A stretch of DNA of 64,000 bases from NCBI GenBank assembly GCA_943736015.1, contig OX031061.1, positions 61,510,192 to 61,574,191 on the forward strand. Reading direction: 5' to 3'. A model generated the notes under the pieces. That model searched no databases. It was not told the DNA's origin and saw nothing but the letters and a program-made list of their open reading frames with translations. The DNA is from Tridacna crocea. Taxonomy: Eukaryota; Mollusca; Bivalvia; Cardiida; Cardiidae. Both the position numbers and the translations under genes were made by a program. Each line of letters begins with the position of its first letter. Positions within the stretch are counted from its first letter, which is position 1. Shown piece by piece: positions 1 through 64,000 of this stretch.

Positions 1-22
1 TGATTATTTTATCATTAAACAG

Positions 23-148
23 ATGTAAATGAGTGTGTCATCTCCAGCCTTAACAACTGTGACACGAATGCAAGATGCACAAATACAAATGGAAGTTATC
101 AGTGTACTTGTAATAGTGGATTTACTGGCAACGGGACGAATTGTCAAG
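23..148 (+). CDS. cbEGF exon A1
   Basis: A 126-nt phase 1-1 exon between acceptor AACAG and donor GTAAAA. The domain starts [10 protein letters not shown] and contains CNSGFTGNG; six cysteines in EGF spacing. The same protein sequence is encoded at 7308-7433. Confidence 0.9.
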
Positions 149-3100
149 GTAAAAAAAAAATTCATCTGCGTGTTTTTTGGGGGGTTTTTTTGCCTTTTTT
201 CTGGCTGAAATTGATCTAGATACTATTATTTTTTTCTCAAAAAGAAATACAAAAATGTTCATACTGAACAGAATGTTATTTAATGCTTATTTTGGCTAAA
301 TGCACTGAACATATTTTCTTTCAGATCTGAATGGTTTCCATGCACTGCAAGTAACAAAGACAATGTTTCACTTTAAACGTATTGAACTTTTTAAGGATCT
401 TTATCAATTTACTTTGATTTAACAAGAAAATTACTGGAGTCCGGACATAGAGAAAGTCAGTGTCACAAGTGTTGTACCTTTACTGATTCCACGTAACGTT
501 CTAATTAAGGGAAAATTAAATGAAGCTTTGATTAATGGTGACATGAGGCATCTTTGTCACGTCTTTTAATTTTCTTCCAAACATTCAGATATATGTGAAA
601 CGATAGACTGTTTGCACTAATTAAAGATGACTTTTTTCCATTAAACAGATGTTAATGAGTGTATCAACTCGAGCCTTACCAATTGTGACGCTAATGCAAG
701 ATGCACGAATACAAATGGAAGTTATCAGTGTACTTGTAATAATGGATTTTCCGGCAATGGGACGAATTGTCAAGGTAAATGAGACTTATCTGCATTTTAT
801 TTTTCAGGTCTTTGAAAAAAGTTTCAACCATGTAAAGTAATAGCTTGTGTTGCCCGAAGTAAATCGTTTAGATTAATAGTGATATAAGGCATCTTTGTCA
901 CGTCTCTTTATTTCCTGCCACACATTTAAGTGTATGTGAAACAATAGATTATATGCAAAAAAAGAAAAAAAACCCGATTTGTAAACCCGACCATGTAAAG
1001 TAATAGCTTGCCTTGGCCCGAAGTAGATCGAGAGGTTTCTTGAACTGTCGACAAAAATAATAGAATGTCAGAGTTTTATTGGGCCTTAACATGCCTATCG
1101 ACAACTGCTATGGCAATCACTTGAAAAATAAGTTGTGTAATAAAAATGATTCAGTCTTTTTTTATTGTAAAACAAGAATGATAATTTTCAAGCTTCAATG
1201 CACAAGTTCAGGAAGAACCAACTCTATAGCAGAACATAAACTTACATGTAAAGTGTCATGTTTTAAATACTTGGAACATGTTTTTTTTTTTTTTTTCTAT
1301 TTTATCAATTTATGGATATCCTTTGTCAGTTAAAGGATACTTCCAGTACCTTTGTATCAAGTACGAAAACGATAGATTTTAGGCAAAAAAGATAAAACGA
1401 TTTTCCTGTTTATTTTATCTATAGAAGACTCTCTTTTTATCAAACAGATGTAAATGAGTGTGTCAACTCCAGCCTTAACGACTGTGACGCTAATGCAAGA
1501 TGCACGAATACAAATGGAAGTTATCAGTGCACTTGTAATAATGGGTCTACTGGCAATGGGACGAATTGTCAAGGTAAATGAAACTTATCTGCGTACTACT
1601 TTTCATGTCTTGCATGAACTTAAAACTATATGAAATTAATACGTTTCGTGACCGAAATAGAACTAGATACTATTATTTTTTTCCTAAAATGTAATATAAA
1701 AAGTACATACTTAAAAGAATGTAATATTTGGCCAAAACAGGCGTTTAATTTTTCATGTCTTGAGAAGATGTTTTACCTATGTAAAGTAAACAATTCAGTT
1801 TTTAATAAAGATAATAAAGATCATATGTCAAAGTGTCCACCAAATATATATATATACATATATATATATTTTTTTGAAAAAGGATCAATTTGATGGAAGG
1901 AAGTTAAGTGGGGTCAACCATGTGCTGAATAAGGATTCAATGTATTTTTTTTATTATTTTTGTATATGATAAGAAATATAAACACATGAATGTATTGATT
2001 TTCTACAAAACAATATAGATGTCGACGAATGTGCTGATCCTGAACCCCCTTACTGTGACCCAAATGCCACATGTACCAACACTGCTGGAAGCTATCAGTG
2101 CGTGTGTAATGTCGGATATACAGGTAGCGGACTAGAGTGTCAAGGTAATGATGGCATCTTGAAAGTCTTTACTAGACGTTAAAATATTAGATTCACCCAA
2201 ATGAAAAGCATATAAGACGACACTTTAAAATTTGTTACAAGTGATATGGCTTGTCTTTCGTAGAAGATCAAAAAATATCATTACAAAAACAGAGCGCTTT
2301 TTATTTTTGTAATTAAAACAAGAATTGATCTTTACGGATAAAAAAGATTAGTCAGTAGGTCCAAAATGGAAGATATATCCTGTCGTTACAGATGTTTATA
2401 AATACGCTGACATAAAACAACTGCCCATCAAATGCTACACGTAGAAATATGAATGGAAGCTCTTAGTGTCTTTGTAATGGTGAGTTTTCACAAGTTCGAG
2501 GAAATTGTCAATGCACCTTTTCATTTTAGGGTTATCTCTGAAAATTATTAAAACGACATATCTCATTGCTTTGCAGCACTGCAATAAAGATCATATATCA
2601 AAGTGTTCTACAAAATATTTTTTTCATCTAAAAGGGATCAATTTGATAGAAGGAAGTTAAGTGCGGTGATCCATTATATGTGCTCAATAAAGAGCCAGGG
2701 TGTTCTATGATTATTTTTGTTTATGATAAGAAATAAAAAAAAAGTATTTGAATATATGAATTATCGACATAATATAGATATCGACGAATGTGCGGATCCC
2801 GAACCCCCTTACTGTGACCCAAATGCCACATGTACCAACGCTGCTGGAAGCTATCAGTGCGTGTGTAATGTCGGATATACAGGAAACAGACTAGAGTGTC
2901 GAGGTAATGATGACATCTGTAAAGTCTCTATCACACGACAAAATTATGATAAACACATGAAACTAATTAAACCGATGTTTTGGATGCCTTTTCATTCTAT
3001 CGGTGTCGTTTCTCCTTCTAGAGATCGAAACTTCTCTCAGGACTTGAGATTGTTCGTTAATACTTCGTTGAAGTTAAAGATCGTTTTGAAAAACAAATCA

Positions 3101-6100
3101 ACATATGAGCTGATTCGTTTATTAGACTTTGAGCCAGCTGAGCGTTTGTTCCCCCCTCCACACACACACACGAGTGACTTTTCGGGCCTATCAGTCAATA
3201 AAATCGAAATACTAACAAGAGCACAGCATGCACTCACCAAACCTCAGCTGCATGTGCTCCTAGAAATGTATTTATTTTCATTGAAAGTCTACGAAGGACA
3301 GGCGTAACTGGTTTAAAAATGTTTTCATGGTTACCCGCCACTTTCATATGGGTTCCGCTTTTGATTGTAAAGAAGTCCGAGTTTGAAGTAAATATCTTCA
3401 GTAAGGACAGAGATACGATAAAAATTCAATTTTTGCACAAGGATGATAAAAGAACTATAATATCACTTAAAGTTTTTCTTCGAAAACAGCCAAGCTAAAA
3501 ATTCAATCTGTCATTTTGAAGTAGAAAGGGTATGACCTAAGGTCACATCTACACTTGTGGCTAAATGCGTGATACAAATGAATAACTATGCTTGAAATCA
3601 GACATATACTATTCATAGTTGTGATAAGGTCAACAGTTTATACGCATCAGTTGAGTAATCCGTTAATTTGATAGAGCTTTGTGTATGTTACAAAGATGAA
3701 TTAAATTCCTCATTTGGATTTGATATTTTGACTGAGGGAAATGCACCTCTTAAGGTACATTTGTTGGCCAGTATTCAGATACAGAGGACTATAGCGACCT
3801 AGGATACAAAAGCTCGCATTACTTTTGCTCAGTAAAATCATCATCATTCTCATGCATTCCAGCCATATTGGGGGGGGGGGGGGGGCGGGGTACCTTGTTT
3901 TGTTGTGGAATCTATAGTTGTTGTTTTACCATTTTTACCATTGTTTCCAATTTATAATTCTTTTATTGCTCACATCATTTTGTTCTTAAATATGTATAAC
4001 TTTTTGTTTTGTGCTTGCAGAGCTCCAAGGCTATGTTTTCAATAAGCATTTACTTACTTTTTTCAGGTTTTTTTTATTGATACTGTACAAGATCAACAAA
4101 CAGAATGTTTATTGTTGTTCAGCTGGCCGGTTATAATTAAGCTTGTTTGATAGATATGTTGTAACTCTTTGTATTTCTACTGTAGGCAAAAGGCCTGTGC
4201 AAGGGTATTATTTTTCCTCTTTCTATCATACTTGCATATTAAGATTCCCGTCACGTTTTAAAATGGGAATGTCTGCTGCAGTAGACTTTGACTTTAAACT
4301 CCACCTCATTTAACTCTTTACCGAACTGCAAAATGTTAGACTCCAAATTGAAAGCATTAGCAGACGACAGACTGAATGTGACTCAAAATCTGCAATTGCA
4401 AGGACCATCATCATTTTTCCTTTGTCCACAATTTTTTCAAAAGCCATCTTTCTGATGATCGTTAAAACTCTGGATTGTGTTGTATAATGCTAATCATTGC
4501 ATTATTTTGCATCAACAGATGAACATTCCTTTGAGTTCCATATCAGCACCATGGACTTATTGTTACTTAAAGGATATTGTTTCCCTCATTAAAAATGATA
4601 GGTTGTATTTTACTGTATTATACTGTTCTATTACACATAATTGCAATACCAATGATTGTCCTTCTGATTGAAAAAAAATTCAATGATCTTGAGGGAGGAC
4701 ATGTTCTTTCCTTTCTCACCTACTTTCTCATTCATAAACATAAACTGTGCTGTAAAAAGAAGTACCTGTTATTTGACAAAATATAATCTGTTTTGCAGAA
4801 TGCTATATTTGAATCATTGTGAGAATAATTGAGTGCTTCCCTAGTCATAGGAAAGTTGTTAATCATTTCAATAAAAGACAAATTTTAGAACTATATAATG
4901 GATCATCATAAAGAAAAAGATCTATACAACTCCATCCACTGGGTGTAATACCATACCGATACAATACCAATATATGCGGTTATTTACTCACTAATGAGCA
5001 GAACAATGATTTATACAGTCCAGACGACACTGAATTTTTATGGGACAAAGGCAAACACTATCTTTAATTCCTCCAAAGGTCATAAGATTTCAGAAGAATG
5101 TCAACATTAACTGACAATACTTTAATTTGCATGGCTGTTGGCTAAAACAGCTTATAAAAAGCATAATTTGTAATGAAAAGGCAATATGTGTTTCACAAAA
5201 TCTGTTCTGTACTCTTAAGTACACCTGCATGGGGATGGTGGCATACTGGTGGCTCAAGCTTTATATAGGTTTATATAACCTATATGGGGCGTTAAAAATT
5301 CCACTTTTTCTAACGGATAGCCCGCGGCCTATTGTCCGGAAAATACGGTGATCAAATGCGGGTAAAAAATTTTAAAATCTTATCGAGCCAGATTTACTAA
5401 GCTAGCTGCGAACAAAAGTTTCGTAAGTTTTTACGTAATTCTAGAGAAAATGCGTAAGTGCAATTTCGTCAAAAAAAGCTTGTAACATAATCTAACATAA
5501 AATTTGTGTAATTTCACGAACAAAGAACCCTGTCGTAACTTTTTTGTAAGTGTTGCCAATATCAGAGGGGTTCGCAGTAGTTTGAATGATTAAGCGAGAA
5601 ACAAATGAAATGAAAATACGGATTGGCGCAGTGCAGCATTCTATATGGGTCAAAAACCAGGTCATTAGGTCATATCTTAGAAAAAAAGATTGTGTACACT
5701 CTAGAGGCCACGTTAACAATCCAAAAGTCCTGAAAGTTGATCAGAATGTTTGTCTTGATGATATTGCAAATGAATTTGAAAATAGGCCATTTCACTTCAA
5801 AAGCTAGGTCACAGGGCCAAATCTTAAAAAACCTTGTATACGCTCTGGATGACATTTTTCAGTCTGATTCCCATGTTTCTCTTGATGAATGAGTTGAAAA
5901 TGGGTCCTTTGGGATAAAAAAAACTAGGCCCCTGGGTCAACAATTGGAAAAAAACCTTGTGTATGCTCTACAGCTTACATGTTCAGCCTGAAACTCTTCA
6001 AACTTGGCCAGAATAAAATGAAATATTCAAAGCTTATTTAGGACAAATGCACTGTATAACTATATTTTCTTTGAGATCTGAATGAGAAAAGTTGTCGCTC

Positions 6101-9100
6101 TAAACGTATTGATAAGATGGTGACATAAGACATCTTTGTCACATATCTATTTATACTAAATATGTCTATTTTTTCATTGCAACAGATATAAATGAATGTA
6201 GCAACTCCAGCCTTAACAATTGTGACGCTAATGCAAAATGCACAAATGCAGATGGAAGTTATCAGTGTACTTGTAATAATGGATTTACTGGCAATGGGAC
6301 GAATTGTCAAGGTAATTGAAACTTGTCTGCGTTTTATTTTTCATGTCTTGGAAAGAAATATCCACCATGTAATATTTTAGCATGTGTTGGCCGAAGTAGA
6401 TCGTTTAAATTAATAGTGATACAAGGCATCTTTGCCAAGTCTTTTGATTTCGTCCACACATTTGAGTGTAAGTGAAACGATAGATTGTGAGCAAAAAAAA
6501 TAAAACGTTTTTCCTCTTTATTTTACCTAAAGTTGGCTATTTTTTTTTTATTAAACAGATATAAATGAGTGTGTCAACTTCAGTCTTAACAATTGTGACG
6601 CTGATGCAAGTTGCACAAATACAAATGGAAGTTATCAGTGTACATGTAATAATGGATTTACTGGCAATGGAACGAATTGTCAAGGTAAATGAAACTTATC
6701 CGCGCTTTATTTCCCATGTTTTGGAAAAAGATTAAACCAGTTAAAGTAAAAGCTCGTGTTGGCCCGAAGTAGATCGAGATATTTCTTGAACTGTCGACAA
6801 AAATAATAGAATGTCAGAGTTTTATTAGGCCTTAACATGCCTATCGACAACTGTTTTGGCTATTACTTGAAAAATAAATTATGTAATATAAACAATTCCG
6901 TTTTTTTTATGTGAAACAAGAACGATTATTTTTTCAAACTTCAATGTACAAGTTCAGGAAGAACCTACTCTCTAGTAGAACATAAACTAACATTTGAAAT
7001 GTCATGTTTTAAATATTTGGAACACGTTCATCTTTTGTTTCCATGCACTGCAAATAAAAAAGGAAAATGTGTTAACTAGTCTACACGTTTTGAACTGTCT
7101 AAGGATCTTTATCCATTTCGTTTGGCTCAGAAGCACTTGCAGGGACATCAGGGCCCTCTTGTTTCAATTTACGGATATCCTTTGTCAGTTAAAGGAAACT
7201 TCCATTAACTTTGTATGAGGTAAGGAAACGATAGATTTTAAGTCAGAAAAGATAAAATGATTTTCCTGTTTATTTCAATTATAGATGATTATTTTATCAT
7301 TAAACAGATGTAAATGAGTGTGTCATCTCCAGCCTTAACAACTGTGACACGAATGCAAGATGCACAAATACAAATGGAAGTTATCAGTGTACTTGTAATA
7401 GTGGATTTACTGGCAATGGGACCAATTGTCAAGGTAAAAAAAAAATCATCTGCGTGTTTTTTTGTATTTTTTGCCTTTTTTTCTGACTGAAATTGATCTA
7501 GATACTATTATTTTTTTCTCAAAATGAAATACAAAAATGTTCATACTTAACAGAATGTTATTTAATGCTTATTTTGGCTAAATGCACTGAACATATTTTC
7601 TTTCAGATCTGAATGGTTTCCATGCACAGCAAGTAACAAAGAAAATGTTTCACTTTAAACGTATTGAACTTTTTAAGGATCTTTATCAATTTCCTTTGAT
7701 TTAACAAGAAAATTACTGGAGTCCGGACATAGAGAAAGTCAGTGCCACAAGTGTTGTATCTTTACTGATTCCACGTAACGTTCTAATTAAGGGAAAATTA
7801 AATGAAGCTTTGATTAATAATGACATGAGGCATCTTTGTCACGTCTTTTAATTAATTTCTTCCAAACATTCAAGTATATGTGAAACGATAGACTGTTCGC
7901 TCTAATTAAAGATGACTTTTTTTTCCATTAAACAGATGTAAATGAGTGTATCAACTCGAGCCTTACCAATTGTGACGCTAATGCAAGATGCACGAATACA
8001 AATGGAAGTTATCAGTGTACTTGTAATAATGGATTTTCCGGCAATGGGACGAATTGTCGAGGTAAATGAGACTTATCTGCATTTTTTTTCAGGTCTTTGA
8101 AAAAAGTTTCAACCATGTAAAGTAATAGCTTGTGTTGCCCGAAGTAAATCGTTTAGATTAATAGTGACATATGGCATCTTTGTCACGTCTCTTTATTTCC
8201 TGCCTAACATTTAAGTGTATGTGTAACAATAGATTATATGCAAAAAAAGAAAAAAAAAACCGATTTGTAAACCCGACCATGTAAAGTAATAGCTTGCATT
8301 GGCCCGAAGTAGATCGAGAGGTTTCTTGAACTATCGACAAAAATAATAGAATGTCAGACTTTTATTGGGCCTTAACATGCCTATCGACAACTGCTATGGC
8401 AATCACTTGAAAAATAAGTTGTGTAATAAAAATGATTCAGTTTTTTTATTGTCAAACAAGAATGATAATTTTCAAGCTTCAATGCACAAGTTCAGGAATA
8501 ACCAACTCTCTAGTAGAACATAAAATTACATGTAAAGTGTCATGTTTTAAATACTTGGAACATGTTTTTTTTTCTATTTTATCAATTTATGGATATCCTT
8601 TGTCAGTTAAAGGATACTTCATGAGTGTGTCAATTCCAGCCTTAACAACTGTGACTCTAATGCAAGATGCACGAATACAAATGGAAGTTATCAGTGCAGT
8701 TGTAATAATGGGTTTACTGGCAATGGGACGAATTGTCAAGTTAAATGAAACTTATCTGCGTACTACTTTTCATGTCTTGCATGAACTTAAAACTACATGA
8801 AATTAATACTTTTCCTGACCGAAATAGAACTAGATACTATTATTTTTTTCCTAAAATGTAATATAAAAAGTACATACTTAAAAGAATGTAATATTTGGCC
8901 AAAACAGGCGTTTTATTTTTCATGTCTTGAAAAGATGTTTCACCTATGTAAAGTAAACAATTCAGTTTTTAATAAAGATAATAAAGATCATATGTCGAAG
9001 TCTGCTAACAAATATATATATATACATATATATATATTTAAAAAAGGATCAATTTGATAGAAGGAAGTTAAGTGGGGTCAACCATCATATGTGCTGAATA

Positions 9101-12100
9101 AGAATTCAATGTATTTTTTTTTTTTTTTTTTTTTTTGATTATTTTTGTATATGATAAGAAATATAAACACATGAATATATTGATTTTCTACAAAACAATA
9201 TAGATGTCGACGAATGTGCTGATCCTGAACCCCCTTACTGTGACCCAAATGCCACATGTACCAACACTGCTGGAAGCTATCAGTGCGTGTGTAATGTCGG
9301 ATATACAGGAAGCGGACTAGAGTGTCAAGGTAATGATGGCATCTTGAAAGTCTTTACCAGACGTTAAAATATTAGATTTACCCAAATGAAAAGCATATAA
9401 GACGACACTTTAAAATTTGTTACAAGTGATATGGCTTGTCTTTCGTAGAAGATAAAAATATATCATTACAAAAACAGAGCGCTTTTTATTTTTGTAATTA
9501 AAACAAGAATTGATCTTTACGGATAAAAAAGATTAGTCAGTAGGTCCAAAATGGAAGATATATCCTGTCGTTACAGATGTTTATAAATACGCTGACATAA
9601 AACAACTGCCCATCAAATGCTACACGTAGAAATACGAATGGAAGCTCTTAGTGTCTTTGTAATGGTGAGTTTTCACAAGTTCGAGGAAATTGTCAATGCA
9701 CCTTTTCATTTTAGGGTTATCTCTGAAAATTATTAAAACGACATATCTCATTGCTTTGCAGCACTGAAATAAAGATCATATATCAAAGTGTTCTACAAAA
9801 TATTTTTTCATCTAAAAGGGATCAATTTGATAGAAGGAAGTTAAGTGCGGTGATCCATTATATGTGCTCAATAAAGAGCCAGGGTGTTCTATGATTATTT
9901 TTGTTTATGATAAGAAATAAAAAAAAAGTATTTGAATATATGAATTATCTTCATGTAGATATTGACGAATGTGCGGATCCCGAACCCCTTTACTGTGACC
10001 CAAATGCCACATGTACCAACGCTGCTGGAAGCTATCAGTGCGTGTGTAATGTCGGATATACAGGAAACGGACTAGAGTGTCGAGGTAATGATGACATCTG
10101 TAAAGTCTCTATCACACGACAAAAATATGATAAACACATGAAACAAATTAAATCGATGTTTTGGATGCTTTTTCATTCTATCGGTGTCGTTTCTCCTTCT
10201 AGAGATCGAAACTTCTCTCAGGACTTGAGATTGTTCGTTTATACTTCGTTGAAGTTAAAGATCGTTTTGAAAAACAAATCAACGTATGAGCTGCCTCGTT
10301 TATTAGACTTTGAGCCAGCTGAGTGTTTGTTCCCCCCTCCACACACACACACACGAGTGACTTTTCGGGCCTATCAGTCAATAAAATCGAAATACTAACA
10401 AGAGCACAGCATGCACTTACCAAACCTCAGCTGCATGTGCTCCTAGAAATGTATTTATTTTCATTGAAAATCTACGAAGGACAGGCGTAACTGGTTTAAA
10501 AATGTTTTCATGGTTACCCGCCACTTCCATATGGGTTCCGCTTTTGATTGTAAAGAAGTCCGAGTTTGAAGTAAATATCTTCAGTAAGGACAGAGATACG
10601 ATAAAAATTCAATTTTTGCACAAGGATGATAAAAGAACTATGACAATCACTGAAAGTTTTTCTTCGAAAACAGCCAAGCTAAAAATTCAATCTGTCATTT
10701 TGAAGTAGAAAGGGTATGACCTAAGGTCACATCTACACTTGTGGCTAAATGCGTGATACAAATGAATAACTATGCTTGAATTTAGATATATACTATTCAT
10801 AGTTGTGATAAGGTCAACAGTTTATACGCATCAGTAATCCGTTAATTTGATAGAGCTCTGTGTATGTTACAAAGATGAATTAAATTCCTCATTTGGATTT
10901 GATATTTTGACTGAGGGAAATGCACCTCTTAAGGTACATTTGTTGGCCAGTATTCAGATACAGAGGACTATAGCGACCTAGGATATAAAAGCTCACATTA
11001 CTTTTGCTCAGTAAAATCATCATCATTCTCATGCTTTCCAGCCATATTGGGGGGTACCTTGTTTTGTTGTGGAAACTATAGTTGTTGTTTTACCATTGCT
11101 TCCTATTTATAATTCTTTTATTGCTCAGATCATTTTGTTCTTAAATATGTATAACTTTTTGTTTTGTGCTTGCAGAGCTCCAAGGCTATGTTTTCAATGA
11201 AGCATTTACTTACTTTGTTCAGGTTTTTTTTTATTGATAGTGTACAAGATCAACAGACACAATGTTTATTGTTGTTCAGCTGACCGGTTATAATTAAGCT
11301 TGTTTGATAGTTATGTTGTAACTTTGTATTTCTACTGTAGGCAAAAGACCTGCGCAAGGGTATTTTTTCCTCTTTCTATCATACTTGCATATTAAGTTTC
11401 CCGTCACGTTTTAAAATGGGAATGTCTGCTGCAGTAGACTTTGACTTTAAACTCCACCTCATTTAACTCTTTACCGAACTGCAAAATGTTAGACTCCAAA
11501 TTGAAAGCATTGGCAGACTACGGATTGAATGTGACTCAAAATCTGCAATTGCAAGGACCGTCATCATTTTTCCTTTGTCCACAATTTTTTCAAAAGCCAT
11601 CTTTCTGATGATCGTTAAAACTCCGGATTGTGTTGTATAATGCTAATCATTGCATTATTCTGCATCAACAGATGAACATTCCTTTGAGTTCCATATCAGC
11701 ACCATGGACTTATTGTTACTTAAAGGATATTGTTTCCCTCATTAAACATGATAGGTTGTATTTTACTGTATTATACTGTTCTATTACACATAATTGCAAT
11801 ACCAAAGATTGTCCTTCTGATTGAAAAAAAATTCAATGATCTTGAGGGAGGACATGTTCCTTCCTTTCTCACCTACTTTCTCATTCATAAACATAAACTG
11901 TGCTGTAAAAAGAAGTACCTGTTATTTGACAAAATATAATCTGTTTTGCAGAATGCTATATTTGAATCATTGTGAGAATAATTGAGTGCTTCCCTAGTCA
12001 TAGGAAAGTTGTTAATCATTTCAATAAAAGACAAATTTTAGAACTATATAATGGATCATCATAAAGAAAAAGATCTATACAACTCCATCCACTGGGTGTA

Positions 12101-15100
12101 ATACCATACCGATACAATACCAATATATGCGGTTATTTACTCACTAATGACCAGAACAATGATTTATACAGTCCAGACGACACTGAATTTTTATGGGACA
12201 AAGGCAAACACTATCTTTAATTCCTCCAAAGGTCATAAGATTTCAGAAGAATGTCAACATTAACTGACAATACTTTAATTTACATGGCTGTTGGCTAAAA
12301 CAGCTTATAAAAAGCATAATTTGTAATGAAAAGGCAATATGTGTTTCACAAAATCTGTTCTGTACTCTTAAGTACACCTGCATGGGGATGGTGGCATACT
12401 GGTGGCTCAAGCTTTATATAGGTTTATATAACCTATATGGGGCGTTAAAAATTCCACTTTTTCTAACGGATAGCCCGCGGCCTATTGTCCGGAAAATACG
12501 GTGATCAAATGCGGGTAAAAAATTTTAAAATCTTCTCGAGCCAGATTTACTAAGCTAGCTGCGAACAAAAGTTTCGTAAGTTTTTACGTAATTCTAGAGA
12601 AAATGCGTAAGTGCAATTTCGTCAAAAAAAGCTTGTAACATAATCTAACATAAAATTTGTGTAATTTCACGAACAAAGAACCCTGTCGTAACTTTTTTGT
12701 AAGTGTTGCCAATATCAGAGGGGTTCGCAGTAGTTTGAATGATTAAGCGAGAAACAAATGAAATGAAAATACGGATTGGCGCAGTGCAGCATTCTATATG
12801 GGTCAAAAACCAGGTCATTAGGTCATATCTTAGAAAAAAAGATTGTGTACACTCTAGAGGCCACGTTAACAATCCAAAAGTCCTGAAAGTTGATCAGAAT
12901 GTTTGTCTTGATGATATTGCAAATGAATTTGAAAATAGGCCATTTCACTTCAAAAGCTAGGTCACAGGGCCAAATCTTAAAAAACCTTGTATACGCTCTG
13001 GATGACATTTTTCAGTCTGATTCCCATGTTTCTCTTGATGAATGAGTTGAAAATGGGTCCTTTGGGATAAAAAAAACTAGGCCCCTGGGTCAACAATTGG
13101 AAAAAAACCTTGTGTATGCTCTACAGCTTACATGTTCAGCCTGAAACTCTTCAAACTTGGCCAGAATAAAATGAAATATTCAAAGCTTATTTCGGACAAA
13201 TGCACTGTATAACTATATTTTCTTTGAGATCTGAATGAGAAAAGTCTTCGCTCTAAACGTATTGATAAGATGGTGACATAAGACATCTTTGTCACATATC
13301 TTTTTATACTAAATATGTCTATTTTTTCATTGCAACAGATATAAATGAATGTAGCAACTCCAGCCTTAACAATTGTGACGCTAATGCAAAATGCACAAAT
13401 GCAGATGGAAGTTATCAGTGTACTTGTAATAATGGATTTACTGGCAATGGGACGAATTGTCAAGGTAATTGAAACTTGTCTGCGTTTTATTTTTCATGTC
13501 TTGGAAAGAAATATCCACCATGTAATATTTTAGCATGTGTTGGCCGAAGTAGATCGTTTAAATTAATAGTGATACAAGGCATCTTTGCCAAGTCTTTTGA
13601 TTTCGTCCACACATTTGAGTGTAAGTAAAACGATAGATTGTGAGCAAAAAAAATAAAACGTTTTTCCTCTTTATTTTACCTAAAGTTGGCTTTTTTTTTT
13701 CTATTAAACAGATATAAATGAGTGTGTCAACTTCAGTCTTAACAATTGTGACGCTGATGCAAGTTGCACAAATACAAATGGAAGTTATCAGTGTACATGT
13801 AATAATGGATTTACTGGCAATGGAACGAACTGTCAAGGTAAATGAAACTTATCCGCGCTTTATTTCCCATGTTTTGGAAAAAAGATTAAACCAGTTAAAG
13901 TAATAGCTCGTGTTGGCCCGAAGTAGATCGAGATATTTCTTGAACTGTCGACAAAAATAATAGAATGTCAGAGTTTTATTAGGCCTTAACATGCCTATCG
14001 ACAACTGTTTTGGCTATTACTTGAAAAATAAATTATGTAATATAAACAATTCCGTTTTTTTTTTTTTATGTGAAACAAGAACGATTATTTTTTCAAACTT
14101 CAATGTACAAGTTCAGGAAGAACCTACTCTCTAGTAGAACATAAACTAAGATTTGAAATGTCATGTTTTAAATATATGGAACACGTTCATCTATTGTTTC
14201 CATGCACTGCAAATAAAAAAGGAAAATGTGTTAACTAGTCTACACGTTTTGAACTGTCTCAGGATCTTTATCCATTTCGTTTGGCTCAGAAACACTTGCA
14301 GGGACATCAGGGCCCTCTTGTTTCAATTTACGGATATCCTTTGTCAGTTAAAGGAAACTTCCATTAACTTTGTATGAGGTAAGGAAACGATAGATTTTAA
14401 GTCAGAAAAGATAAAATGATTTTCCTGTTTATTTCAATTATAGATGATTATTTTATCATTAAACAGATGTAAATGAGTGTGTCATCTCCATCCTTAACAA
14501 CTGTGACACGAATGCCAGATGCACAAATACAAATGGAAGTTATCAGTGTACTTGTAATAGTGGATTTACTGGCAATGGGACCAATTGTCAAGGTAAAAAA
14601 AATCATCTGCGTGTTTTTTTGGGTTTTTTTTTTTTGCCTTTTTTTCTGACTGAAATTGATCTAGATGCTATTATTTTTTTCTCAAAAAGAAATACAAAAA
14701 TGTTCATACTTAACAGAATGTTATTTAATGCTTATTTTGGCTAAATGCTCTGAAGATATTTTCCTTGAGATCTGAATGGTTTCCATGCACTGCAAGTAAC
14801 AAAGAAAATGTTTCACTTTAAACGTATTGAACTTTTTAAGGATCTTTATCCATTTCCTTTGATATAACAAGAAAAATACTGGAGTCCGGACATAGAGAAA
14901 GTCAGTGCCACAAGTGTTGTATATTTACTGATTCCACGTAACGTTCTAACCAAGGGAAAATTAAATGAAGCTTTGATTAATGGTGACATGAGGCATCTTT
15001 GTCACGTATTTTAATTTTCTTCCAAACATTCGAGTGTATGTGAAACGATAGACTGTTTGTTCTAATTAAAGATGACTTTTTTCCATTAAACAGATGTAAA

Positions 15101-15761
15101 TGAGTGTGTCAACTCCAGCCTTACCAATTGTGACGCTAATGCAAGATGCACAAATACAAATGGAAGTTATCAGTGTACTTGTAATAATGGATTTTCCGGC
15201 AATGGGACGAATTGTCAAGGTAAATGAGACCTATCTGCATTTTATTTTTCAGGTCTTTGAAAAAAGTTTCAACCATGTAAAGTAATAGCTTGTGTTGCCC
15301 GAGGTAAATCGTTTAGATTAATAGTGACATAAGGCATCTTTGTCACGTCTCTTTATTTCCTGCCACACATTTAAGTGTATGTGAAACAATAGATTTTATG
15401 CAAAAAACGAAAAAAAACCTCGATTTGTAAACCCGACCATGTAAAGTAAGAGCTTGCCTTGGCCCGAAGTAGATCGAGAGGTTTCTTGAACTGTCGACAA
15501 AAATAATAGAATGTCAGAGTTTTATTGGGCCTTAACATGCCTATCGACAACTGCTATGGCAATCACTTGAAAAATAAGTTATGTTATATAAACGATTCAG
15601 TTTTTTTATTGTCAAACAAGAATGATAATTTTCAAGCTTCAATGCACAAGTTCAGGAATAACCAACTCTCTAGCAGAACATAAACTTACATGTAAAGTGT
15701 CATGTTTTAAATACTTGGAACATGTTTTTTTTTCTATTTTATCAATTTATGGATATCCTTT

Positions 15762-15793
<32 letters not shown>

Positions 15794-18700
15794 CTATTTT
15801 ATCAATTTATGGATATCCTTTGTCAGTTAAAGGATACTTCCAGTACCTTTGTATCAAGTACGAAAACGATAGATTTTAGGCAAAAAAGATAAAACGATTT
15901 TCCTGTTTATTTTATCTATAGAAGACTCCTTTTTTATTAAACAGATGTAAATGAGTGTGTCAACTCCAGCCTTAACAACTGTGACTCTAATGCAAGATGC
16001 ACGAATACAAATGGAAGTTATCAGTGCACTTGTAATAATGGGTTTACTGGCAATGGGACGAATTGTCAAGGTAAATGAAACTTATCTGCGTACTACTTTT
16101 TATGTCTTGCATGAACTTAAAACTATATGAAATTAATACTTTTCCTGACCGAAATAGACCTAGATACTATAATTTTTTTTCCTACAATGTAATATAAAAT
16201 GTACATACTTAAAAGAATGTAATATTTGGCCAAAATAGGCGTTTTATTTTTCATGTCTTGAAAAGATGTTTCAACTATGTAAAGTAAACAATTCAGTTTT
16301 TAATTTCAAATAAGAATGATTACTTTCAAGCTTCAATGTACAGGTTAAGGAAAAACCAACTCTCTAGCAGAACACAAACTAACATTTGAAATGTTATGTT
16401 TAAAATATTTGGAACTTGTTTTTCCATTTTTAGCCCACCTATGCACAAAGTGTTCATGGTGAGCTATTTTGATCGTGCATTCGGCCGTCGTTCGTCGTCC
16501 GTGGTCAACTGTTTAAGTTGTGTATGCTCTAGAGGCCACATTTTCAGTCCGATACACATAAATCTTGGTCAAAATGTTAATTTTAGTAAAATCTCAGATG
16601 AGTCCGAAAGTGGGTCTTGTCTGGTCACAAAAAAGGTCACTAGGTAAAATCTTAAAAATATCTTGTGTACGCTCTAGAAACCACATTTTCTGTCGACATC
16701 TCTTGAAACCTGGTCAGAATGTTTGTCTTGATAATATCTTGGACATGTTTGAAAATGGATTATGTCGGGAAAAAAATGGGTCACTGGATCGAGCCTTGAA
16801 AAAAACGGTGTAGCTCTAGAGTCCACATTTTCTGTCCGATACTCCAGAATGTTTGCCTTGATGATATCTCGAACGAGCCTTAAAAAGGGTCACATCTGGT
16901 TAATCTCTAGGTCACCGGATCAAATCTTAGAAAAGCCTTGTGTACGCTCTAGATGCCATATTTTCAGTCCAACACTCTTGAAAATTGGTCAAAATGTTTG
17001 TCTTGATGACATCTTGGACTAATTTGAAAACTGGTTATGTCAGGTTAGAATCTAGGTAACCGGGTCAAATCTTAGAAAAAACTTGTGTTTGCTCTAAAGG
17101 CCACATTTTAAATCCAACACTCTTGAAAAATGGTCAGATAGTTTGTCAGACTAATATCTTGGACGAGTTCGAAAATAGTTTATGTGGGGTCAAAAAGTAG
17201 GTCATTAGGTCAAATCCTAGTTAAACATTGTGTACGCTCTAGAGGCCACGTTTACAATCCAAAAGTCCTGAAAGTTGGTCAGAATGTTTGTCTTCATGAT
17301 ATCTCAAAAGTGTTTAAAAATAGGTCATGTCGGGACAAAAATTAGGTCACAGAATTAATCTTAGAAAAAAACTTAGTGTGCGCTCTAGGAACTGCATGTT
17401 TTTTTGTCAAAAATACTTGAAACTTGGTCAGAAAGGTTGTTGATAATATCTCAGACGATTTTCACAATAGGTCGTTACGGGTCAAAAACTACGTCACTAG
17501 GTCAGATCTTAGAAAATCTCTGTATACGCTCCAGATGACACATTTTCGGTCCGATCTTCCTGAAACTTGGTCAGAATGTTTGTCTTGATGATACCTTGAA
17601 TGAGATTGAAAATTGGTCATGGTGAGTCAGTAACTAGGCCCCTGGGTCAAAAATTAGAAAAACATTGTGTAAGCTCTAATGGCCACATTTTCGGCCTGAT
17701 ACTCTTCAAACTTGGTCAGAATCTTTGTTTAGTGATGAACTACATGTATATGAAATTAATACTTTTGCTGACGGACATTCATCAGCTATTCTTTTTTTCC
17801 CTGGATTGTAATACAAAAAGGACATACTTTACAAACTGTAATATTCATTGCTTATTTTGGACAAATGCACTAAACATATTTTCTTTGAGATGTGAATGAT
17901 TTCCATGCACTGCAAGTAAAAAAAAATGTGTAACTCTGAACGTATTGAATTTTTCAAAGATCTTTATCCATTTCATTTTTTTCAATTTACGGATATCCTT
18001 TGTCAGTTAAAGGAAACTTTCAGTAATGTTGTATAAGGTACTGAAACGATAGATTTTAAGCTTAAAAAGATAACACGATTTTCCTGTTTATTTTTACTTC
18101 AGATGTTTAATTTTTCATCATTGCAACAGATGTAAATGAAGGTGTCAACTCAAGCCTTAGCAGTTGTGACGATTATTTTATGTCTTGGAAAGAAGTTTCA
18201 ACTATGTTATGTATTAGCTTGTGTTGGCCGAAGTAGATCGTTTAGATTAATGTTGACAAAAGGCATCTTTGTCTCGTCTTTTAATTTAGTCCACACATTT
18301 GAGTGTAAGTGAAACGATAGATTGTAAGAAAAAAAAAAAAAACGTTTTTCCTCTTTATCTGACCTAAAGTTGGCTCCTTTTTCAATAAACAGATATAAAT
18401 GAGTGTGTCAACTCCAGCCTTAACAATTGTGACGCTAATGCAAGTTGCACAAATACAAATGGAAGTTATCAGTGTACATGTAATAATGGATTTACTGGCA
18501 ATGGGACGAATTGTCAAGGTAAATGAACCTTATCTGCGTTTTATTTTTCATGTCTTGTGATTATTTGTTTTTTGTTTTGTTTTTTGTTTACAAAATCTTT
18601 AGGCACCTTTTAACACATTTAAACTTAAGAAGAAATCGGAGGATATGAAATTTGTTCTTTGAAGCCTTTTGTTTATGTAATATTGGCCAAACGGAGACCC

Positions 18701-20787
18701 TAAATCAGCTCATCCCGCAGGTCTTACCTATTATTCATGGTCGTTTTTTTTCTTGAGAATAACAGAAAGACACATTTGTTGTTAACTTGTCTGCCGTGAT
18801 AAGACAAGAGATAGATTTGCAGGTTCTGGCCTACTCTTTACAGATGTTAGGTACAGAGTTCCACAACGATATGTTCCATAATGTTTCGCGTGAATAATTC
18901 AACAATTTTGTTTCAAGATTTTATTCCAAGCTCCTCCACCTCAGATCCATGGAGTGCAGAATTTGATATTTACCCATTTTGTGACCTTTCTGAAATTCCG
19001 CAGAGCACTCCTTTCTCATTTCGCCCATGTTCACTGGATTGAGGTTGAGGATTCGAACTTGCACTGACTTTACATATATATACATGTAGATTATCAATCA
19101 GAATTCAGTGTCCAGGTAAATTGAAATATTTCCGAAGGAAGAGTAGACCTGGCAAAAGGACCACTTTCAATGACACAGACCCAAATTAGGAGCTCCAATC
19201 TGACAGTACGCCTGTTATCCCGATTCTGGGCACCAGTCCAGTGGCGGATGGAAATAAGCAAGGGCAGTTGATATTTTGATGGTTGGACTGCGCTTTATGG
19301 GTTTAAAACATGTCATCGGGGGCTACTGATCGCTGTCACGCGTCTTTGATGACGTTTGCTTGGATTGGACATAAGCTTTCAATATTCTTCAGTGAAAGAC
19401 CGGATACCACCTGAGAAAGCTGTAGAAAGATACAGCGATAAATGTCTTTGTAAGCGAAATCCTGGTCCAACAAACTCGTGGTTGAATAAATGTAGGAGCC
19501 ATGAGTAGATTCCATGTCGTACCTTCGCCTGATTCTTGATTGTAAGGTGTGCGCTTAATTCAAAAGTGTCTAAATACCTAAACTTCCTGGCAATTGATAA
19601 GTCTGTAGCCTTGCCTTTTTCTTTTAATTTTGTCCTTTTTTGCTGATATCTTTATCATTAGGATTCGATATGAAACGGCTGATAGGCTATTAAAGACAGC
19701 TTGTCTCAGTGTAGTTATCATCCGATTTCCAGGAGGAGATCAGCTAATTTACCTTTCAACAAGCGGACGTCGTTCAAAAGGTCTCCTCTCTCTTTCTGGT
19801 ATTATAAAGTGTTTTCTTTTGGGGGGGGGGGAACTCAACCGACAAAAATTGTCCGGCGGATATTATATAGAAATGTGACGACGCAAGACAAAAATACAGG
19901 AATCCATTGGTACCTGATCCAGTTCAAAATCCGCTGATATCTATATTACTTCAGGCGGCACCCGTTTAGTCCGTGACCTATACGTAAGCTTGCATGTTTC
20001 TGAATTCCTGTCCAAGTAAAGTTGTAGAGAGTTTAGTAGAGATACAAATCGACCACAATATATCTCGTCTTCCACCAATTCATATCAGTCTGTAAATTGT
20101 CCACACACTGGGCAAAATATCTTATGGGGAATCTTTTTACCGTTTTCAAAAGTTGTGTTAAAGACTGGCCGTTTAAGAGGTTCGAAGAAGTTGATTTGGC
20201 TCGTAGCTTTACGTATCTGTCTTAAATTAATGCTTTAAATTTCTCTATGATTACACTGTTGTAAACATTTTTATATTTCGATTGTCATGAAAGAAAGACT
20301 TACGTGTGCATACCTAGGCGTTTTGGTTGATATACTTGAAAAGTAAGTCTATAAGATAAGTTGGAATGTTAAGTGAGTCTCTGACATCAGTTGGAATGTC
20401 AGCAATCACAATACCAATATTGAGGTTTTTCGGGAAGAATTTGAACTGATATTCGTTAAGATGCAAAGTGGTAGTTTTAGTTTTGTTGTATTTGCCAATT
20501 TTAAAACTTGATTGTGGCTTCTTAGGGCTTGTATATTACAAATTGATATGAAATGAATGACCTATATTACCATAATTACACGCTTGAATTATTGTCTATT
20601 TATACCTTCGGCTTTCATCGTTAGGCCCCGTAACAGCAAGAAACGGTAAAAAAAAACTTTTTTTAAATAGCATGAAATTCAATATCAGATGATAGCGTGG
20701 AATACTACAGATAAGTTCAATTATTACTTCGGTCGTGGGTTCGAGCCGTAAGTAAATTTTTCTTTTTCTCTCGCGTGATTATTTTTT

Positions 20788-20853
<66 letters not shown>

Positions 20854-23800
20854 TAAAATATTCATTTTTTCCAACTGTCATATATACACCATATATATAT
20901 TTATTTCATCCATTTAATTACAATATATGTGTACAATTACATTGATAAATACTCATTTTCAATCCATATACGGTATGTTCAGGCACTATCATCATCCGAC
21001 TAGCTGTCATCCTTCAAATTTATAAAAAAGGAGTCTATATGCTTATCTATGTAATTATCATTCGCTCTGCACTTCTCAATGTGCATATCCACATGATTAC
21101 AAGCGGATCTCCAGTTTTCTGGTCTTATTTCATCCATGGCTTTCTTTATTAAACGGAGAACATCATCATATCTGTAAATAGAAGGATAGTTTGTGAGAGC
21201 TTAGAATTCATTCGTATCTATTTGATAAATTCTGAACGATCATCTCTTATAAATTTTTTTTTTACTTTAACTGGCTCCAGATAAGCTCAATTGGATTGAA
21301 ATCTGGGTGGTAGGGTGGAAGTCTCAAAACCTCATGTCCATAATATCTTATCAGGTTTTCAATAGCATACTCTGGGGCTTTCTTGTGCATACGTACAAGT
21401 TGGAGAAGTTCGGACCGCAACATGGTGCTGTCGAAACTAATGTTTTCTTTCCTCAACCATTCCTGTATGAAAAGATAAAAATTGGCATAGAAAAAGAATG
21501 TGTGCTTATAAAAAATGAGTATAAGAAAAAACTGGGAATAAAAATTCTGCTTTTACAATCTAAAGTATTCCTGTGATAAATTGAAGTATATTTTATCATT
21601 GATGTCCTTCTTCTTCTTCCTCTTCTTCTTCTTAATCATCTTCACCTCCCCTTTTATCCCTTTGTTTACTATCCTGGCTATACTATCTTTGTTATAATGA
21701 TAATAATAATAATAATAATGGACCTTTATGTAAATCAGCGACACCAAAATAAATATTAAAAACTGGTGCAGGTCGCTTACATAAATAACCCTTAAGGTAG
21801 ATAGACTTTTAAGTGTCATAAAAATCTTCAAAAACGGCAAACGTTTCGTCCTAGTTTGATCTTCAAGCAGTGAGTATTACACTGCAAACACATGTATTTG
21901 GCTTATATTGTTGGACGAAATTTCGCGAGATGGGGGACTACATTTTAACCTGTAGATCGGCTTTTTTGCTGTTAGATGTAGGACATTTGTCGACTTTCAT
22001 TGAATGATATGACGCATTGTCCATCACAATTACACTTGGCTCATCCAGTCTCTGAAGCAGCCGTTCTTCCAACCATCTAGTGAAGTTGGCACCATCCATT
22101 TCGTTGTGATAGTCACCCTTTTTACTCTTAGCTTTGTAAACCAGGCTGGCTCCAGGGATAAATGCATGTTTGGTTCCTGCATTTACAACAATGATACGCT
22201 GTCCACGGTTGCAGGGTGAAATAATCCCAGTTGTATAGGGACCTTGCCAGCACTTCTTTACCGTATATACTGTGTCGATCCAAGTCTCATCTATATAAAC
22301 AAATAGGAGGTTTCTCTTTTCAAATTCATTTTTCTCTGTATAAAAGTAATTCTTTCGTTCACTATGTTCGGTTTTTCGATTAAAACTTTTCGATTGTCTC
22401 TTGTTTTTGTCCACGTACATCCCATTTCCCGTATCAATTTCCTTAGTGTGGATACACTTCCTGTAAAGTTAATGTCCCTTTTCAAAGTTGTTTGCAGCAA
22501 CTTCAACGTGGGCAATTGTTTCTGCACTGTGTAAAATTCCTTTATTTTGTTTCGTATAACGGACTAGTCAAAGTCATCTATAGCCTTGTAAGGCTCTCTC
22601 CGGTGTGGTTTCTGTGGGGAAAGCAGTTTTCCTGTTTCTTTCATTTCTTTTCTGATTCTCCATATTGTACTGGTGTTAACTCCAGTAGCCTCGGCTGTTG
22701 ACTGGAGATACGTTGATGATCCCTCGCTGTTGAAAAATCTTCCGAGACATTGTAAACGATTTCCTTCGCCCTAGCATTCATTTGCTGCTGACCTTATCTG
22801 CCTGCTATCTTTTAGCATACATGACAGAACACAAATACATGAAACTCGGATCTCTAATGAAAATATTGTATAGGCACGAGTAGGGCGTGTCCAAATTTAT
22901 TACTTCTTTTACTTAAAATAATTATTAAAAAGACAAAAAAATTACCCTGCTGTGCGGTTTCGAACCAATGCCGTCGTCACCTGCAGTCTGCTGCCTTTTC
23001 CTGTCGTCCAGAATATTGATTCGGAAGAAGGATGGGTAGATAAACATTTTATACATAGGCTAATCTCCGAATACCAACGAGGATACTCGTAAATGACCGA
23101 TTTCTTACGAAACTTTATATATTCTTTGGTAATTTATGCTTTGCATGAAGGTCATTTTCATGTCAATTTGTTTCGGTAATACCATCCTTTTATGGTTTTT
23201 TATATAATTGTAATGAGAAAAATGATTCAATAACTCAAATGTATTTATTTAGACTTTTGCTGTATCACATTATCTATCGCACGACTCAGATTCGACAGCA
23301 CATTATTCTACAAGTAGACTTCGTGTTAAATTATATGCGATGCCAACCATCAGAAATGGTTTAGGTTTTTAATAGACATTTATCATCGTATAGAAAATAA
23401 CCTTGCATGTTTTCATTTAGTCCTGTCCAAACTTGACAGTGTAAAAATGGAGTGGGTGGGGTATGTTTATATCAGCTCTTTCCGTATTTGACGTAAAGAT
23501 CACCAAGGAAGATTTTTCTTTCTAAATGTTATATTTTTGGGTCTTTAACATTAGTATCCATTTTTGAACAGTAGTATGAACTTTTCTTCTAAACACAAAA
23601 GAGTGCAAGAGTTTCAGAGGCATAAAAAAGCGACTTGAACTGTTCCAAGTATTACTGAGTTATTATTTTGGTGTTATGAATAGTAACGGAAGCTGTCAGT
23701 CTGTGTGTAATACTGGATACACAGTAAACAAACATTTTGTCAAAATAATAATGGCATTATTATACACTTTGCCGAAATGTTGATTCTTCCAATTCCAAGG

Positions 23801-25459
23801 TATTTTGCGGTCGACAAATTAAATGTTTCTCGATTGTGCTATTATTCAGTCGAAAGGCTGATTTTCAGAACAAAATGCTGTTTCCTCCTGATAGATTTAT
23901 TGTGAAAAATGTTATGGCCCCCTTCAGGCTTCGTGGTATGTGAAATAATGGATTATATGGCGTCAAAATACAATGTGCCGTCTGTAACCAAAAACTGCCA
24001 CTTAATGCATAAACACAAATAGAAGTTATCGGTGTCTGTTTAACAGTTAAATTCATAGAAAGGATTATTACTTTTTTGAGTATTCAATGTAATTGTAAAT
24101 TTAGGTAACGTCTAGAATGAAGGTAACTGTTCATAACACACAAGAGTGAAAAGAGCTGGTGTTGCGTATGAGTATCAGTTCTAAATGTAGGATTGACTAG
24201 CCCAAGGGTTTTGAAAATTTAAATAAAAACTTTTGTAAATATTTTTTCTCAAGTAATACTTTGCAGATATCGAGGAATCTGTTGACTCCAGTCTCAATAA
24301 CTGCGACAATGATATCACATGTACCAACTCAGTCAATTGGATGTTAATCTGTGTGTGCGTAAAACGACGGATTAACAGGAAACGGAACACATTGTCAATA
24401 TTATATACACTATTTCTTATACCGATATGTAGCAGACGAGAAATATCCTTATAAAATAAAGATAGCCATTATGACTTAGACTTTAATGCAGGAATACAAG
24501 TGAAAGCACATTGTCAAAAGGAGAGATTTTCCTGAAACCATAGATAATTAACATTTGTCCGGCAGAGCCTAGTCGCCCAGATGGCCACTTTCAGGCTTTC
24601 AAGCGCAGTGGTTATATTCGTAATTCGGCTTTTTTTTTTTTTATTTATTTATAATTTATTTCTCTTGCACCACATATTGATGTTTTGGCGACTTCTGGAA
24701 GGAAAAGCAGGTTGTGGTTTGGAAATAATATTTTGCAAACTAAATACTGAAAAAAGGTAGGGAATGTAATGGTGCATAGGTGCGCTGGCCGTCACAGATA
24801 GCCGAACTAATGTAAACGGCCCTAAACGCCACACTTGTAAACAAACCAAAAACTGTCTCTTGCTCATGGGTTAAGTTTTATAAAAAAAAAAGGTCAATAC
24901 AGATCTTATTTGTGGCTTCTTTTTTTCATAACTTCAAAAGTCTTATTTTCACCATCAACTTTTTTACATACATTAAAGCACTGATTTGGCATATATGATC
25001 AACTCTCTTTAAAACACTATGTCATTTTACATGCATTAATGATAAACTTGGTAGAAAACATTCGAGTAAAAGTTGGCGGAAGAAGATAAGCTTGCATTGG
25101 CCTCGTTATGTTTCCAAGAAAATATCAGGTTTAGCGCAATAAAAAGGAAAAAGTAGGAAAATCATACCATTGTCACAATATTCAATAAGTCAAATATACA
25201 TGTATGTACTGCTTGTTAAATGTAAAAAAAAAATACGAAAGAGTATGATTTTTAGTTTCCATGATGAAATTTAGACTGCAAAAAAGTGGTGTTTATATTG
25301 GAATAAAGGTCAAACATTGTCTACTTCATAATTTCAGATGAAGACCCAGATCAGCCGATAAGCCGCTTTTGTGTAAGAAGTAAAATAGAAGGCAGTAATA
25401 ATTCTGAAGGAATGACCAATGACGAAATATCAGAAGTAAATTATATTCATATTCATTAA
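23..25459 (+). CDS. Multi-exon cbEGF-repeat protein gene (3' part; overview of the exons listed below)
   Basis: Seventeen intact 126-nt exons each encode one 42-residue calcium-binding EGF domain with six cysteines. All begin after an AG acceptor with AT and end with G before GT, so each is phase 1-1 and can be added or skipped without changing frame. Each starts D-[VI]-[ND]-E-C, the calcium-binding box, and carries C-x-N-x4-Y-x-C-x-C, the Asp/Asn hydroxylation consensus. Most also carry NSS, NGS and NGT sequons. Proteins built this way (fibrillin, fibulin, uromodulin-like) are secreted or extracellular matrix/adhesion proteins; which one this is cannot be said. The 5' end lies outside the window. 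The 3' end is uncertain: a phase-compatible terminal exon is proposed at 25338-25459. Exons may belong to one gene or to tandem paralogues; cDNA would decide. Confidence 0.8.
649..774 (+). CDS. cbEGF exon A2
   Basis: A 126-nt phase 1-1 exon with donor GTAAAT. The domain starts [13 protein letters not shown] and contains CNNGFSGNG. All six cysteines and the hydroxylation motif are intact. Confidence 0.9.
1448..1573 (+). CDS. cbEGF exon A3
   Basis: A 126-nt phase 1-1 exon. The domain reads [13 protein letters not shown] and has CNNGSTG where every sister domain of this type has CNNGFTG or FSG. This replaces the conserved aromatic that packs against the next calcium-binding EGF domain, so the exon is open but may encode a weakened domain. 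Confidence 0.87.
2019..2144 (+). CDS. cbEGF exon A4 (second subtype)
   Basis: A 126-nt phase 1-1 exon of a different subtype: [13 protein letters not shown], with [12 protein letters not shown]. The calcium box, six cysteines and hydroxylation consensus are kept; a proline-rich first loop replaces the NSSL loop. Confidence 0.9.
2392..2512 (+). pseudogene. Decayed EGF exon in copy A
   Basis: After an acceptor-like TTACAG, the sequence still tracks an EGF exon (AATGGAAGC, TGTCTTTGTAATGG, AAATTGTCAA). The calcium box has lost its acidic and cysteine codons and TAG stops lie where the Tyr-Gln-Cys strand should be. An orthologous relic in copy B shows it decayed before the segmental duplication. 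Confidence 0.7.
2778..2903 (+). CDS. cbEGF exon A5 (second subtype)
   Basis: A 126-nt phase 1-1 exon: [13 protein letters not shown] with [12 protein letters not shown], donor GTAATG. Unusually the reading frame stays open through the donor for about 130 more codons, so the exon sits in a 196-codon open frame (2717-3307). The extension has no EGF features and is shorter in copy B, so I treat the donor as used. Confidence 0.87.
4312..4480 (+). mobile_element. Diverged copy of the ~230-bp fold-back MITE
   Basis: Starts AACTCTTTACCGAAC and carries the family left arm (GACTCCAAATTGAAAGCAT). It ends near GATCGTTAAAACTCTGG. The central palindrome present in young copies has decayed here. Its duplicate is at 11465-11632, so the insertion predates the segmental duplication. 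Confidence 0.7.
5645..6016 (+). repeat. Three units of a ~145-bp repeat array
   Basis: Repeats of a unit containing CTCTAGAGGCCAC, a TGGTCAGAATGTTTG-like segment and AGGTCACAGGGCCAAATC-like segments. It is the same array as 16436-17735, here without the element's head. A copy is at 12798-13169 in the second duplicate. Confidence 0.8.
6186..6311 (+). CDS. cbEGF exon A6
   Basis: A 126-nt phase 1-1 exon: [13 protein letters not shown] with [12 protein letters not shown]; donor GTAATT. Six cysteines and the calcium box are intact. The protein sequence is identical at 13339-13464. Confidence 0.9.
6559..6684 (+). CDS. cbEGF exon A7
   Basis: A 126-nt phase 1-1 exon: [13 protein letters not shown] with [15 protein letters not shown]. 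It retains an N-F-S sequon in the first loop. Its duplicate is at 13712-13837. Confidence 0.9.
7308..7433 (+). CDS. cbEGF exon B1
   Basis: Duplicate of the exon at 23-148: the protein is identical and the two differ at two silent codon positions (AAC/AAT and ACG/ACC). 126 nt, phase 1-1, donor GTAAAA. Confidence 0.9.
7936..8061 (+). CDS. cbEGF exon B2
   Basis: Duplicate of the exon at 649-774 with one visible replacement, the last codon CGA (Arg) instead of CAA (Gln). 126 nt, phase 1-1. Confidence 0.9.
8621..8740 (+). pseudogene. Broken EGF exon B3 (acceptor deleted, donor damaged)
   Basis: The body is open from Glu-Cys-Val to the last Cys-Gln with all six cysteines. A ~110-bp deletion relative to copy A joins intron sequence GGATACTTC directly to ATGAGTGTG, removing branch region, pyrimidine tract, AG acceptor and the first codons. 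At the other end CAAGGTAAAT has become CAAGTTAAAT, shifting any donor by one base. Copies A and C are intact, so the damage arose in copy B. Confidence 0.85.
9204..9329 (+). CDS. cbEGF exon B4 (second subtype)
   Basis: Duplicate of the exon at 2019-2144; [13 protein letters not shown] and [12 protein letters not shown], with one silent difference (GGT/GGA). 126 nt, phase 1-1. Confidence 0.9.
9577..9697 (+). pseudogene. Decayed EGF exon in copy B
   Basis: Duplicate of the relic at 2392-2512, with the same missing calcium box and the same in-frame stops. Confidence 0.7.
9959..10084 (+). CDS. cbEGF exon B5 (second subtype)
   Basis: Duplicate of 2778-2903: [13 protein letters not shown] with [12 protein letters not shown]. 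It has Pro-to-Leu and Arg-to-Gly differences from copy A. The acceptor context also differs (CATGTAG versus AATATAG). 126 nt, phase 1-1. Confidence 0.88.
11465..11632 (+). mobile_element. Diverged fold-back MITE, duplicate of 4312-4480
   Basis: Same element at the orthologous place in copy B of the segmental duplication; only a few substitutions separate the two. Confidence 0.7.
12798..13169 (+). repeat. Three units of the ~145-bp array, copy B
   Basis: Duplicate of the array fragment at 5645-6016, nearly identical over its whole length. Confidence 0.8.
13339..13464 (+). CDS. cbEGF exon B6
   Basis: Duplicate of 6186-6311 with identical protein ([13 protein letters not shown]). 126 nt, phase 1-1, donor GTAATT. 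Confidence 0.9.
13712..13837 (+). CDS. cbEGF exon B7
   Basis: Duplicate of 6559-6684 with the same protein; one silent AAT/AAC difference near the end. 126 nt, phase 1-1. Confidence 0.9.
14467..14592 (+). CDS. cbEGF exon C1
   Basis: Third copy of the 23/7308 exon; reads VISILNNC where the others read VISSLNNC. 126 nt, phase 1-1. Confidence 0.9.
15094..15219 (+). CDS. cbEGF exon C2
   Basis: Third copy of the 649/7936 exon; [13 protein letters not shown] with CNNGFSGNG. 126 nt, phase 1-1. Confidence 0.9.
15945..16070 (+). CDS. cbEGF exon C3
   Basis: Third copy of the 1448/8621 exon, intact, with [19 protein letters not shown] and a normal CNNGFTG. It keeps the aromatic lost in copy A and the splice sites lost in copy B. 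126 nt, phase 1-1. Confidence 0.9.
16436..17735 (+). mobile_element. Mollusc repeat element with ~145-bp internal tandem array
   Basis: Begins with an imperfect inverted head (AGCCCACCTATGCACAAAG, then GTTCATGGTGAGC) followed by a GTCGTTCGTCGTCCG-rich stretch. About nine tandem units of 143-146 bp follow, each starting near CTCTAGAGGCCACATTTTC (about 16529, 16671, 16813, 16948, 17092, 17237, 17382, 17527, 17673). The units contain fragments resembling AAACTTGGTCAGAATG and AGGTCACTGGGTCAAATC. The head resembles that of 31155-32940, but the internal array is different. No transposase is encoded; I recall this head type as an abundant bivalve interspersed repeat. Confidence 0.78.
18130..18172 (+). 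pseudogene. Truncated EGF exon
   Basis: After a good acceptor (GCAACAG) the first 14 codons of an EGF exon remain, with the first cysteine codon changed (GAAGGT for GAGTGT). The exon then runs straight into downstream intron sequence (TTTATGTCTTGGAAAG), so about two thirds of it was deleted. Confidence 0.8.
18393..18518 (+). CDS. cbEGF exon (last intact)
   Basis: A 126-nt phase 1-1 exon, [13 protein letters not shown] with [14 protein letters not shown], closest to the 6559/13712 type. No intact EGF exon follows it in the window. Confidence 0.9.
18519..20789. other. 2.3 kb without recognisable genes
   Basis: No open frame with recognisable content and no convincing exon was seen. The longest frames (19630-19878, 19701-19937) overlap each other, cross a G-run and show no domain. 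The sequence is less AT-rich than its flanks between about 18900 and 20000. Confidence 0.5.
20790..20851. repeat. (TA)n microsatellite
   Basis: About 30 uninterrupted TA units, lying just beyond the 3' side of the transposase relic. Confidence 0.97.
21000..22790 (-). pseudogene. Spliced DDE_3 (Tc1/mariner-IS630 superfamily) transposase, degenerate
   Basis: Read on the minus strand, the gene has recognisable family content over about 1.8 kb. The N-terminal third holds [23 protein letters not shown] and LPTLKLL. The catalytic part has YIDETW (first Asp), [11 protein letters not shown] (second Asp) and [18 protein letters not shown] (Glu). Two introns with good ends split the 3' part: 21949-21463 (CAG/GT to CAG/GAA, phase 0) and 21265-21172 (phase 2). 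Removing them joins ...KKADLQ to [10 protein letters not shown] and ...SQLK to [15 protein letters not shown], ending at TAG 21002-21000. The copy is broken: a TAG at 22566-22564, a frame change between about 22395 and 22300, and further frame breaks upstream. The introns hold AAT and CTT simple repeats. It probably moved as a DNA transposon or was a host-derived multi-exon relative; now inactive. Confidence 0.85.
21699..21719. repeat. (AAT)n microsatellite in transposase intron
   Basis: Seven AAT units inside the first intron of the transposase relic, next to a CTT-rich stretch at 21607-21632. Confidence 0.9.
22791..23659. other. No gene seen
   Basis: AT-rich sequence between the transposase relic and the first decayed EGF exon. 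A TTCGAACC stretch near 22959 resembles the B box of a tRNA-like element on the minus strand, but no matching A box is convincing. Confidence 0.4.
23660..23755 (+). pseudogene. Decayed EGF exon
   Basis: Retains AGTAACGGAAGCTGTCAG, TGTGTGTAATACTGGATACACAG and TTTTGTCAA, matching the second half of an EGF exon (Asn-Gly-Ser-x-Gln ... Val-Cys-Asn-x-Gly-Tyr-Thr). The first half and the acceptor are gone. Confidence 0.65.
24001..24053 (+). pseudogene. Decayed EGF exon fragment
   Basis: Contains TTAATGCATAAACACAAATAG followed by GAAGTTATCGGTGTC, a close echo of the AATGCAAGATGCACAAATAC / GGAAGTTATCAGTGT core of intact exons, with stops in frame. Confidence 0.6.
24267..24402 (+). pseudogene. Nearly full-length EGF exon with a frameshift
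   Basis: Good acceptor CTTTGCAG, then codons for Asp-Ile-Glu-Glu with the first Cys changed to Ser. Next come [13 protein letters not shown] and VCV, and then GGATTAACAGGAAACGGAAC and CATTGTCAA in another frame. It is clearly an EGF exon that lost cysteines and gained an indel. Confidence 0.75.
24530..25337. other. No gene seen
   Basis: AT-rich intergenic or intronic sequence with homopolymer runs; no supported exon or repeat family was identified. Confidence 0.4.
25338..25459 (+). CDS. Possible terminal exon of the EGF gene
   Basis: A pyrimidine-rich acceptor (ACTTCATAATTTCAG) is followed by an open frame in the same entry phase as the EGF exons. It gives [19 protein letters not shown] and then an acidic tail to TAA at 25457-25459, 40 codons in all. 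It could be the 3' coding exon of the EGF gene, or an internal exon using a GTAAAT donor at 25436. There is no domain; support is only splice phase and position, so this is tentative. Confidence 0.3.
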
Positions 25460-25548
25460 TTCATAGATTTATGTTTGCGAAACTGATATGACAGAAGGAA
25501 ACAATTAATTTATAACCTTGCCAGCTGGAGCTGCCACTTCGAACGGCG

Positions 25549-25576
25549 TGTTGTTGTTGTTGTTGTTGTTGTTGTT
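25549..25576. repeat. (TTG)n microsatellite
   Basis: About nine TTG units. Confidence 0.95.
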
Positions 25577-26271
25577 TAGAGACGGATATGAAATATGAAT
25601 AAGTACTGTTACGAGCCAGGCACAACTAATGAAAGCAAATTTAGCCCAACAACAAGGTCTTTACAAATAACAAAATTTATTTATCAAACAGAATAAAACT
25701 GAAAATCAGTAAGAATAATTCATACATAAGCAGATTTTATATAATGTGTTTTAAATTCAGAAAAGTACATCTTAATTTCAAACACATTCATCGCAAGTTT
25801 TTATCTTATCCCTAACATGGTCATTGAATAATCCAGTCTTTATTGTAAAAATGAGCATTTTTAATTCCACCTGTAAAATTCAACTTGCATAAATTTCTCC
25901 CAATACTCCGGTGGTAAGTCCCAACAAAAGTAATCACATGCAAAGGCAACCAGTGTAATTATCGAGTCCATATTTACAGTACTGCTCAACCTTCCATTCA
26001 TTTATAGATCAAAAACATTTTGTAGTATGAATCAGTCATGTATAGTAGGACGGGTTTCAGAAAACTCTTTTTTTTATTTCATCCATATTATTCTACATAT
26101 AAAGTAAAAGTCGTGTTTCTTTCCAGAAATTTCCATTGATCCACTTAAACGACATACCATGTTAGAGCAATAAAACATCTAGAATCATGAAGAACATAAA
26201 AGAATCTTATATAAATGCAATAAGTTCTACAACATACATATACCTGAAAGTTTTCCGGAGAAAGTACATCA

Positions 26272-26781
26272 TTAGTTGTACGGTCAGGTGGCAGGGGACT
26301 TGGAAACTTGTTCACGGCTGTGGTGAATCATATCACCCCGAGCCAAAAGCGAGGTGGCGACATGATTCAACAGAGCCGTGGATACGTTTCTACGTCCACT
26401 GCCACCTGACCGTACACCGAATTCATTATACTGCAAAAGTAATACCCTTTCAATATGCGCTAAGCGAAATTTTCATCTTTTATAATCTCACAAATCGAGT
26501 ATACTGCTGAAACAGAAATTCCATTCTGAGTGCCCCAATTCAATGAAAACTGACGTCAATGGATACTGACGTCTCCAAAAAGGTGCAGTTTGGTGTATAC
26601 GTGCAGTCTGGTAATCGATCGACGCCCCCATTTTGGATGTTGTGTTGCAAGTCTAGTGATGTTTAGGGGGCAGTCAAAAGGGAAACTGTCCTAACGTGGT
26701 TTTTGCCAGGGTACATGACATATATGTTCCAGGCATGTTAACCAATCAGATCACGAGAAATTTCTTTGCAGTATAGTAATA
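26272..26781. mobile_element. Composite ~510-bp MITE with hairpin end, copy 1
   Basis: Left part (26272-26425) is an inverted repeat with ends TTGTACGGTCAGGTGGCAGG and its complement. Right part (26428-26781) has its own ends, ATTATACTGCAAA and TTTGCAGTATAGTAAT. The two parts occur together again at 34079-34610 and, internally deleted and inverted, at 49787-50050, so they travel as one unit. No coding capacity. Confidence 0.8.
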
Positions 26782-27624
26782 AGAATTGTTTCTCGTTGCT
26801 CGAATCAAACACGTGCTCCAGGAAAGTCACTACAGCATAATTTTCCACATTTATCACATAACCTCCTTTGTTTTCAGTCTAATATCCCAGTCACGAGTTT
26901 TCTTATCTTATTTTTCCCTACTGGTATCAAACTTGTGTGGCGTCATTTTTGACGTCATTTTTTTACGTATCATTTTAGTTAAGGAGCGCCAGCGAGTTAG
27001 GACCGTGACGAGCAAAGCTTGTTTTGCGGTAACACCGTTCTGGACTTTTGAAAATAAAATTCATTTGTTCTGGGTTTTAGTCTTAATCTAGAAGGGGATG
27101 ACTAAAACTTGAGTGTCTTCCGATTGGTCGCAGTGCCAAAATCAATTGTGTTTGCTGGGAATGCCTTAGATATCGCTTAAATGATTGGATTGATCTGAAG
27201 AGCTGTAAAAAATATATGGGAAAGAAGAAATTACTGGTTGTTGGCAATATTCTCCACATTGTTTTCAAAAGCCTCTTTCTTCATAAGCATTTGTCATGGA
27301 TTTTTTAGAATAGAATTCTTGTACGAATCATGTTTTATATATTTTCTAGGCTTTCAGGGTTATTTTACTTGAAAACAGTACAGATCTGAATGCAGTACCA
27401 ATCACATCAGTAGTGTAAGATCATTTGTTTACTTTTTACTCTTCATAAGATGACAGAAAGATCAGAACAACGAGTCAAAATTTCCCTCATTTATCAACCA
27501 CTACAAATCCAAAGTTTATTTTGTTACTTCAGCAACGTTTAATAGGTCGTCTGCAAATGCTTCCAAAGTCTTAAATTGTGTCACCTGGTTAAAAAAAGCT
27601 AAAGTGTATACTCTGTCACAGCTC

Positions 27625-27795
27625 CTGGGGAACTATGAAATCTCCATACCCCAATTTCACCAACCATTCTAAGTTACATTTGTAGTATTCTAACTTTAAG
27701 AACTTATGCCTTAAATTTAGAATACCGGTATTCTTGAAAATTGGAATTTTAAAACTGTTCCCAAGACTGATTTGTGAATATTGGCCCATGGCCCG
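27625..27795. mobile_element. Degenerate MITE with CGTATTCAC-type ends
   Basis: Contains CACCAACCATTCTAAG near the left and TTGTGAATATTGGCCC near the right, matching in inverted form the ends of 35269-35457. Related to the fragment starting at 28653. Confidence 0.5.
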
Positions 27796-28170
27796 TTTAC
27801 ACCAAGCATTTGAAACTACCTTTTTAGTCTTATTCTAGGTTAAGAAAGCGATGCAATTTCTGATTAGGTAAATTCGCTATCGAAATTGTATGATTTTGAG
27901 GGTAGAAAAATATTTAGAATTAGATGTGAAAGTTTATCAAGAATGACTTGTCTATCTTGTGACATTGACAGCACAGGCAGATTGTATCACTGAAGATGCC
28001 ATCCCTATCTCAGCAGCCCTTATTGAATTGTAGTACTTCAAAGAGTTTCGGTGTCTCTCTATGCTACTTGGGGGATCACATATCTTTTACTATTGAAATA
28101 TGACTTTTACGTCCAAATGAATGCTCTGAATATTTGCAAATCCTTTTCTTCGAGGTGTTTTGTAGGTTAC

Positions 28171-28232
28171 ATGAAAGTGCTTGTGGGAGTTTCATTGTTC
28201 TTTTTATTAACCGTTAGAGCTATGGAGAACAC
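28171..28232 (+). CDS. Exon 1: signal peptide
   Basis: ATG with the hydrophobic core VLVGVSLFFLLTV; predicted cleavage after Arg-Ala (residue 17). It ends in phase 2 at donor GTATAA and joins to the next exon as Thr (AC/A). The donor is not ideal, but the phase match and signal peptide make the start convincing. A longer upstream open frame exists but has no support. Confidence 0.75.
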
Positions 28233-31200
28233 GTATAAATTTCTATAGCTTGTAATCAAACTATAAAAGACAAAATGTGACCTTACAACGCGAGTGTTTA
28301 TTTTATAAATGCTCTTTTACCCTGAAACTGAATCGGAAACTCTAATTCAAGCTTGTTAAATACAGGGTGGTTGCTAAACACAAATTTTGGCCTCCTTTAC
28401 ATGTACCACAACAACAGTTCTGTAATTTTGTTTTTTTTTTTTTCTTTTGCTAGATCCAAAAGGGTGTCTGCAAATAATGCGACAGCCATTGTGGATGTGT
28501 GCTTCACACCCCCAACATCCGAACCTGAGATCATCACAGATGTCGGTAATACATTTGTGCTGAAAATTTATCAGAATATAAATGACACTCTGTTACTTTT
28601 AAATGGTGTGCCAGAGCTTGTGGTCCCAGGTAGAAACCCAAGTAAGTAGCAGTAGGCCCGTATTCACAGACCATTCTTAATTAATACCAGCTTTAAACTA
28701 ATATTTTAAAGTTGCTCAATTTCTGCTCGGCTACACCAAATCCTGAAGTCAATTAGAAACTGTGTCACCTTTGAAACCTAGAACATGACTTTGTACTGTA
28801 GCCTCTGTGCATCCACTTCAAATTTTTTATCCTTTAGCAAAATATTCTTGTTCTTATATGACCCTGATATAGAAACAGATTTTTACTATTAATGTAAGAA
28901 ATTGCAAACCTATTGCAAACAAGAATGTCCTCTGATAAAGAGTTAACCTTTACCACACAGTCTCCAGTTTTGATGCTTTTACTGAAATAAATTTTTCATC
29001 GTACGTGTATGTAAGTAAATGGTATAATAATATCTTTGACTAGGTAGAAAACAATTTGGGATGGAAATGGGGAAATGGTTTGGTTACAAGCATTTGTCCA
29101 TTTCAAACATTTTTTTTAAAAAAAACTTCTTCATGGCCCGGCCGGGTTGGCCATGAAGAAGAAAAAGTCTTTTTTTAAATGTTTGAAATGGACAAATGCT
29201 CGTAACCAAACCAGTGGTTAGTATATACCAGGAGTTTGTGGGTTCGATACTCGGTTTCGGCGAACTTTATTTCGGGTGATTTTCTCCTCTCACCTCTGAT
29301 GCATGTGAGAAAAGTAGTCAATGGCGTAGGAAAGAAAGTTGTGTCATTACTGGTGTGAGAAAGCTATGAAACGCATGGTTGGGTCACTGACCGCCAGGAT
29401 ATGACCTAAGCTGTTAAAATCGCGTTGAACTCCAATACAGACCAAATCGTTTTCATGTCCATTAATTAGATTTGGAATAACATGATAACAAGTAAAATGT
29501 CTACAATTTTCATTCAAAAATCCTCACCAAAAATAGTCTACTACAAGGCTAAAGAAATAATAAGTAAGCATGAGGTAATAGGGTGACTTAAAACTTTTCA
29601 TTACAGTTCCTATGAATACAAGCTGTTTCTGGTACAAATATTTAAACTCTTGTTTGGAGATGGATTTATGTGTACAAAGAGGGAATCAAATATTGTGCAA
29701 GTAAGTCGACTAACGGCTTTAAAAATCTGCTAAATGTTTTTTACTTGTTCAAATTGCGAAAATGCAAGTCATGCTCTGGCAAAAGGGTGCTTAATGAATC
29801 TCCATGATACATTATATACTAAGCAAGTAGTAGTAATGGGGCCACTTTGGGGCCTAACAAACATGTGCGATATTGGATGAGCTAGTTACTACAAAAAGTA
29901 ACTCATTTGCATAGAAGGATGTTTAGAAAGTCAGCCATCTTGGATGACGTACGTTTTATGTTGCTTTTTATTTCGACAGCCATCTTAAATGACTTAATTT
30001 TTCAACAACACAGCAGTGACCTTTTTTTTTTTTGGCTGTTTTTGTTTTTATGGAGACCAAATTTTTCGCTTTTTTATCAGACCATTGTCCATACTTCCGT
30101 CACAAAATAAACAAAACTAGATAATATAGCGACTGTAACAAAAGACTACTGTTCAGCCACCTGGTCCTTTGTTAGGGGATTAACTTTGACAGTTGAATGG
30201 GCCATTGTCCGTACTTCTGTCCCTAAATAGATAAAAAACAGACAGTATGGCGACTTAAACAAAGGACTATTGATCACTCATTTGTACATGTCTGAACATG
30301 ACTATCTCAAAAAAAAAGCGCGGGCAAACTGTTGGTCATAATCTAGGTCATTTGAGTTTAGGACGTTCAAGGGAACACATCAATATGGAAAAGTAGCATT
30401 ATTTTTATTCTGGCATTTTTTTTTTTTTTTTCGTTATTTTGTGCATTTTTATGTTAATATATTTCTTCCATTACATTCAAAACTTTTTTTACCAGACAGT
30501 ATATTTCGTCATTTTTCTACTTTTTCCAGTAAGATAAAAAAAATAACGTGTAATTTGTGCTATATTCTGCCATCGCAAAAAAAATGAACTTTTGTATAAG
30601 AACTAACCGCCAATCATATCAAAACTGGGTCATTCCAGTTGGTCCCCATAAAAGCAAAAACCGCCAAAGCAAACAAAAAAAGGTCACTGCTGTGTTGTAA
30701 AAAAAAATAGTCATTAAAATTGGCTGCCGAAATAAAAACTAACTTAAAAAGTAGGTCATCCAAGATGGCTAACTTTTCTAAATATCCTTATAATACAAAT
30801 GAGTTACTATATGTAGTAACAAGGTCATCAAATATCGCCACCGTTTGTTTGGCGCCATAATGGCCCCATTACTAATGCAAGTCATCACATTATTTTTAGA
30901 ACTAAAAGGTCCTTTTTAGTCTAGCAATCGATTGCACATGGATGTAGAGTAGTTTTTAATAATAAGCAGAAACTTTATCGATAGCAATAAGTTCAACCTA
31001 TATCAGTTTATGCGAACTGCGCAGGCTGACTTGGTCAATACTTTTCGCAGATGTTTTTTTAATCCTTTACCACTCAGTCCCGATTTTTAACAACCCTGAA
31101 AAGTAAGGTTTTGAAAACGTTATAGGAAAAGGAGAAAATGCTGGTGACCAGCACTTTTAGCTCACCTGAGCACGAAGTGCTCAGAGTGGGCTATGGTGAT

Positions 31201-34200
31201 CACTCACCGTCCGTCGGCGTCCGTCGTCCGTCCGTCCGTCCGTTCACATTTTCTTGTTTACACTCTAGCATCTACAAATATCAACCAATCAGGACCAAAC
31301 TTGGTCAAGGTATATATAACCATAAGATCTCGGATGAGTTCGATTTTGGGTCTTATCGGACCAGATCATCTGGAGTTATTTGCCCTTGAATTAAAAATTG
31401 CTGTACTTCATTTTGTTTACACTCTAGCATCTACAAATATCAACTAGTCAGCACCAAACTTGGTCAAAGTATATATAACCATAGGATCTCGGATACGTTC
31501 GATTTTATCGGACCCCCAACATCAGCACCAAACTTGGTCAAAGTATATATGATTATAAGATCTCGAATGAGTTCGATTTTGGGTCTAATCGGACCAGAAC
31601 ATCTGGAGTTATTTGCCCTTGAATTAGAAAAATTGCTGTATTTCACTTTGTTTACACTCTAGCATCTACAAATATCTACCAATCAGCACCAAACTTGGTC
31701 AAAGTATATATGATCATAAGATCTCGGATGAGTTCAATTTTTGGTCTAATCGGACCAGAACATCTGGAGTTATTTGCCCTTGAATTAGAAAAATTGCTGT
31801 ATTTCACTTTGTTTACACTCTAGCATCTACAAATATCTACCAATCAGCACCAAACTTGATCAAATATATATGACCATAAGATCTCGGATGAGTTCGATCA
31901 TGGGTCTAATCTAACCAGAACGACTGAAGTTATTTGCCCTTGAATTAGAAAAATTGCTATACTGCACTTTGTTTACTCTCTAGCATCTACAATTTTTAAC
32001 CAATCAGCTGTAAACTTGGCCAAAATGTATATAACCATAAGATCTTGGATGAGTTTAATTATGGGTGTAATCGGACGCAAACAGCTGGAGTTATTTGCCC
32101 TTGAATTAGAAAATTCTTTATAATAGTTCTTAATTCAGAGCATAACTTTGTCATCTCCAGTCTGATTGACTTGAAACTTGACATTTGTGTTTGTTGCAAT
32201 AACGCAGAGTGCAATGTGAAAGATCCATAACTCTACCTTGTACTGTCTGTAAGTTATTTCCCTTTGATTGTCATTTTTACAGCATTTTCTGCTCGTCTGG
32301 AATATAACTTTGTCATCTATAGCCTGAACATCTTCAAATTTGATCTGCATGATCGTTGTATATTTATGGAGTGCAGTGCACAAGAACCATAACTCTTCCT
32401 AGCTGGAATTTTGAGTTATTTCCCCTTTGAACTTCATTTTCATAGCATTTCTTGCTTGTCCAAGGCAAAACTTTGTCATCTTAAGTAGGAATGACTTGAA
32501 ATTGGGTATGATTATTTGGTGCAATATTTGGAAGTGCAGTGCGCAAGAATTGTAACTCTAATTCGTGCTGTCGAGTTATTTCCCTTTTAATGTCATTTTT
32601 ACAGCATTTAGTGCCTGTCTGGAATATAACTTTGTCATCTCAAGTCAGAACGACTTCAAATTTGATATGCACGTTTGTTGCAGTATTACAGAGTACCGTG
32701 CGCAAGAACAATAACTCTACCTAGTGCGAACTTTATGTAATTCCACATTGATCTTCATTCTTACAGTATTTCTTGCTTGTCTGGAATGGAACTTCAAAGT
32801 CTCAAGTCAAATTGCGACAGATCGCTGCTCTTGTTTCATTATCATTTAGCCTTGAATCTTGATATTTGGTATTTATCTTTATTGTAGACCTTTGCTGCTT
32901 GGTACTCAGGTGAGCGATATAGGACCATCATGGTCCTCTTGTTCCTTTTTCCTACAGTGTTTTCTATCCTTCCCGAAACAACTTTTAATTTTTAGTCATG
33001 TTTATCTTGTTGTCGGCAAACGCTTTGAATTTGGACAAGTCTGAAATTTTGTCATTTGGTAAAGAGTTAAACCCCTTTTCATAGAGTATGAGTCATCTAT
33101 GAACAATAGATTCTATTTTAAAAAGGTAGATTATCCTTAGATATGGAGGAAGCGGTGGTTACAAACTTTTTTTCTCGTTTCCCACACTATTCTTCATGTA
33201 CTGTTGTGTTTTACTTTATATTGTGTATCAATTTACATATCTACTTTAGGTACAATGTTTACAAAGTACTGCTGCTGCATATTCCAGCAGTTGTCAATTT
33301 CTTCTTGTAGTACCATTTGATTTCTATTTTAGGCACAATGTTTTCAAAGCAGTCTACATATGATGGAAAAGAGAGTATTATGTGTTAAGAATAGCATTGA
33401 TCAAGCTCTGATTTGTCTAATCGCTCAGAATGTGATCTTGTTTATGTACAATCTGGTAACTTGTTACATGTATACATTATAAGCCATGAAATTGTAGTAT
33501 TTGACCCTTTTTCCCCACTGAAAATACGACTGCAGTCTTTGAGTTACACTTAAGGCAAAATTGAAAGTGTAATGTTTTCTGTTACAGGTGTGAAGAGACC
33601 AACTGTACCTCTCCTCCTGTCTTTCCTGTTATTCCATTTTTGATTCCAACAGTAGTATTCTTTATATACACGTTGTTGTGGTGTGGGGCTTTCAGAACTT
33701 ACTGTGGACGTTCGACTCCTGTATTCCCTCCACCTTACTTACCATCGTAAGTTATGTATTGATGTTATATACTAATGGAGAATATAGACCTATTTCCAAA
33801 GCAAAAACAGGGCAGATGCATATACCGGCACTAAAAAACAGAAAACAAAAAACAACACTTTTTTAATCTGTAGAAGTAGGAGAAATACTCACGAACTGCC
33901 ACAAAGTAGTTTCTTCATTTTCATACTAAAAAAAAAAAAACATTTAAGGGAAAGGACATAAAAAGCGATTTCTCCTCCTCACATGAAGTCATCAAATGTT
34001 GACAACCTAAGGAGGCATTTGTCTCCTGTAAGGACATGAGAAAGCCATGAGATTTTTTAAGTAATGTCTATGACTATTAGTTGTACGGTCAGGTGGCAGG
34101 GGACTTCGAAACTTTGTTCACGGCTTTGGTGAATCATGTCGCCCCGAGCCGAAGGCGAAGTGGCGGCATGATTCGCCACAGCCGTGAACAAAGTTCCAAG

Positions 34201-37200
34201 TCCCTTGCCACCTGACCGTACAACGAATTTATTATACTGCAAAATTTTACCATTCCAACGTGTGTTAAACGAATTTTACTGTTCTTTTTTTTTTTTTTTT
34301 TTTGGTTTCAAAATACCCTGACGAAGTAGAATTTCCCTTCTGAGTGCCCCATTTTAGTGAGCACTGACATCACTGGGAACGGACGTCACCGAAACCTTTG
34401 AAAAACGTGCAGTTTGGTGCACAATCTGGATGTGACTCTTGATTGAAGCGGCCATTTTTGGTGTTGTGTTGAAAGTGTAGTTATTAATACGGGGCTCCCG
34501 ACAGGGAAACTGCTTTTACGTTGGATTTGCCAGTGTACATGATATACTAATATATGCTGGGGGCATATTATCCAATCAGATCACGAGAAATTTCTTTTCA
34601 GTACAATGATATATGTTTTATACAGTCTCTGGTCATGGTTTCATATATGCCACGCCCTTGAGAAAGGGGGTATACTGCATATTCGTGACTAATTATACCA
34701 GGCAAGTCATGACATGATTATGGATCTGTAAAAATTGTTTTGTTTCGTAATCGACAGGATCATGAGGTAAAATAGTCCTTTGATAGGCAGAAAATTTAAC
34801 TATAGTAAAAGGTCTTGAACCAGGTCTGCCTGCACGGACTGAGGAGGCTGACACAGTGACTTGACACTTTTTGGAGGTGCAGCGAGCCCTCAATTCACTT
34901 GTCGAGAATAAAAGCTTCTGAAGATGAAATTCGGATTTGTTTTAATTTGTGGGATCCCTATTTGATATTGTAAAGGTATTGTTGGTTTCCAGCATCTGCC
35001 CTTTGCTACAGCGTTTTCATCAGTCTACTTTCGTAGGATCGTTAAAAAACACGGAATTTTTGTTTACTGCTATTCTTTTAAAAACTTTCAGGACAAAAGA
35101 AACAAATATTTCACAAGAGCCACCTTTTAAGATTGTGTTACCAAGATATTTCCCTCACACTCTGGAGTAAGTAATCAATTTGAAAGAGCATTCATATCCC
35201 AGCCTGAAGCTTAAGCACTGCTACAGTGGACAATGTAGGTCAAGATCAGACAACATTTTGTGCAGTCTAGGCTCGTATTCACCAATTATTCTTAAGAACG
35301 TTCTTAATCTTTTTCTCCAGAGTTTTCTACATTTGTAAGTAACGCAACTTCTGATTGGCTAAGCCATTCGGTTTATGTTACTTACAAATTTTGAAAATCT
35401 TGGACACTAAGACTTTAGATGAATATCCTCAAGAATGGTTGGTGAAAACAGGCCCTGGCCTTAAATCTACACTTTCCACTACGTAAAAAAAAATTTTGAA
35501 AAGCAATATCTTGTCACAGACCCAGTTGCATAGCTACCAGTACGCAAATACGTGATTGAAATCATTGATTCCTGAATTAAAATCTGCTAGTCAAGAATCT
35601 GTTCTTTGATACATGCTTCAGAAAATGCGGATCTCCAGTACTTAAATAAAGCACCTCAGATAATCCTTAGAACGTCAAGAGTACACCAGAATACATGATT
35701 GTTTTCAGCTGTTTTTTAAATGACCACCATCCAGATCTCTTCTTCCCCATGCAAAGAGGACTGTCTACGCCCCTGAGACTGCAGTGCATTTTCAATTTAT
35801 TAGGTTCTCTAGGGGGAACGAGATAATGTTTCATAGATATGTCACATGGTTATCTTTGGCGACAAGATTATTTTCCAATGGAAACACATTTCATGGAGTG
35901 TCTCGCATTCCTTAGATGATTATCTTGTGGCCACAACATAATTTTTCAATGAAAAAAAAATATGTCATGGAGAGTCTCATTTTCATTTTCCCTGGATGAT
36001 TACCTTGTGGCCAAAACAGTATTTTCTGATGAAAACATATGTCATCCAGTGTCTTATTTATCTTGCAAAAAGGACATATTTTCCAATGAAAACATATCTC
36101 ATGGCGCAACTCATTTTCCTTGGATGATCACGAGTATCTTGAGGTCACAAACTCATATCTGGAGGACGCAAGTCGTTGCCATGATACACTAACGTGTGCC
36201 CCCAGAAGATTATTGCCATTTCATGCATGCCCCGTTCTACATTTATATGAGCCATGCACTATGAAAAGGGGGTTTAATGCATCTGTGAAAAGTATCGACT
36301 CAGGTCAGCCTGTGCAAATCGCACAGGCTGACCCGGGCCGAAACTTTTCGCTATTGATCAATTTTCAATATGACATAGCCCTGACCAGTTTACCTTCTGA
36401 TTCAATCAGTCATTGGACAAAATTGATTTTTATGGTTCCATGATTACGTTATGTCTTGCTTGGTATAATGCATCATGGAGATGCATTAAGCTCCCTTTTG
36501 CCAGAGTTTGGCTTATATTTATATCCCATGTATCTTAACCCTTTACTTACTGAAAAATCTTAGACTGGTCCAAATTGAAAGCATTCGCAAACGACAAATA
36601 AAATGTTGCTCATATAATGGAATTTATCTCTCGTAGGTAAGAGAACACTGGGTAAAAAGGTGGAAATGCAGGTCATCAGCAAATTCTCCTTTGCCCACAA
36701 TGTCTTCTAAAGTCTTTTTCATCAGGGTCATTAAAACTCAAGATTGTGTAGCTAAGAATTCAGGTGTATTTATTGATCTAAGGATTAAAATGAAATCAAG
36801 TACTAATTTTGTTTCCAGCACTATGTGAAGAAGTTTTTTTTTCTTTTTTCAGGATCAAAACGACTTTCACAGAAGTGGAACTTGAAAACTTAATGTAGGT
36901 GTTGTTATGTGACTGTGTTATCTCATATTATTAAGTGTGGTACAAATTAGTCTTTCAGCAAATGTAAACCATTTGCTCTCAGTGTTCATTTACTGTTTTT
37001 TAAACATATTTATTTTACATCGATTGAGAAACAAATTCCTACCATTTATAATAATCTTTCTCGGTTCTGTTTCCTGGGAAATATACCAGTTCTAGCGCCG
37101 AATGTGTTGGCCAATGAACCAGTTATCGCGCCGAATGTGTTGGCCAATGAACTTGATCAACACGAAACCTGATGTACATGTCCTTTTTTTTAATCACTGT

Positions 37201-38186
37201 TTTTTTTTTATATGTATTGTGATTTTTCTGTTTCTTCTCATGTTCTTTTAACCTTTCTACATTCATATTCAGTGTTGTTATATCTATAACTTCGAAGGGT
37301 AGATTTTTATAAAAGGTTATGAGTAACTCATTGATGGAAACACAATCATTGTATAAAAACAAATAACATTTCTTTTACGTTTTCTTTAAGGGAAGAGGCA
37401 CAACTTGAAACAATAGTTGAAGAGGAAGTTGAAGCTATACAGGCAGAAGAAATTGCAACCCAAGCTATTGCAGCACAAGAAGTTGAAGTCCAAGAGCTTT
37501 CATTTTATGCCGACGAGATACCAGTCCAGGTAGAAAAAGTTCCAGTCCAAATGGAGAGAGTAGCAGTACAAGCACAAGAAACTTCCCTCGTTCCTATTGA
37601 AAGACAAAAGTATGCAGTACAAGTACAGGCAGTCCCTGTTCACATGCAACAAGTTCCAATTCAACTGGAGAAAGTAGCAGTCCAAGCACGAGAGACTTCC
37701 CTGGTTCCTGTTGAGGTACAAAAAGATGCAATTCAAATACAGGAAGTCCCTGTTCTCATGCAAGGAGGTCCAGTCCAAATAGATTGGGCTAAATTCCACA
37801 GAAAACCTATCCGAATACAAAAGGTCGCCGGTTACATGCAACAAGTCCCTCTCGGTGTGCAAGAATTTCCAGTACAGATGGAACGAGTTGCTGTCAGTGG
37901 AAGAGAGTCTTCCATGCTTCTGCCTATACAAGTCCAAGGACCAGCAGTACAAGATGTCTCAGTTCCCATGCAAAGAGTTCCTCTACAAATGGAACAGAAG
38001 GCCATCTATGCACAAGGGGCTCTCGTGGCCCTACAAAAAGTTCCTATTCAAGGCAAAAGGACGGCAAGCCAACACGCCCCAATGACCATTCAAAATTTTC
38101 CTGTTCGGGTTCAAAGGGCTGCTGTCCACCCAGAGGAGGATCCCATCTATCTTGAAGGAGATTCAGTGCAGGTCCACCCCTTGTAA
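28171..38186 (+). CDS. Novel single-pass membrane protein with heptad-repeat tail (complete gene, seven exons; overview)
   Basis: Exons 28171-28232, 28454-28641, 29607-29700, 33588-33746, 35092-35166, 36853-36894 and 37391-38186 join with matching phases (2,1,2,2,2,2) into 1416 nt, encoding 471 residues. Seen: signal peptide (MKVLVGVSLFFLLTVRA); ectodomain with Cys 37, 90, 99, 105, 114, 116 and 121 and sequons at Asn 29, 64, 87 and 120; transmembrane helix about 126-150; PPPY at 162-165; and an acidic then Val/Pro/Gln heptad-rich cytoplasmic tail from about 208. The closing C-x-C-x4-C before the membrane recalls three-finger (Ly6) domains, but the spacing is atypical and I do not claim membership. 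PPxY motifs bind WW domains (NEDD4-type ligases, YAP), so the tail may recruit one; this is inference. I recognise no family. AATAAA follows at 38282. Confidence 0.82.
28454..28641 (+). CDS. Exon 2: N-terminal ectodomain
   Basis: 188 nt, acceptor TTTTGCTAG, donor GTAAGT. Encodes SKRVSANNATAIVDVC to VVPGRNP with one cysteine and two sequons (NAT, NDT). This is the only frame open across the exon. Confidence 0.82.
28653..28760. mobile_element. MITE fragment with CCCGTATTCAC end
   Basis: Begins GGCCCGTATTCACAGACC, the same end as 35269-35457, but the other end is lost. It lies immediately after the exon 2 donor. Confidence 0.55.
29077..29212. repeat. 136-bp near-perfect inverted repeat
   Basis: Arms of about 60 bp (from GGTTTGGTTACAAGCATTTG inward to CTTCTTCATGGCC, and its complement) around a ~10-bp CGGCCGGGTT loop. 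It lies in intron 2 of the membrane-protein gene directly before a tRNA-like stretch. Confidence 0.9.
29213..29275 (+). repeat. tRNA-like (SINE-type) head fragment
   Basis: AGTGGTTAGTAT resembles an A box and GGGTTCGATACTCGG a B box, spaced about 28 nt apart as in tRNAs of the Glu/Asp type. There is no clover-leaf closure, so this is read as a tRNA-derived SINE fragment. Confidence 0.45.
29607..29700 (+). CDS. Exon 3: cysteine cluster
   Basis: 94 nt, acceptor TTCATTACAG, donor GTAAGT. Encodes IPMNTSCFWYKYLNSC and LEMDLCVQRGNQILC, with four of the seven ectodomain cysteines. It is required to bring exons 2 (ends phase 1) and 4 (starts phase 2) into one frame, which strongly supports it. Confidence 0.85.
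29895..30895. repeat. ~1-kb inverted repeat element
   Basis: The left arm includes TGGGGCC-type sequence (29838), ATCTTGGATGACGT, AACAACACAGCAGTGACC and GACCAAATTTTTCG. The right arm carries their complements (GGTCACTGCTGTGTTGT, TCATCCAAGATGGC, ATAATGGCCCCATTACTA near 30850-30875). The core carries two direct repeats of a CATTGTCC(A/G)TACTTC motif (30083 and 30202). Probably an old fold-back DNA transposon. Confidence 0.6.
31066..33068 (-). mobile_element. Fold-back MITE split by a 1.8-kb insertion
   Basis: Left half 31066-31154 runs from CCTTTACCACTCAGTCCCG to the palindrome centre (ATGCTGGTGACCAGCA). Right half 32941-33068 resumes with CCTTTTTCCTACAGTG and ends TTTGGTAAAGAGTTAA. The interruption lies within the second arm of the central palindrome. 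Confidence 0.85.
31155..32940 (+). mobile_element. Mollusc repeat element with two different internal tandem arrays
   Basis: The head is AGCTCACCTGAGCACGAAG followed by a (CCGT)n-rich stretch; the tail is ACTCAGGTGAGCGATATAGG. Array 1 (about 31250-32120) has about five ~160-bp units with ACACTCTAGCATCTAC and AGATCTCGGATGAGTTCG. Array 2 (about 32125-32830) has about four ~160-bp units with AACTTTGTCATCTCAAGTC. One array-1 unit is partial (about 31510). No coding capacity. The head/tail pair is a common bivalve repeat. Confidence 0.85.
33588..33746 (+). CDS. Exon 4: last ectodomain cysteines, transmembrane helix, PPPY
   Basis: 159 nt, acceptor TGTTACAG, donor GTAAGT. It reads CEETNCTSPP, a hydrophobic run from VFPVIPFLIP to LLWCGAF, then RTYCGRSTPVFPPPYLPS. 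The membrane helix is about 25 residues and is followed by Arg, giving a type I orientation. CGAFRTYC places two cysteines near the inner membrane face that could be palmitoylated. Confidence 0.86.
34079..34610. mobile_element. Composite MITE with hairpin end, copy 2
   Basis: The 143-bp left hairpin (34079-34221) is almost fully palindromic from TTGTACGGTCAGGTGGCAGG to its complement. The right part runs from TTATACTGCAAAATTT to AGAAATTTCTTTTCAGTA. Same arrangement as at 26272-26781. In intron 4 of the membrane-protein gene. Confidence 0.82.
35092..35166 (+). CDS. Exon 5: juxtamembrane cytoplasmic segment
   Basis: 75 nt between ACTTTCAG and GTAAGT, encoding TKETNISQEPPFKIVLPRYF and PHTLE. 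Phase 2 on both sides matches exons 4 and 6. No domain. Confidence 0.8.
35269..35457. mobile_element. ~190-bp MITE
   Basis: Ends GGCTCGTATTCACCAATTATTC and, inverted, GAATGGTTGGTGAAAACAGG. Internal inverted segments (TTACTTACAAAT and ATTTGTAAGTAA) give a stem. Non-coding. Confidence 0.8.
35855..36150. repeat. Minisatellite, ~4 units of about 70 bp
   Basis: Units share TTTTCCAATGAAAACATATC, CATGGAGTGTCTCATTTTCC and TTGGATGATTATCTTGTGGCC. Unit length varies because of small indels. Lies in intron 5 of the membrane-protein gene. Confidence 0.8.
36536..36762 (+). mobile_element. Fold-back MITE (diverged core)
   Basis: Starts AACCCTTTACTTACTG and carries GACTGGTCCAAATTGAAAGC. The core palindrome is mutated (GAACACTGGGTAAAAAGG with TTGCCCACAATGTC). 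The end is near AAGATTGTGTAGC. It lies about 90 nt before exon 6. Confidence 0.75.
36853..36894 (+). CDS. Exon 6: 42-nt cytoplasmic microexon-like exon
   Basis: Acceptor TTTTTTCAG, donor GTAGGT; encodes IKTTFTEVELENL. Phase 2 on both sides. Being 42 nt, it could be skipped without changing frame. Confidence 0.75.
37391..38186 (+). CDS. Exon 7: Val/Pro/Gln heptad-repeat cytoplasmic tail
   Basis: The last exon encodes about 264 residues. An acidic start (MEEAQLETIVEEEVEAIQAE) is followed by some twenty degenerate heptads of pattern [VIF]-[PA]-[VIL]-[QH]-x-[EQ]-[KRQ], such as VPVQVEK, VPVQMER, VPIQLEK, FPVQMER and VPLQMEQ. A larger ~38-residue repeat (VAVQAxETSLVPxExQK) occurs at least twice. 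Regular prolines and beta-branched residues argue against a coiled coil and favour an extended or beta-rich structure. The DNA has a 21-bp period, so the tail may have grown by minisatellite expansion. TAA stop at 38184-38186. The acceptor is TTTCTTTAAG. Confidence 0.87.
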
Positions 38187-38281
38187 GAGTACGGTTTAAT
38201 TCTTTTTGTAATCATTTTTTCCAAATCTAACTTGATTGTTTATACATTTATACGACGTGCTGAAAATGAAAAAAAAAGGGT

Positions 38282-38287
38282 AATAAA
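38282..38287 (+). terminator. Polyadenylation signal of the membrane-protein gene
   Basis: AATAAA 96 nt after the stop codon in AT-rich sequence. Confidence 0.6.
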
Positions 38288-39230
38288 GAATGATTGGAAC
38301 CTTCAGACCACTGATCAGATTGAATGGACATAGTCAAAAAACAAATAACGAAACGACTGCAAGATCTTACAAAAACATCCAATAGAACTTTTGGATTCAA
38401 GATCAGATTACAAGTTCTATACATTCAGACCTTGATATACCTTGTCTGAGAAAGATGCTTAATTTTTGCTCTTGATCTTTATAAAAGCAAAACATGTTTT
38501 ACCAGACTCAGGGAATGAGATTTTTAAAATATGGGGTGGCGGGTGCTGGTGACCAGCATTTATCAATACTGATCTCATTCCTTTGTGGAAGATGGACCAT
38601 CTCCAGTGTCAACCCTCCACCCCTCCCTTACTCTGCATTATTTGATATTTTTGTTTATATCAATTGTCATGAACGGTAAGGGAACATAATAATCCATTTG
38701 TTTTCAGATCGAGCATTGTTGGATCTGCAGAAAGGTTTTTAAAACAATGCGACATTCCTCGTATTATGTACAGTTATATACTGTCGCTACTTTATTTTTT
38801 AATCCATCTTTGCAGGCAGATGTACATTTTTAGTATTAGTTGAGATATTTTTTAAGGTTTTGGTGAAACGAAATCTGATTGTATAGCACTTTTAAAATAT
38901 TCTGTCTAATCGTTGTTTCAGTGTGTTGCAAGAACCCATTGAAGTTAGTGAACAGCCTAGCCTCCGATCCCATAACTGAATACAGTGATTGACTCGTTGA
39001 CAATTGACAGGCTATTGAAAAAATGTGGAAAAAGGAACAAAAACTACTTTTGACCAGCAATTGCTTCTTTTTCAGATGATATTGACTATACTTTTTAAAA
39101 GTTTTTATGCTCTTTTAAAAGGGCGTTTATTTCATTCTGCAAAAAAAATGTATAGACCCAGGTTAGCCTGCGCAATCCACTCAGGTTGACCTAGGTCGAT
39201 ACTTTTTACTATTGGTCAATTTTCTATACT

Positions 39231-39459
39231 TTAACCCTTTACCCCATAAGGCATTTCTATGGTATCTCTAATTGATCCTAAATAACAGCAAGGATGAAGC
39301 CGTTTCTTATGTGTATAGGACACCTTTTCATAGCATAGAAAACATTGTGACAAAAGGTGAAATTGCTCGTTACGAGCAATTTCACCTTTTGCCACAATGT
39401 TTTCCAAACGCTCCTACAAGCAATGCGTAGAAACGAGTATCTATGGAGTAAAGGGTTAA
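39231..39459 (+). mobile_element. Fold-back MITE, subfamily 2, copy 1
   Basis: Ends TAACCCTTTACCCCATAAGG and GGAGTAAAGGGTTAA. The centre is a ~62-bp near-perfect palindrome built on GAAATTGCTCG/TTA/CGAGCAATTTC. Arms outside the core differ from subfamily 1. Confidence 0.88.
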
Positions 39460-40112
39460 AAGTGCAGACTATCACGTGATTCATTTGACAGTGTAATGAA
39501 ATGGATTTAATAAATCCATAATAATATACTGAGTACATTTAAAAACGCATACCTTGGTTTTGAATTAATGTCTCAGACAAAAATGATTCCACGACAATGA
39601 AAAATCACCATATCAAATGTCCATATTTAACAATCCAGTGCCCAAATTTCATAAATATTTCATAAATATCAAATGAATAATTCGTCTCAAATCAAATGCC
39701 TGAGCTTGTGTGTTCAAAAATTTAAAGTTAATATTGAGTGTGACCACCGCAAAATTCATGAGATTCTTTAAGTGTACATGTATGTGGTACTTATCTTATG
39801 TAAATTCATCAATATCAAAATAAGATCAAACTTCCGCAATGCACTGATCGTAGAGTTGAACAATATTCCACAGAGGTGTATAGTAGCTCAGGACTGGTCT
39901 ATATACGTCGGCAAAGTCTACATTCAATTGACTTTTGCGGTTGTAATACTGTTAACTTTGTGAATTTCAATTTTTGACCACAAAAATACGAGCTTTGAAT
40001 TTGAGGTAGATTATTTATTACATTTCCATGAAATTTTGGGCACTGAGCCATTAAATATGGCCGTTTGGCATGGTGAATTTTCGTTGTCATGGAATTGTTA
40101 TTGTCCAAGGTA

Positions 40113-40346
40113 TTAACACTTTACCAAACAACAAAACTTTAGACTAGATCAAATTGAAAACGCATTCGCAGACGGCAATTCTAATGTGGCTCAAATGATG
40201 GAATATGTCTTCAAACGGATAGAAAACATTGTGGGAAAAGGAGAAAATGCTGGTCACCAGCATTTTCTCCTTTTCCCACAATGTTTTCAAAAGAGGTTTC
40301 TGTCTCAGGGTTGTTAAAAGTCGGGATTGTGTAGTAAAGGGTTGAT
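40113..40346 (+). mobile_element. Fold-back MITE, subfamily 1
   Basis: Runs from TTAACACTTTACCAAACAAC to GTAGTAAAGGGTTGA, with a perfect core palindrome around GCTGGTCACCAGC (about 40232-40293). Confidence 0.9.
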
Positions 40347-41280
40347 TTAAAACCAAGGTGTGCGTTTTTAAATGTACTCAGTATGATAATTTGCTTGCTA
40401 CAAAGCCTCACAGGTATACGCATTTTAAAGCTCCTTTTGACACAGCACAGCTCATATCTATGTCAATTTTCTATACATTAAAAGTGCAGACTATCTTATG
40501 ATTCATTTGACAGTTTAATGAAATGGATTTAATAAATCCGTAATATAAAACACATTTAAAACGCATACCTTGGTTTTGAAATTAATGTCTCAGACAAAAA
40601 TGAATCCATGACGATGAAAAATCACCATATCAAATGTCCATCCAGTGCCCAAAATTTCATAGTAGTTTTTTTATCTTATCTTGATTTACACCATCTTTGC
40701 AAGTAGCTGAAGTTGGCAGGGCATTCAGATGGTAAATATTGCATTATTTGAATGTTTTTTCGTCAAATGAGCGTGATGTTCATACATTCAAATTAGGTTA
40801 TTGTAGAATCTATTGTTTAAACATATTTTATTGTCAATATTTACAAATTCTTACATAGAATACATTTATGCATACAAAATGAATAAGACAAAAGGGTTTG
40901 GCCACAAGTTCTCGCAACTTAGATTCGGCCATCGCCTTATTGAACTTACATGGTATAGCAGTCTTCAAGAGAGTAAAAAGACGAGAATATCCTAAATATA
41001 AGTTTTTTCACAGAGTCTGATTGAAGACAGTTTTGTTCCAGGTATGGAAACTTAATTTAAATGACAATAAGGAAACTGCATGACATATCGGGAATATGAA
41101 TAGTAACATTTTTAAATAATGTAGAATCTATATAGCTGTTACCTTTTAGTAATAAAGTTTCACGACATACTCGTATCTCCCATATTTTTCTTTTTTCTTT
41201 TACTGCTGATGCTCTTTGTTTGGGACCAGATGCAACACAATTCATAATGCTCCTACTTTCTACGAGACTTATTCTTTTTT

Positions 41281-41507
41281 TATCCTTTAACTAACAATCC
41301 CGAGTTTTAACAAACTTTAGAATGCCGTTGGAAATATCGGTAGTAGAGGAAAAGATGCTGGTGGCCAGCATTTTGTTCTTTTCTCACAAGGCTTTCAATT
41401 ATTCCAAAACAAATTTTAACTTTTCAGCCACATTTATTTTTAGGGTCTGTAAAATTTATGCTTTCATTTTTGACAAGTCTAAGATATAAGCATTTGGTTA
41501 AGAGTGA
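41281..41507 (-). mobile_element. Diverged fold-back MITE, subfamily 1
   Basis: Reverse orientation, from CCTTTAACTAACAATCCCG to AAGCATTTGGTTAAGAG. The core is around GCTGGTGGCCAGC but with eroded arms. Confidence 0.75.
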
Positions 41508-44466
41508 AATCTATCTGCGCCGAAAAGTATAGACTTGGCATGTTTCAACCACTCGAAATAAGATCAGCTGAAACTCAGAGGTTTTATATGTGGGGCATGG
41601 TTAAACAAGTGGACGTGTTTGAGATAAGCTGACCATATGGATCTTGATCTGTGCTGTCTGCAATTCAAGCCACCTATCGCAAGGGAGTGCCTTTCTGCAA
41701 TGCACATAAGAAGCTAGAACGGTTTTCATTAAACCACTGAAATAAACAAATTAGTGAGCTGGCACCGGCATGATATGACAGAAATGAAATTAACGACGTA
41801 TATCACAAATATTTCTAACAGGCAGATTTTTTTAAAAAAAACGTATACAAAACCCATCGTGTCTCTAGGAGATTATGTTTAAAAAAAATATATGGGTCAC
41901 CAGGCTCGTTTCAGAAAAATTCGCCTTTGAGAAAGGCATAGGCCTATACAGTTTCAAAATTCAGCTTATATTGGATTTAACACGCCTTCCTCTAATAGTC
42001 ACTTAAACAGGAAAATCACCGGAAGAATATATATATATATATAGACGGAAACAAAAAAGGTCGGCTGATGCCGGACCGACACAAGGTTTATATATATCAA
42101 AGGACTGATAGTCCTGAGAGTCGCCTGTAGGGTAATGGGTTAGAAGTTTTCACCCTTTTTTGTTGAAATCTATTAAAAGCATTCAAGATACAAAATAACT
42201 TAACCACAAGACAGTATTAGATGCAAGCATATTTCTGAGTTGTCATCCTAAAATTCAAAATATCCGTATTAAAATTTACATTTAAAAAAAATGGGGTGGA
42301 AATTAAAATTTAGGCACCAGGACCAGCTTTAATGAGTTCAACGTTTTTTATTCACAGACAACAACCCTTTACAAATAAAGACCAGATTATCTTCTGGTAT
42401 AGGATCTAGTGACATACTTTTAGACAAAAAATGCCCTTTTGCAACTCGCTCATATCGAATCTTAGCAGTCTGACAAAGTTTCATAAGTATTAGACTGAAC
42501 ATAAATGGATTCTACAGCTCTAAATATTACGGTTTCGTCTGATTTGACCTAATGACAACCTAAGGCTTTTTCTTTTAACCCCAGGTGACCTATATTCATT
42601 TTTGTCAAAGAAATTATTGAGACAAACAGCCGGGCAATTCCATGATCATTGGACTGAACTGTAGCCTTTGGAGCACAAACAAATATTTGACTAAGTGATC
42701 TACCTGTCCTTTGGAAATAATTTGTTTTTGTTGTTGTCCAGGTTGAGGTTTTGACCAGCAATGGACTCTATGAATGTGGCTGCTACAACTAAATAAAATC
42801 TATAACCCAACAGCATGATCATCAGCCTTTAATATTTGTCTGCGTTTTATAACGTCCCAGGGATTATAGTGCTTCTACACCAATCGAAAATTGTCTACAT
42901 GTATATTGCTTTGGTGCAAATTAAATGTTTGCGATTCGCTTTATTACCCTTTACAAAAACCCTTCACAAGATTACAAAGACTCCAATAAAGAACTTGTTG
43001 TTCGAGCGGGTAAACACTGATCTGTTCTATTATATTTGAATTATAAAATAATATAATTCTCCGCTATATAGCGGAGTAAAAAGTCAATTTCTCAGATTGC
43101 TGGTTGTTAGAACTGCGTAGTGTAAATTCAGATTTTAGCAGTGACAAAAGCACCTTTACGTTCTAACACCCGCACTAATAAATTGTTGTTTAATAAATAC
43201 TAGATCTAAGTTAATCGCTCATTGAAAAAAAAAAAACAGCAGACTTAACAAATTTGGCCGTCTTTATGAACGAAAACCAATTAAATATAGTAAACTTCAA
43301 AGCACTCTCTCTACAGAGGTCGGTGCACGCTGAAAGTAAAGGCCGGTTCAGCGACTGATTCATAAATATGTAAATTCATAAAGATTTCCGTGGTGCAAAT
43401 GACGTTTATACGTCACGTGATTACAAGATCTATATTTGTCGCAAAGCTACATTCCAGAAAATACCTGCAAAGCGATAACTTGGTACAGCCTAGAACCGTG
43501 TACATTGCATACTCTATGTACGATCTCTGGTGCACCCAGATTATGGGTGTGCAAAGTATCTAAAGTCTAGATTAAAAAGCTGGGAAGAAGCAACGTGTAA
43601 GAATGTCTAAGAAGGCAATGCAACCATTCCATGTCGTTATAAATTCGTTAAAAAAAATTAGCCTACTGTTGACATGTTAACTCGGCATCGCCTTTCTCTG
43701 TCCAATCATAGGTTGAGCGCTGAATTGAAATAAGGCTTGCAGTTAGGATTGTAAGATTGTAAGAGTTAGAGTGTACTTCTAACAGGTAATTATCAAACAA
43801 TTTTCACTGAGAATTGTCCACAAATAGAAGCAGAAAAGATGCTTGTAGTTGAAGATTTCTCAGCGTGTCCGCAGACTTGTTTAGTTCGCGGCAGCTATTT
43901 TTACACATACGTAATGCGCTATTTTTAGAGATGATGTCTTACACAGACATCAGGCTAATGTGTACCCTTGTGGACGAATTGATTGTTTCAAAGGTTTGAA
44001 CCGTTAAACAGCTCCGTCTTTATAGACATTATATTCATTATCACAAAGGCACAATTGTAAATTCTTTACAACAGAAAAAAAAAACTGGGTTGTTCACTGA
44101 ATTAGTAGAAAACTGTTTTATCTCGTAAACCGGAACTTGGGACAGGAAGCAGTACAAGGCCGGAGGTATGCTTACGTCACCCCATAGATCAAGACGATAA
44201 CAATGAGAGCCTGTTTGCTACGCAAACAGGCGACTCAATAACTATATTTGTGCATGGTACATGTACAAATATATTATACACAGAACATTGAGTTTTAAAG
44301 GATAAACAATTTGACCAAATCCAGCGTTAATCCTGAATAAATACATAATTTCTAACGCACAGATTTTTCTTAAAATTTCAAAACTTATAGTATCTATAAT
44401 TCTAAACAGTGAGAAAATAAAAATGGCACCTATAGATACGTACGTGCTTATCAGTCACCAGAATAT

Positions 44467-44695
44467 TTAACCCTTTACCCCATAAGGCATTCCTATGGCA
44501 TCTCTAATTGACCCTAAATAACAGCAAGGATGAAGCCATTGCTTATGTGTAAATGACACCTTCTGATAGCATAGAAAACATTGTGACAAAAGGTGAAATT
44601 GCTCGTCATGAGCAATTTCACCTTTTGCCACAATGTTTTCCAAAGGCTCCTACAAGCAATGCGTAGAAATGAGTATCTATGGAGTAAAGGGCTAA
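44467..44695 (+). mobile_element. Fold-back MITE, subfamily 2, copy 2
   Basis: Very similar to 39231-39459, with centre GCTCGTCATGAGC. A short additional core fragment with GGAGAAAATGCTCATTAGGAG follows at about 44769-44835. Confidence 0.87.
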
Positions 44696-44955
44696 GGATG
44701 CAGGTCACTGCGGAAGTTATTATGATTATTTTTCTTTTTAAGGAAGAAATAGGATAAAAGCTCAACAGATATTGTGGAAAAAGGAGAAAATGCTCATTAG
44801 GAGCTGTTTTCCCTTTTCTTAGAATTATTTTCAAAGCGGAAACAGATACACTTCCACAGATTTAAATTTCCTGCCTTTGTTTGCTTGTTTTGTGAGTAAC
44901 GCCGTTTCATAAATATCTTTAATCATTTCACGGTGGCAGTACACGTATCTTTTTT

Positions 44956-44958
<3 letters not shown>

Positions 44959-45013
<55 letters not shown>
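44959..45013. repeat. (TC)n microsatellite
   Basis: About 27 uninterrupted TC units. Confidence 0.97.
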
Positions 45014-45015
<2 letters not shown>

Positions 45016-45159
45016 TCTGTCTTTATTAATTGATATTACCTGTAGGAAGTGCTACTTGTTTCAGTGGACCAGTAGTGGGAAAAAATGTGCGGTAGGATGC
45101 CCGCGAACATATTTTATATACATGTTACACGTCGTTAAAAGCACCCCTGTGAAGACAAC

Positions 45160-46130
45160 CATGTATATGTCGTAGGCCAGATTGGAATCTAGGCAGATCC
45201 GGAATCTGCCTAGACCAAATTAGAATTCAAATTTTGTGTAGACCAAACTGCATTGTTTTCTAATACTTTTTTAAAAATTATATTGATTTAATTATGTTTA
45301 CAATTGAGAGGTATATTTTATTTAAAGCATTTTATATGATTTTTCCACAATCGCTCTTTTTTCCACCTTTTTTATTAGTACAAAACATTCAAAAATTATA
45401 TTTACTCTGAATTTCTGACTAAAACTTCTTTTATTTTGGGGTTTACGTTTAAAAGTAAGATGATTCATATGTAGGCGCCCTATATTCAACAAGAAATTAT
45501 TAAAATTTGGTTTAGGCAGATTGTAGAGCTGCAAAGCTAAGCTGGAATCCTGATTTGTTATAGACAAATTCCAGTTTGGTCTAGGCAGATTCCGGATCTG
45601 CCTGGATTCCAGTTTGGACTACGACATATACATATTTCGAAGTCCAAATAGGATTCTAGGCAGATCCGGAATCTGCCTAGACTAAACTGGAATTGTGCCT
45701 AGACCAAAATAGGGTTCAAGTTTGGCTTGGCAGCTCCACAATGTGCGGCCTAAATCAAATTTGAATATTTTCTCGTTTAACATAGTTTGACCACATAGAA
45801 ACCATCTTATTTAACTAAACTCCAAAGTAAAAGATGTCTTAATCAGAGATTCAGAATGAGAATAAATTTTTAATGTTTTGCGTTTCAGCAAAATTAAAAA
45901 AAAATGGATAACAGCAATTGTGGGGAAAAATACAAATACATTGTTTTAATTAAATTATCTCGCATTTATTGAAATATGTGGCTTAATATTATTAAAAAAA
46001 ATGAAGAAAAAAAAGACATATTTCGGTCTCTACAAATTTATAATTCTAATTTGGTCGAGGCAGATTCCAGATCTGCCTGGGCAGATTTCAGATCAACCTA
46101 GATTCCAATCTGGCCTATGACATATACATG
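45160..46130. mobile_element. Two abutting MITEs with matching inverted ends
   Basis: The outer ends are CATGTATATGTCGTAGGCC and, inverted, GGCCTATGACATATACATG. Each unit (about 45160-45633 and 45628-46130) has its own inverted ends, such as ACGACATATACAT and ATATTTCGAAGTCC, and a sub-terminal palindrome AGGCAGATCCGGAATCTGCC. The middle is AT-rich and non-coding. Confidence 0.82.
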
Positions 46131-46287
46131 TACATGCATACCTAGAACGTTATGTTCAAAATGCCTCAAAGATCACTTTTTGAAAGGGACAGAAAAAAAC
46201 GGAGAACATGCATGGTCTCTCTCACTGATCTACCAAATGTAGGTCCTGAGTTATACGTTTCTTCTTTAGTCTGTCTGTCTGTCTGTT

Positions 46288-46289
<2 letters not shown>

Positions 46290-46348
<59 letters not shown>
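46290..46348 (+). repeat. (CT)n microsatellite in the U2AF1 promoter region
   Basis: About 29 CT units, preceded by a short CTGT array, ending 140 nt before the U2AF1 start codon. Confidence 0.97.
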
Positions 46349-46351
<3 letters not shown>

Positions 46352-46457
46352 TTACCATGTGTTTGTTGTCTTGATCAATCGACCCCTATGATATTAGTAG
46401 CGAAATACTGTGTGAGCGAAATGCGATTGGTATGAATTGTGATTGTTATTGATTTCC

Positions 46458-46469
46458 GATCACGTGATC
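46458..46469 (+). promoter_or_regulatory. Palindromic E-box upstream of U2AF1
   Basis: GATCACGTGATC, a 12-bp perfect palindrome centred on CACGTG and 18 nt before the ATG. It contains TCACGTGA, the preferred site of MITF/TFE and USF bHLH-zip factors. An inverted CCAAT box (ATTGG, 46424) lies just upstream. Placement fits a core promoter; binding is inferred. Confidence 0.5.
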
Positions 46470-46487
46470 AGAAAAATATACAACGCG

Positions 46488-46531
46488 ATGGCCGAATATC
46501 TAGCCTCAATTTTTGGAACAGAAAAAGACAA
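46488..46531 (+). CDS. U2AF1: U2AF1 exon 1
   Basis: [15 protein letters not shown] with the last codon split (AA/A) at donor GTGAGG. The start is set by identity to the conserved U2AF35 N-terminus. Confidence 0.96.
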
Positions 46532-49500
46532 GTGAGGGGTTTTATTATAACGTTTATACCTTCAAAAGAAAATGTCAGCTTTCTTTTCTGATTTTTTTAA
46601 TAAAATTGGTCTCCAAAAGGTTGACTTATTTTCCTTTCTGAACCTGTATTTGTCCATTGGCATGCAAACGTGAAATTCTTTTCGGACGTTTTCCATATGA
46701 TTTTTCCCACACTGAAGTTTATCAGCCTTCTTCTGTCTCGTGTGGTATATTGGCTTTTTGGAGGAAAGTAGAAGGGTAAGACAGGCAACAATTAAACCAA
46801 CAGGATATTTCAGTGTCTATTTTCAGTTGATTGACTCTCCCAAAACCAGTTCGACCCAGGGCTTATTCGCCCGGGCTTGTTCGTTCCACATTACTGAATG
46901 GATCGTAGCATACTATTCTTCAGACGGGCATTACATATTAAAATGTATGCTTTTCTTAGACATTTTGTGTCGATAGAAGACCATCACTGTTGGCATGGAA
47001 AGGGTTCGCTGATGCACATTTGTGTTTTTTTTTTTTATTTTTATTTATAATTAAAATTTTTGTATGGGTTATAAATGGGTAGAAGTGGCTTTTATAGAAA
47101 ACCATGTCAGAAAATATATTCCTTTCATACATTGTTTAAATTGTATTGTGGTGTACCAAACCTCTTATTACTCCATTTACTCCTTTATGTTCATTTAGAA
47201 GAGCTCTTCATTTATGGTACTTTTGTAGATATGAATGTAGTACATACGTGGATGAAATAAAGTTTATTGAATTGAATTGAACTCTACCAAATGATGAAAA
47301 TGTGGACTTGTTCAAATCGAAAACATTTGCAAACAACAATTCAGATGTGTCTAAAATAATGGTATTTGTTTGGAAAACATTAAGGGATTAGGAAAAAATG
47401 CTGGTTACCAGCATTTTCTCCTTTTCCCTTAATGTTTTCAAAAGGCTTCTTCCTCAGGAGTTGTCAAGGTAGAAAACAGCTATTTCCACTACAGTATTAT
47501 CTCAAACAATTTGCTATCAATAAAAATGAGTATTATCCTACTACTTTAACCAAGCCACTTTTTCCTTTTCGTCCTTCTTAAAATTATCATTTATTAATCT
47601 AAAACCACTATATTCTCATTACAAAGTGAGATAATAATTACCTCCCTTTTCTGGAAAATGACAAAAGTATCAACAAATAATTTCAAGATAAACATCAAAG
47701 GAATTTATGGTTGGTTAAAAACATGAAAAAGTGTTATATTTATCAACTATCAAGGAATTTTATTCTATGTTGCACTAGAAGGGTTACGGGTCTACTACCT
47801 TAAAAGTCTGGATTGTGTGGTAAAGAGTTAACCCAATACCAAACGACAATATTTTAGACTGGTCCAAATTGAAAGCATTTGCAGACGACCAAATAAAAGT
47901 GACTGAAAATTTGGAATTTGTTTTGTGAAGGGTAGAAAACATTGTGGGAAAAGGAGAAAATGCTGGTTACCAGCATTTTCTCCTTTTCCCACAATGTTTT
48001 CTAAAGGCTTCTTTCTCAGGGGCGTCAAAAGTAGGGATTGAGTGGTAATGGGTTAATCAGCATTGATCTCAATGGATTAATCTGCACAGTTATTTAATAT
48101 ACTTGTATTGTTGTAATGTCTATTTGTTCATGTAATTTATTATCCAACTTATTCATGATGTACTCAATTTTTTCAGAGTTAACTGCTCCTTTTACTTCAA
48201 AATTGGAGCATGTCGCCATGGAGAAAGATGTTCAAGATTACACAATAAGCCCACTTTCAGTCAAGTAAGTGATTATTAACCCTCTGATTACCAAGTAAAG
48301 GTTTTTCAATCTTTATCCAGAGCTCAAGATATTAAAAGGGAGTGATGGAATTCTAAATCCGTTATTTCTCTTCCAAACCATTTGTTGTGCGCACTCATTA
48401 GAATTGTCTTGATGAGATGATTCTAATGACTACCTATAACATCGGGTTTAGTGGAGAATAACTAATATTTCAATAATAAAATCAAAATCACTCCCTCGAT
48501 CAGAAGCTCTGTCTTGCCTCCTTACACTTTTGATAAGGTTTTACTTGTGATGAAATCAATTTGAAAGTACAATGAATAAAATATACCAATAGTGGGTATA
48601 TTCTCAGGATCAAACTGAGTAGGTGCTTCACAAAATAAGACATGATTTCAAGCTTTTTTCAACAGAGTTTCTTACCTAACCAGAAGAAGATTTTAACACT
48701 TTACCAAACAATCCCTGGTTTTTATGACCCCGAGATACATGTGGAAACCTTTTGAAACTATTGTGAGAAAAGGAAAAAATGCTGGTATCCAGCATTTTCT
48801 CCTTTTCTCACAATGGTTTCTACCCTGGCCTCTACAAAACAATTTTCAGTTCTTTAGTCACGTTAATTTTGTTGTCTGCCAAGGCTTTAAATTTAGAACA
48901 GTCTAGGATTTTGTCATCTGGTAAAGATTAAGGCAGATAAAAAAATTTGGAGAACACTTGTCCTTGAAAAACCTTAAACTTTAACTCTTTACCAAACATT
49001 AAAATTATAGACTGGTCCAAATTGAAAGCATTTGCAGACTACAAGATGAATGTGACTGAAGAATTGAAATTTGGTTTGGAAAGAGTAGAAACGTTGTGGT
49101 TCAAGCAGAAAATGCTGGTCCAGCATTTTGTCCTTTTCCCACAATGTTTTCAAAAGGCTTCTACCTCAGGGTCATCAAGTCATCATTGTGTGGTAAAGGG
49201 TTAATTGAAGAAGACATGAAGCTTTTTTTTCTCAACTCTTTACCACACAATCCTTAATTTTATCGACCCCCACTGGCCAGGTAGAAACCTTTTGGAAACA
49301 TTGCTGGTATTGCCAGCATTTTTTCCTTTTCCCCACAATGTTTTCTATCCATCTTTTGCAAGAACAGGGCTCATTATATAAATTTCTACCATGTTCTTTC
49401 CAGACAATCCTGCTACAGAACCTCTACTTAAATCCACAGAATGCTGCCCTTACTGCAGACGGATCACACAGTGAGTACAAGTACAGGCTTGAACCCATCC

Positions 49501-52500
49501 ACAGTTTTACAGAAAGCAGATTTGTCCTCCATATGGCCTGCAACACAATCATGAAGTTAGCATTCAGACGTGTGCGTAAAGTGCCATCTCGGATCAGCCT
49601 GTGCATTCCGCAAAGGCTAGTTCAAAAGGACACTTTCCTTTCTAATGTGGTTTTCTGCTTTGAGCAAGTCTGCTGTTGGAAAAAATCGATTGTAGTTGTA
49701 AAGTGCCGTCTCGGGTTAAGCAAATGTCTGAATGCCCCATTTTTTGAGTTACATGCCATTTCAGCCAAAATATTAGATTATTATACTGCAAAGAAATTTC
49801 TCGTGATCTGATTGGTTAACATGCTGGGAACATATATATCATGTTCCCTGGCAAAAACCACACAAAGCCAGTTTCCCTTTTGAGTGCCCCAGTGACGTCA
49901 GTTTTCATTGAATTGGGGCACTCAGAAGGGAATTTCTATTTCATCAGCATACATTTCATCAGCATATTTCATCGCCTTCAGCTCGGGACGACATAATTCT
50001 CCACAGCCGTGAACAAGTTTCCAAGTCCCCTGCCACTTGACCGTACAACTACTACTGTACAACCATTTCTCAGCATCACCTTTCCCATGAACGCATAAGA
50101 ATTAGTTCCATCTGTAGAGGTGGTTTGCTGCATCACTAAGGAAATAACCAGCAACTGGTAAAATATTAACCCTGTATGAAACAATTGTGAGATTTAATAA
50201 TGGAGAGAGAAACGGTTGTTGAAAAGACTGTTGGAAAAGGAGAAACTGCAGGTTGTCTGTCCTTTGAAAGACAAATTATATCTCTGTGGTTAGGATCTGG
50301 AGACATGGTTTTTTTTCTTTGCACTATCACAAATCATTTGGCTCTGTAAATGGAAAATCTTTTACAATATTTTTTAAATTTTAAAGGTATTTTGATAAAA
50401 CTTCACACATTTGTAAAGCACCATGAGACAAAGTTTCATGTACAAGAACCATAACTCTTGCATATATATATATTTTTAGAGTTATTTCCCTTTGATTTCC
50501 CTTTGACTATTTTCAGTACAATTTTGTGTCTGCAATAGAAATCAGGGAAAAAATGTTATTAACTCTATCATGGATTATTAATCCTACTGACACCAAAAAG
50601 GGGGCAGACATTATGGGATTTTTTTTTTCTAGAAAAACAAGTTCTAGTTTCATTATGTAGCAATTCTTAGAGTTACAGTTAGTTGGTGGTCTGCAAATTC
50701 TTTCAATTTGTAAAAGTTAGAAATGTTTTTGTTTGCTAAAGACTTAACTCTCTACCAAACGACAAAATTTTAGAGTGATCCAAATTGCAAGCACTTGTAG
50801 ACAACAAAATAAGCTCAACTCAAAAGTTGAAATTTGTTTTGAGAAGGGTAGAATGCATTGTTGGAAGAGGAGAAAATGCTAGTTTTCAGCATTTTTTTCT
50901 CTTCCTGCAATGTTTTTAAAAGGTTTCTATCTCAGAGTCATAAAAACCAGGGAATGTTGGGATAAAATGCTTGATAACTGAAACTGCATGTATACCTTTA
51001 ACCCTTTACCAAACAATCCCTAGTTCTTACAACTCGGAGGAAGAAGCTTTCTGAAAACATTGTGGGAAAAGGAGAAAATGCTGGTTACCAGCATTTTCTC
51101 CTTTTCCCACAATGTTTTCTATTGTTCTAAAGTCAACTTTCAATTTTTAAGTCACTTTCATTTCGTCATCTGCAAATACTTTCATTTTGGACAAATCTAA
51201 AATTCTGTAGTTTGGTAGAGAGTTAATACACAATCCAGAAGACAGCCTTTGAAAACATTTCATGAAATAGACAAAAAATTAAATACTGGTAATCACTGGT
51301 TTTTGCCATTTCCAAAAATGTGTTTTACCCCTTCAAAAAATTTCAGCAAATTTACACTACCGGGTAGTTTCAAAATATTTTTCTGTAAAATGTTTTCAAT
51401 GATTGGAGTCTAAAATTCTATTATCTGATAAAAGGCTAGAATTAACCTTTTACCAGACTATCGCAACTTCCAACAACTTTGCTAGAAAAAAAATTTTTAA
51501 GAACATTGTGGGAAAAGGAGAAAATGCTGGTAACCAGCATTTTCTCCTTTTCCAACAAGGTTATCTAACCTATCAAAGACAGAAATCATTACTTGAGCTG
51601 CATTTGATTTGTTGTCTGCAAATGCTTAGAATTTGTTCCAGTCCAAAATTTTGTTGTTTGATAAAGAGTTAAACTAGATTTAAAGTGATGTATTTAATTA
51701 TAAAAAATTATATCTGTTTCACTTTCTTTGAGGAAGGAAAGTTAATATGTAACATCGTAATAGTTTTTCATGATGGGAAAGTTAAAATGTAACATTGTGA
51801 AAATTTTTTGTGATGTGATGTTGTCTAAATGTTGTGATCTCTACCTAGCATTTTCTGTATGACATTATTTTTTTAGCTCCGTTGTTTTCAAAGAAAATGT
51901 CAAGTCACTGGCATGGCACTGTCACTGTCTGTTTTGTGGTGCAAAAACTTTCACATTTTCTAATATATCAATTATTATGGAAGATATTTACATTGTACTT
52001 GGACAAGTTTTATATTTTCAAAGGGCAAGCTATACAGCAAAAGCATGTAACTATCAAAGTATTTTTGACTCAGTTATGACCCTTCTTTGAATAAAATGTC
52101 TTGCTGAATCAAAGCAAGTGAAGTATTGGCACTCACATGTGGTGCTTTTGTTGAAACTTACATGTATTATTGAGTATATCAAACTACGGTACTATGATTA
52201 ACAAATAGAGAAGACAACATCCACCCAACATATCTATGTCCTCTGATCTTCATCTGCTCTCTTTCATAACTTACCAGTTTTTCTTTTTCCGATAAACTTG
52301 TGTTACTGTATTTGTAAAACTTTTGACTGCAGAGCTTCCAATGCATGTGGGAAAACTTAAAACACTCTTATCACTTCACAATTATAGCTTGCATATTTTT
52401 ATTATGTTTTTTGAACTCTTTACCAAACGACAAACTTTTGGACTGGTAACCAGCATTTCTCTCCTTTTTGCACAATGTTTTCTACTCTTCTAAAGCAAAG

Positions 52501-55500
52501 TTTCAATATTTAAGTTACATTTATTTTTTTGTCTGCCAATGCTTCCAATTTAGACAAGTCTAAAATTTAAGGTTTAGTGAAGAGTTTAGTGCTTAGTAAC
52601 TGCATCTTACATTTATAGTCAATGAAAAGAGCATTGGATGTCACAATTTCTATACTGTTTTTCTTCCAGATTATCTCGAACAATATTGTTTAATGTTACA
52701 GTATATCAAGGATCAGAGTGCAAATTTTTGTAGTCTTTTTTGATATCACTGTCGTGTGACATCATATTTGACGTCATTTTGTACATATTTCATAGAGAAG
52801 TGAATGGGTATATGGATATTAAACCTTCAAGGAAAAAATGTTATTAAGCTCTCCAAATGCTCGCTTAATAACATTTTCCCGAGACTTGTTTAATAATTTT
52901 TATCCTATCGCCAACTCTTGTCAGATCTAATCTATTTTGTCTATTTAAAACAACTTTCGTTTTGCTTTGCTTACTTGATTTTAAGTAAGCTGTAAATGAT
53001 GCTAAACATTGTAATATATCAGACTTTTTACCCTCTTTTTACTGCTACTAGGGGAAAACAAGCGATTGATTTTGTTGACTTGGTAGCTTATTATTTCTTT
53101 ATGCATGGATGTTGTGTCATTTTATTATTCTTATACTTTGTTTTTCATTGAGTCCAAAATCTGTTTACAGTGCTCAGAAAAAAAGCTTTGTAGAAATTAA
53201 CATTGTCCTGGGGTAGAAATATGGGCTTTTTGGCCATTGCATTGCTACATTTTCACCAGATATCAACACAAAAATTGTAGATTCAAGTCCAGACTTTATG
53301 TTCTAGCAATGAAAAACAATGTATATGTATCCCATGTTGTGATTAATAGTGTCCTTTATTTTGTAGGCTGATGGTTTCCCTTTTTTGTTGGATCACCTTG
53401 TTTTGCTTTCAGTTCAATTATTAGAATTTTGTTTTAGAGAGTGCTGTATTGTATTCTTCCTTTCGTAAATATATTCATGTATCATGTGTATGTCTAAGCT
53501 CTGCTTATACTATGATAATGGATAGAGTATGCTATTGGAAGGAGTAATAAGGAACTGAATGCTCAAAGTGTTTCGCAGATTTATTTGAAAGTAGTGAACT
53601 TTCTTGTTCAAATTGAAAAAGATAATAATTAAATAAGACTTACTCTTTGTTCCAAATTTGCTTATGGGTTTCGCTAATGTAATTTGTTAATTTGTGGTGA
53701 AATAATCTTCCTCATTATTGTCAGATGCTCTAACAGTTAGATTCTCCAAGTCATCAGTAATGATGGTGTTGTAATTTCATAACTGTTTTAAAAATAACCT
53801 GAGCATGTTGTAATTTCATAACTGTTTTAAAAATAACCTGAGCATAGTTATAAGCAGAGTTTGATGTACATTTATTTATTCTGGTAGCATACAGTTACAG
53901 AAGATATGGGTTCTTAATTCAGATGAATTACCGTACTATAAGGTTTGAGATAGGGTGACTGAAGATTACCATGGTAAAAGCACTTTTTCATAGCAGTAAA
54001 GTTAGAATTTCAATATGAATTATTTTAGACTTGCTTTCAATTTTAAATCTTTTTAATTATGATTCATGTGGATTGTATAGTATTAAATGGATAAAGGATT
54101 TCTCATCAGATTACCATAGGAGCACAGTAGCTTTTGAAACAGTGTACTGCCGTATTTATTTCATAAGTGGAGAGTTGCACATTTTTCAAAAGTCCAAAAA
54201 AAGTGCAACTTAAGGTCATAATAGAAAGTGAATTTTTTACATAAGTCCATGGTATTGATATGAAAGTAGTGTCTGTATTGTTGAAAACTGTTTACTTAAT
54301 TCAGTATTTATGAAGAATTAAGACAAGTCTTTATTTCAGTTACTATGGATGATGTTGAAGCTCAGCAAACTTTTGATGATTTCTTTGAAGAGGTTTTTAC
54401 TGAACTTGAAGATAAGGTTTGTGTGAGGGTCCTTTGCATTTAAAAATCTTTTTGAACAAACAGGCAGAATGTGTCCATATTTCTCTGATTTTATGGGGAG
54501 GAGTGTTTTTTGTTTTCCCTTAGAATACTTTTTTCCCGCAAAAGAACAAAAGTGGAAGTAATTTTAGATAAGAAAATACAGGTAAAAACTTTTTTTTTTA
54601 ACTTCAATGTTGTGATATGGATCAATAAGCTTCAATTCATGTTGATCATCAACATTTAATGAGCTCTAATTGCTTCAAACAAATACAGAGATGTATTATA
54701 GAGTTGTTACAGATTTGACACTTTGTGTTGCTTTTGACTTTAATTTTGTTTTTGAACTGTCACAGACCATTTGCTCCTTTTATTGTTGATCTTGTCAACA
54801 AGCCAATTGTATTTGTATTGGGCAATTATGAGTTCTACAATCACAATGGCCCTGAAATTGTGTCTTGTAAAAAAAGATTAGTAATTTTGTAATTGAAGCA
54901 GATATCCCCATAAATCAGTAATGGATAAATTCTGCCTGTAAGAGGTCTGTGTATATACATGTATATTAATAATATTTGATATTTCAGTGAGTCCATTATG
55001 TAGCAGTTTTCCTGTTGTAGTGAGCACAGGTAATCTGCAGCTAAAATCATATTTCACTTTATATCTTTTCCTCCATAGCCAGCACAGGATCAGTTCTTTT
55101 TTATTTTTTACAGCCTGCCTAAGGACTATTTTACCCATAAAGTTTCCCACAAATGTAAAGCTTTAAGATCTATTTTTTTTGTCTTTAGTCCAAATGGATG
55201 AGCTAGAAATTCAGCAGCACTATGATGAGTTCTTTGAGGAAATTTATGTTGAATTGGAGAAGGTAATTAAACCATAACACCTACTACTAAACTTGTATGA
55301 ATTAATAATCATTACTTACTAAACATACTAAACTCTCTGGTTACCTTACCATCCTATTTTGCATGATGGGGTTACGTAGGATGACTGTCTGAGTCAAATA
55401 TCCCAAATAAGATATACTTTAAAAAGAAATTCAAAAATTGTACAAATTATATGAGGATCAGTTTTATTAATGGCTGACTTAGTCATTATCTTTACCAACT

Positions 55501-58500
55501 ATCAAATGCTACCTTTTGAAATTCAGATTTTTTCATGCGCAAAATTTATTTTGTTTTGTACAAAAAATGGCTGGTTGTAAGATTTCTGTTTAATTGCCTT
55601 GTAATTTAAAATCTTATTTCTATGTCTAGTCCAGTTAAAAAAAAAAACAAAAACACATGCTAAAAAAGGGATCTAAGAAGGCAGAGAAAATATACATTTC
55701 AGTGCTTCCCTTGAATACTTAGTGGCATCAAAGTAAAAACAATTACTTGTGATAATTAAAAGGCATTATATATTCAAGACAACAGTATGTTTTGCGTAAA
55801 TCTTGTAGTAAACTATTTGTTAAGTGCCTGAAACTGACATCACTCTGTAACGAATAACACTAATAACTTCCAAAATCAATTGAGGATTACTGGTATGTTA
55901 TTAATAACTAACAAGACCAATGACAATTGATCAGGACTGTCTCTTTCCGCATGGTTTGGTATGGATATTTGTACTGATAGTTATATAACAGTATGTATCA
56001 TGAAAGTATTGTATGCAACTGAATTCTTCAAACACAGCACAATTGAGAAAAAATTGTGATTGTATATCAGGACTAGTTTTGATGAAATTGTGTCACCTCA
56101 AACCCCATTGCTCCTACTAACTCTGAGAATGGCTTCCACGTATAGTTTCAAGGGAAAAGCGCATACCTAAATGTATAAAAATAAAGGACATAATTATTAA
56201 TCCTTTCTGTTTTCTTCTTTTCTTTTCACTCAGTTTTCATTAATTCAGCATGTTGTGTTTTATAACATCAAAATAACGAGATAATTTAGACTAATATCAT
56301 AGAACTCTATAATTGTATCTATTGAGGTATAAATATATTGAGATAGAATTATATGTATCAAAGTCTGGATAGCTTAGCATGGTCCATGTAAGCTTAGGTG
56401 TTGACAAATGAAGGCATCCTATATTTTCAAACTGTTGTGTTGACTGATCTTTCATCAAAGTGTACCAGCCTGTCTTTTTGAAGATTTTTGTGACAGGAAA
56501 TTATTTCTGTCTCGCAGCTATTACATCAACATAACATCAATGGAATGAGAATGAACTCCAAAGCAGCCAGTAGCTTGAAAGAAACTTGATGAAAAGTGGA
56601 GTTCAAAATTCATCATACTCTGTTCAGTATTTTTCTACTAATGCTGTTTGTTAATTCACAGTTTCGTCTGTGTGATTTGCATTATGAATTCCAATGAATG
56701 AAAACTTCATAATTTTAAAACATACAGATCATATTGAGGCACAAAATCAGTTAACACTGATTGCCCTTTGATTTTCTTTACTTAACTCTTTTCTGACCGA
56801 TTTTAATAGAGGAGATCTGGATTCAATAAACAATTTGAACTATTAGAAGTTTTCAAGATTTAAATCAGTATGTTCTAGGTCAAATTACTTATCTTTTAGG
56901 TATGGCCCATTGAATTTTCCTACAAGTAGTATACATTGTACATGTATATATTTATCATACATGTATACATTTATTTGATTAAGGCATATATCAGTTCACA
57001 ATAGTATTGATAATGACAAAAGGAGGAAATGTATAGTTTTGGGACAACAATGATAAAGGTCAAGGTCAGGGGAGAATTTTGTGTAGGCTTTTTCTGAGGT
57101 TTAATTCAACAGTGAAAATTTATCCAGGTGTCGCTTGTGACTCAAGGGGGGACCCTATAGGTCTTTACCCTCAGAGGTCAGGGTCACTGAAGAATTTGGT
57201 TCTATCCTCTGAATAAAAGCTACTGCTTTTAGGCAACGAAAACTTACACAAGTGTTGCTATTACCAAAGGAAGAACCCTATTTCATTTAAAAGTGACTTT
57301 CATTTATTGACAGCGCACCAACTGTGGCTACCCATATCCTTGTTCTACCTTGTGATCAGTGCCATAATTCATACCAGCTACATGTATTTTTCATTTTGAA
57401 ATTATATTTGTGAATTATCAAAGATCTGTGACAACAAATAAATTCCTTTTTCAATATTTTGAACTCTGACACAATGCTTTTGTATTACAGTATGGAGAGA
57501 TTGAAGAAATGAATGTGTGTGACAATATGGGAGATCATCTGGTTGGAAATGTGTACGTAAAGGTAAGGGTACTGTCATGGAATTATGATAACTTCTATTA
57601 ATAAAGTGTGGTGTAATGTTGTGAGAGCCATTGTTTTTGTATTTTGATTTACATGATAATAAAAGTAAAGATATTGTAGTACTGTGTATTGTGACCCTAT
57701 GCATAGTGTTACACAGAAATTTATGTACGGAATTGTTTTTCTGTTCTATGATAAATTTTGGTTGGAAAGGTAAGCATAGTAAAGTGTTGTGGTGTTAAAA
57801 GTGGCCCATCTGATTTGGGATGAAATTTTACAAAAAATACGAAAAAAAATCATCCTTATACTCCCAAAGCCTTAAAATTTTCATTCATTAAACCCCAGTA
57901 GTGAAAAACCATCTAACAACAAGAGAAATTCAAGTTTTCCTGTGGCCCAGGTCGTCACCTATGGGAAACACGGTCTATTTTTACATTAGCAACTGGCACA
58001 TTAACATACCAGAAATACACAAACGAAGCTTCAAACATACATGTAGCTTCCAAAGAAGACATCATGGAATTTAAGCGTCATAATTCATGTGCCTGTCACT
58101 TGACATTCCCGCTTTGCTTTTTTTATTTCTGGCTACGTAACCTTTAAAGGGAATACCATCAAACATTTTTTTTTTTGTAATTTTATGATCCTTAATTATT
58201 GATGATTTGTATTGTTTTTTAATATAAATTTCAGTAGTATATATGTTTTATAACTTGATGAAATGTGAAAAATCTAAATACCCACCTGTAAGTTTTAAGT
58301 TATTTAGTTCTGTTTACAAACAGGTAAGTGTTTTTGAAATATTTTTTCATTTAAAAAAAAAAGTACAGTAGACATATTAGTAATACAGTAGACTTATTAA
58401 TAATTTTCATTTTTAAACCCTTTACCACACGACAAAATTTTGGACTCATCCAGATTGAAAGCATTTGCAGACGACTAATTAAAAAGTGTTTCCAATGAAG

Positions 58501-61500
58501 AGTAACTTCTGAGAAAGGGTAGAAAACATTGTTGGAAATGGAGAAAATGCTGGATCTAGTATTCAAAAGGTCCAGAGTTCAAGACCCAGATGTGGATCAA
58601 TGTTCCTACTTGCGCAAATTGTTGCGTTAATCAAGTTATGGTATTGAAATTCACAAAACAAACTTTGGTTACGTGAGAGACCGCACACAAGTTAAAAACA
58701 AAAGATAAAAAAAATCCATATCCGCTAAACTTGTCTAAAATGACGGGATTTTAATTTACTTGCTGCCCATATTGATGAATTATTGTCAAATTAGGTGCAA
58801 AAACCTATCTATGAATTAACACACATGAAAAAATACTTGATGCAAAAAACCATGGAAACCCATGACACAGCACAATGCTCTTTTTGAAATTGTCCAACCA
58901 TATTCACTTCAGACCATCTTTTCAGCTTTTTAATGACATTAAACAGTAAACTTTCACTGATATCTGAATATAACATACTCTTGTGATGCAAAACCTCATT
59001 ATTGATTACTTTACCTTTATTTTGGAACTACTATTGGCATACCCTGTAGTATGAAATCTGACCCACAGATATATAGCTCAGGGGGTAAGTGTACCCTTCA
59101 AATAAAAAGCCAGAGGGTGTCAACTTTGGGGTTTTTCATTGGCCCACACATGCTGCACGTGTACAAACTTAGTTTCCAGAAAGCAGAATCAAGAGATTTG
59201 TAAAAACTTCTTTCTCAAATGACATAAATGTTTTTAAACTAAATACTATGTAAAGGTGTTTGCCATAATTATGTTTCAGTTCCGCTATGAAGAAGATGCA
59301 GAAAAAGCAGTCAATGATCTAAACAATCGCTGGTTTAATGGACGACCAATACATGCTGAACTTTCTCCTGTAACAGACTTTAGGGAAGCTTGTTGCAGAC
59401 AATATGAAATGGGGTAAATGGACAACTCATTTCTTCTAACTTTTTTTCTCCACACAATCCAAAGTTTTAATGACCCTTCAGAAAGCGTTGAAGCAATTCC
59501 TAGAGCTATGTTAGCTTAATTGGTAGCATGCAGGAATTAAGAAGAATAGATCATGGGTTCAATCCATAGCACAGCCAATTTGTTTCTGCAGATCGATGGT
59601 AGTCATTACCACAGGATTCATTCATCTCCCATCGCAGACCATTGTCTTGATGATGGTAATGTGGGAAAGCAGCCAGTGGCTTAGAAAGTAAATTGCATAG
59701 AGTATTGGTAAGAGGGACTCCAGGAAAGGATGATTAGAATTACTTGTACTGGTCACCATGATATAAATGAAATAATGTTGAAAACACTGTTTAACACCAA
59801 AGAATTTGCAAGAATTCTGGGAAAAGAAGAAGATGATGGTAACAGGCATTTTCTCCTTTCATCCCACAAATCTCACAACTTTAGCTACATTCCATATGTC
59901 ACTTGCAAATGTTTTCAAAATGGACAGGTGTAATTTGTCTGATAGAGTAACAGAATTATAATTCATGCTGGTTATAGATCAATTAAATGATTTTTAAAGT
60001 GCACAAAGGATTTATAGTCACTATTTGTAAAGAGCATAGGAAATGTTTCAGGTAAAGAGGCAGATGCTTTGTAAGCATTTTCCCATTTTTGTACAAGATT
60101 TCCAACTGGTTGAGTGCACATGTGTTTCACCTTTGTAACTAGTGAGCATCGACAACTGTTTTGGTTTTCAATTAAAGAGTAAGAAAATAAAAATTGGTGT
60201 TTTTCACTGAAATATCAAAAATATTTCACCTGTATTTCTTGATAAGCTAACTGAAAGTATGAAATAAAATGCTCTATTTCACACATTTAACCCTTTCCCA
60301 AACATGCCCTGGTTTTTACGTGTCTGCAGTACAGGTCTTTTGAAAACACTGTGGGAAAAGGAGAAATTGCTCGTAACAAGCAATTTCTCCATTTCCCAAA
60401 GTGTTTTCTACCCTTCTTTGAGAACCTACTGCCATTTTCTCTAAATCTCAAATTGTCGTCTTCAAACTCTTTTGGTTAGGAAGAGTCCAAAATTTGTCAT
60501 TTGGGAAAGGGTTAAGACAAGTTATTTTACTATGTTTCAGGGAATGCACTCGAGGTGGATTCTGTAACTTCATGCACCTCAAGCCAATTTCTAGAGAGCT
60601 GCGCCGAGAGTTGTATGGCCGGTCTAGAAAGTCAAAGAAGAGGTAAAGATAATCTGAGCTAGCTCTTATCATGCTAAATAAGCAGAATGAGATTTTTAAA
60701 CTTATAGTAAAAACTCGACTTTCGCTACTTCGCAGGTACTTTTTTTAGGGAAAATATGCCCTTATCACTGTTATTGGGCAGGTAAGGTCAAAGATCAGAC
60801 TGCACATTCTGTGCAGTCTGATCTTGATCTGCACTGTCTGCAAAAAGTCAGTGAGTCATGCTTAGCAGCCTAATGATTAATGCTTAACTCTTTACCAAAC
60901 GACAAAATTTTAGACTGGTCCAAATTGAAAGCATTTGCAGACGACAAAAAAAAGGTGACTGCAAAATTGAAATTAGCTTTGGGAAGGATGGAAAACATTG
61001 TGGAAAAAGGAGAAAATGTTGGTTACCAGCATTTTCTCCTTTTCCCACAATGTTTTCACAGGGTCGTTAAAAGTCGGGATTGTGTGGTAAGGAGTTAACT
61101 CTTTCAACACAAATTTATTTATCAACTCAACCTGTTTTGATAGCTATTTTGTTTGCTTGATTAAAGAAACTGATGGAATATATTCGAGATCAGGCTGGAT
61201 GTTCTGTGCTGCATGATCTTGATCTATGCCCTCCATTAAAGTCCCTTATTTTGCCTATTTCTCTGAGAGGGTTTAATCTTTCACTGATTTGGAATCTTTT
61301 AGCCACTAAAGTGAATATAAGCCATTCAGACTTACAGTATAATGACACTATGTATCCTAACCCTAGACACCTTTTGTAAACTTTCTGGGAAAAAAAGTGA
61401 TTACATGTTACAACTTACTGTTGCCCATCTCTCAATGTTTTTTTTTATATCTTGATAAAAACAGCAACTTTAATTCAATTTCAAGTCTCTTGTACTAAAA

Positions 61501-61976
61501 TGAGTGGAAATAATGTTAGATGAAAACTGTGAATTTCTGACACTAGTCGATTTTGAAGAGAGAAAAAGCCACTCCCTTCTTTTAACCCTTTCCCAAACAA
61601 TCCCTGGTTTTTACAGGTCTGGAATGGTAGCCTTTTGAAAAAAATTGTGGGAAAAGGAGAAAATGCTGGTAACCAGCATTTTCTCCTTTTCCCACAATGT
61701 TTTCTACCCTATCACAGACAGAAATCATCTTTTCAGCAAGAGTTGAATTGTCGTCTGCAAATGCTTTCAATTTCGTCTAGTCCAAAAGTTTGTCGTTTGG
61801 GAAAGGGTTAAGAGATTTTAAATGTATGTCTTTCTACTTGTATTTCATTTGACAGATCTCGATCTCCACCCACACGGCGAAGTCGCAGTAGGAGTAGAAG
61901 CCGTGAAAGGAAGCGACGTTCTGCAAGTCGTGAAAGGAGGAGATCTAGGTCCAGAGACAGAAGGGGCCGATTTTGA
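46488..61976 (+). CDS. U2AF1: U2AF small subunit (U2AF35), complete gene, eight coding positions with duplicated exon 4 (overview)
   Basis: The protein recognises the AG of 3' splice sites together with U2AF65. Exons 46488-46531, 48177-48264, 49404-49470, one of 54340-54416 or 55189-55262, 57491-57562, 59280-59413, 60541-60642 and 61856-61976 give 234 residues (4a) or 233 (4b), against 240 in human. Seen: zinc finger 1 (Cys18, Cys27, Cys33, His37) with Ser34; UHM with R133-W134-F135 in NNRWFNG; zinc finger 2 (Cys155, Cys163, Cys169, His173) with Gln157; and a short C-terminal RS domain ending RRGRF, lacking the vertebrate glycine run. All intron phases close. Family identity is certain from conservation; the duplicated exon is the unusual point. 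Confidence 0.97.
47279..47470 (+). mobile_element. Fold-back MITE in U2AF1 intron 1, interrupted
   Basis: Left end AACTCTACCAAATGATG; the core palindrome around GCTGGTTACCAGC has arms ATTAAGGG/CCCTTAAT instead of the usual ATTGTGGG/CCCACAAT. The right end (AAAAGTCTGGATTGTG, GGTAAAGAGTTAA) is found about 320 bp further on at 47798-47830. The element is therefore either interrupted or followed by a second partial copy. Confidence 0.8.
47827..48056 (+). mobile_element. Fold-back MITE in U2AF1 intron 1
   Basis: From TTAACCCAATACCAAACGAC to GTGGTAATGGGTTAA, with a perfect ~62-bp core around GCTGGTTACCAGC. It ends 121 nt before exon 2. Confidence 0.9.
48177..48264 (+). CDS. U2AF1: U2AF1 exon 2: zinc finger 1
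   Basis: [18 protein letters not shown] to FSQ, a CCCH finger. 88 nt, donor GTAAGT. Differs from human by Glu for Asp at 31. Confidence 0.97.
48694..48931 (-). mobile_element. Fold-back MITE in U2AF1 intron 2
   Basis: Reverse orientation. The core is around GCTGGTATCCAGC with arm segments TTGTGAG/CTCACAA, both changed relative to the family TTGTGGG/CCCACAA. The element starts AACACTTTACCAAACAATCC. Confidence 0.87.
48981..49204 (+). mobile_element. Fold-back MITE in U2AF1 intron 2
   Basis: From TTAACTCTTTACCAAAC to GTGGTAAAGGGTTAA. The central palindrome is partly eroded on the left (GTTGTGGTTCAAGCAG). Confidence 0.85.
49233..49366 (-). mobile_element. Partial fold-back MITE just before U2AF1 exon 3
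   Basis: Starts AACTCTTTACCACACAATCC, retains ATTGCTGGTATTGCCAGCATT and CCCCACAATGTTTTC, and lacks the distal end. About 37 nt separate it from exon 3. Confidence 0.78.
49404..49470 (+). CDS. U2AF1: U2AF1 exon 3
   Basis: 67 nt, the same length as human exon 3 and its alternative Ab; encodes [20 protein letters not shown] plus Ser-His. Only one version is seen here, unlike vertebrates. Phase 0 in, 1 out, donor GTGAGT. Confidence 0.94.
49787..50050. mobile_element. Composite MITE with hairpin end, internally deleted copy
   Basis: Starts ATTATACTGCAAAGAAATT and ends CCACTTGACCGTACAA, in opposite orientation to the copies at 26272 and 34079. Most of the middle is missing. In U2AF1 intron 3. Confidence 0.75.
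50745..50975 (+). mobile_element. Diverged fold-back MITE in U2AF1 intron 3
   Basis: Left end TTAACTCTCTACCAAACGAC; core GGAGAAAATGCTAGTTTTCAG with eroded right arm. Confidence 0.8.
50998..51225 (-). mobile_element. Fold-back MITE in U2AF1 intron 3
   Basis: From TTAACCCTTTACCAAACAAT to TTTGGTAGAGAGTTAA; perfect core around GCTGGTTACCAGC. Confidence 0.9.
51433..51672 (-). mobile_element. Fold-back MITE in U2AF1 intron 3
   Basis: From TTAACCTTTTACCAGAC to TTTGATAAAGAGTTAA; core around GCTGGTAACCAGC. Confidence 0.88.
52412..52588. mobile_element. Recombinant fold-back MITE in U2AF1 intron 3
   Basis: Both ends are of the same arm type: AACTCTTTACCAAACGACAA on the left and the complement of the same arm (AATTTAGACAAGTCTAAAAT) on the right. 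One half of the core is missing. This suggests an inversion or recombination within the palindrome. Confidence 0.7.
52589..54339 (+). other. Rest of U2AF1 intron 3
   Basis: No second version of exon 3 is seen. Around 53760-53850 a ~45-bp segment (TGTTGTAATTTCATAACTG) is directly doubled. Otherwise AT-rich, featureless sequence. Confidence 0.5.
54340..54416 (+). CDS. U2AF1: U2AF1 exon 4a (alternative)
   Basis: 77 nt, acceptor CTTTATTTCAG, donor GTTTGT. Encodes residues 67-92, [19 protein letters not shown] plus TELEDK, matching human exon 4 in length. It keeps the human-like VFTELE-K end but has Thr-Phe where human has His-Tyr. Enters in phase 1 (A/TT) and leaves in phase 0. Forms the N-terminal helix of the UHM that packs against U2AF65. 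Confidence 0.93.
55189..55262 (+). CDS. U2AF1: U2AF1 exon 4b (alternative)
   Basis: 74 nt, acceptor TTTGTCTTTAG, donor GTAATT. Encodes [19 protein letters not shown] plus VELEK. It keeps the human-like HYDEFFEE core but is one codon shorter near the end. Same entry and exit phases as 4a, so either can join exon 3 to exon 5. If placed after 4a it would read TCC AAA TGG ATG AGC TAG, a stop. Confidence 0.93.
55263..57490 (+). other. U2AF1 intron between exon 4b and exon 5
   Basis: 2.2 kb without MITEs of the main family or recognisable exons. AT-rich. Confidence 0.5.
57491..57562 (+). CDS. U2AF1: U2AF1 exon 5
   Basis: 72 nt encoding [20 protein letters not shown] and VYVK, the RNP2/RNP1 strands of the UHM, almost identical to human. 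If both 4a and 4b were skipped the frame would hit TGA within this exon. Confidence 0.97.
58415..58560 (+). mobile_element. Truncated fold-back MITE in U2AF1 intron 5
   Basis: Left arm complete (CCCTTTACCACACGACAA through GAAAATGCTGG), then cut in the middle of the palindrome and followed by unrelated sequence. Confidence 0.8.
59280..59413 (+). CDS. U2AF1: U2AF1 exon 6: end of UHM and start of zinc finger 2
   Basis: 134 nt encoding [19 protein letters not shown] through ACCRQYEMG. Contains the RWF loop needed for U2AF65 binding in UHM proteins. Donor GTAAAT, phase 2. Confidence 0.97.
59455..59935 (-). mobile_element. Old fold-back MITE interrupted by a SINE
   Basis: Left remnant 59455-59500 (CACAATCCAAAGTTTTAATG) and right remnant from about 59776 (GAAAACACTGTTTAAC, GGCATTTTCTCC, TGCAAATGTTTTCAAAATGG, TTTGTCTGATAGAGTAAC to about 59950) flank a tRNA-headed insertion. 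Arms are eroded. Confidence 0.65.
59503..59775 (+). mobile_element. tRNA-derived SINE
   Basis: The head has A box TTAGCTTAATTGGTAGCATG and B box GGGTTCAATCC about 30 nt apart, and GAGCTATG pairs imperfectly with CATAGC at the end of the tRNA-like part (59503-59573). The body continues with CATCTCCCATCGCAGACC and TGTGGGAAAGCAGCCAGTGG to about 59770. No intact tRNA acceptor stem, so this is a SINE, not a gene. Confidence 0.65.
60287..60515 (-). mobile_element. Fold-back MITE abutting the exon 7 acceptor
   Basis: From TTAACCCTTTCCCAAACATG to TTTGGGAAAGGGTTAA. The core is around GCTCGTAACAAGC with ACACTGTGGG on one side and CCAAAGTGT on the other. The element ends about 25 nt before exon 7. Confidence 0.88.
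60541..60642 (+). CDS. U2AF1: U2AF1 exon 7: zinc finger 2
   Basis: 102 nt encoding [20 protein letters not shown] and [14 protein letters not shown]. Completes the second CCCH finger. Donor GTAAAG. Confidence 0.97.
60884..61098 (+). mobile_element. Fold-back MITE in U2AF1 intron 7
   Basis: From TTAACTCTTTACCAAACGAC to GTGGTAAGGAGTTAA, with an almost perfect core around GTTGGTTACCAGC. Just upstream (60787-60840) lies an unrelated small palindrome around CAGTCTGATCTTGATCTGCA. Confidence 0.9.
61581..61810 (-). mobile_element. Fold-back MITE near the exon 8 acceptor
   Basis: From TTAACCCTTTCCCAAACAAT to TTTGGGAAAGGGTTAA, perfect core around GCTGGTAACCAGC. Ends 45 nt before exon 8. Confidence 0.9.
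61856..61976 (+). CDS. U2AF1: U2AF1 exon 8: RS domain
   Basis: 121 nt encoding [20 protein letters not shown], more Arg/Ser, then RDRRGRF and TGA (61974-61976). RS domains are phosphorylated and mediate SR-protein contacts; this one is about 40 residues. Confidence 0.96.
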
Positions 61977-62145
61977 GCATGACAGACATCGAATTTAACA
62001 GGAACTTTTACAAAGCTGACTATGTCGTATCTGTTTTGAAAATATGGGTTCATTGACAGCAGCTCTGGTATCTGTGGTCCATTGAAATACCATTTGGAAG
62101 TTTTTTACTCGGCTGTGTTTTGCATTGAAATTTCAGTGAAAGAAA

Positions 62146-62151
62146 AATAAA
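62146..62151 (+). terminator. Polyadenylation signal of U2AF1
   Basis: AATAAA 170 nt after the stop. A second AATAAA at 62768-62773 could give a longer 3' UTR. Confidence 0.6.
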
Positions 62152-62162
62152 TTGTCACCTTG

Positions 62163-62250
62163 ATATTGTTGGTTTACTTCAAAAACTTCGTAACTACAGC
62201 TTCTTACAAGGTGTAGTTACGAGGTTTTTGAAGTAAACCGACAACAATAT
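62163..62250 (+). repeat. Hairpin after the first U2AF1 poly(A) signal
   Basis: Inverted arms of about 37 bp (ATATTGTTGGTTTACTTC ... GTAACTACA and the complement) with a ~13-nt loop. Either a small MITE or a 3'-UTR stem-loop if the distal poly(A) site is used. Confidence 0.85.
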
Positions 62251-62251
62251 A

Positions 62252-63100
62252 TTTTCTAGATAGAGACATTTTCTTGCAAAGTTTGACTACAGTTAAAACT
62301 TGATTCTTCAAAGGTGTTGATCATACCAACTCTGATGCTTTTATCTTTACTGCATTTGCAGTTTTTTAATCTATCTTTTGAAAGCGATGAGGATAGGAAA
62401 ATTGATGGCTAAAGGAGCATCACTTTGTACAGTCAACTGCTCCTTTTCCTCATTGGGTATCAAGAAAGGAATTCACCTTGCCTTGTATTTTCATGGATGA
62501 AACAGACTTGTGAGGCTTATACAGGGTATAACAAATGTCAATAATGTCAAATATATGCCATAGATTGCTAAAGCTGGAATTTTGAACAGCATTCTTTGTC
62601 AATAGTTCATTGTTTGACCTTTCTGCAGTAAAATGAAAAGTAATCGATGATTACGAATTGTTACTATCTTGTGATTGAAAAGACATTCAGTGCATGAATG
62701 TTTTGCAAGCGAAAAACTCTTTTTATTTCTCTACTTAGGAAAATAGCTTTTCAACTGAATCGTTTTTAATAAACGTGTAAGATAACGTACATTCAAGCCT
62801 TTCTGTCTTTTTCGCATTGGGGAAAGAAGAGCAAGAGCCTAGCTTCATCTATGGCAGAAGCTATTTCAGGTTTAATGCACTTGCAAAATCTATCGCCTCA
62901 GGTTAGCCTTTGGAGACCTCGCTGGCTGATATGGAACAAATTCTTTTTATCATTTGTCAATTTTCTGCATGTCAAAAACTATTTTACCATTTATGAGACA
63001 AAATGGATTAAATGGGTTCACGATTATAACTTGCCAGGTATAATGCGTATTCCTTTAGTTGTTCAATGACGACAGAAGAACTGATACTGTTTCCGAAAAT
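62252..63100. other. U2AF1 - PL14 intergenic region
   Basis: Convergent 3' ends. Contains a second AATAAA (62768, +) and a diverged repeat fragment with GGTTAGCCTTTGGAGACC; no exon seen. Confidence 0.6.
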
Positions 63101-63679
63101 TTATTTCCCAATAAACACTTCACCAGAATGAATAGGATATTTTTCATCTGTGATTTTTATGTTCCGGAAGTAGCTGTATGTGTCACCATGGTTGCCATAG
63201 TATTTTTCACTTCCGCCGTAGAATGTGGAAAAAAATAGTCCCTCGATTTTGATACTCGAGGATGTACGCATAACAACATTGGTAATCTGGACTTTAAGTT
63301 CACCATCTATCCACAAAGATATACGCCCATGGTGATTTGGTTGGCCCAAATTAACCTCTTGTCGAATAGTATACCATCTTTCTGGGACAAATTTGTGATC
63401 ATCGGTGGAGGTTAGTCCGATTTCTGTGCCACAATTCCCGCTATGACAGATAACTCGATTATGGGTGCCATATTTATTACACCAACTTGACCATCCACCA
63501 TCTTGTCTATCCGGAACATAAGCATATACCTCGTAATGACCTCCCGTTCGCCACATAAGACGAGTGGTGAAACAACCGTCCGCATTTCCAGAACAACCCT
63601 TACATGAATCCCGTCTTCCGCCAAAAAATCCAGGTAATTTACCTCCACTTGCGAACTCGAAACCTTTGGCGAAATACAC
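63101..63679 (-). CDS. Polysaccharide lyase family 14 (alginate-lyase-like), last exon
   Basis: On the minus strand the exon starts after CATCACAG with VYFAKGFEFASGGKLPGFFG, the family hallmark, and runs to a TAA at 63103-63101. Further family features are LMWRTGGHYEVYAYVP, FVPERWYTIRQEV, GRISLWIDGE and LFFSTFYGG. PL14 enzymes of gastropods and bivalves cleave alginate or related uronic-acid polymers by beta-elimination in the gut, and the Tyr-x-Val-Tyr-x-Tyr strand is in the region of the catalytic tyrosines. Cys-rich loops (CKGCSGNADGC; CNKYGTHNRVIC; CGT) suggest disulphides. The exact substrate is not established. An AATAAA overlaps the stop codon. Confidence 0.93.
   Translation of the reverse strand: MYFAKGFEFASGGKLPGFFGGRRDSCKGCSGNADGCFTTRLMWRTGGHYEVYAYVPDRQDGGWSSWCNKYGTHNRVICHSGNCGTEIGLTSTDDHKFVPERWYTIRQEVNLGQPNHHGRISLWIDGELKVQITNVVMRTSSSIKIEGLFFSTFYGGSEKYYGNHGDTYSYFRNIKITDEKYPIHSGEVFIGK
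63103..63108 (-). terminator. Poly(A) signal next to the PL14 stop codon
   Basis: Minus-strand GGGAAATAAATTT puts AATAAA across the TAA stop. If used it would leave almost no 3' UTR; no clearer signal was seen immediately downstream. Confidence 0.35.
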
Positions 63680-63934
63680 CTGTGATGATCAATAAAATCA
63701 CATACTGAATATATAGGTAGGTGTATAAATAGAACTCTTGACAATGGTTCAGGAAGTTATATTAGCACAGGAAGGTGCAGGTAAGTAATTCAACTCGTGC
63801 ACACGGTTGGTAATTTTTCCGTGACCATTTGGTACAAAACCGATTGCATCCTTTTGTGATGCCGAGGTCAATCTAGAATTTTGATTTATGTAAATGATGT
63901 TGACAAGGATCAGGTTAAATGAAGTAAGGAATAC

Positions 63935-64000
63935 CTGGTATTCCAAGGCTGCGAAAGTATGGCCGCTTTTGTAAAGGTTGGGAGGCATGATGTAGAACTG
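63935..64000 (-). CDS. PL14 lyase, upstream exon (cut by window edge)
   Basis: Reads FYIMPPNLYKSGHTFAALEYQ up to donor GTATTC, phase 0, and joins VYFAKGFEF of the last exon across a 255-nt intron (63934-63680). In family members the KYDVYF strand precedes the KLPG motif, so LEYQ/VYF restores it. The N-terminus and signal peptide lie beyond the window. Confidence 0.82.

Follow-up and report, generated by a model that had tools for sequence, protein, structure and literature searches.

Does a gene for the small subunit of U2AF make one protein or two when one of its exons is present in two diverged versions? This question is raised by the U2AF1 gene of Tridacna crocea, which lies in the 64-kb window (that is, the whole stretch of DNA analysed here), and in which exon 4 exists as two copies, termed 4a and 4b. 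The gene product is one of the core factors for 3' splice sites, and studies disagree on the functional difference between its vertebrate isoforms. As judged from the sequence, exon 4 was duplicated in tandem long ago in the only U2AF1 gene found, and the two copies have probably been kept as a mutually exclusive pair that exchanges the greater part of UHM helix A.

The U2AF1 Gene and Its Two Versions of Exon 4

The identification of the gene as U2AF1, proposed in an earlier note on this DNA, is borne out by the Pfam domains and by the matches to U2AF23 and to the human UHM. The gene is complete in the window, on the plus strand, where a tblastn search of the 64 kb with human U2AF35 as the query gave nine exon positions, including those of 4a and 4b; the introns are GT-AG throughout. 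Exon 1 (coding part, 46488..46531) was placed by tblastn and a check of the spliced frame, exon 2 (48177..48264), with the first CCCH zinc finger, by tblastn and the Pfam zf-CCCH match, and exon 3 (49404..49470, 67 nt), which is the exon doubled in mammals and which is here in a single copy, by tblastn and a scan of the flanking introns. Exon 4a (54340..54416) is 77 nt long and encodes 25 residues, the greater part of helix A in the UHM; exon 4b (55189..55262) is 74 nt long and encodes 24 residues, corresponding to the same segment minus one. Both were placed by tblastn (E-values of 8e-6 for 4a and 1.9e-5 for 4b), by their frames, and by the scan, and the exon boundaries leave between them a GT-AG intron of 772 nt (54417..55188). 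Exon 5 (57491..57562) was obtained by in-silico splicing, as was exon 8 (coding part, 61856..61976), which carries the RS domain and the stop; exon 6 (59280..59413), which encodes the remainder of the UHM including the RWF loop, and exon 7 (60541..60642), which encodes the second zinc finger and the helix region after it, were obtained by tblastn and in-silico splicing. An AATAAA lies past exon 8, at 62146.

The isoforms with 4a and 4b are 234 and 233 residues long, and exon 8 reads as an RS domain through to the stop at the C-terminus of both. Pfam gives zf-CCCH at 53.7 bits (two stretches) and RRM_1 above the cut-off in both isoforms. Both match residues 1-185 of S. pombe U2AF23 (E 4.4e-77 to 9.4e-79) and the human U2AF35 UHM, 1jmt (E 6e-50 for the 4a form and 2.5e-48 for the 4b form). 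The two CCCH zinc fingers around a UHM, together with the full-length match, place the product in the U2AF small subunit family. At the position of the UHM motif YRNPQN, exon 3 (49404-49470) reads YLNPQN, and Drosophila has YVNPQN. YRNPQN has been described as almost invariant in the UHM (PMC5224494).

The doubling itself emerges from a scan of seven exon positions (2, 3, 4a, 4b, 5, 6, and 7, with exons 1 and 8 left out), in which the candidates in the flanking introns had to lie between an AG and a GT, to be open, to have the same phase, and to be within 15 nt of the exon in length. Exon 4a found 4b at 0.56 of its self score and 4b found 4a at 0.58, whereas the best score for exons 2, 3, 5, 6, and 7 was 0.17 (exon 3); in the controls, the maximum was 0.08 on the reverse strand (all seven positions) and 0.15 in shuffles (exon 3; 20 shuffles each). 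Exon 4 is therefore doubled and exons 2, 3, 5, 6, and 7 are not, no second copies of these having been found in their flanking introns. The exon coordinates, the lengths of 77 and 74 nt, and the gap of 772 nt in the earlier note were all reproduced, and its statement that exon 3 is single holds for both the flanking-intron scan and a protein search of the genome. Exons 4a and 4b are, like known mutually exclusive pairs, adjacent, internal, and homologous, of similar length and in the same frame, with GT-AG ends.

Age and Constraint of the Pair

Across 24 codons, 4a and 4b share 68% of their nucleotides, with 23 of the 72 coding positions being different. The synonymous differences amount to 7.5 changes in 11.3 sites (dS about 1.6) and the nonsynonymous ones to 15.5 changes in 60.7 sites (dN 0.31), and the flanking sequence, compared over 380 nt to either side, aligns no better than shuffled sequence. 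At the protein level, 10 of the 24 aligned residues differ, plus one indel, as against a mean of 14.6 changes expected at 23 differences without protein constraint; the fraction of such unconstrained expectations with 10 or fewer amino acid changes is 0.0043. The synonymous excess has a Fisher p of 0.003 or 0.03 according to how the site counts are rounded, over only 24 codons. In a simulation of a neutral copy, which assumes 0.1 indel per substitution, the AG, the GT, the frame, and the open codons were all kept in a fraction of 0.013-0.020 at 0.3 substitutions per site, about 0.0014 at 0.5, and at most 0.00005 at 0.8. These results argue that the pair is old and protein-constrained, the evidence being real but modest for so short an exon, and from them we infer that both versions are used.

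Reading Frames and Exclusivity

Exon 3 joins 4a and 4b at the same phase, and both copies finish at a codon boundary. In-silico splicing reproduced what had been claimed for the four possible transcripts: with 4a alone or 4b alone, the frame is open through to the stop in exon 8; with both, the protein ends in ELEDKSKWMS at a TAG that is the sixth codon of 4b; and with neither, it ends in SHIWRD at a TGA within exon 5. Joint inclusion or skipping (with the usual 4b acceptor) hence breaks the frame, and the premature stops lie 364 nt (both exons) and 294 nt (neither exon) upstream of the last exon junction. A transcript with either 4a or 4b would be translated into a full-length U2AF35 carrying the corresponding version of helix A, and a transcript with both or neither would meet an early stop and be expected to undergo nonsense-mediated decay.

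The earlier note described this exclusivity as enforced by the frame. That the wrong transcripts are unproductive stands, but the frame does not make the exons exclusive: a length not divisible by three comes with the phase of the exon, so that any tandem copy shifts the frame if both exons are included or neither is, and a barrier inherited in this way is not independent evidence for exclusive use. Greater weight is carried by the exact one-codon difference in length between 4a and 4b and by the absence of a stop from either. Moreover, at five AGs inside 4b, which by eye sit in purine-rich exon sequence, splicing would spare more than one codon of 4b and permit an in-frame join of 4a to the shortened exon; the exclusion is therefore not absolute in principle. 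In human exclusive-exon clusters, 377 of 629 are reported to have exons not divisible by three, and reads joining both exons were found in 83 of those 377 (PMC5740500).

A rival explanation is that the regulated event is the making of transcripts bound for decay, double or skipped, which adjust the level of U2AF1, with the protein difference being secondary. The early stops, far upstream of the last junction, are what such a device would use, two acceptors of unequal strength might respond to the level of U2AF, and forms of this kind exist in mammalian U2AF1, where the exclusive pair is at exon 3 (Ab/3) and where the double and skipped forms are reported to have stops that make them targets of nonsense-mediated decay (PMC5224494, PMC6821156). 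However, adjusting the dose does not need two diverged and constrained coding versions, and 4a and 4b are constrained and yet differ at 10 of 24 residues, so that we hold this explanation to be unlikely compared with an exclusive pair kept for its two proteins.

Splice Sites and the Choice between 4a and 4b

If one copy is chosen in each productive transcript, the splice sites might be expected to bear on the choice. By matrix score, the 4a acceptor is the lowest of the eight in the gene and lies at the 63rd percentile of the AGs in the window, as against the 87th to 99th for the other seven; the 4b acceptor, with a long pyrimidine tract, is at the 98.5th. The 4a donor is the lowest of eight by matrix and the second strongest by U1 pairing energy. 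The claim that both exons have good splice sites is overstated, the 4a acceptor being weak. Matches to the branch-point consensus number four within 60 nt for 4a and one, 56 nt away, for 4b. Nothing firm is drawn from the local folding at the acceptors (mean unpaired fraction of 0.39 at 4a, 0.53 at 4b, and 0.29-0.59 at six others), nor from the longest pyrimidine runs (5 at 4a, 8 at 4b, and 3-7 at the others).

Two mechanical forms of exclusion were considered and are not supported. Steric exclusion by a short intron is one, the 772 nt between 4a and 4b being too long. The other is exclusion by a distant branch point, as reported for OGDH, in which the branch points lie 25-41 nt from the 5' splice site (PMC7969005); this appears a poor fit to an intron of 772 nt in which the previous AG lies 21 nt before the 4b acceptor. 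A selector-like shared flank that would enforce the choice was sought within 380 nt of 4a and 4b, where none scored above shuffles. In the region 49471-57490, there are 44 inverted repeats (a raw count), and among the 25 listed, one is inside the 4a-4b intron.

The choice between 4a and 4b would rest on regulation. With its long pyrimidine tract, 4b would be the likely default, and 4a, with the lowest-scoring acceptor, would need help; the position of 4b as the default is not clear-cut, since by the branch-point consensus 4a is the better placed. Among duplicated exons in human cells, those activated by U2AF are reported to have shorter tracts than their repressed homologues (PMC5224494). By analogy, it may be guessed that dependence on U2AF belongs to 4a rather than to 4b.

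Helix A of the UHM

The doubled segment falls within helix A of the UHM, as had been proposed, and exon 4 encodes most of this helix. Compared with human positions 69-92, the two copies have in common E73, Q75, D79, F81, F82, E83, E84, E88, E90, and K92; the human residue is found only in 4a at five positions (D71, V72, V85, F86, and T87), only in 4b at three (H77, Y78, and E80), and in neither copy at six. The idea that each copy retains different ancestral parts finds support in these five and three positions. Identity to human is 15/24 for 4a and 13/24 for 4b, compared with 55/66 for exons 1-3 and 90/95 for exons 5-7 up to LYG (Fisher p 1.4e-4 for 4a versus exons 5-7), which indicates that helix A has changed faster than the rest.

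This drift in both helices, beyond that of exons 1-3 and 5-7, would also be in keeping with only one copy being used and the other being a decaying or rarely used exon, for which 4a, with the lowest-scoring acceptor of the eight, would be the candidate. Yet a neutral copy at such a divergence rarely keeps its frame, open codons, and splice dinucleotides, and the human residues lost by one copy are kept in the other (five in 4a and three in 4b); a single used copy is, in our view, distinctly improbable, and a pair in which both members are used is the reading followed here.

Exon 4b is one residue short near the end of the helix. The same length occurs in the UHM of SPF45, in a ZRSR2-like gene, and in S. 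pombe U2AF23, which was compared as a protein only, over the alignment to its residues 1-185, and the shorter helix therefore need not be a defect. The bit scores are higher for 4b than for 4a against U2AF23 (267.1 versus 264.6) and RRM_1 (34.2 versus 31.5), and higher for 4a than for 4b against human 1jmt (173.2 versus 167.9).

In SPF45, Glu329 is reported to pair with the Arg of the R-X-F loop, the two forming the tryptophan pocket, which is lined by Thr326 (PMC7648758). The SPF45 letters at 326, 329, and 332 agree with the count along the SPF45 UHM chain. In an alignment of SPF45 with human U2AF35 that was anchored on the KYG end, and in which the site of the one-residue gap was inferred, Glu329 would correspond to human E88, kept in both 4a and 4b, and Thr326 to human V85, where 4a has V and 4b has I. 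Since neither copy loses the putative pocket glutamate or the acidic charge, and the RWF loop is retained, both isoforms should still bind the ULM of U2AF65, and they would more likely differ in fine features of the geometry of helix A. An alteration in the binding of U2AF65, as put forward in the earlier note, is therefore possible, although the pocket-aligned Glu and the acidity common to both copies suggest fine tuning rather than loss.

For the human isoforms of U2AF35, heterodimers are reported to form alike and the sets of 3' splice sites to overlap highly (PMC5224494, PMC6821156). Their levels are described as depending differently on U2AF65 via alpha2 and alpha6 (PMC5224494), and different sequence preferences are described in edited cells (PMC6821156). 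By analogy, a switch in helix A could act through these same contacts, alpha2 and alpha6.

U2AF1 and Its Partner in the Genome

The genome searched comprises 1.05 Gb in 31 contigs and includes the window. A spliced-DNA query gave five matches, namely exons 3, 4a, 5, 6, and 7 of this U2AF1, and a protein query up to an E of 10 gave ten, of which seven are in this U2AF1 and three are weak matches elsewhere; one of these three reads like ZRSR2. Only one U2AF1 gene was thus found by the two queries. A retrocopy carrying 4a or 4b, which would prove a spliced product, was not found among the best candidates scored with the spliced-DNA query.

These searches also bear on the possibility that the assembly joined two alleles, or part of a second gene, side by side, a fault considered because misjoined haplotypes can yield duplicated exons; no support was found for it, the genome searches gave no further U2AF1 gene, and differences at 23 of 72 coding positions between unalignable flanks are unlike those of alleles, so that an artefact is very improbable indeed.

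The U2AF small subunit is reported to be essential in S. pombe and human and to be absent in S. cerevisiae (PMC8624252). If this is the only U2AF1 gene, every U2AF35 molecule has a helix from 4a or from 4b, and the basic work must fall to one of the two forms or to both. A U2AF65 query of the genome gave 15 matches, seven on contig C1 within about 10 kb and eight, weaker, to RRMs on other contigs; the seven appear to represent one U2AF2 gene. The ULM exon of this apparent gene (L031:1501-1605, minus strand, on C1) has an intact YWDVPP core. With a single apparent U2AF2 and an intact ULM, both versions of U2AF1 would face the same partner.

In a viral collection, two stretches had a pattern match and neither encodes a relative; in a prokaryotic collection, there were 80 pattern matches, of which two, short and from Chitinophaga, cover query residues 6-25 and are not U2AF1 genes. 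Given what these collections contain, neither result bears on other molluscs.

Other Features of the Window

A 14-base core, GGAGAAAATGCTGG, has 31 matches in the part of the window from 31131 to 61686 (at most two mismatches, both strands), against 0.36 expected by chance. Within the U2AF1 gene are 24 of the 31, frequently paired as hairpin arms; examples are at 47391-47421, 51071-51101, and 61656-61686. These repeats probably constitute a family of non-autonomous transposons. A weak match to the DDE_3 transposase, below the Pfam cut-off, is found in an ORF at 21938-22420 on the minus strand.

Just downstream of U2AF1, an ORF on the minus strand (63101-63679) has a polysaccharide lyase 14 domain (147 bits), and its only match of solved structure is an alginate lyase. 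Such lyases are known from molluscs. Two ORFs about 7.2 kb apart, at 2717-3307 and 9901-10398, look alike by eye and have an EGF domain (an EGF_CA match in the first), which suggests a local tandem duplication.

Comparison with Known Systems

The statement that the vertebrate pair is at exon 3 (Ab/3), and not at exon 4 as here, is in agreement with what is reported for mammals (PMC5224494, PMC6821156), and zebrafish is described as being without the alternative exons (PMC5224494). Among the titles and abstract starts listed in literature searches, none describes a doubling of exon 4 in U2AF1, and an annotation of both isoforms may already exist.

As described in the two mammalian studies, the Ab/3 pair (U2AF35b/U2AF35a) has several points in common with 4a and 4b: the gene is the same, the exons are tandem and homologous with a length not divisible by three, one is used per productive mRNA, the double and skipped forms carry stops, the variation in the UHM is near helix A (alpha2), and one copy has a longer pyrimidine tract. 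The differences are that the mammalian pair is at exon 3, is 67 nt in length, and varies at 7 residues, whereas here the pair is at exon 4 and varies at 10 of 24 residues plus one indel. No doubling of the mammalian kind is present, the 67-nt exon 3 being single, with a scan score of 0.17 against a shuffle maximum of 0.15. The doubling of exon 4 is a duplication independent of the mammalian one, one exon downstream.

A wider interpretation, which we advance tentatively and regard as rather doubtful, is that an isoform switch in or next to helix A of U2AF35 has been built at least twice in animals, at exon 3 in vertebrates and at exon 4 here, that it may offer two preferences for 3' splice sites, and that U2AF may itself set the ratio, because 4a, with its short tract, would depend on U2AF more than 4b, with its long one. 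If true, a second switch, arisen independently at this part of the UHM, would mark helix A as a preferred place to tune U2AF, and the two exons would offer naturally occurring variants, differing more than the mammalian pair does, with which to probe helix A and its contacts.

Beyond U2AF1, the human set of exclusive exons, which is defined by junction reads, shares with 4a and 4b the adjacency, homology, similar length, and common frame of its members (PMC5740500), and exons 4a and 4b of OGDH are likewise described as an exclusive homologous pair (PMC7969005). An exclusive exon pair in U2AF1 is, then, a known phenomenon, and what would be new here is its occurrence at a new exon.
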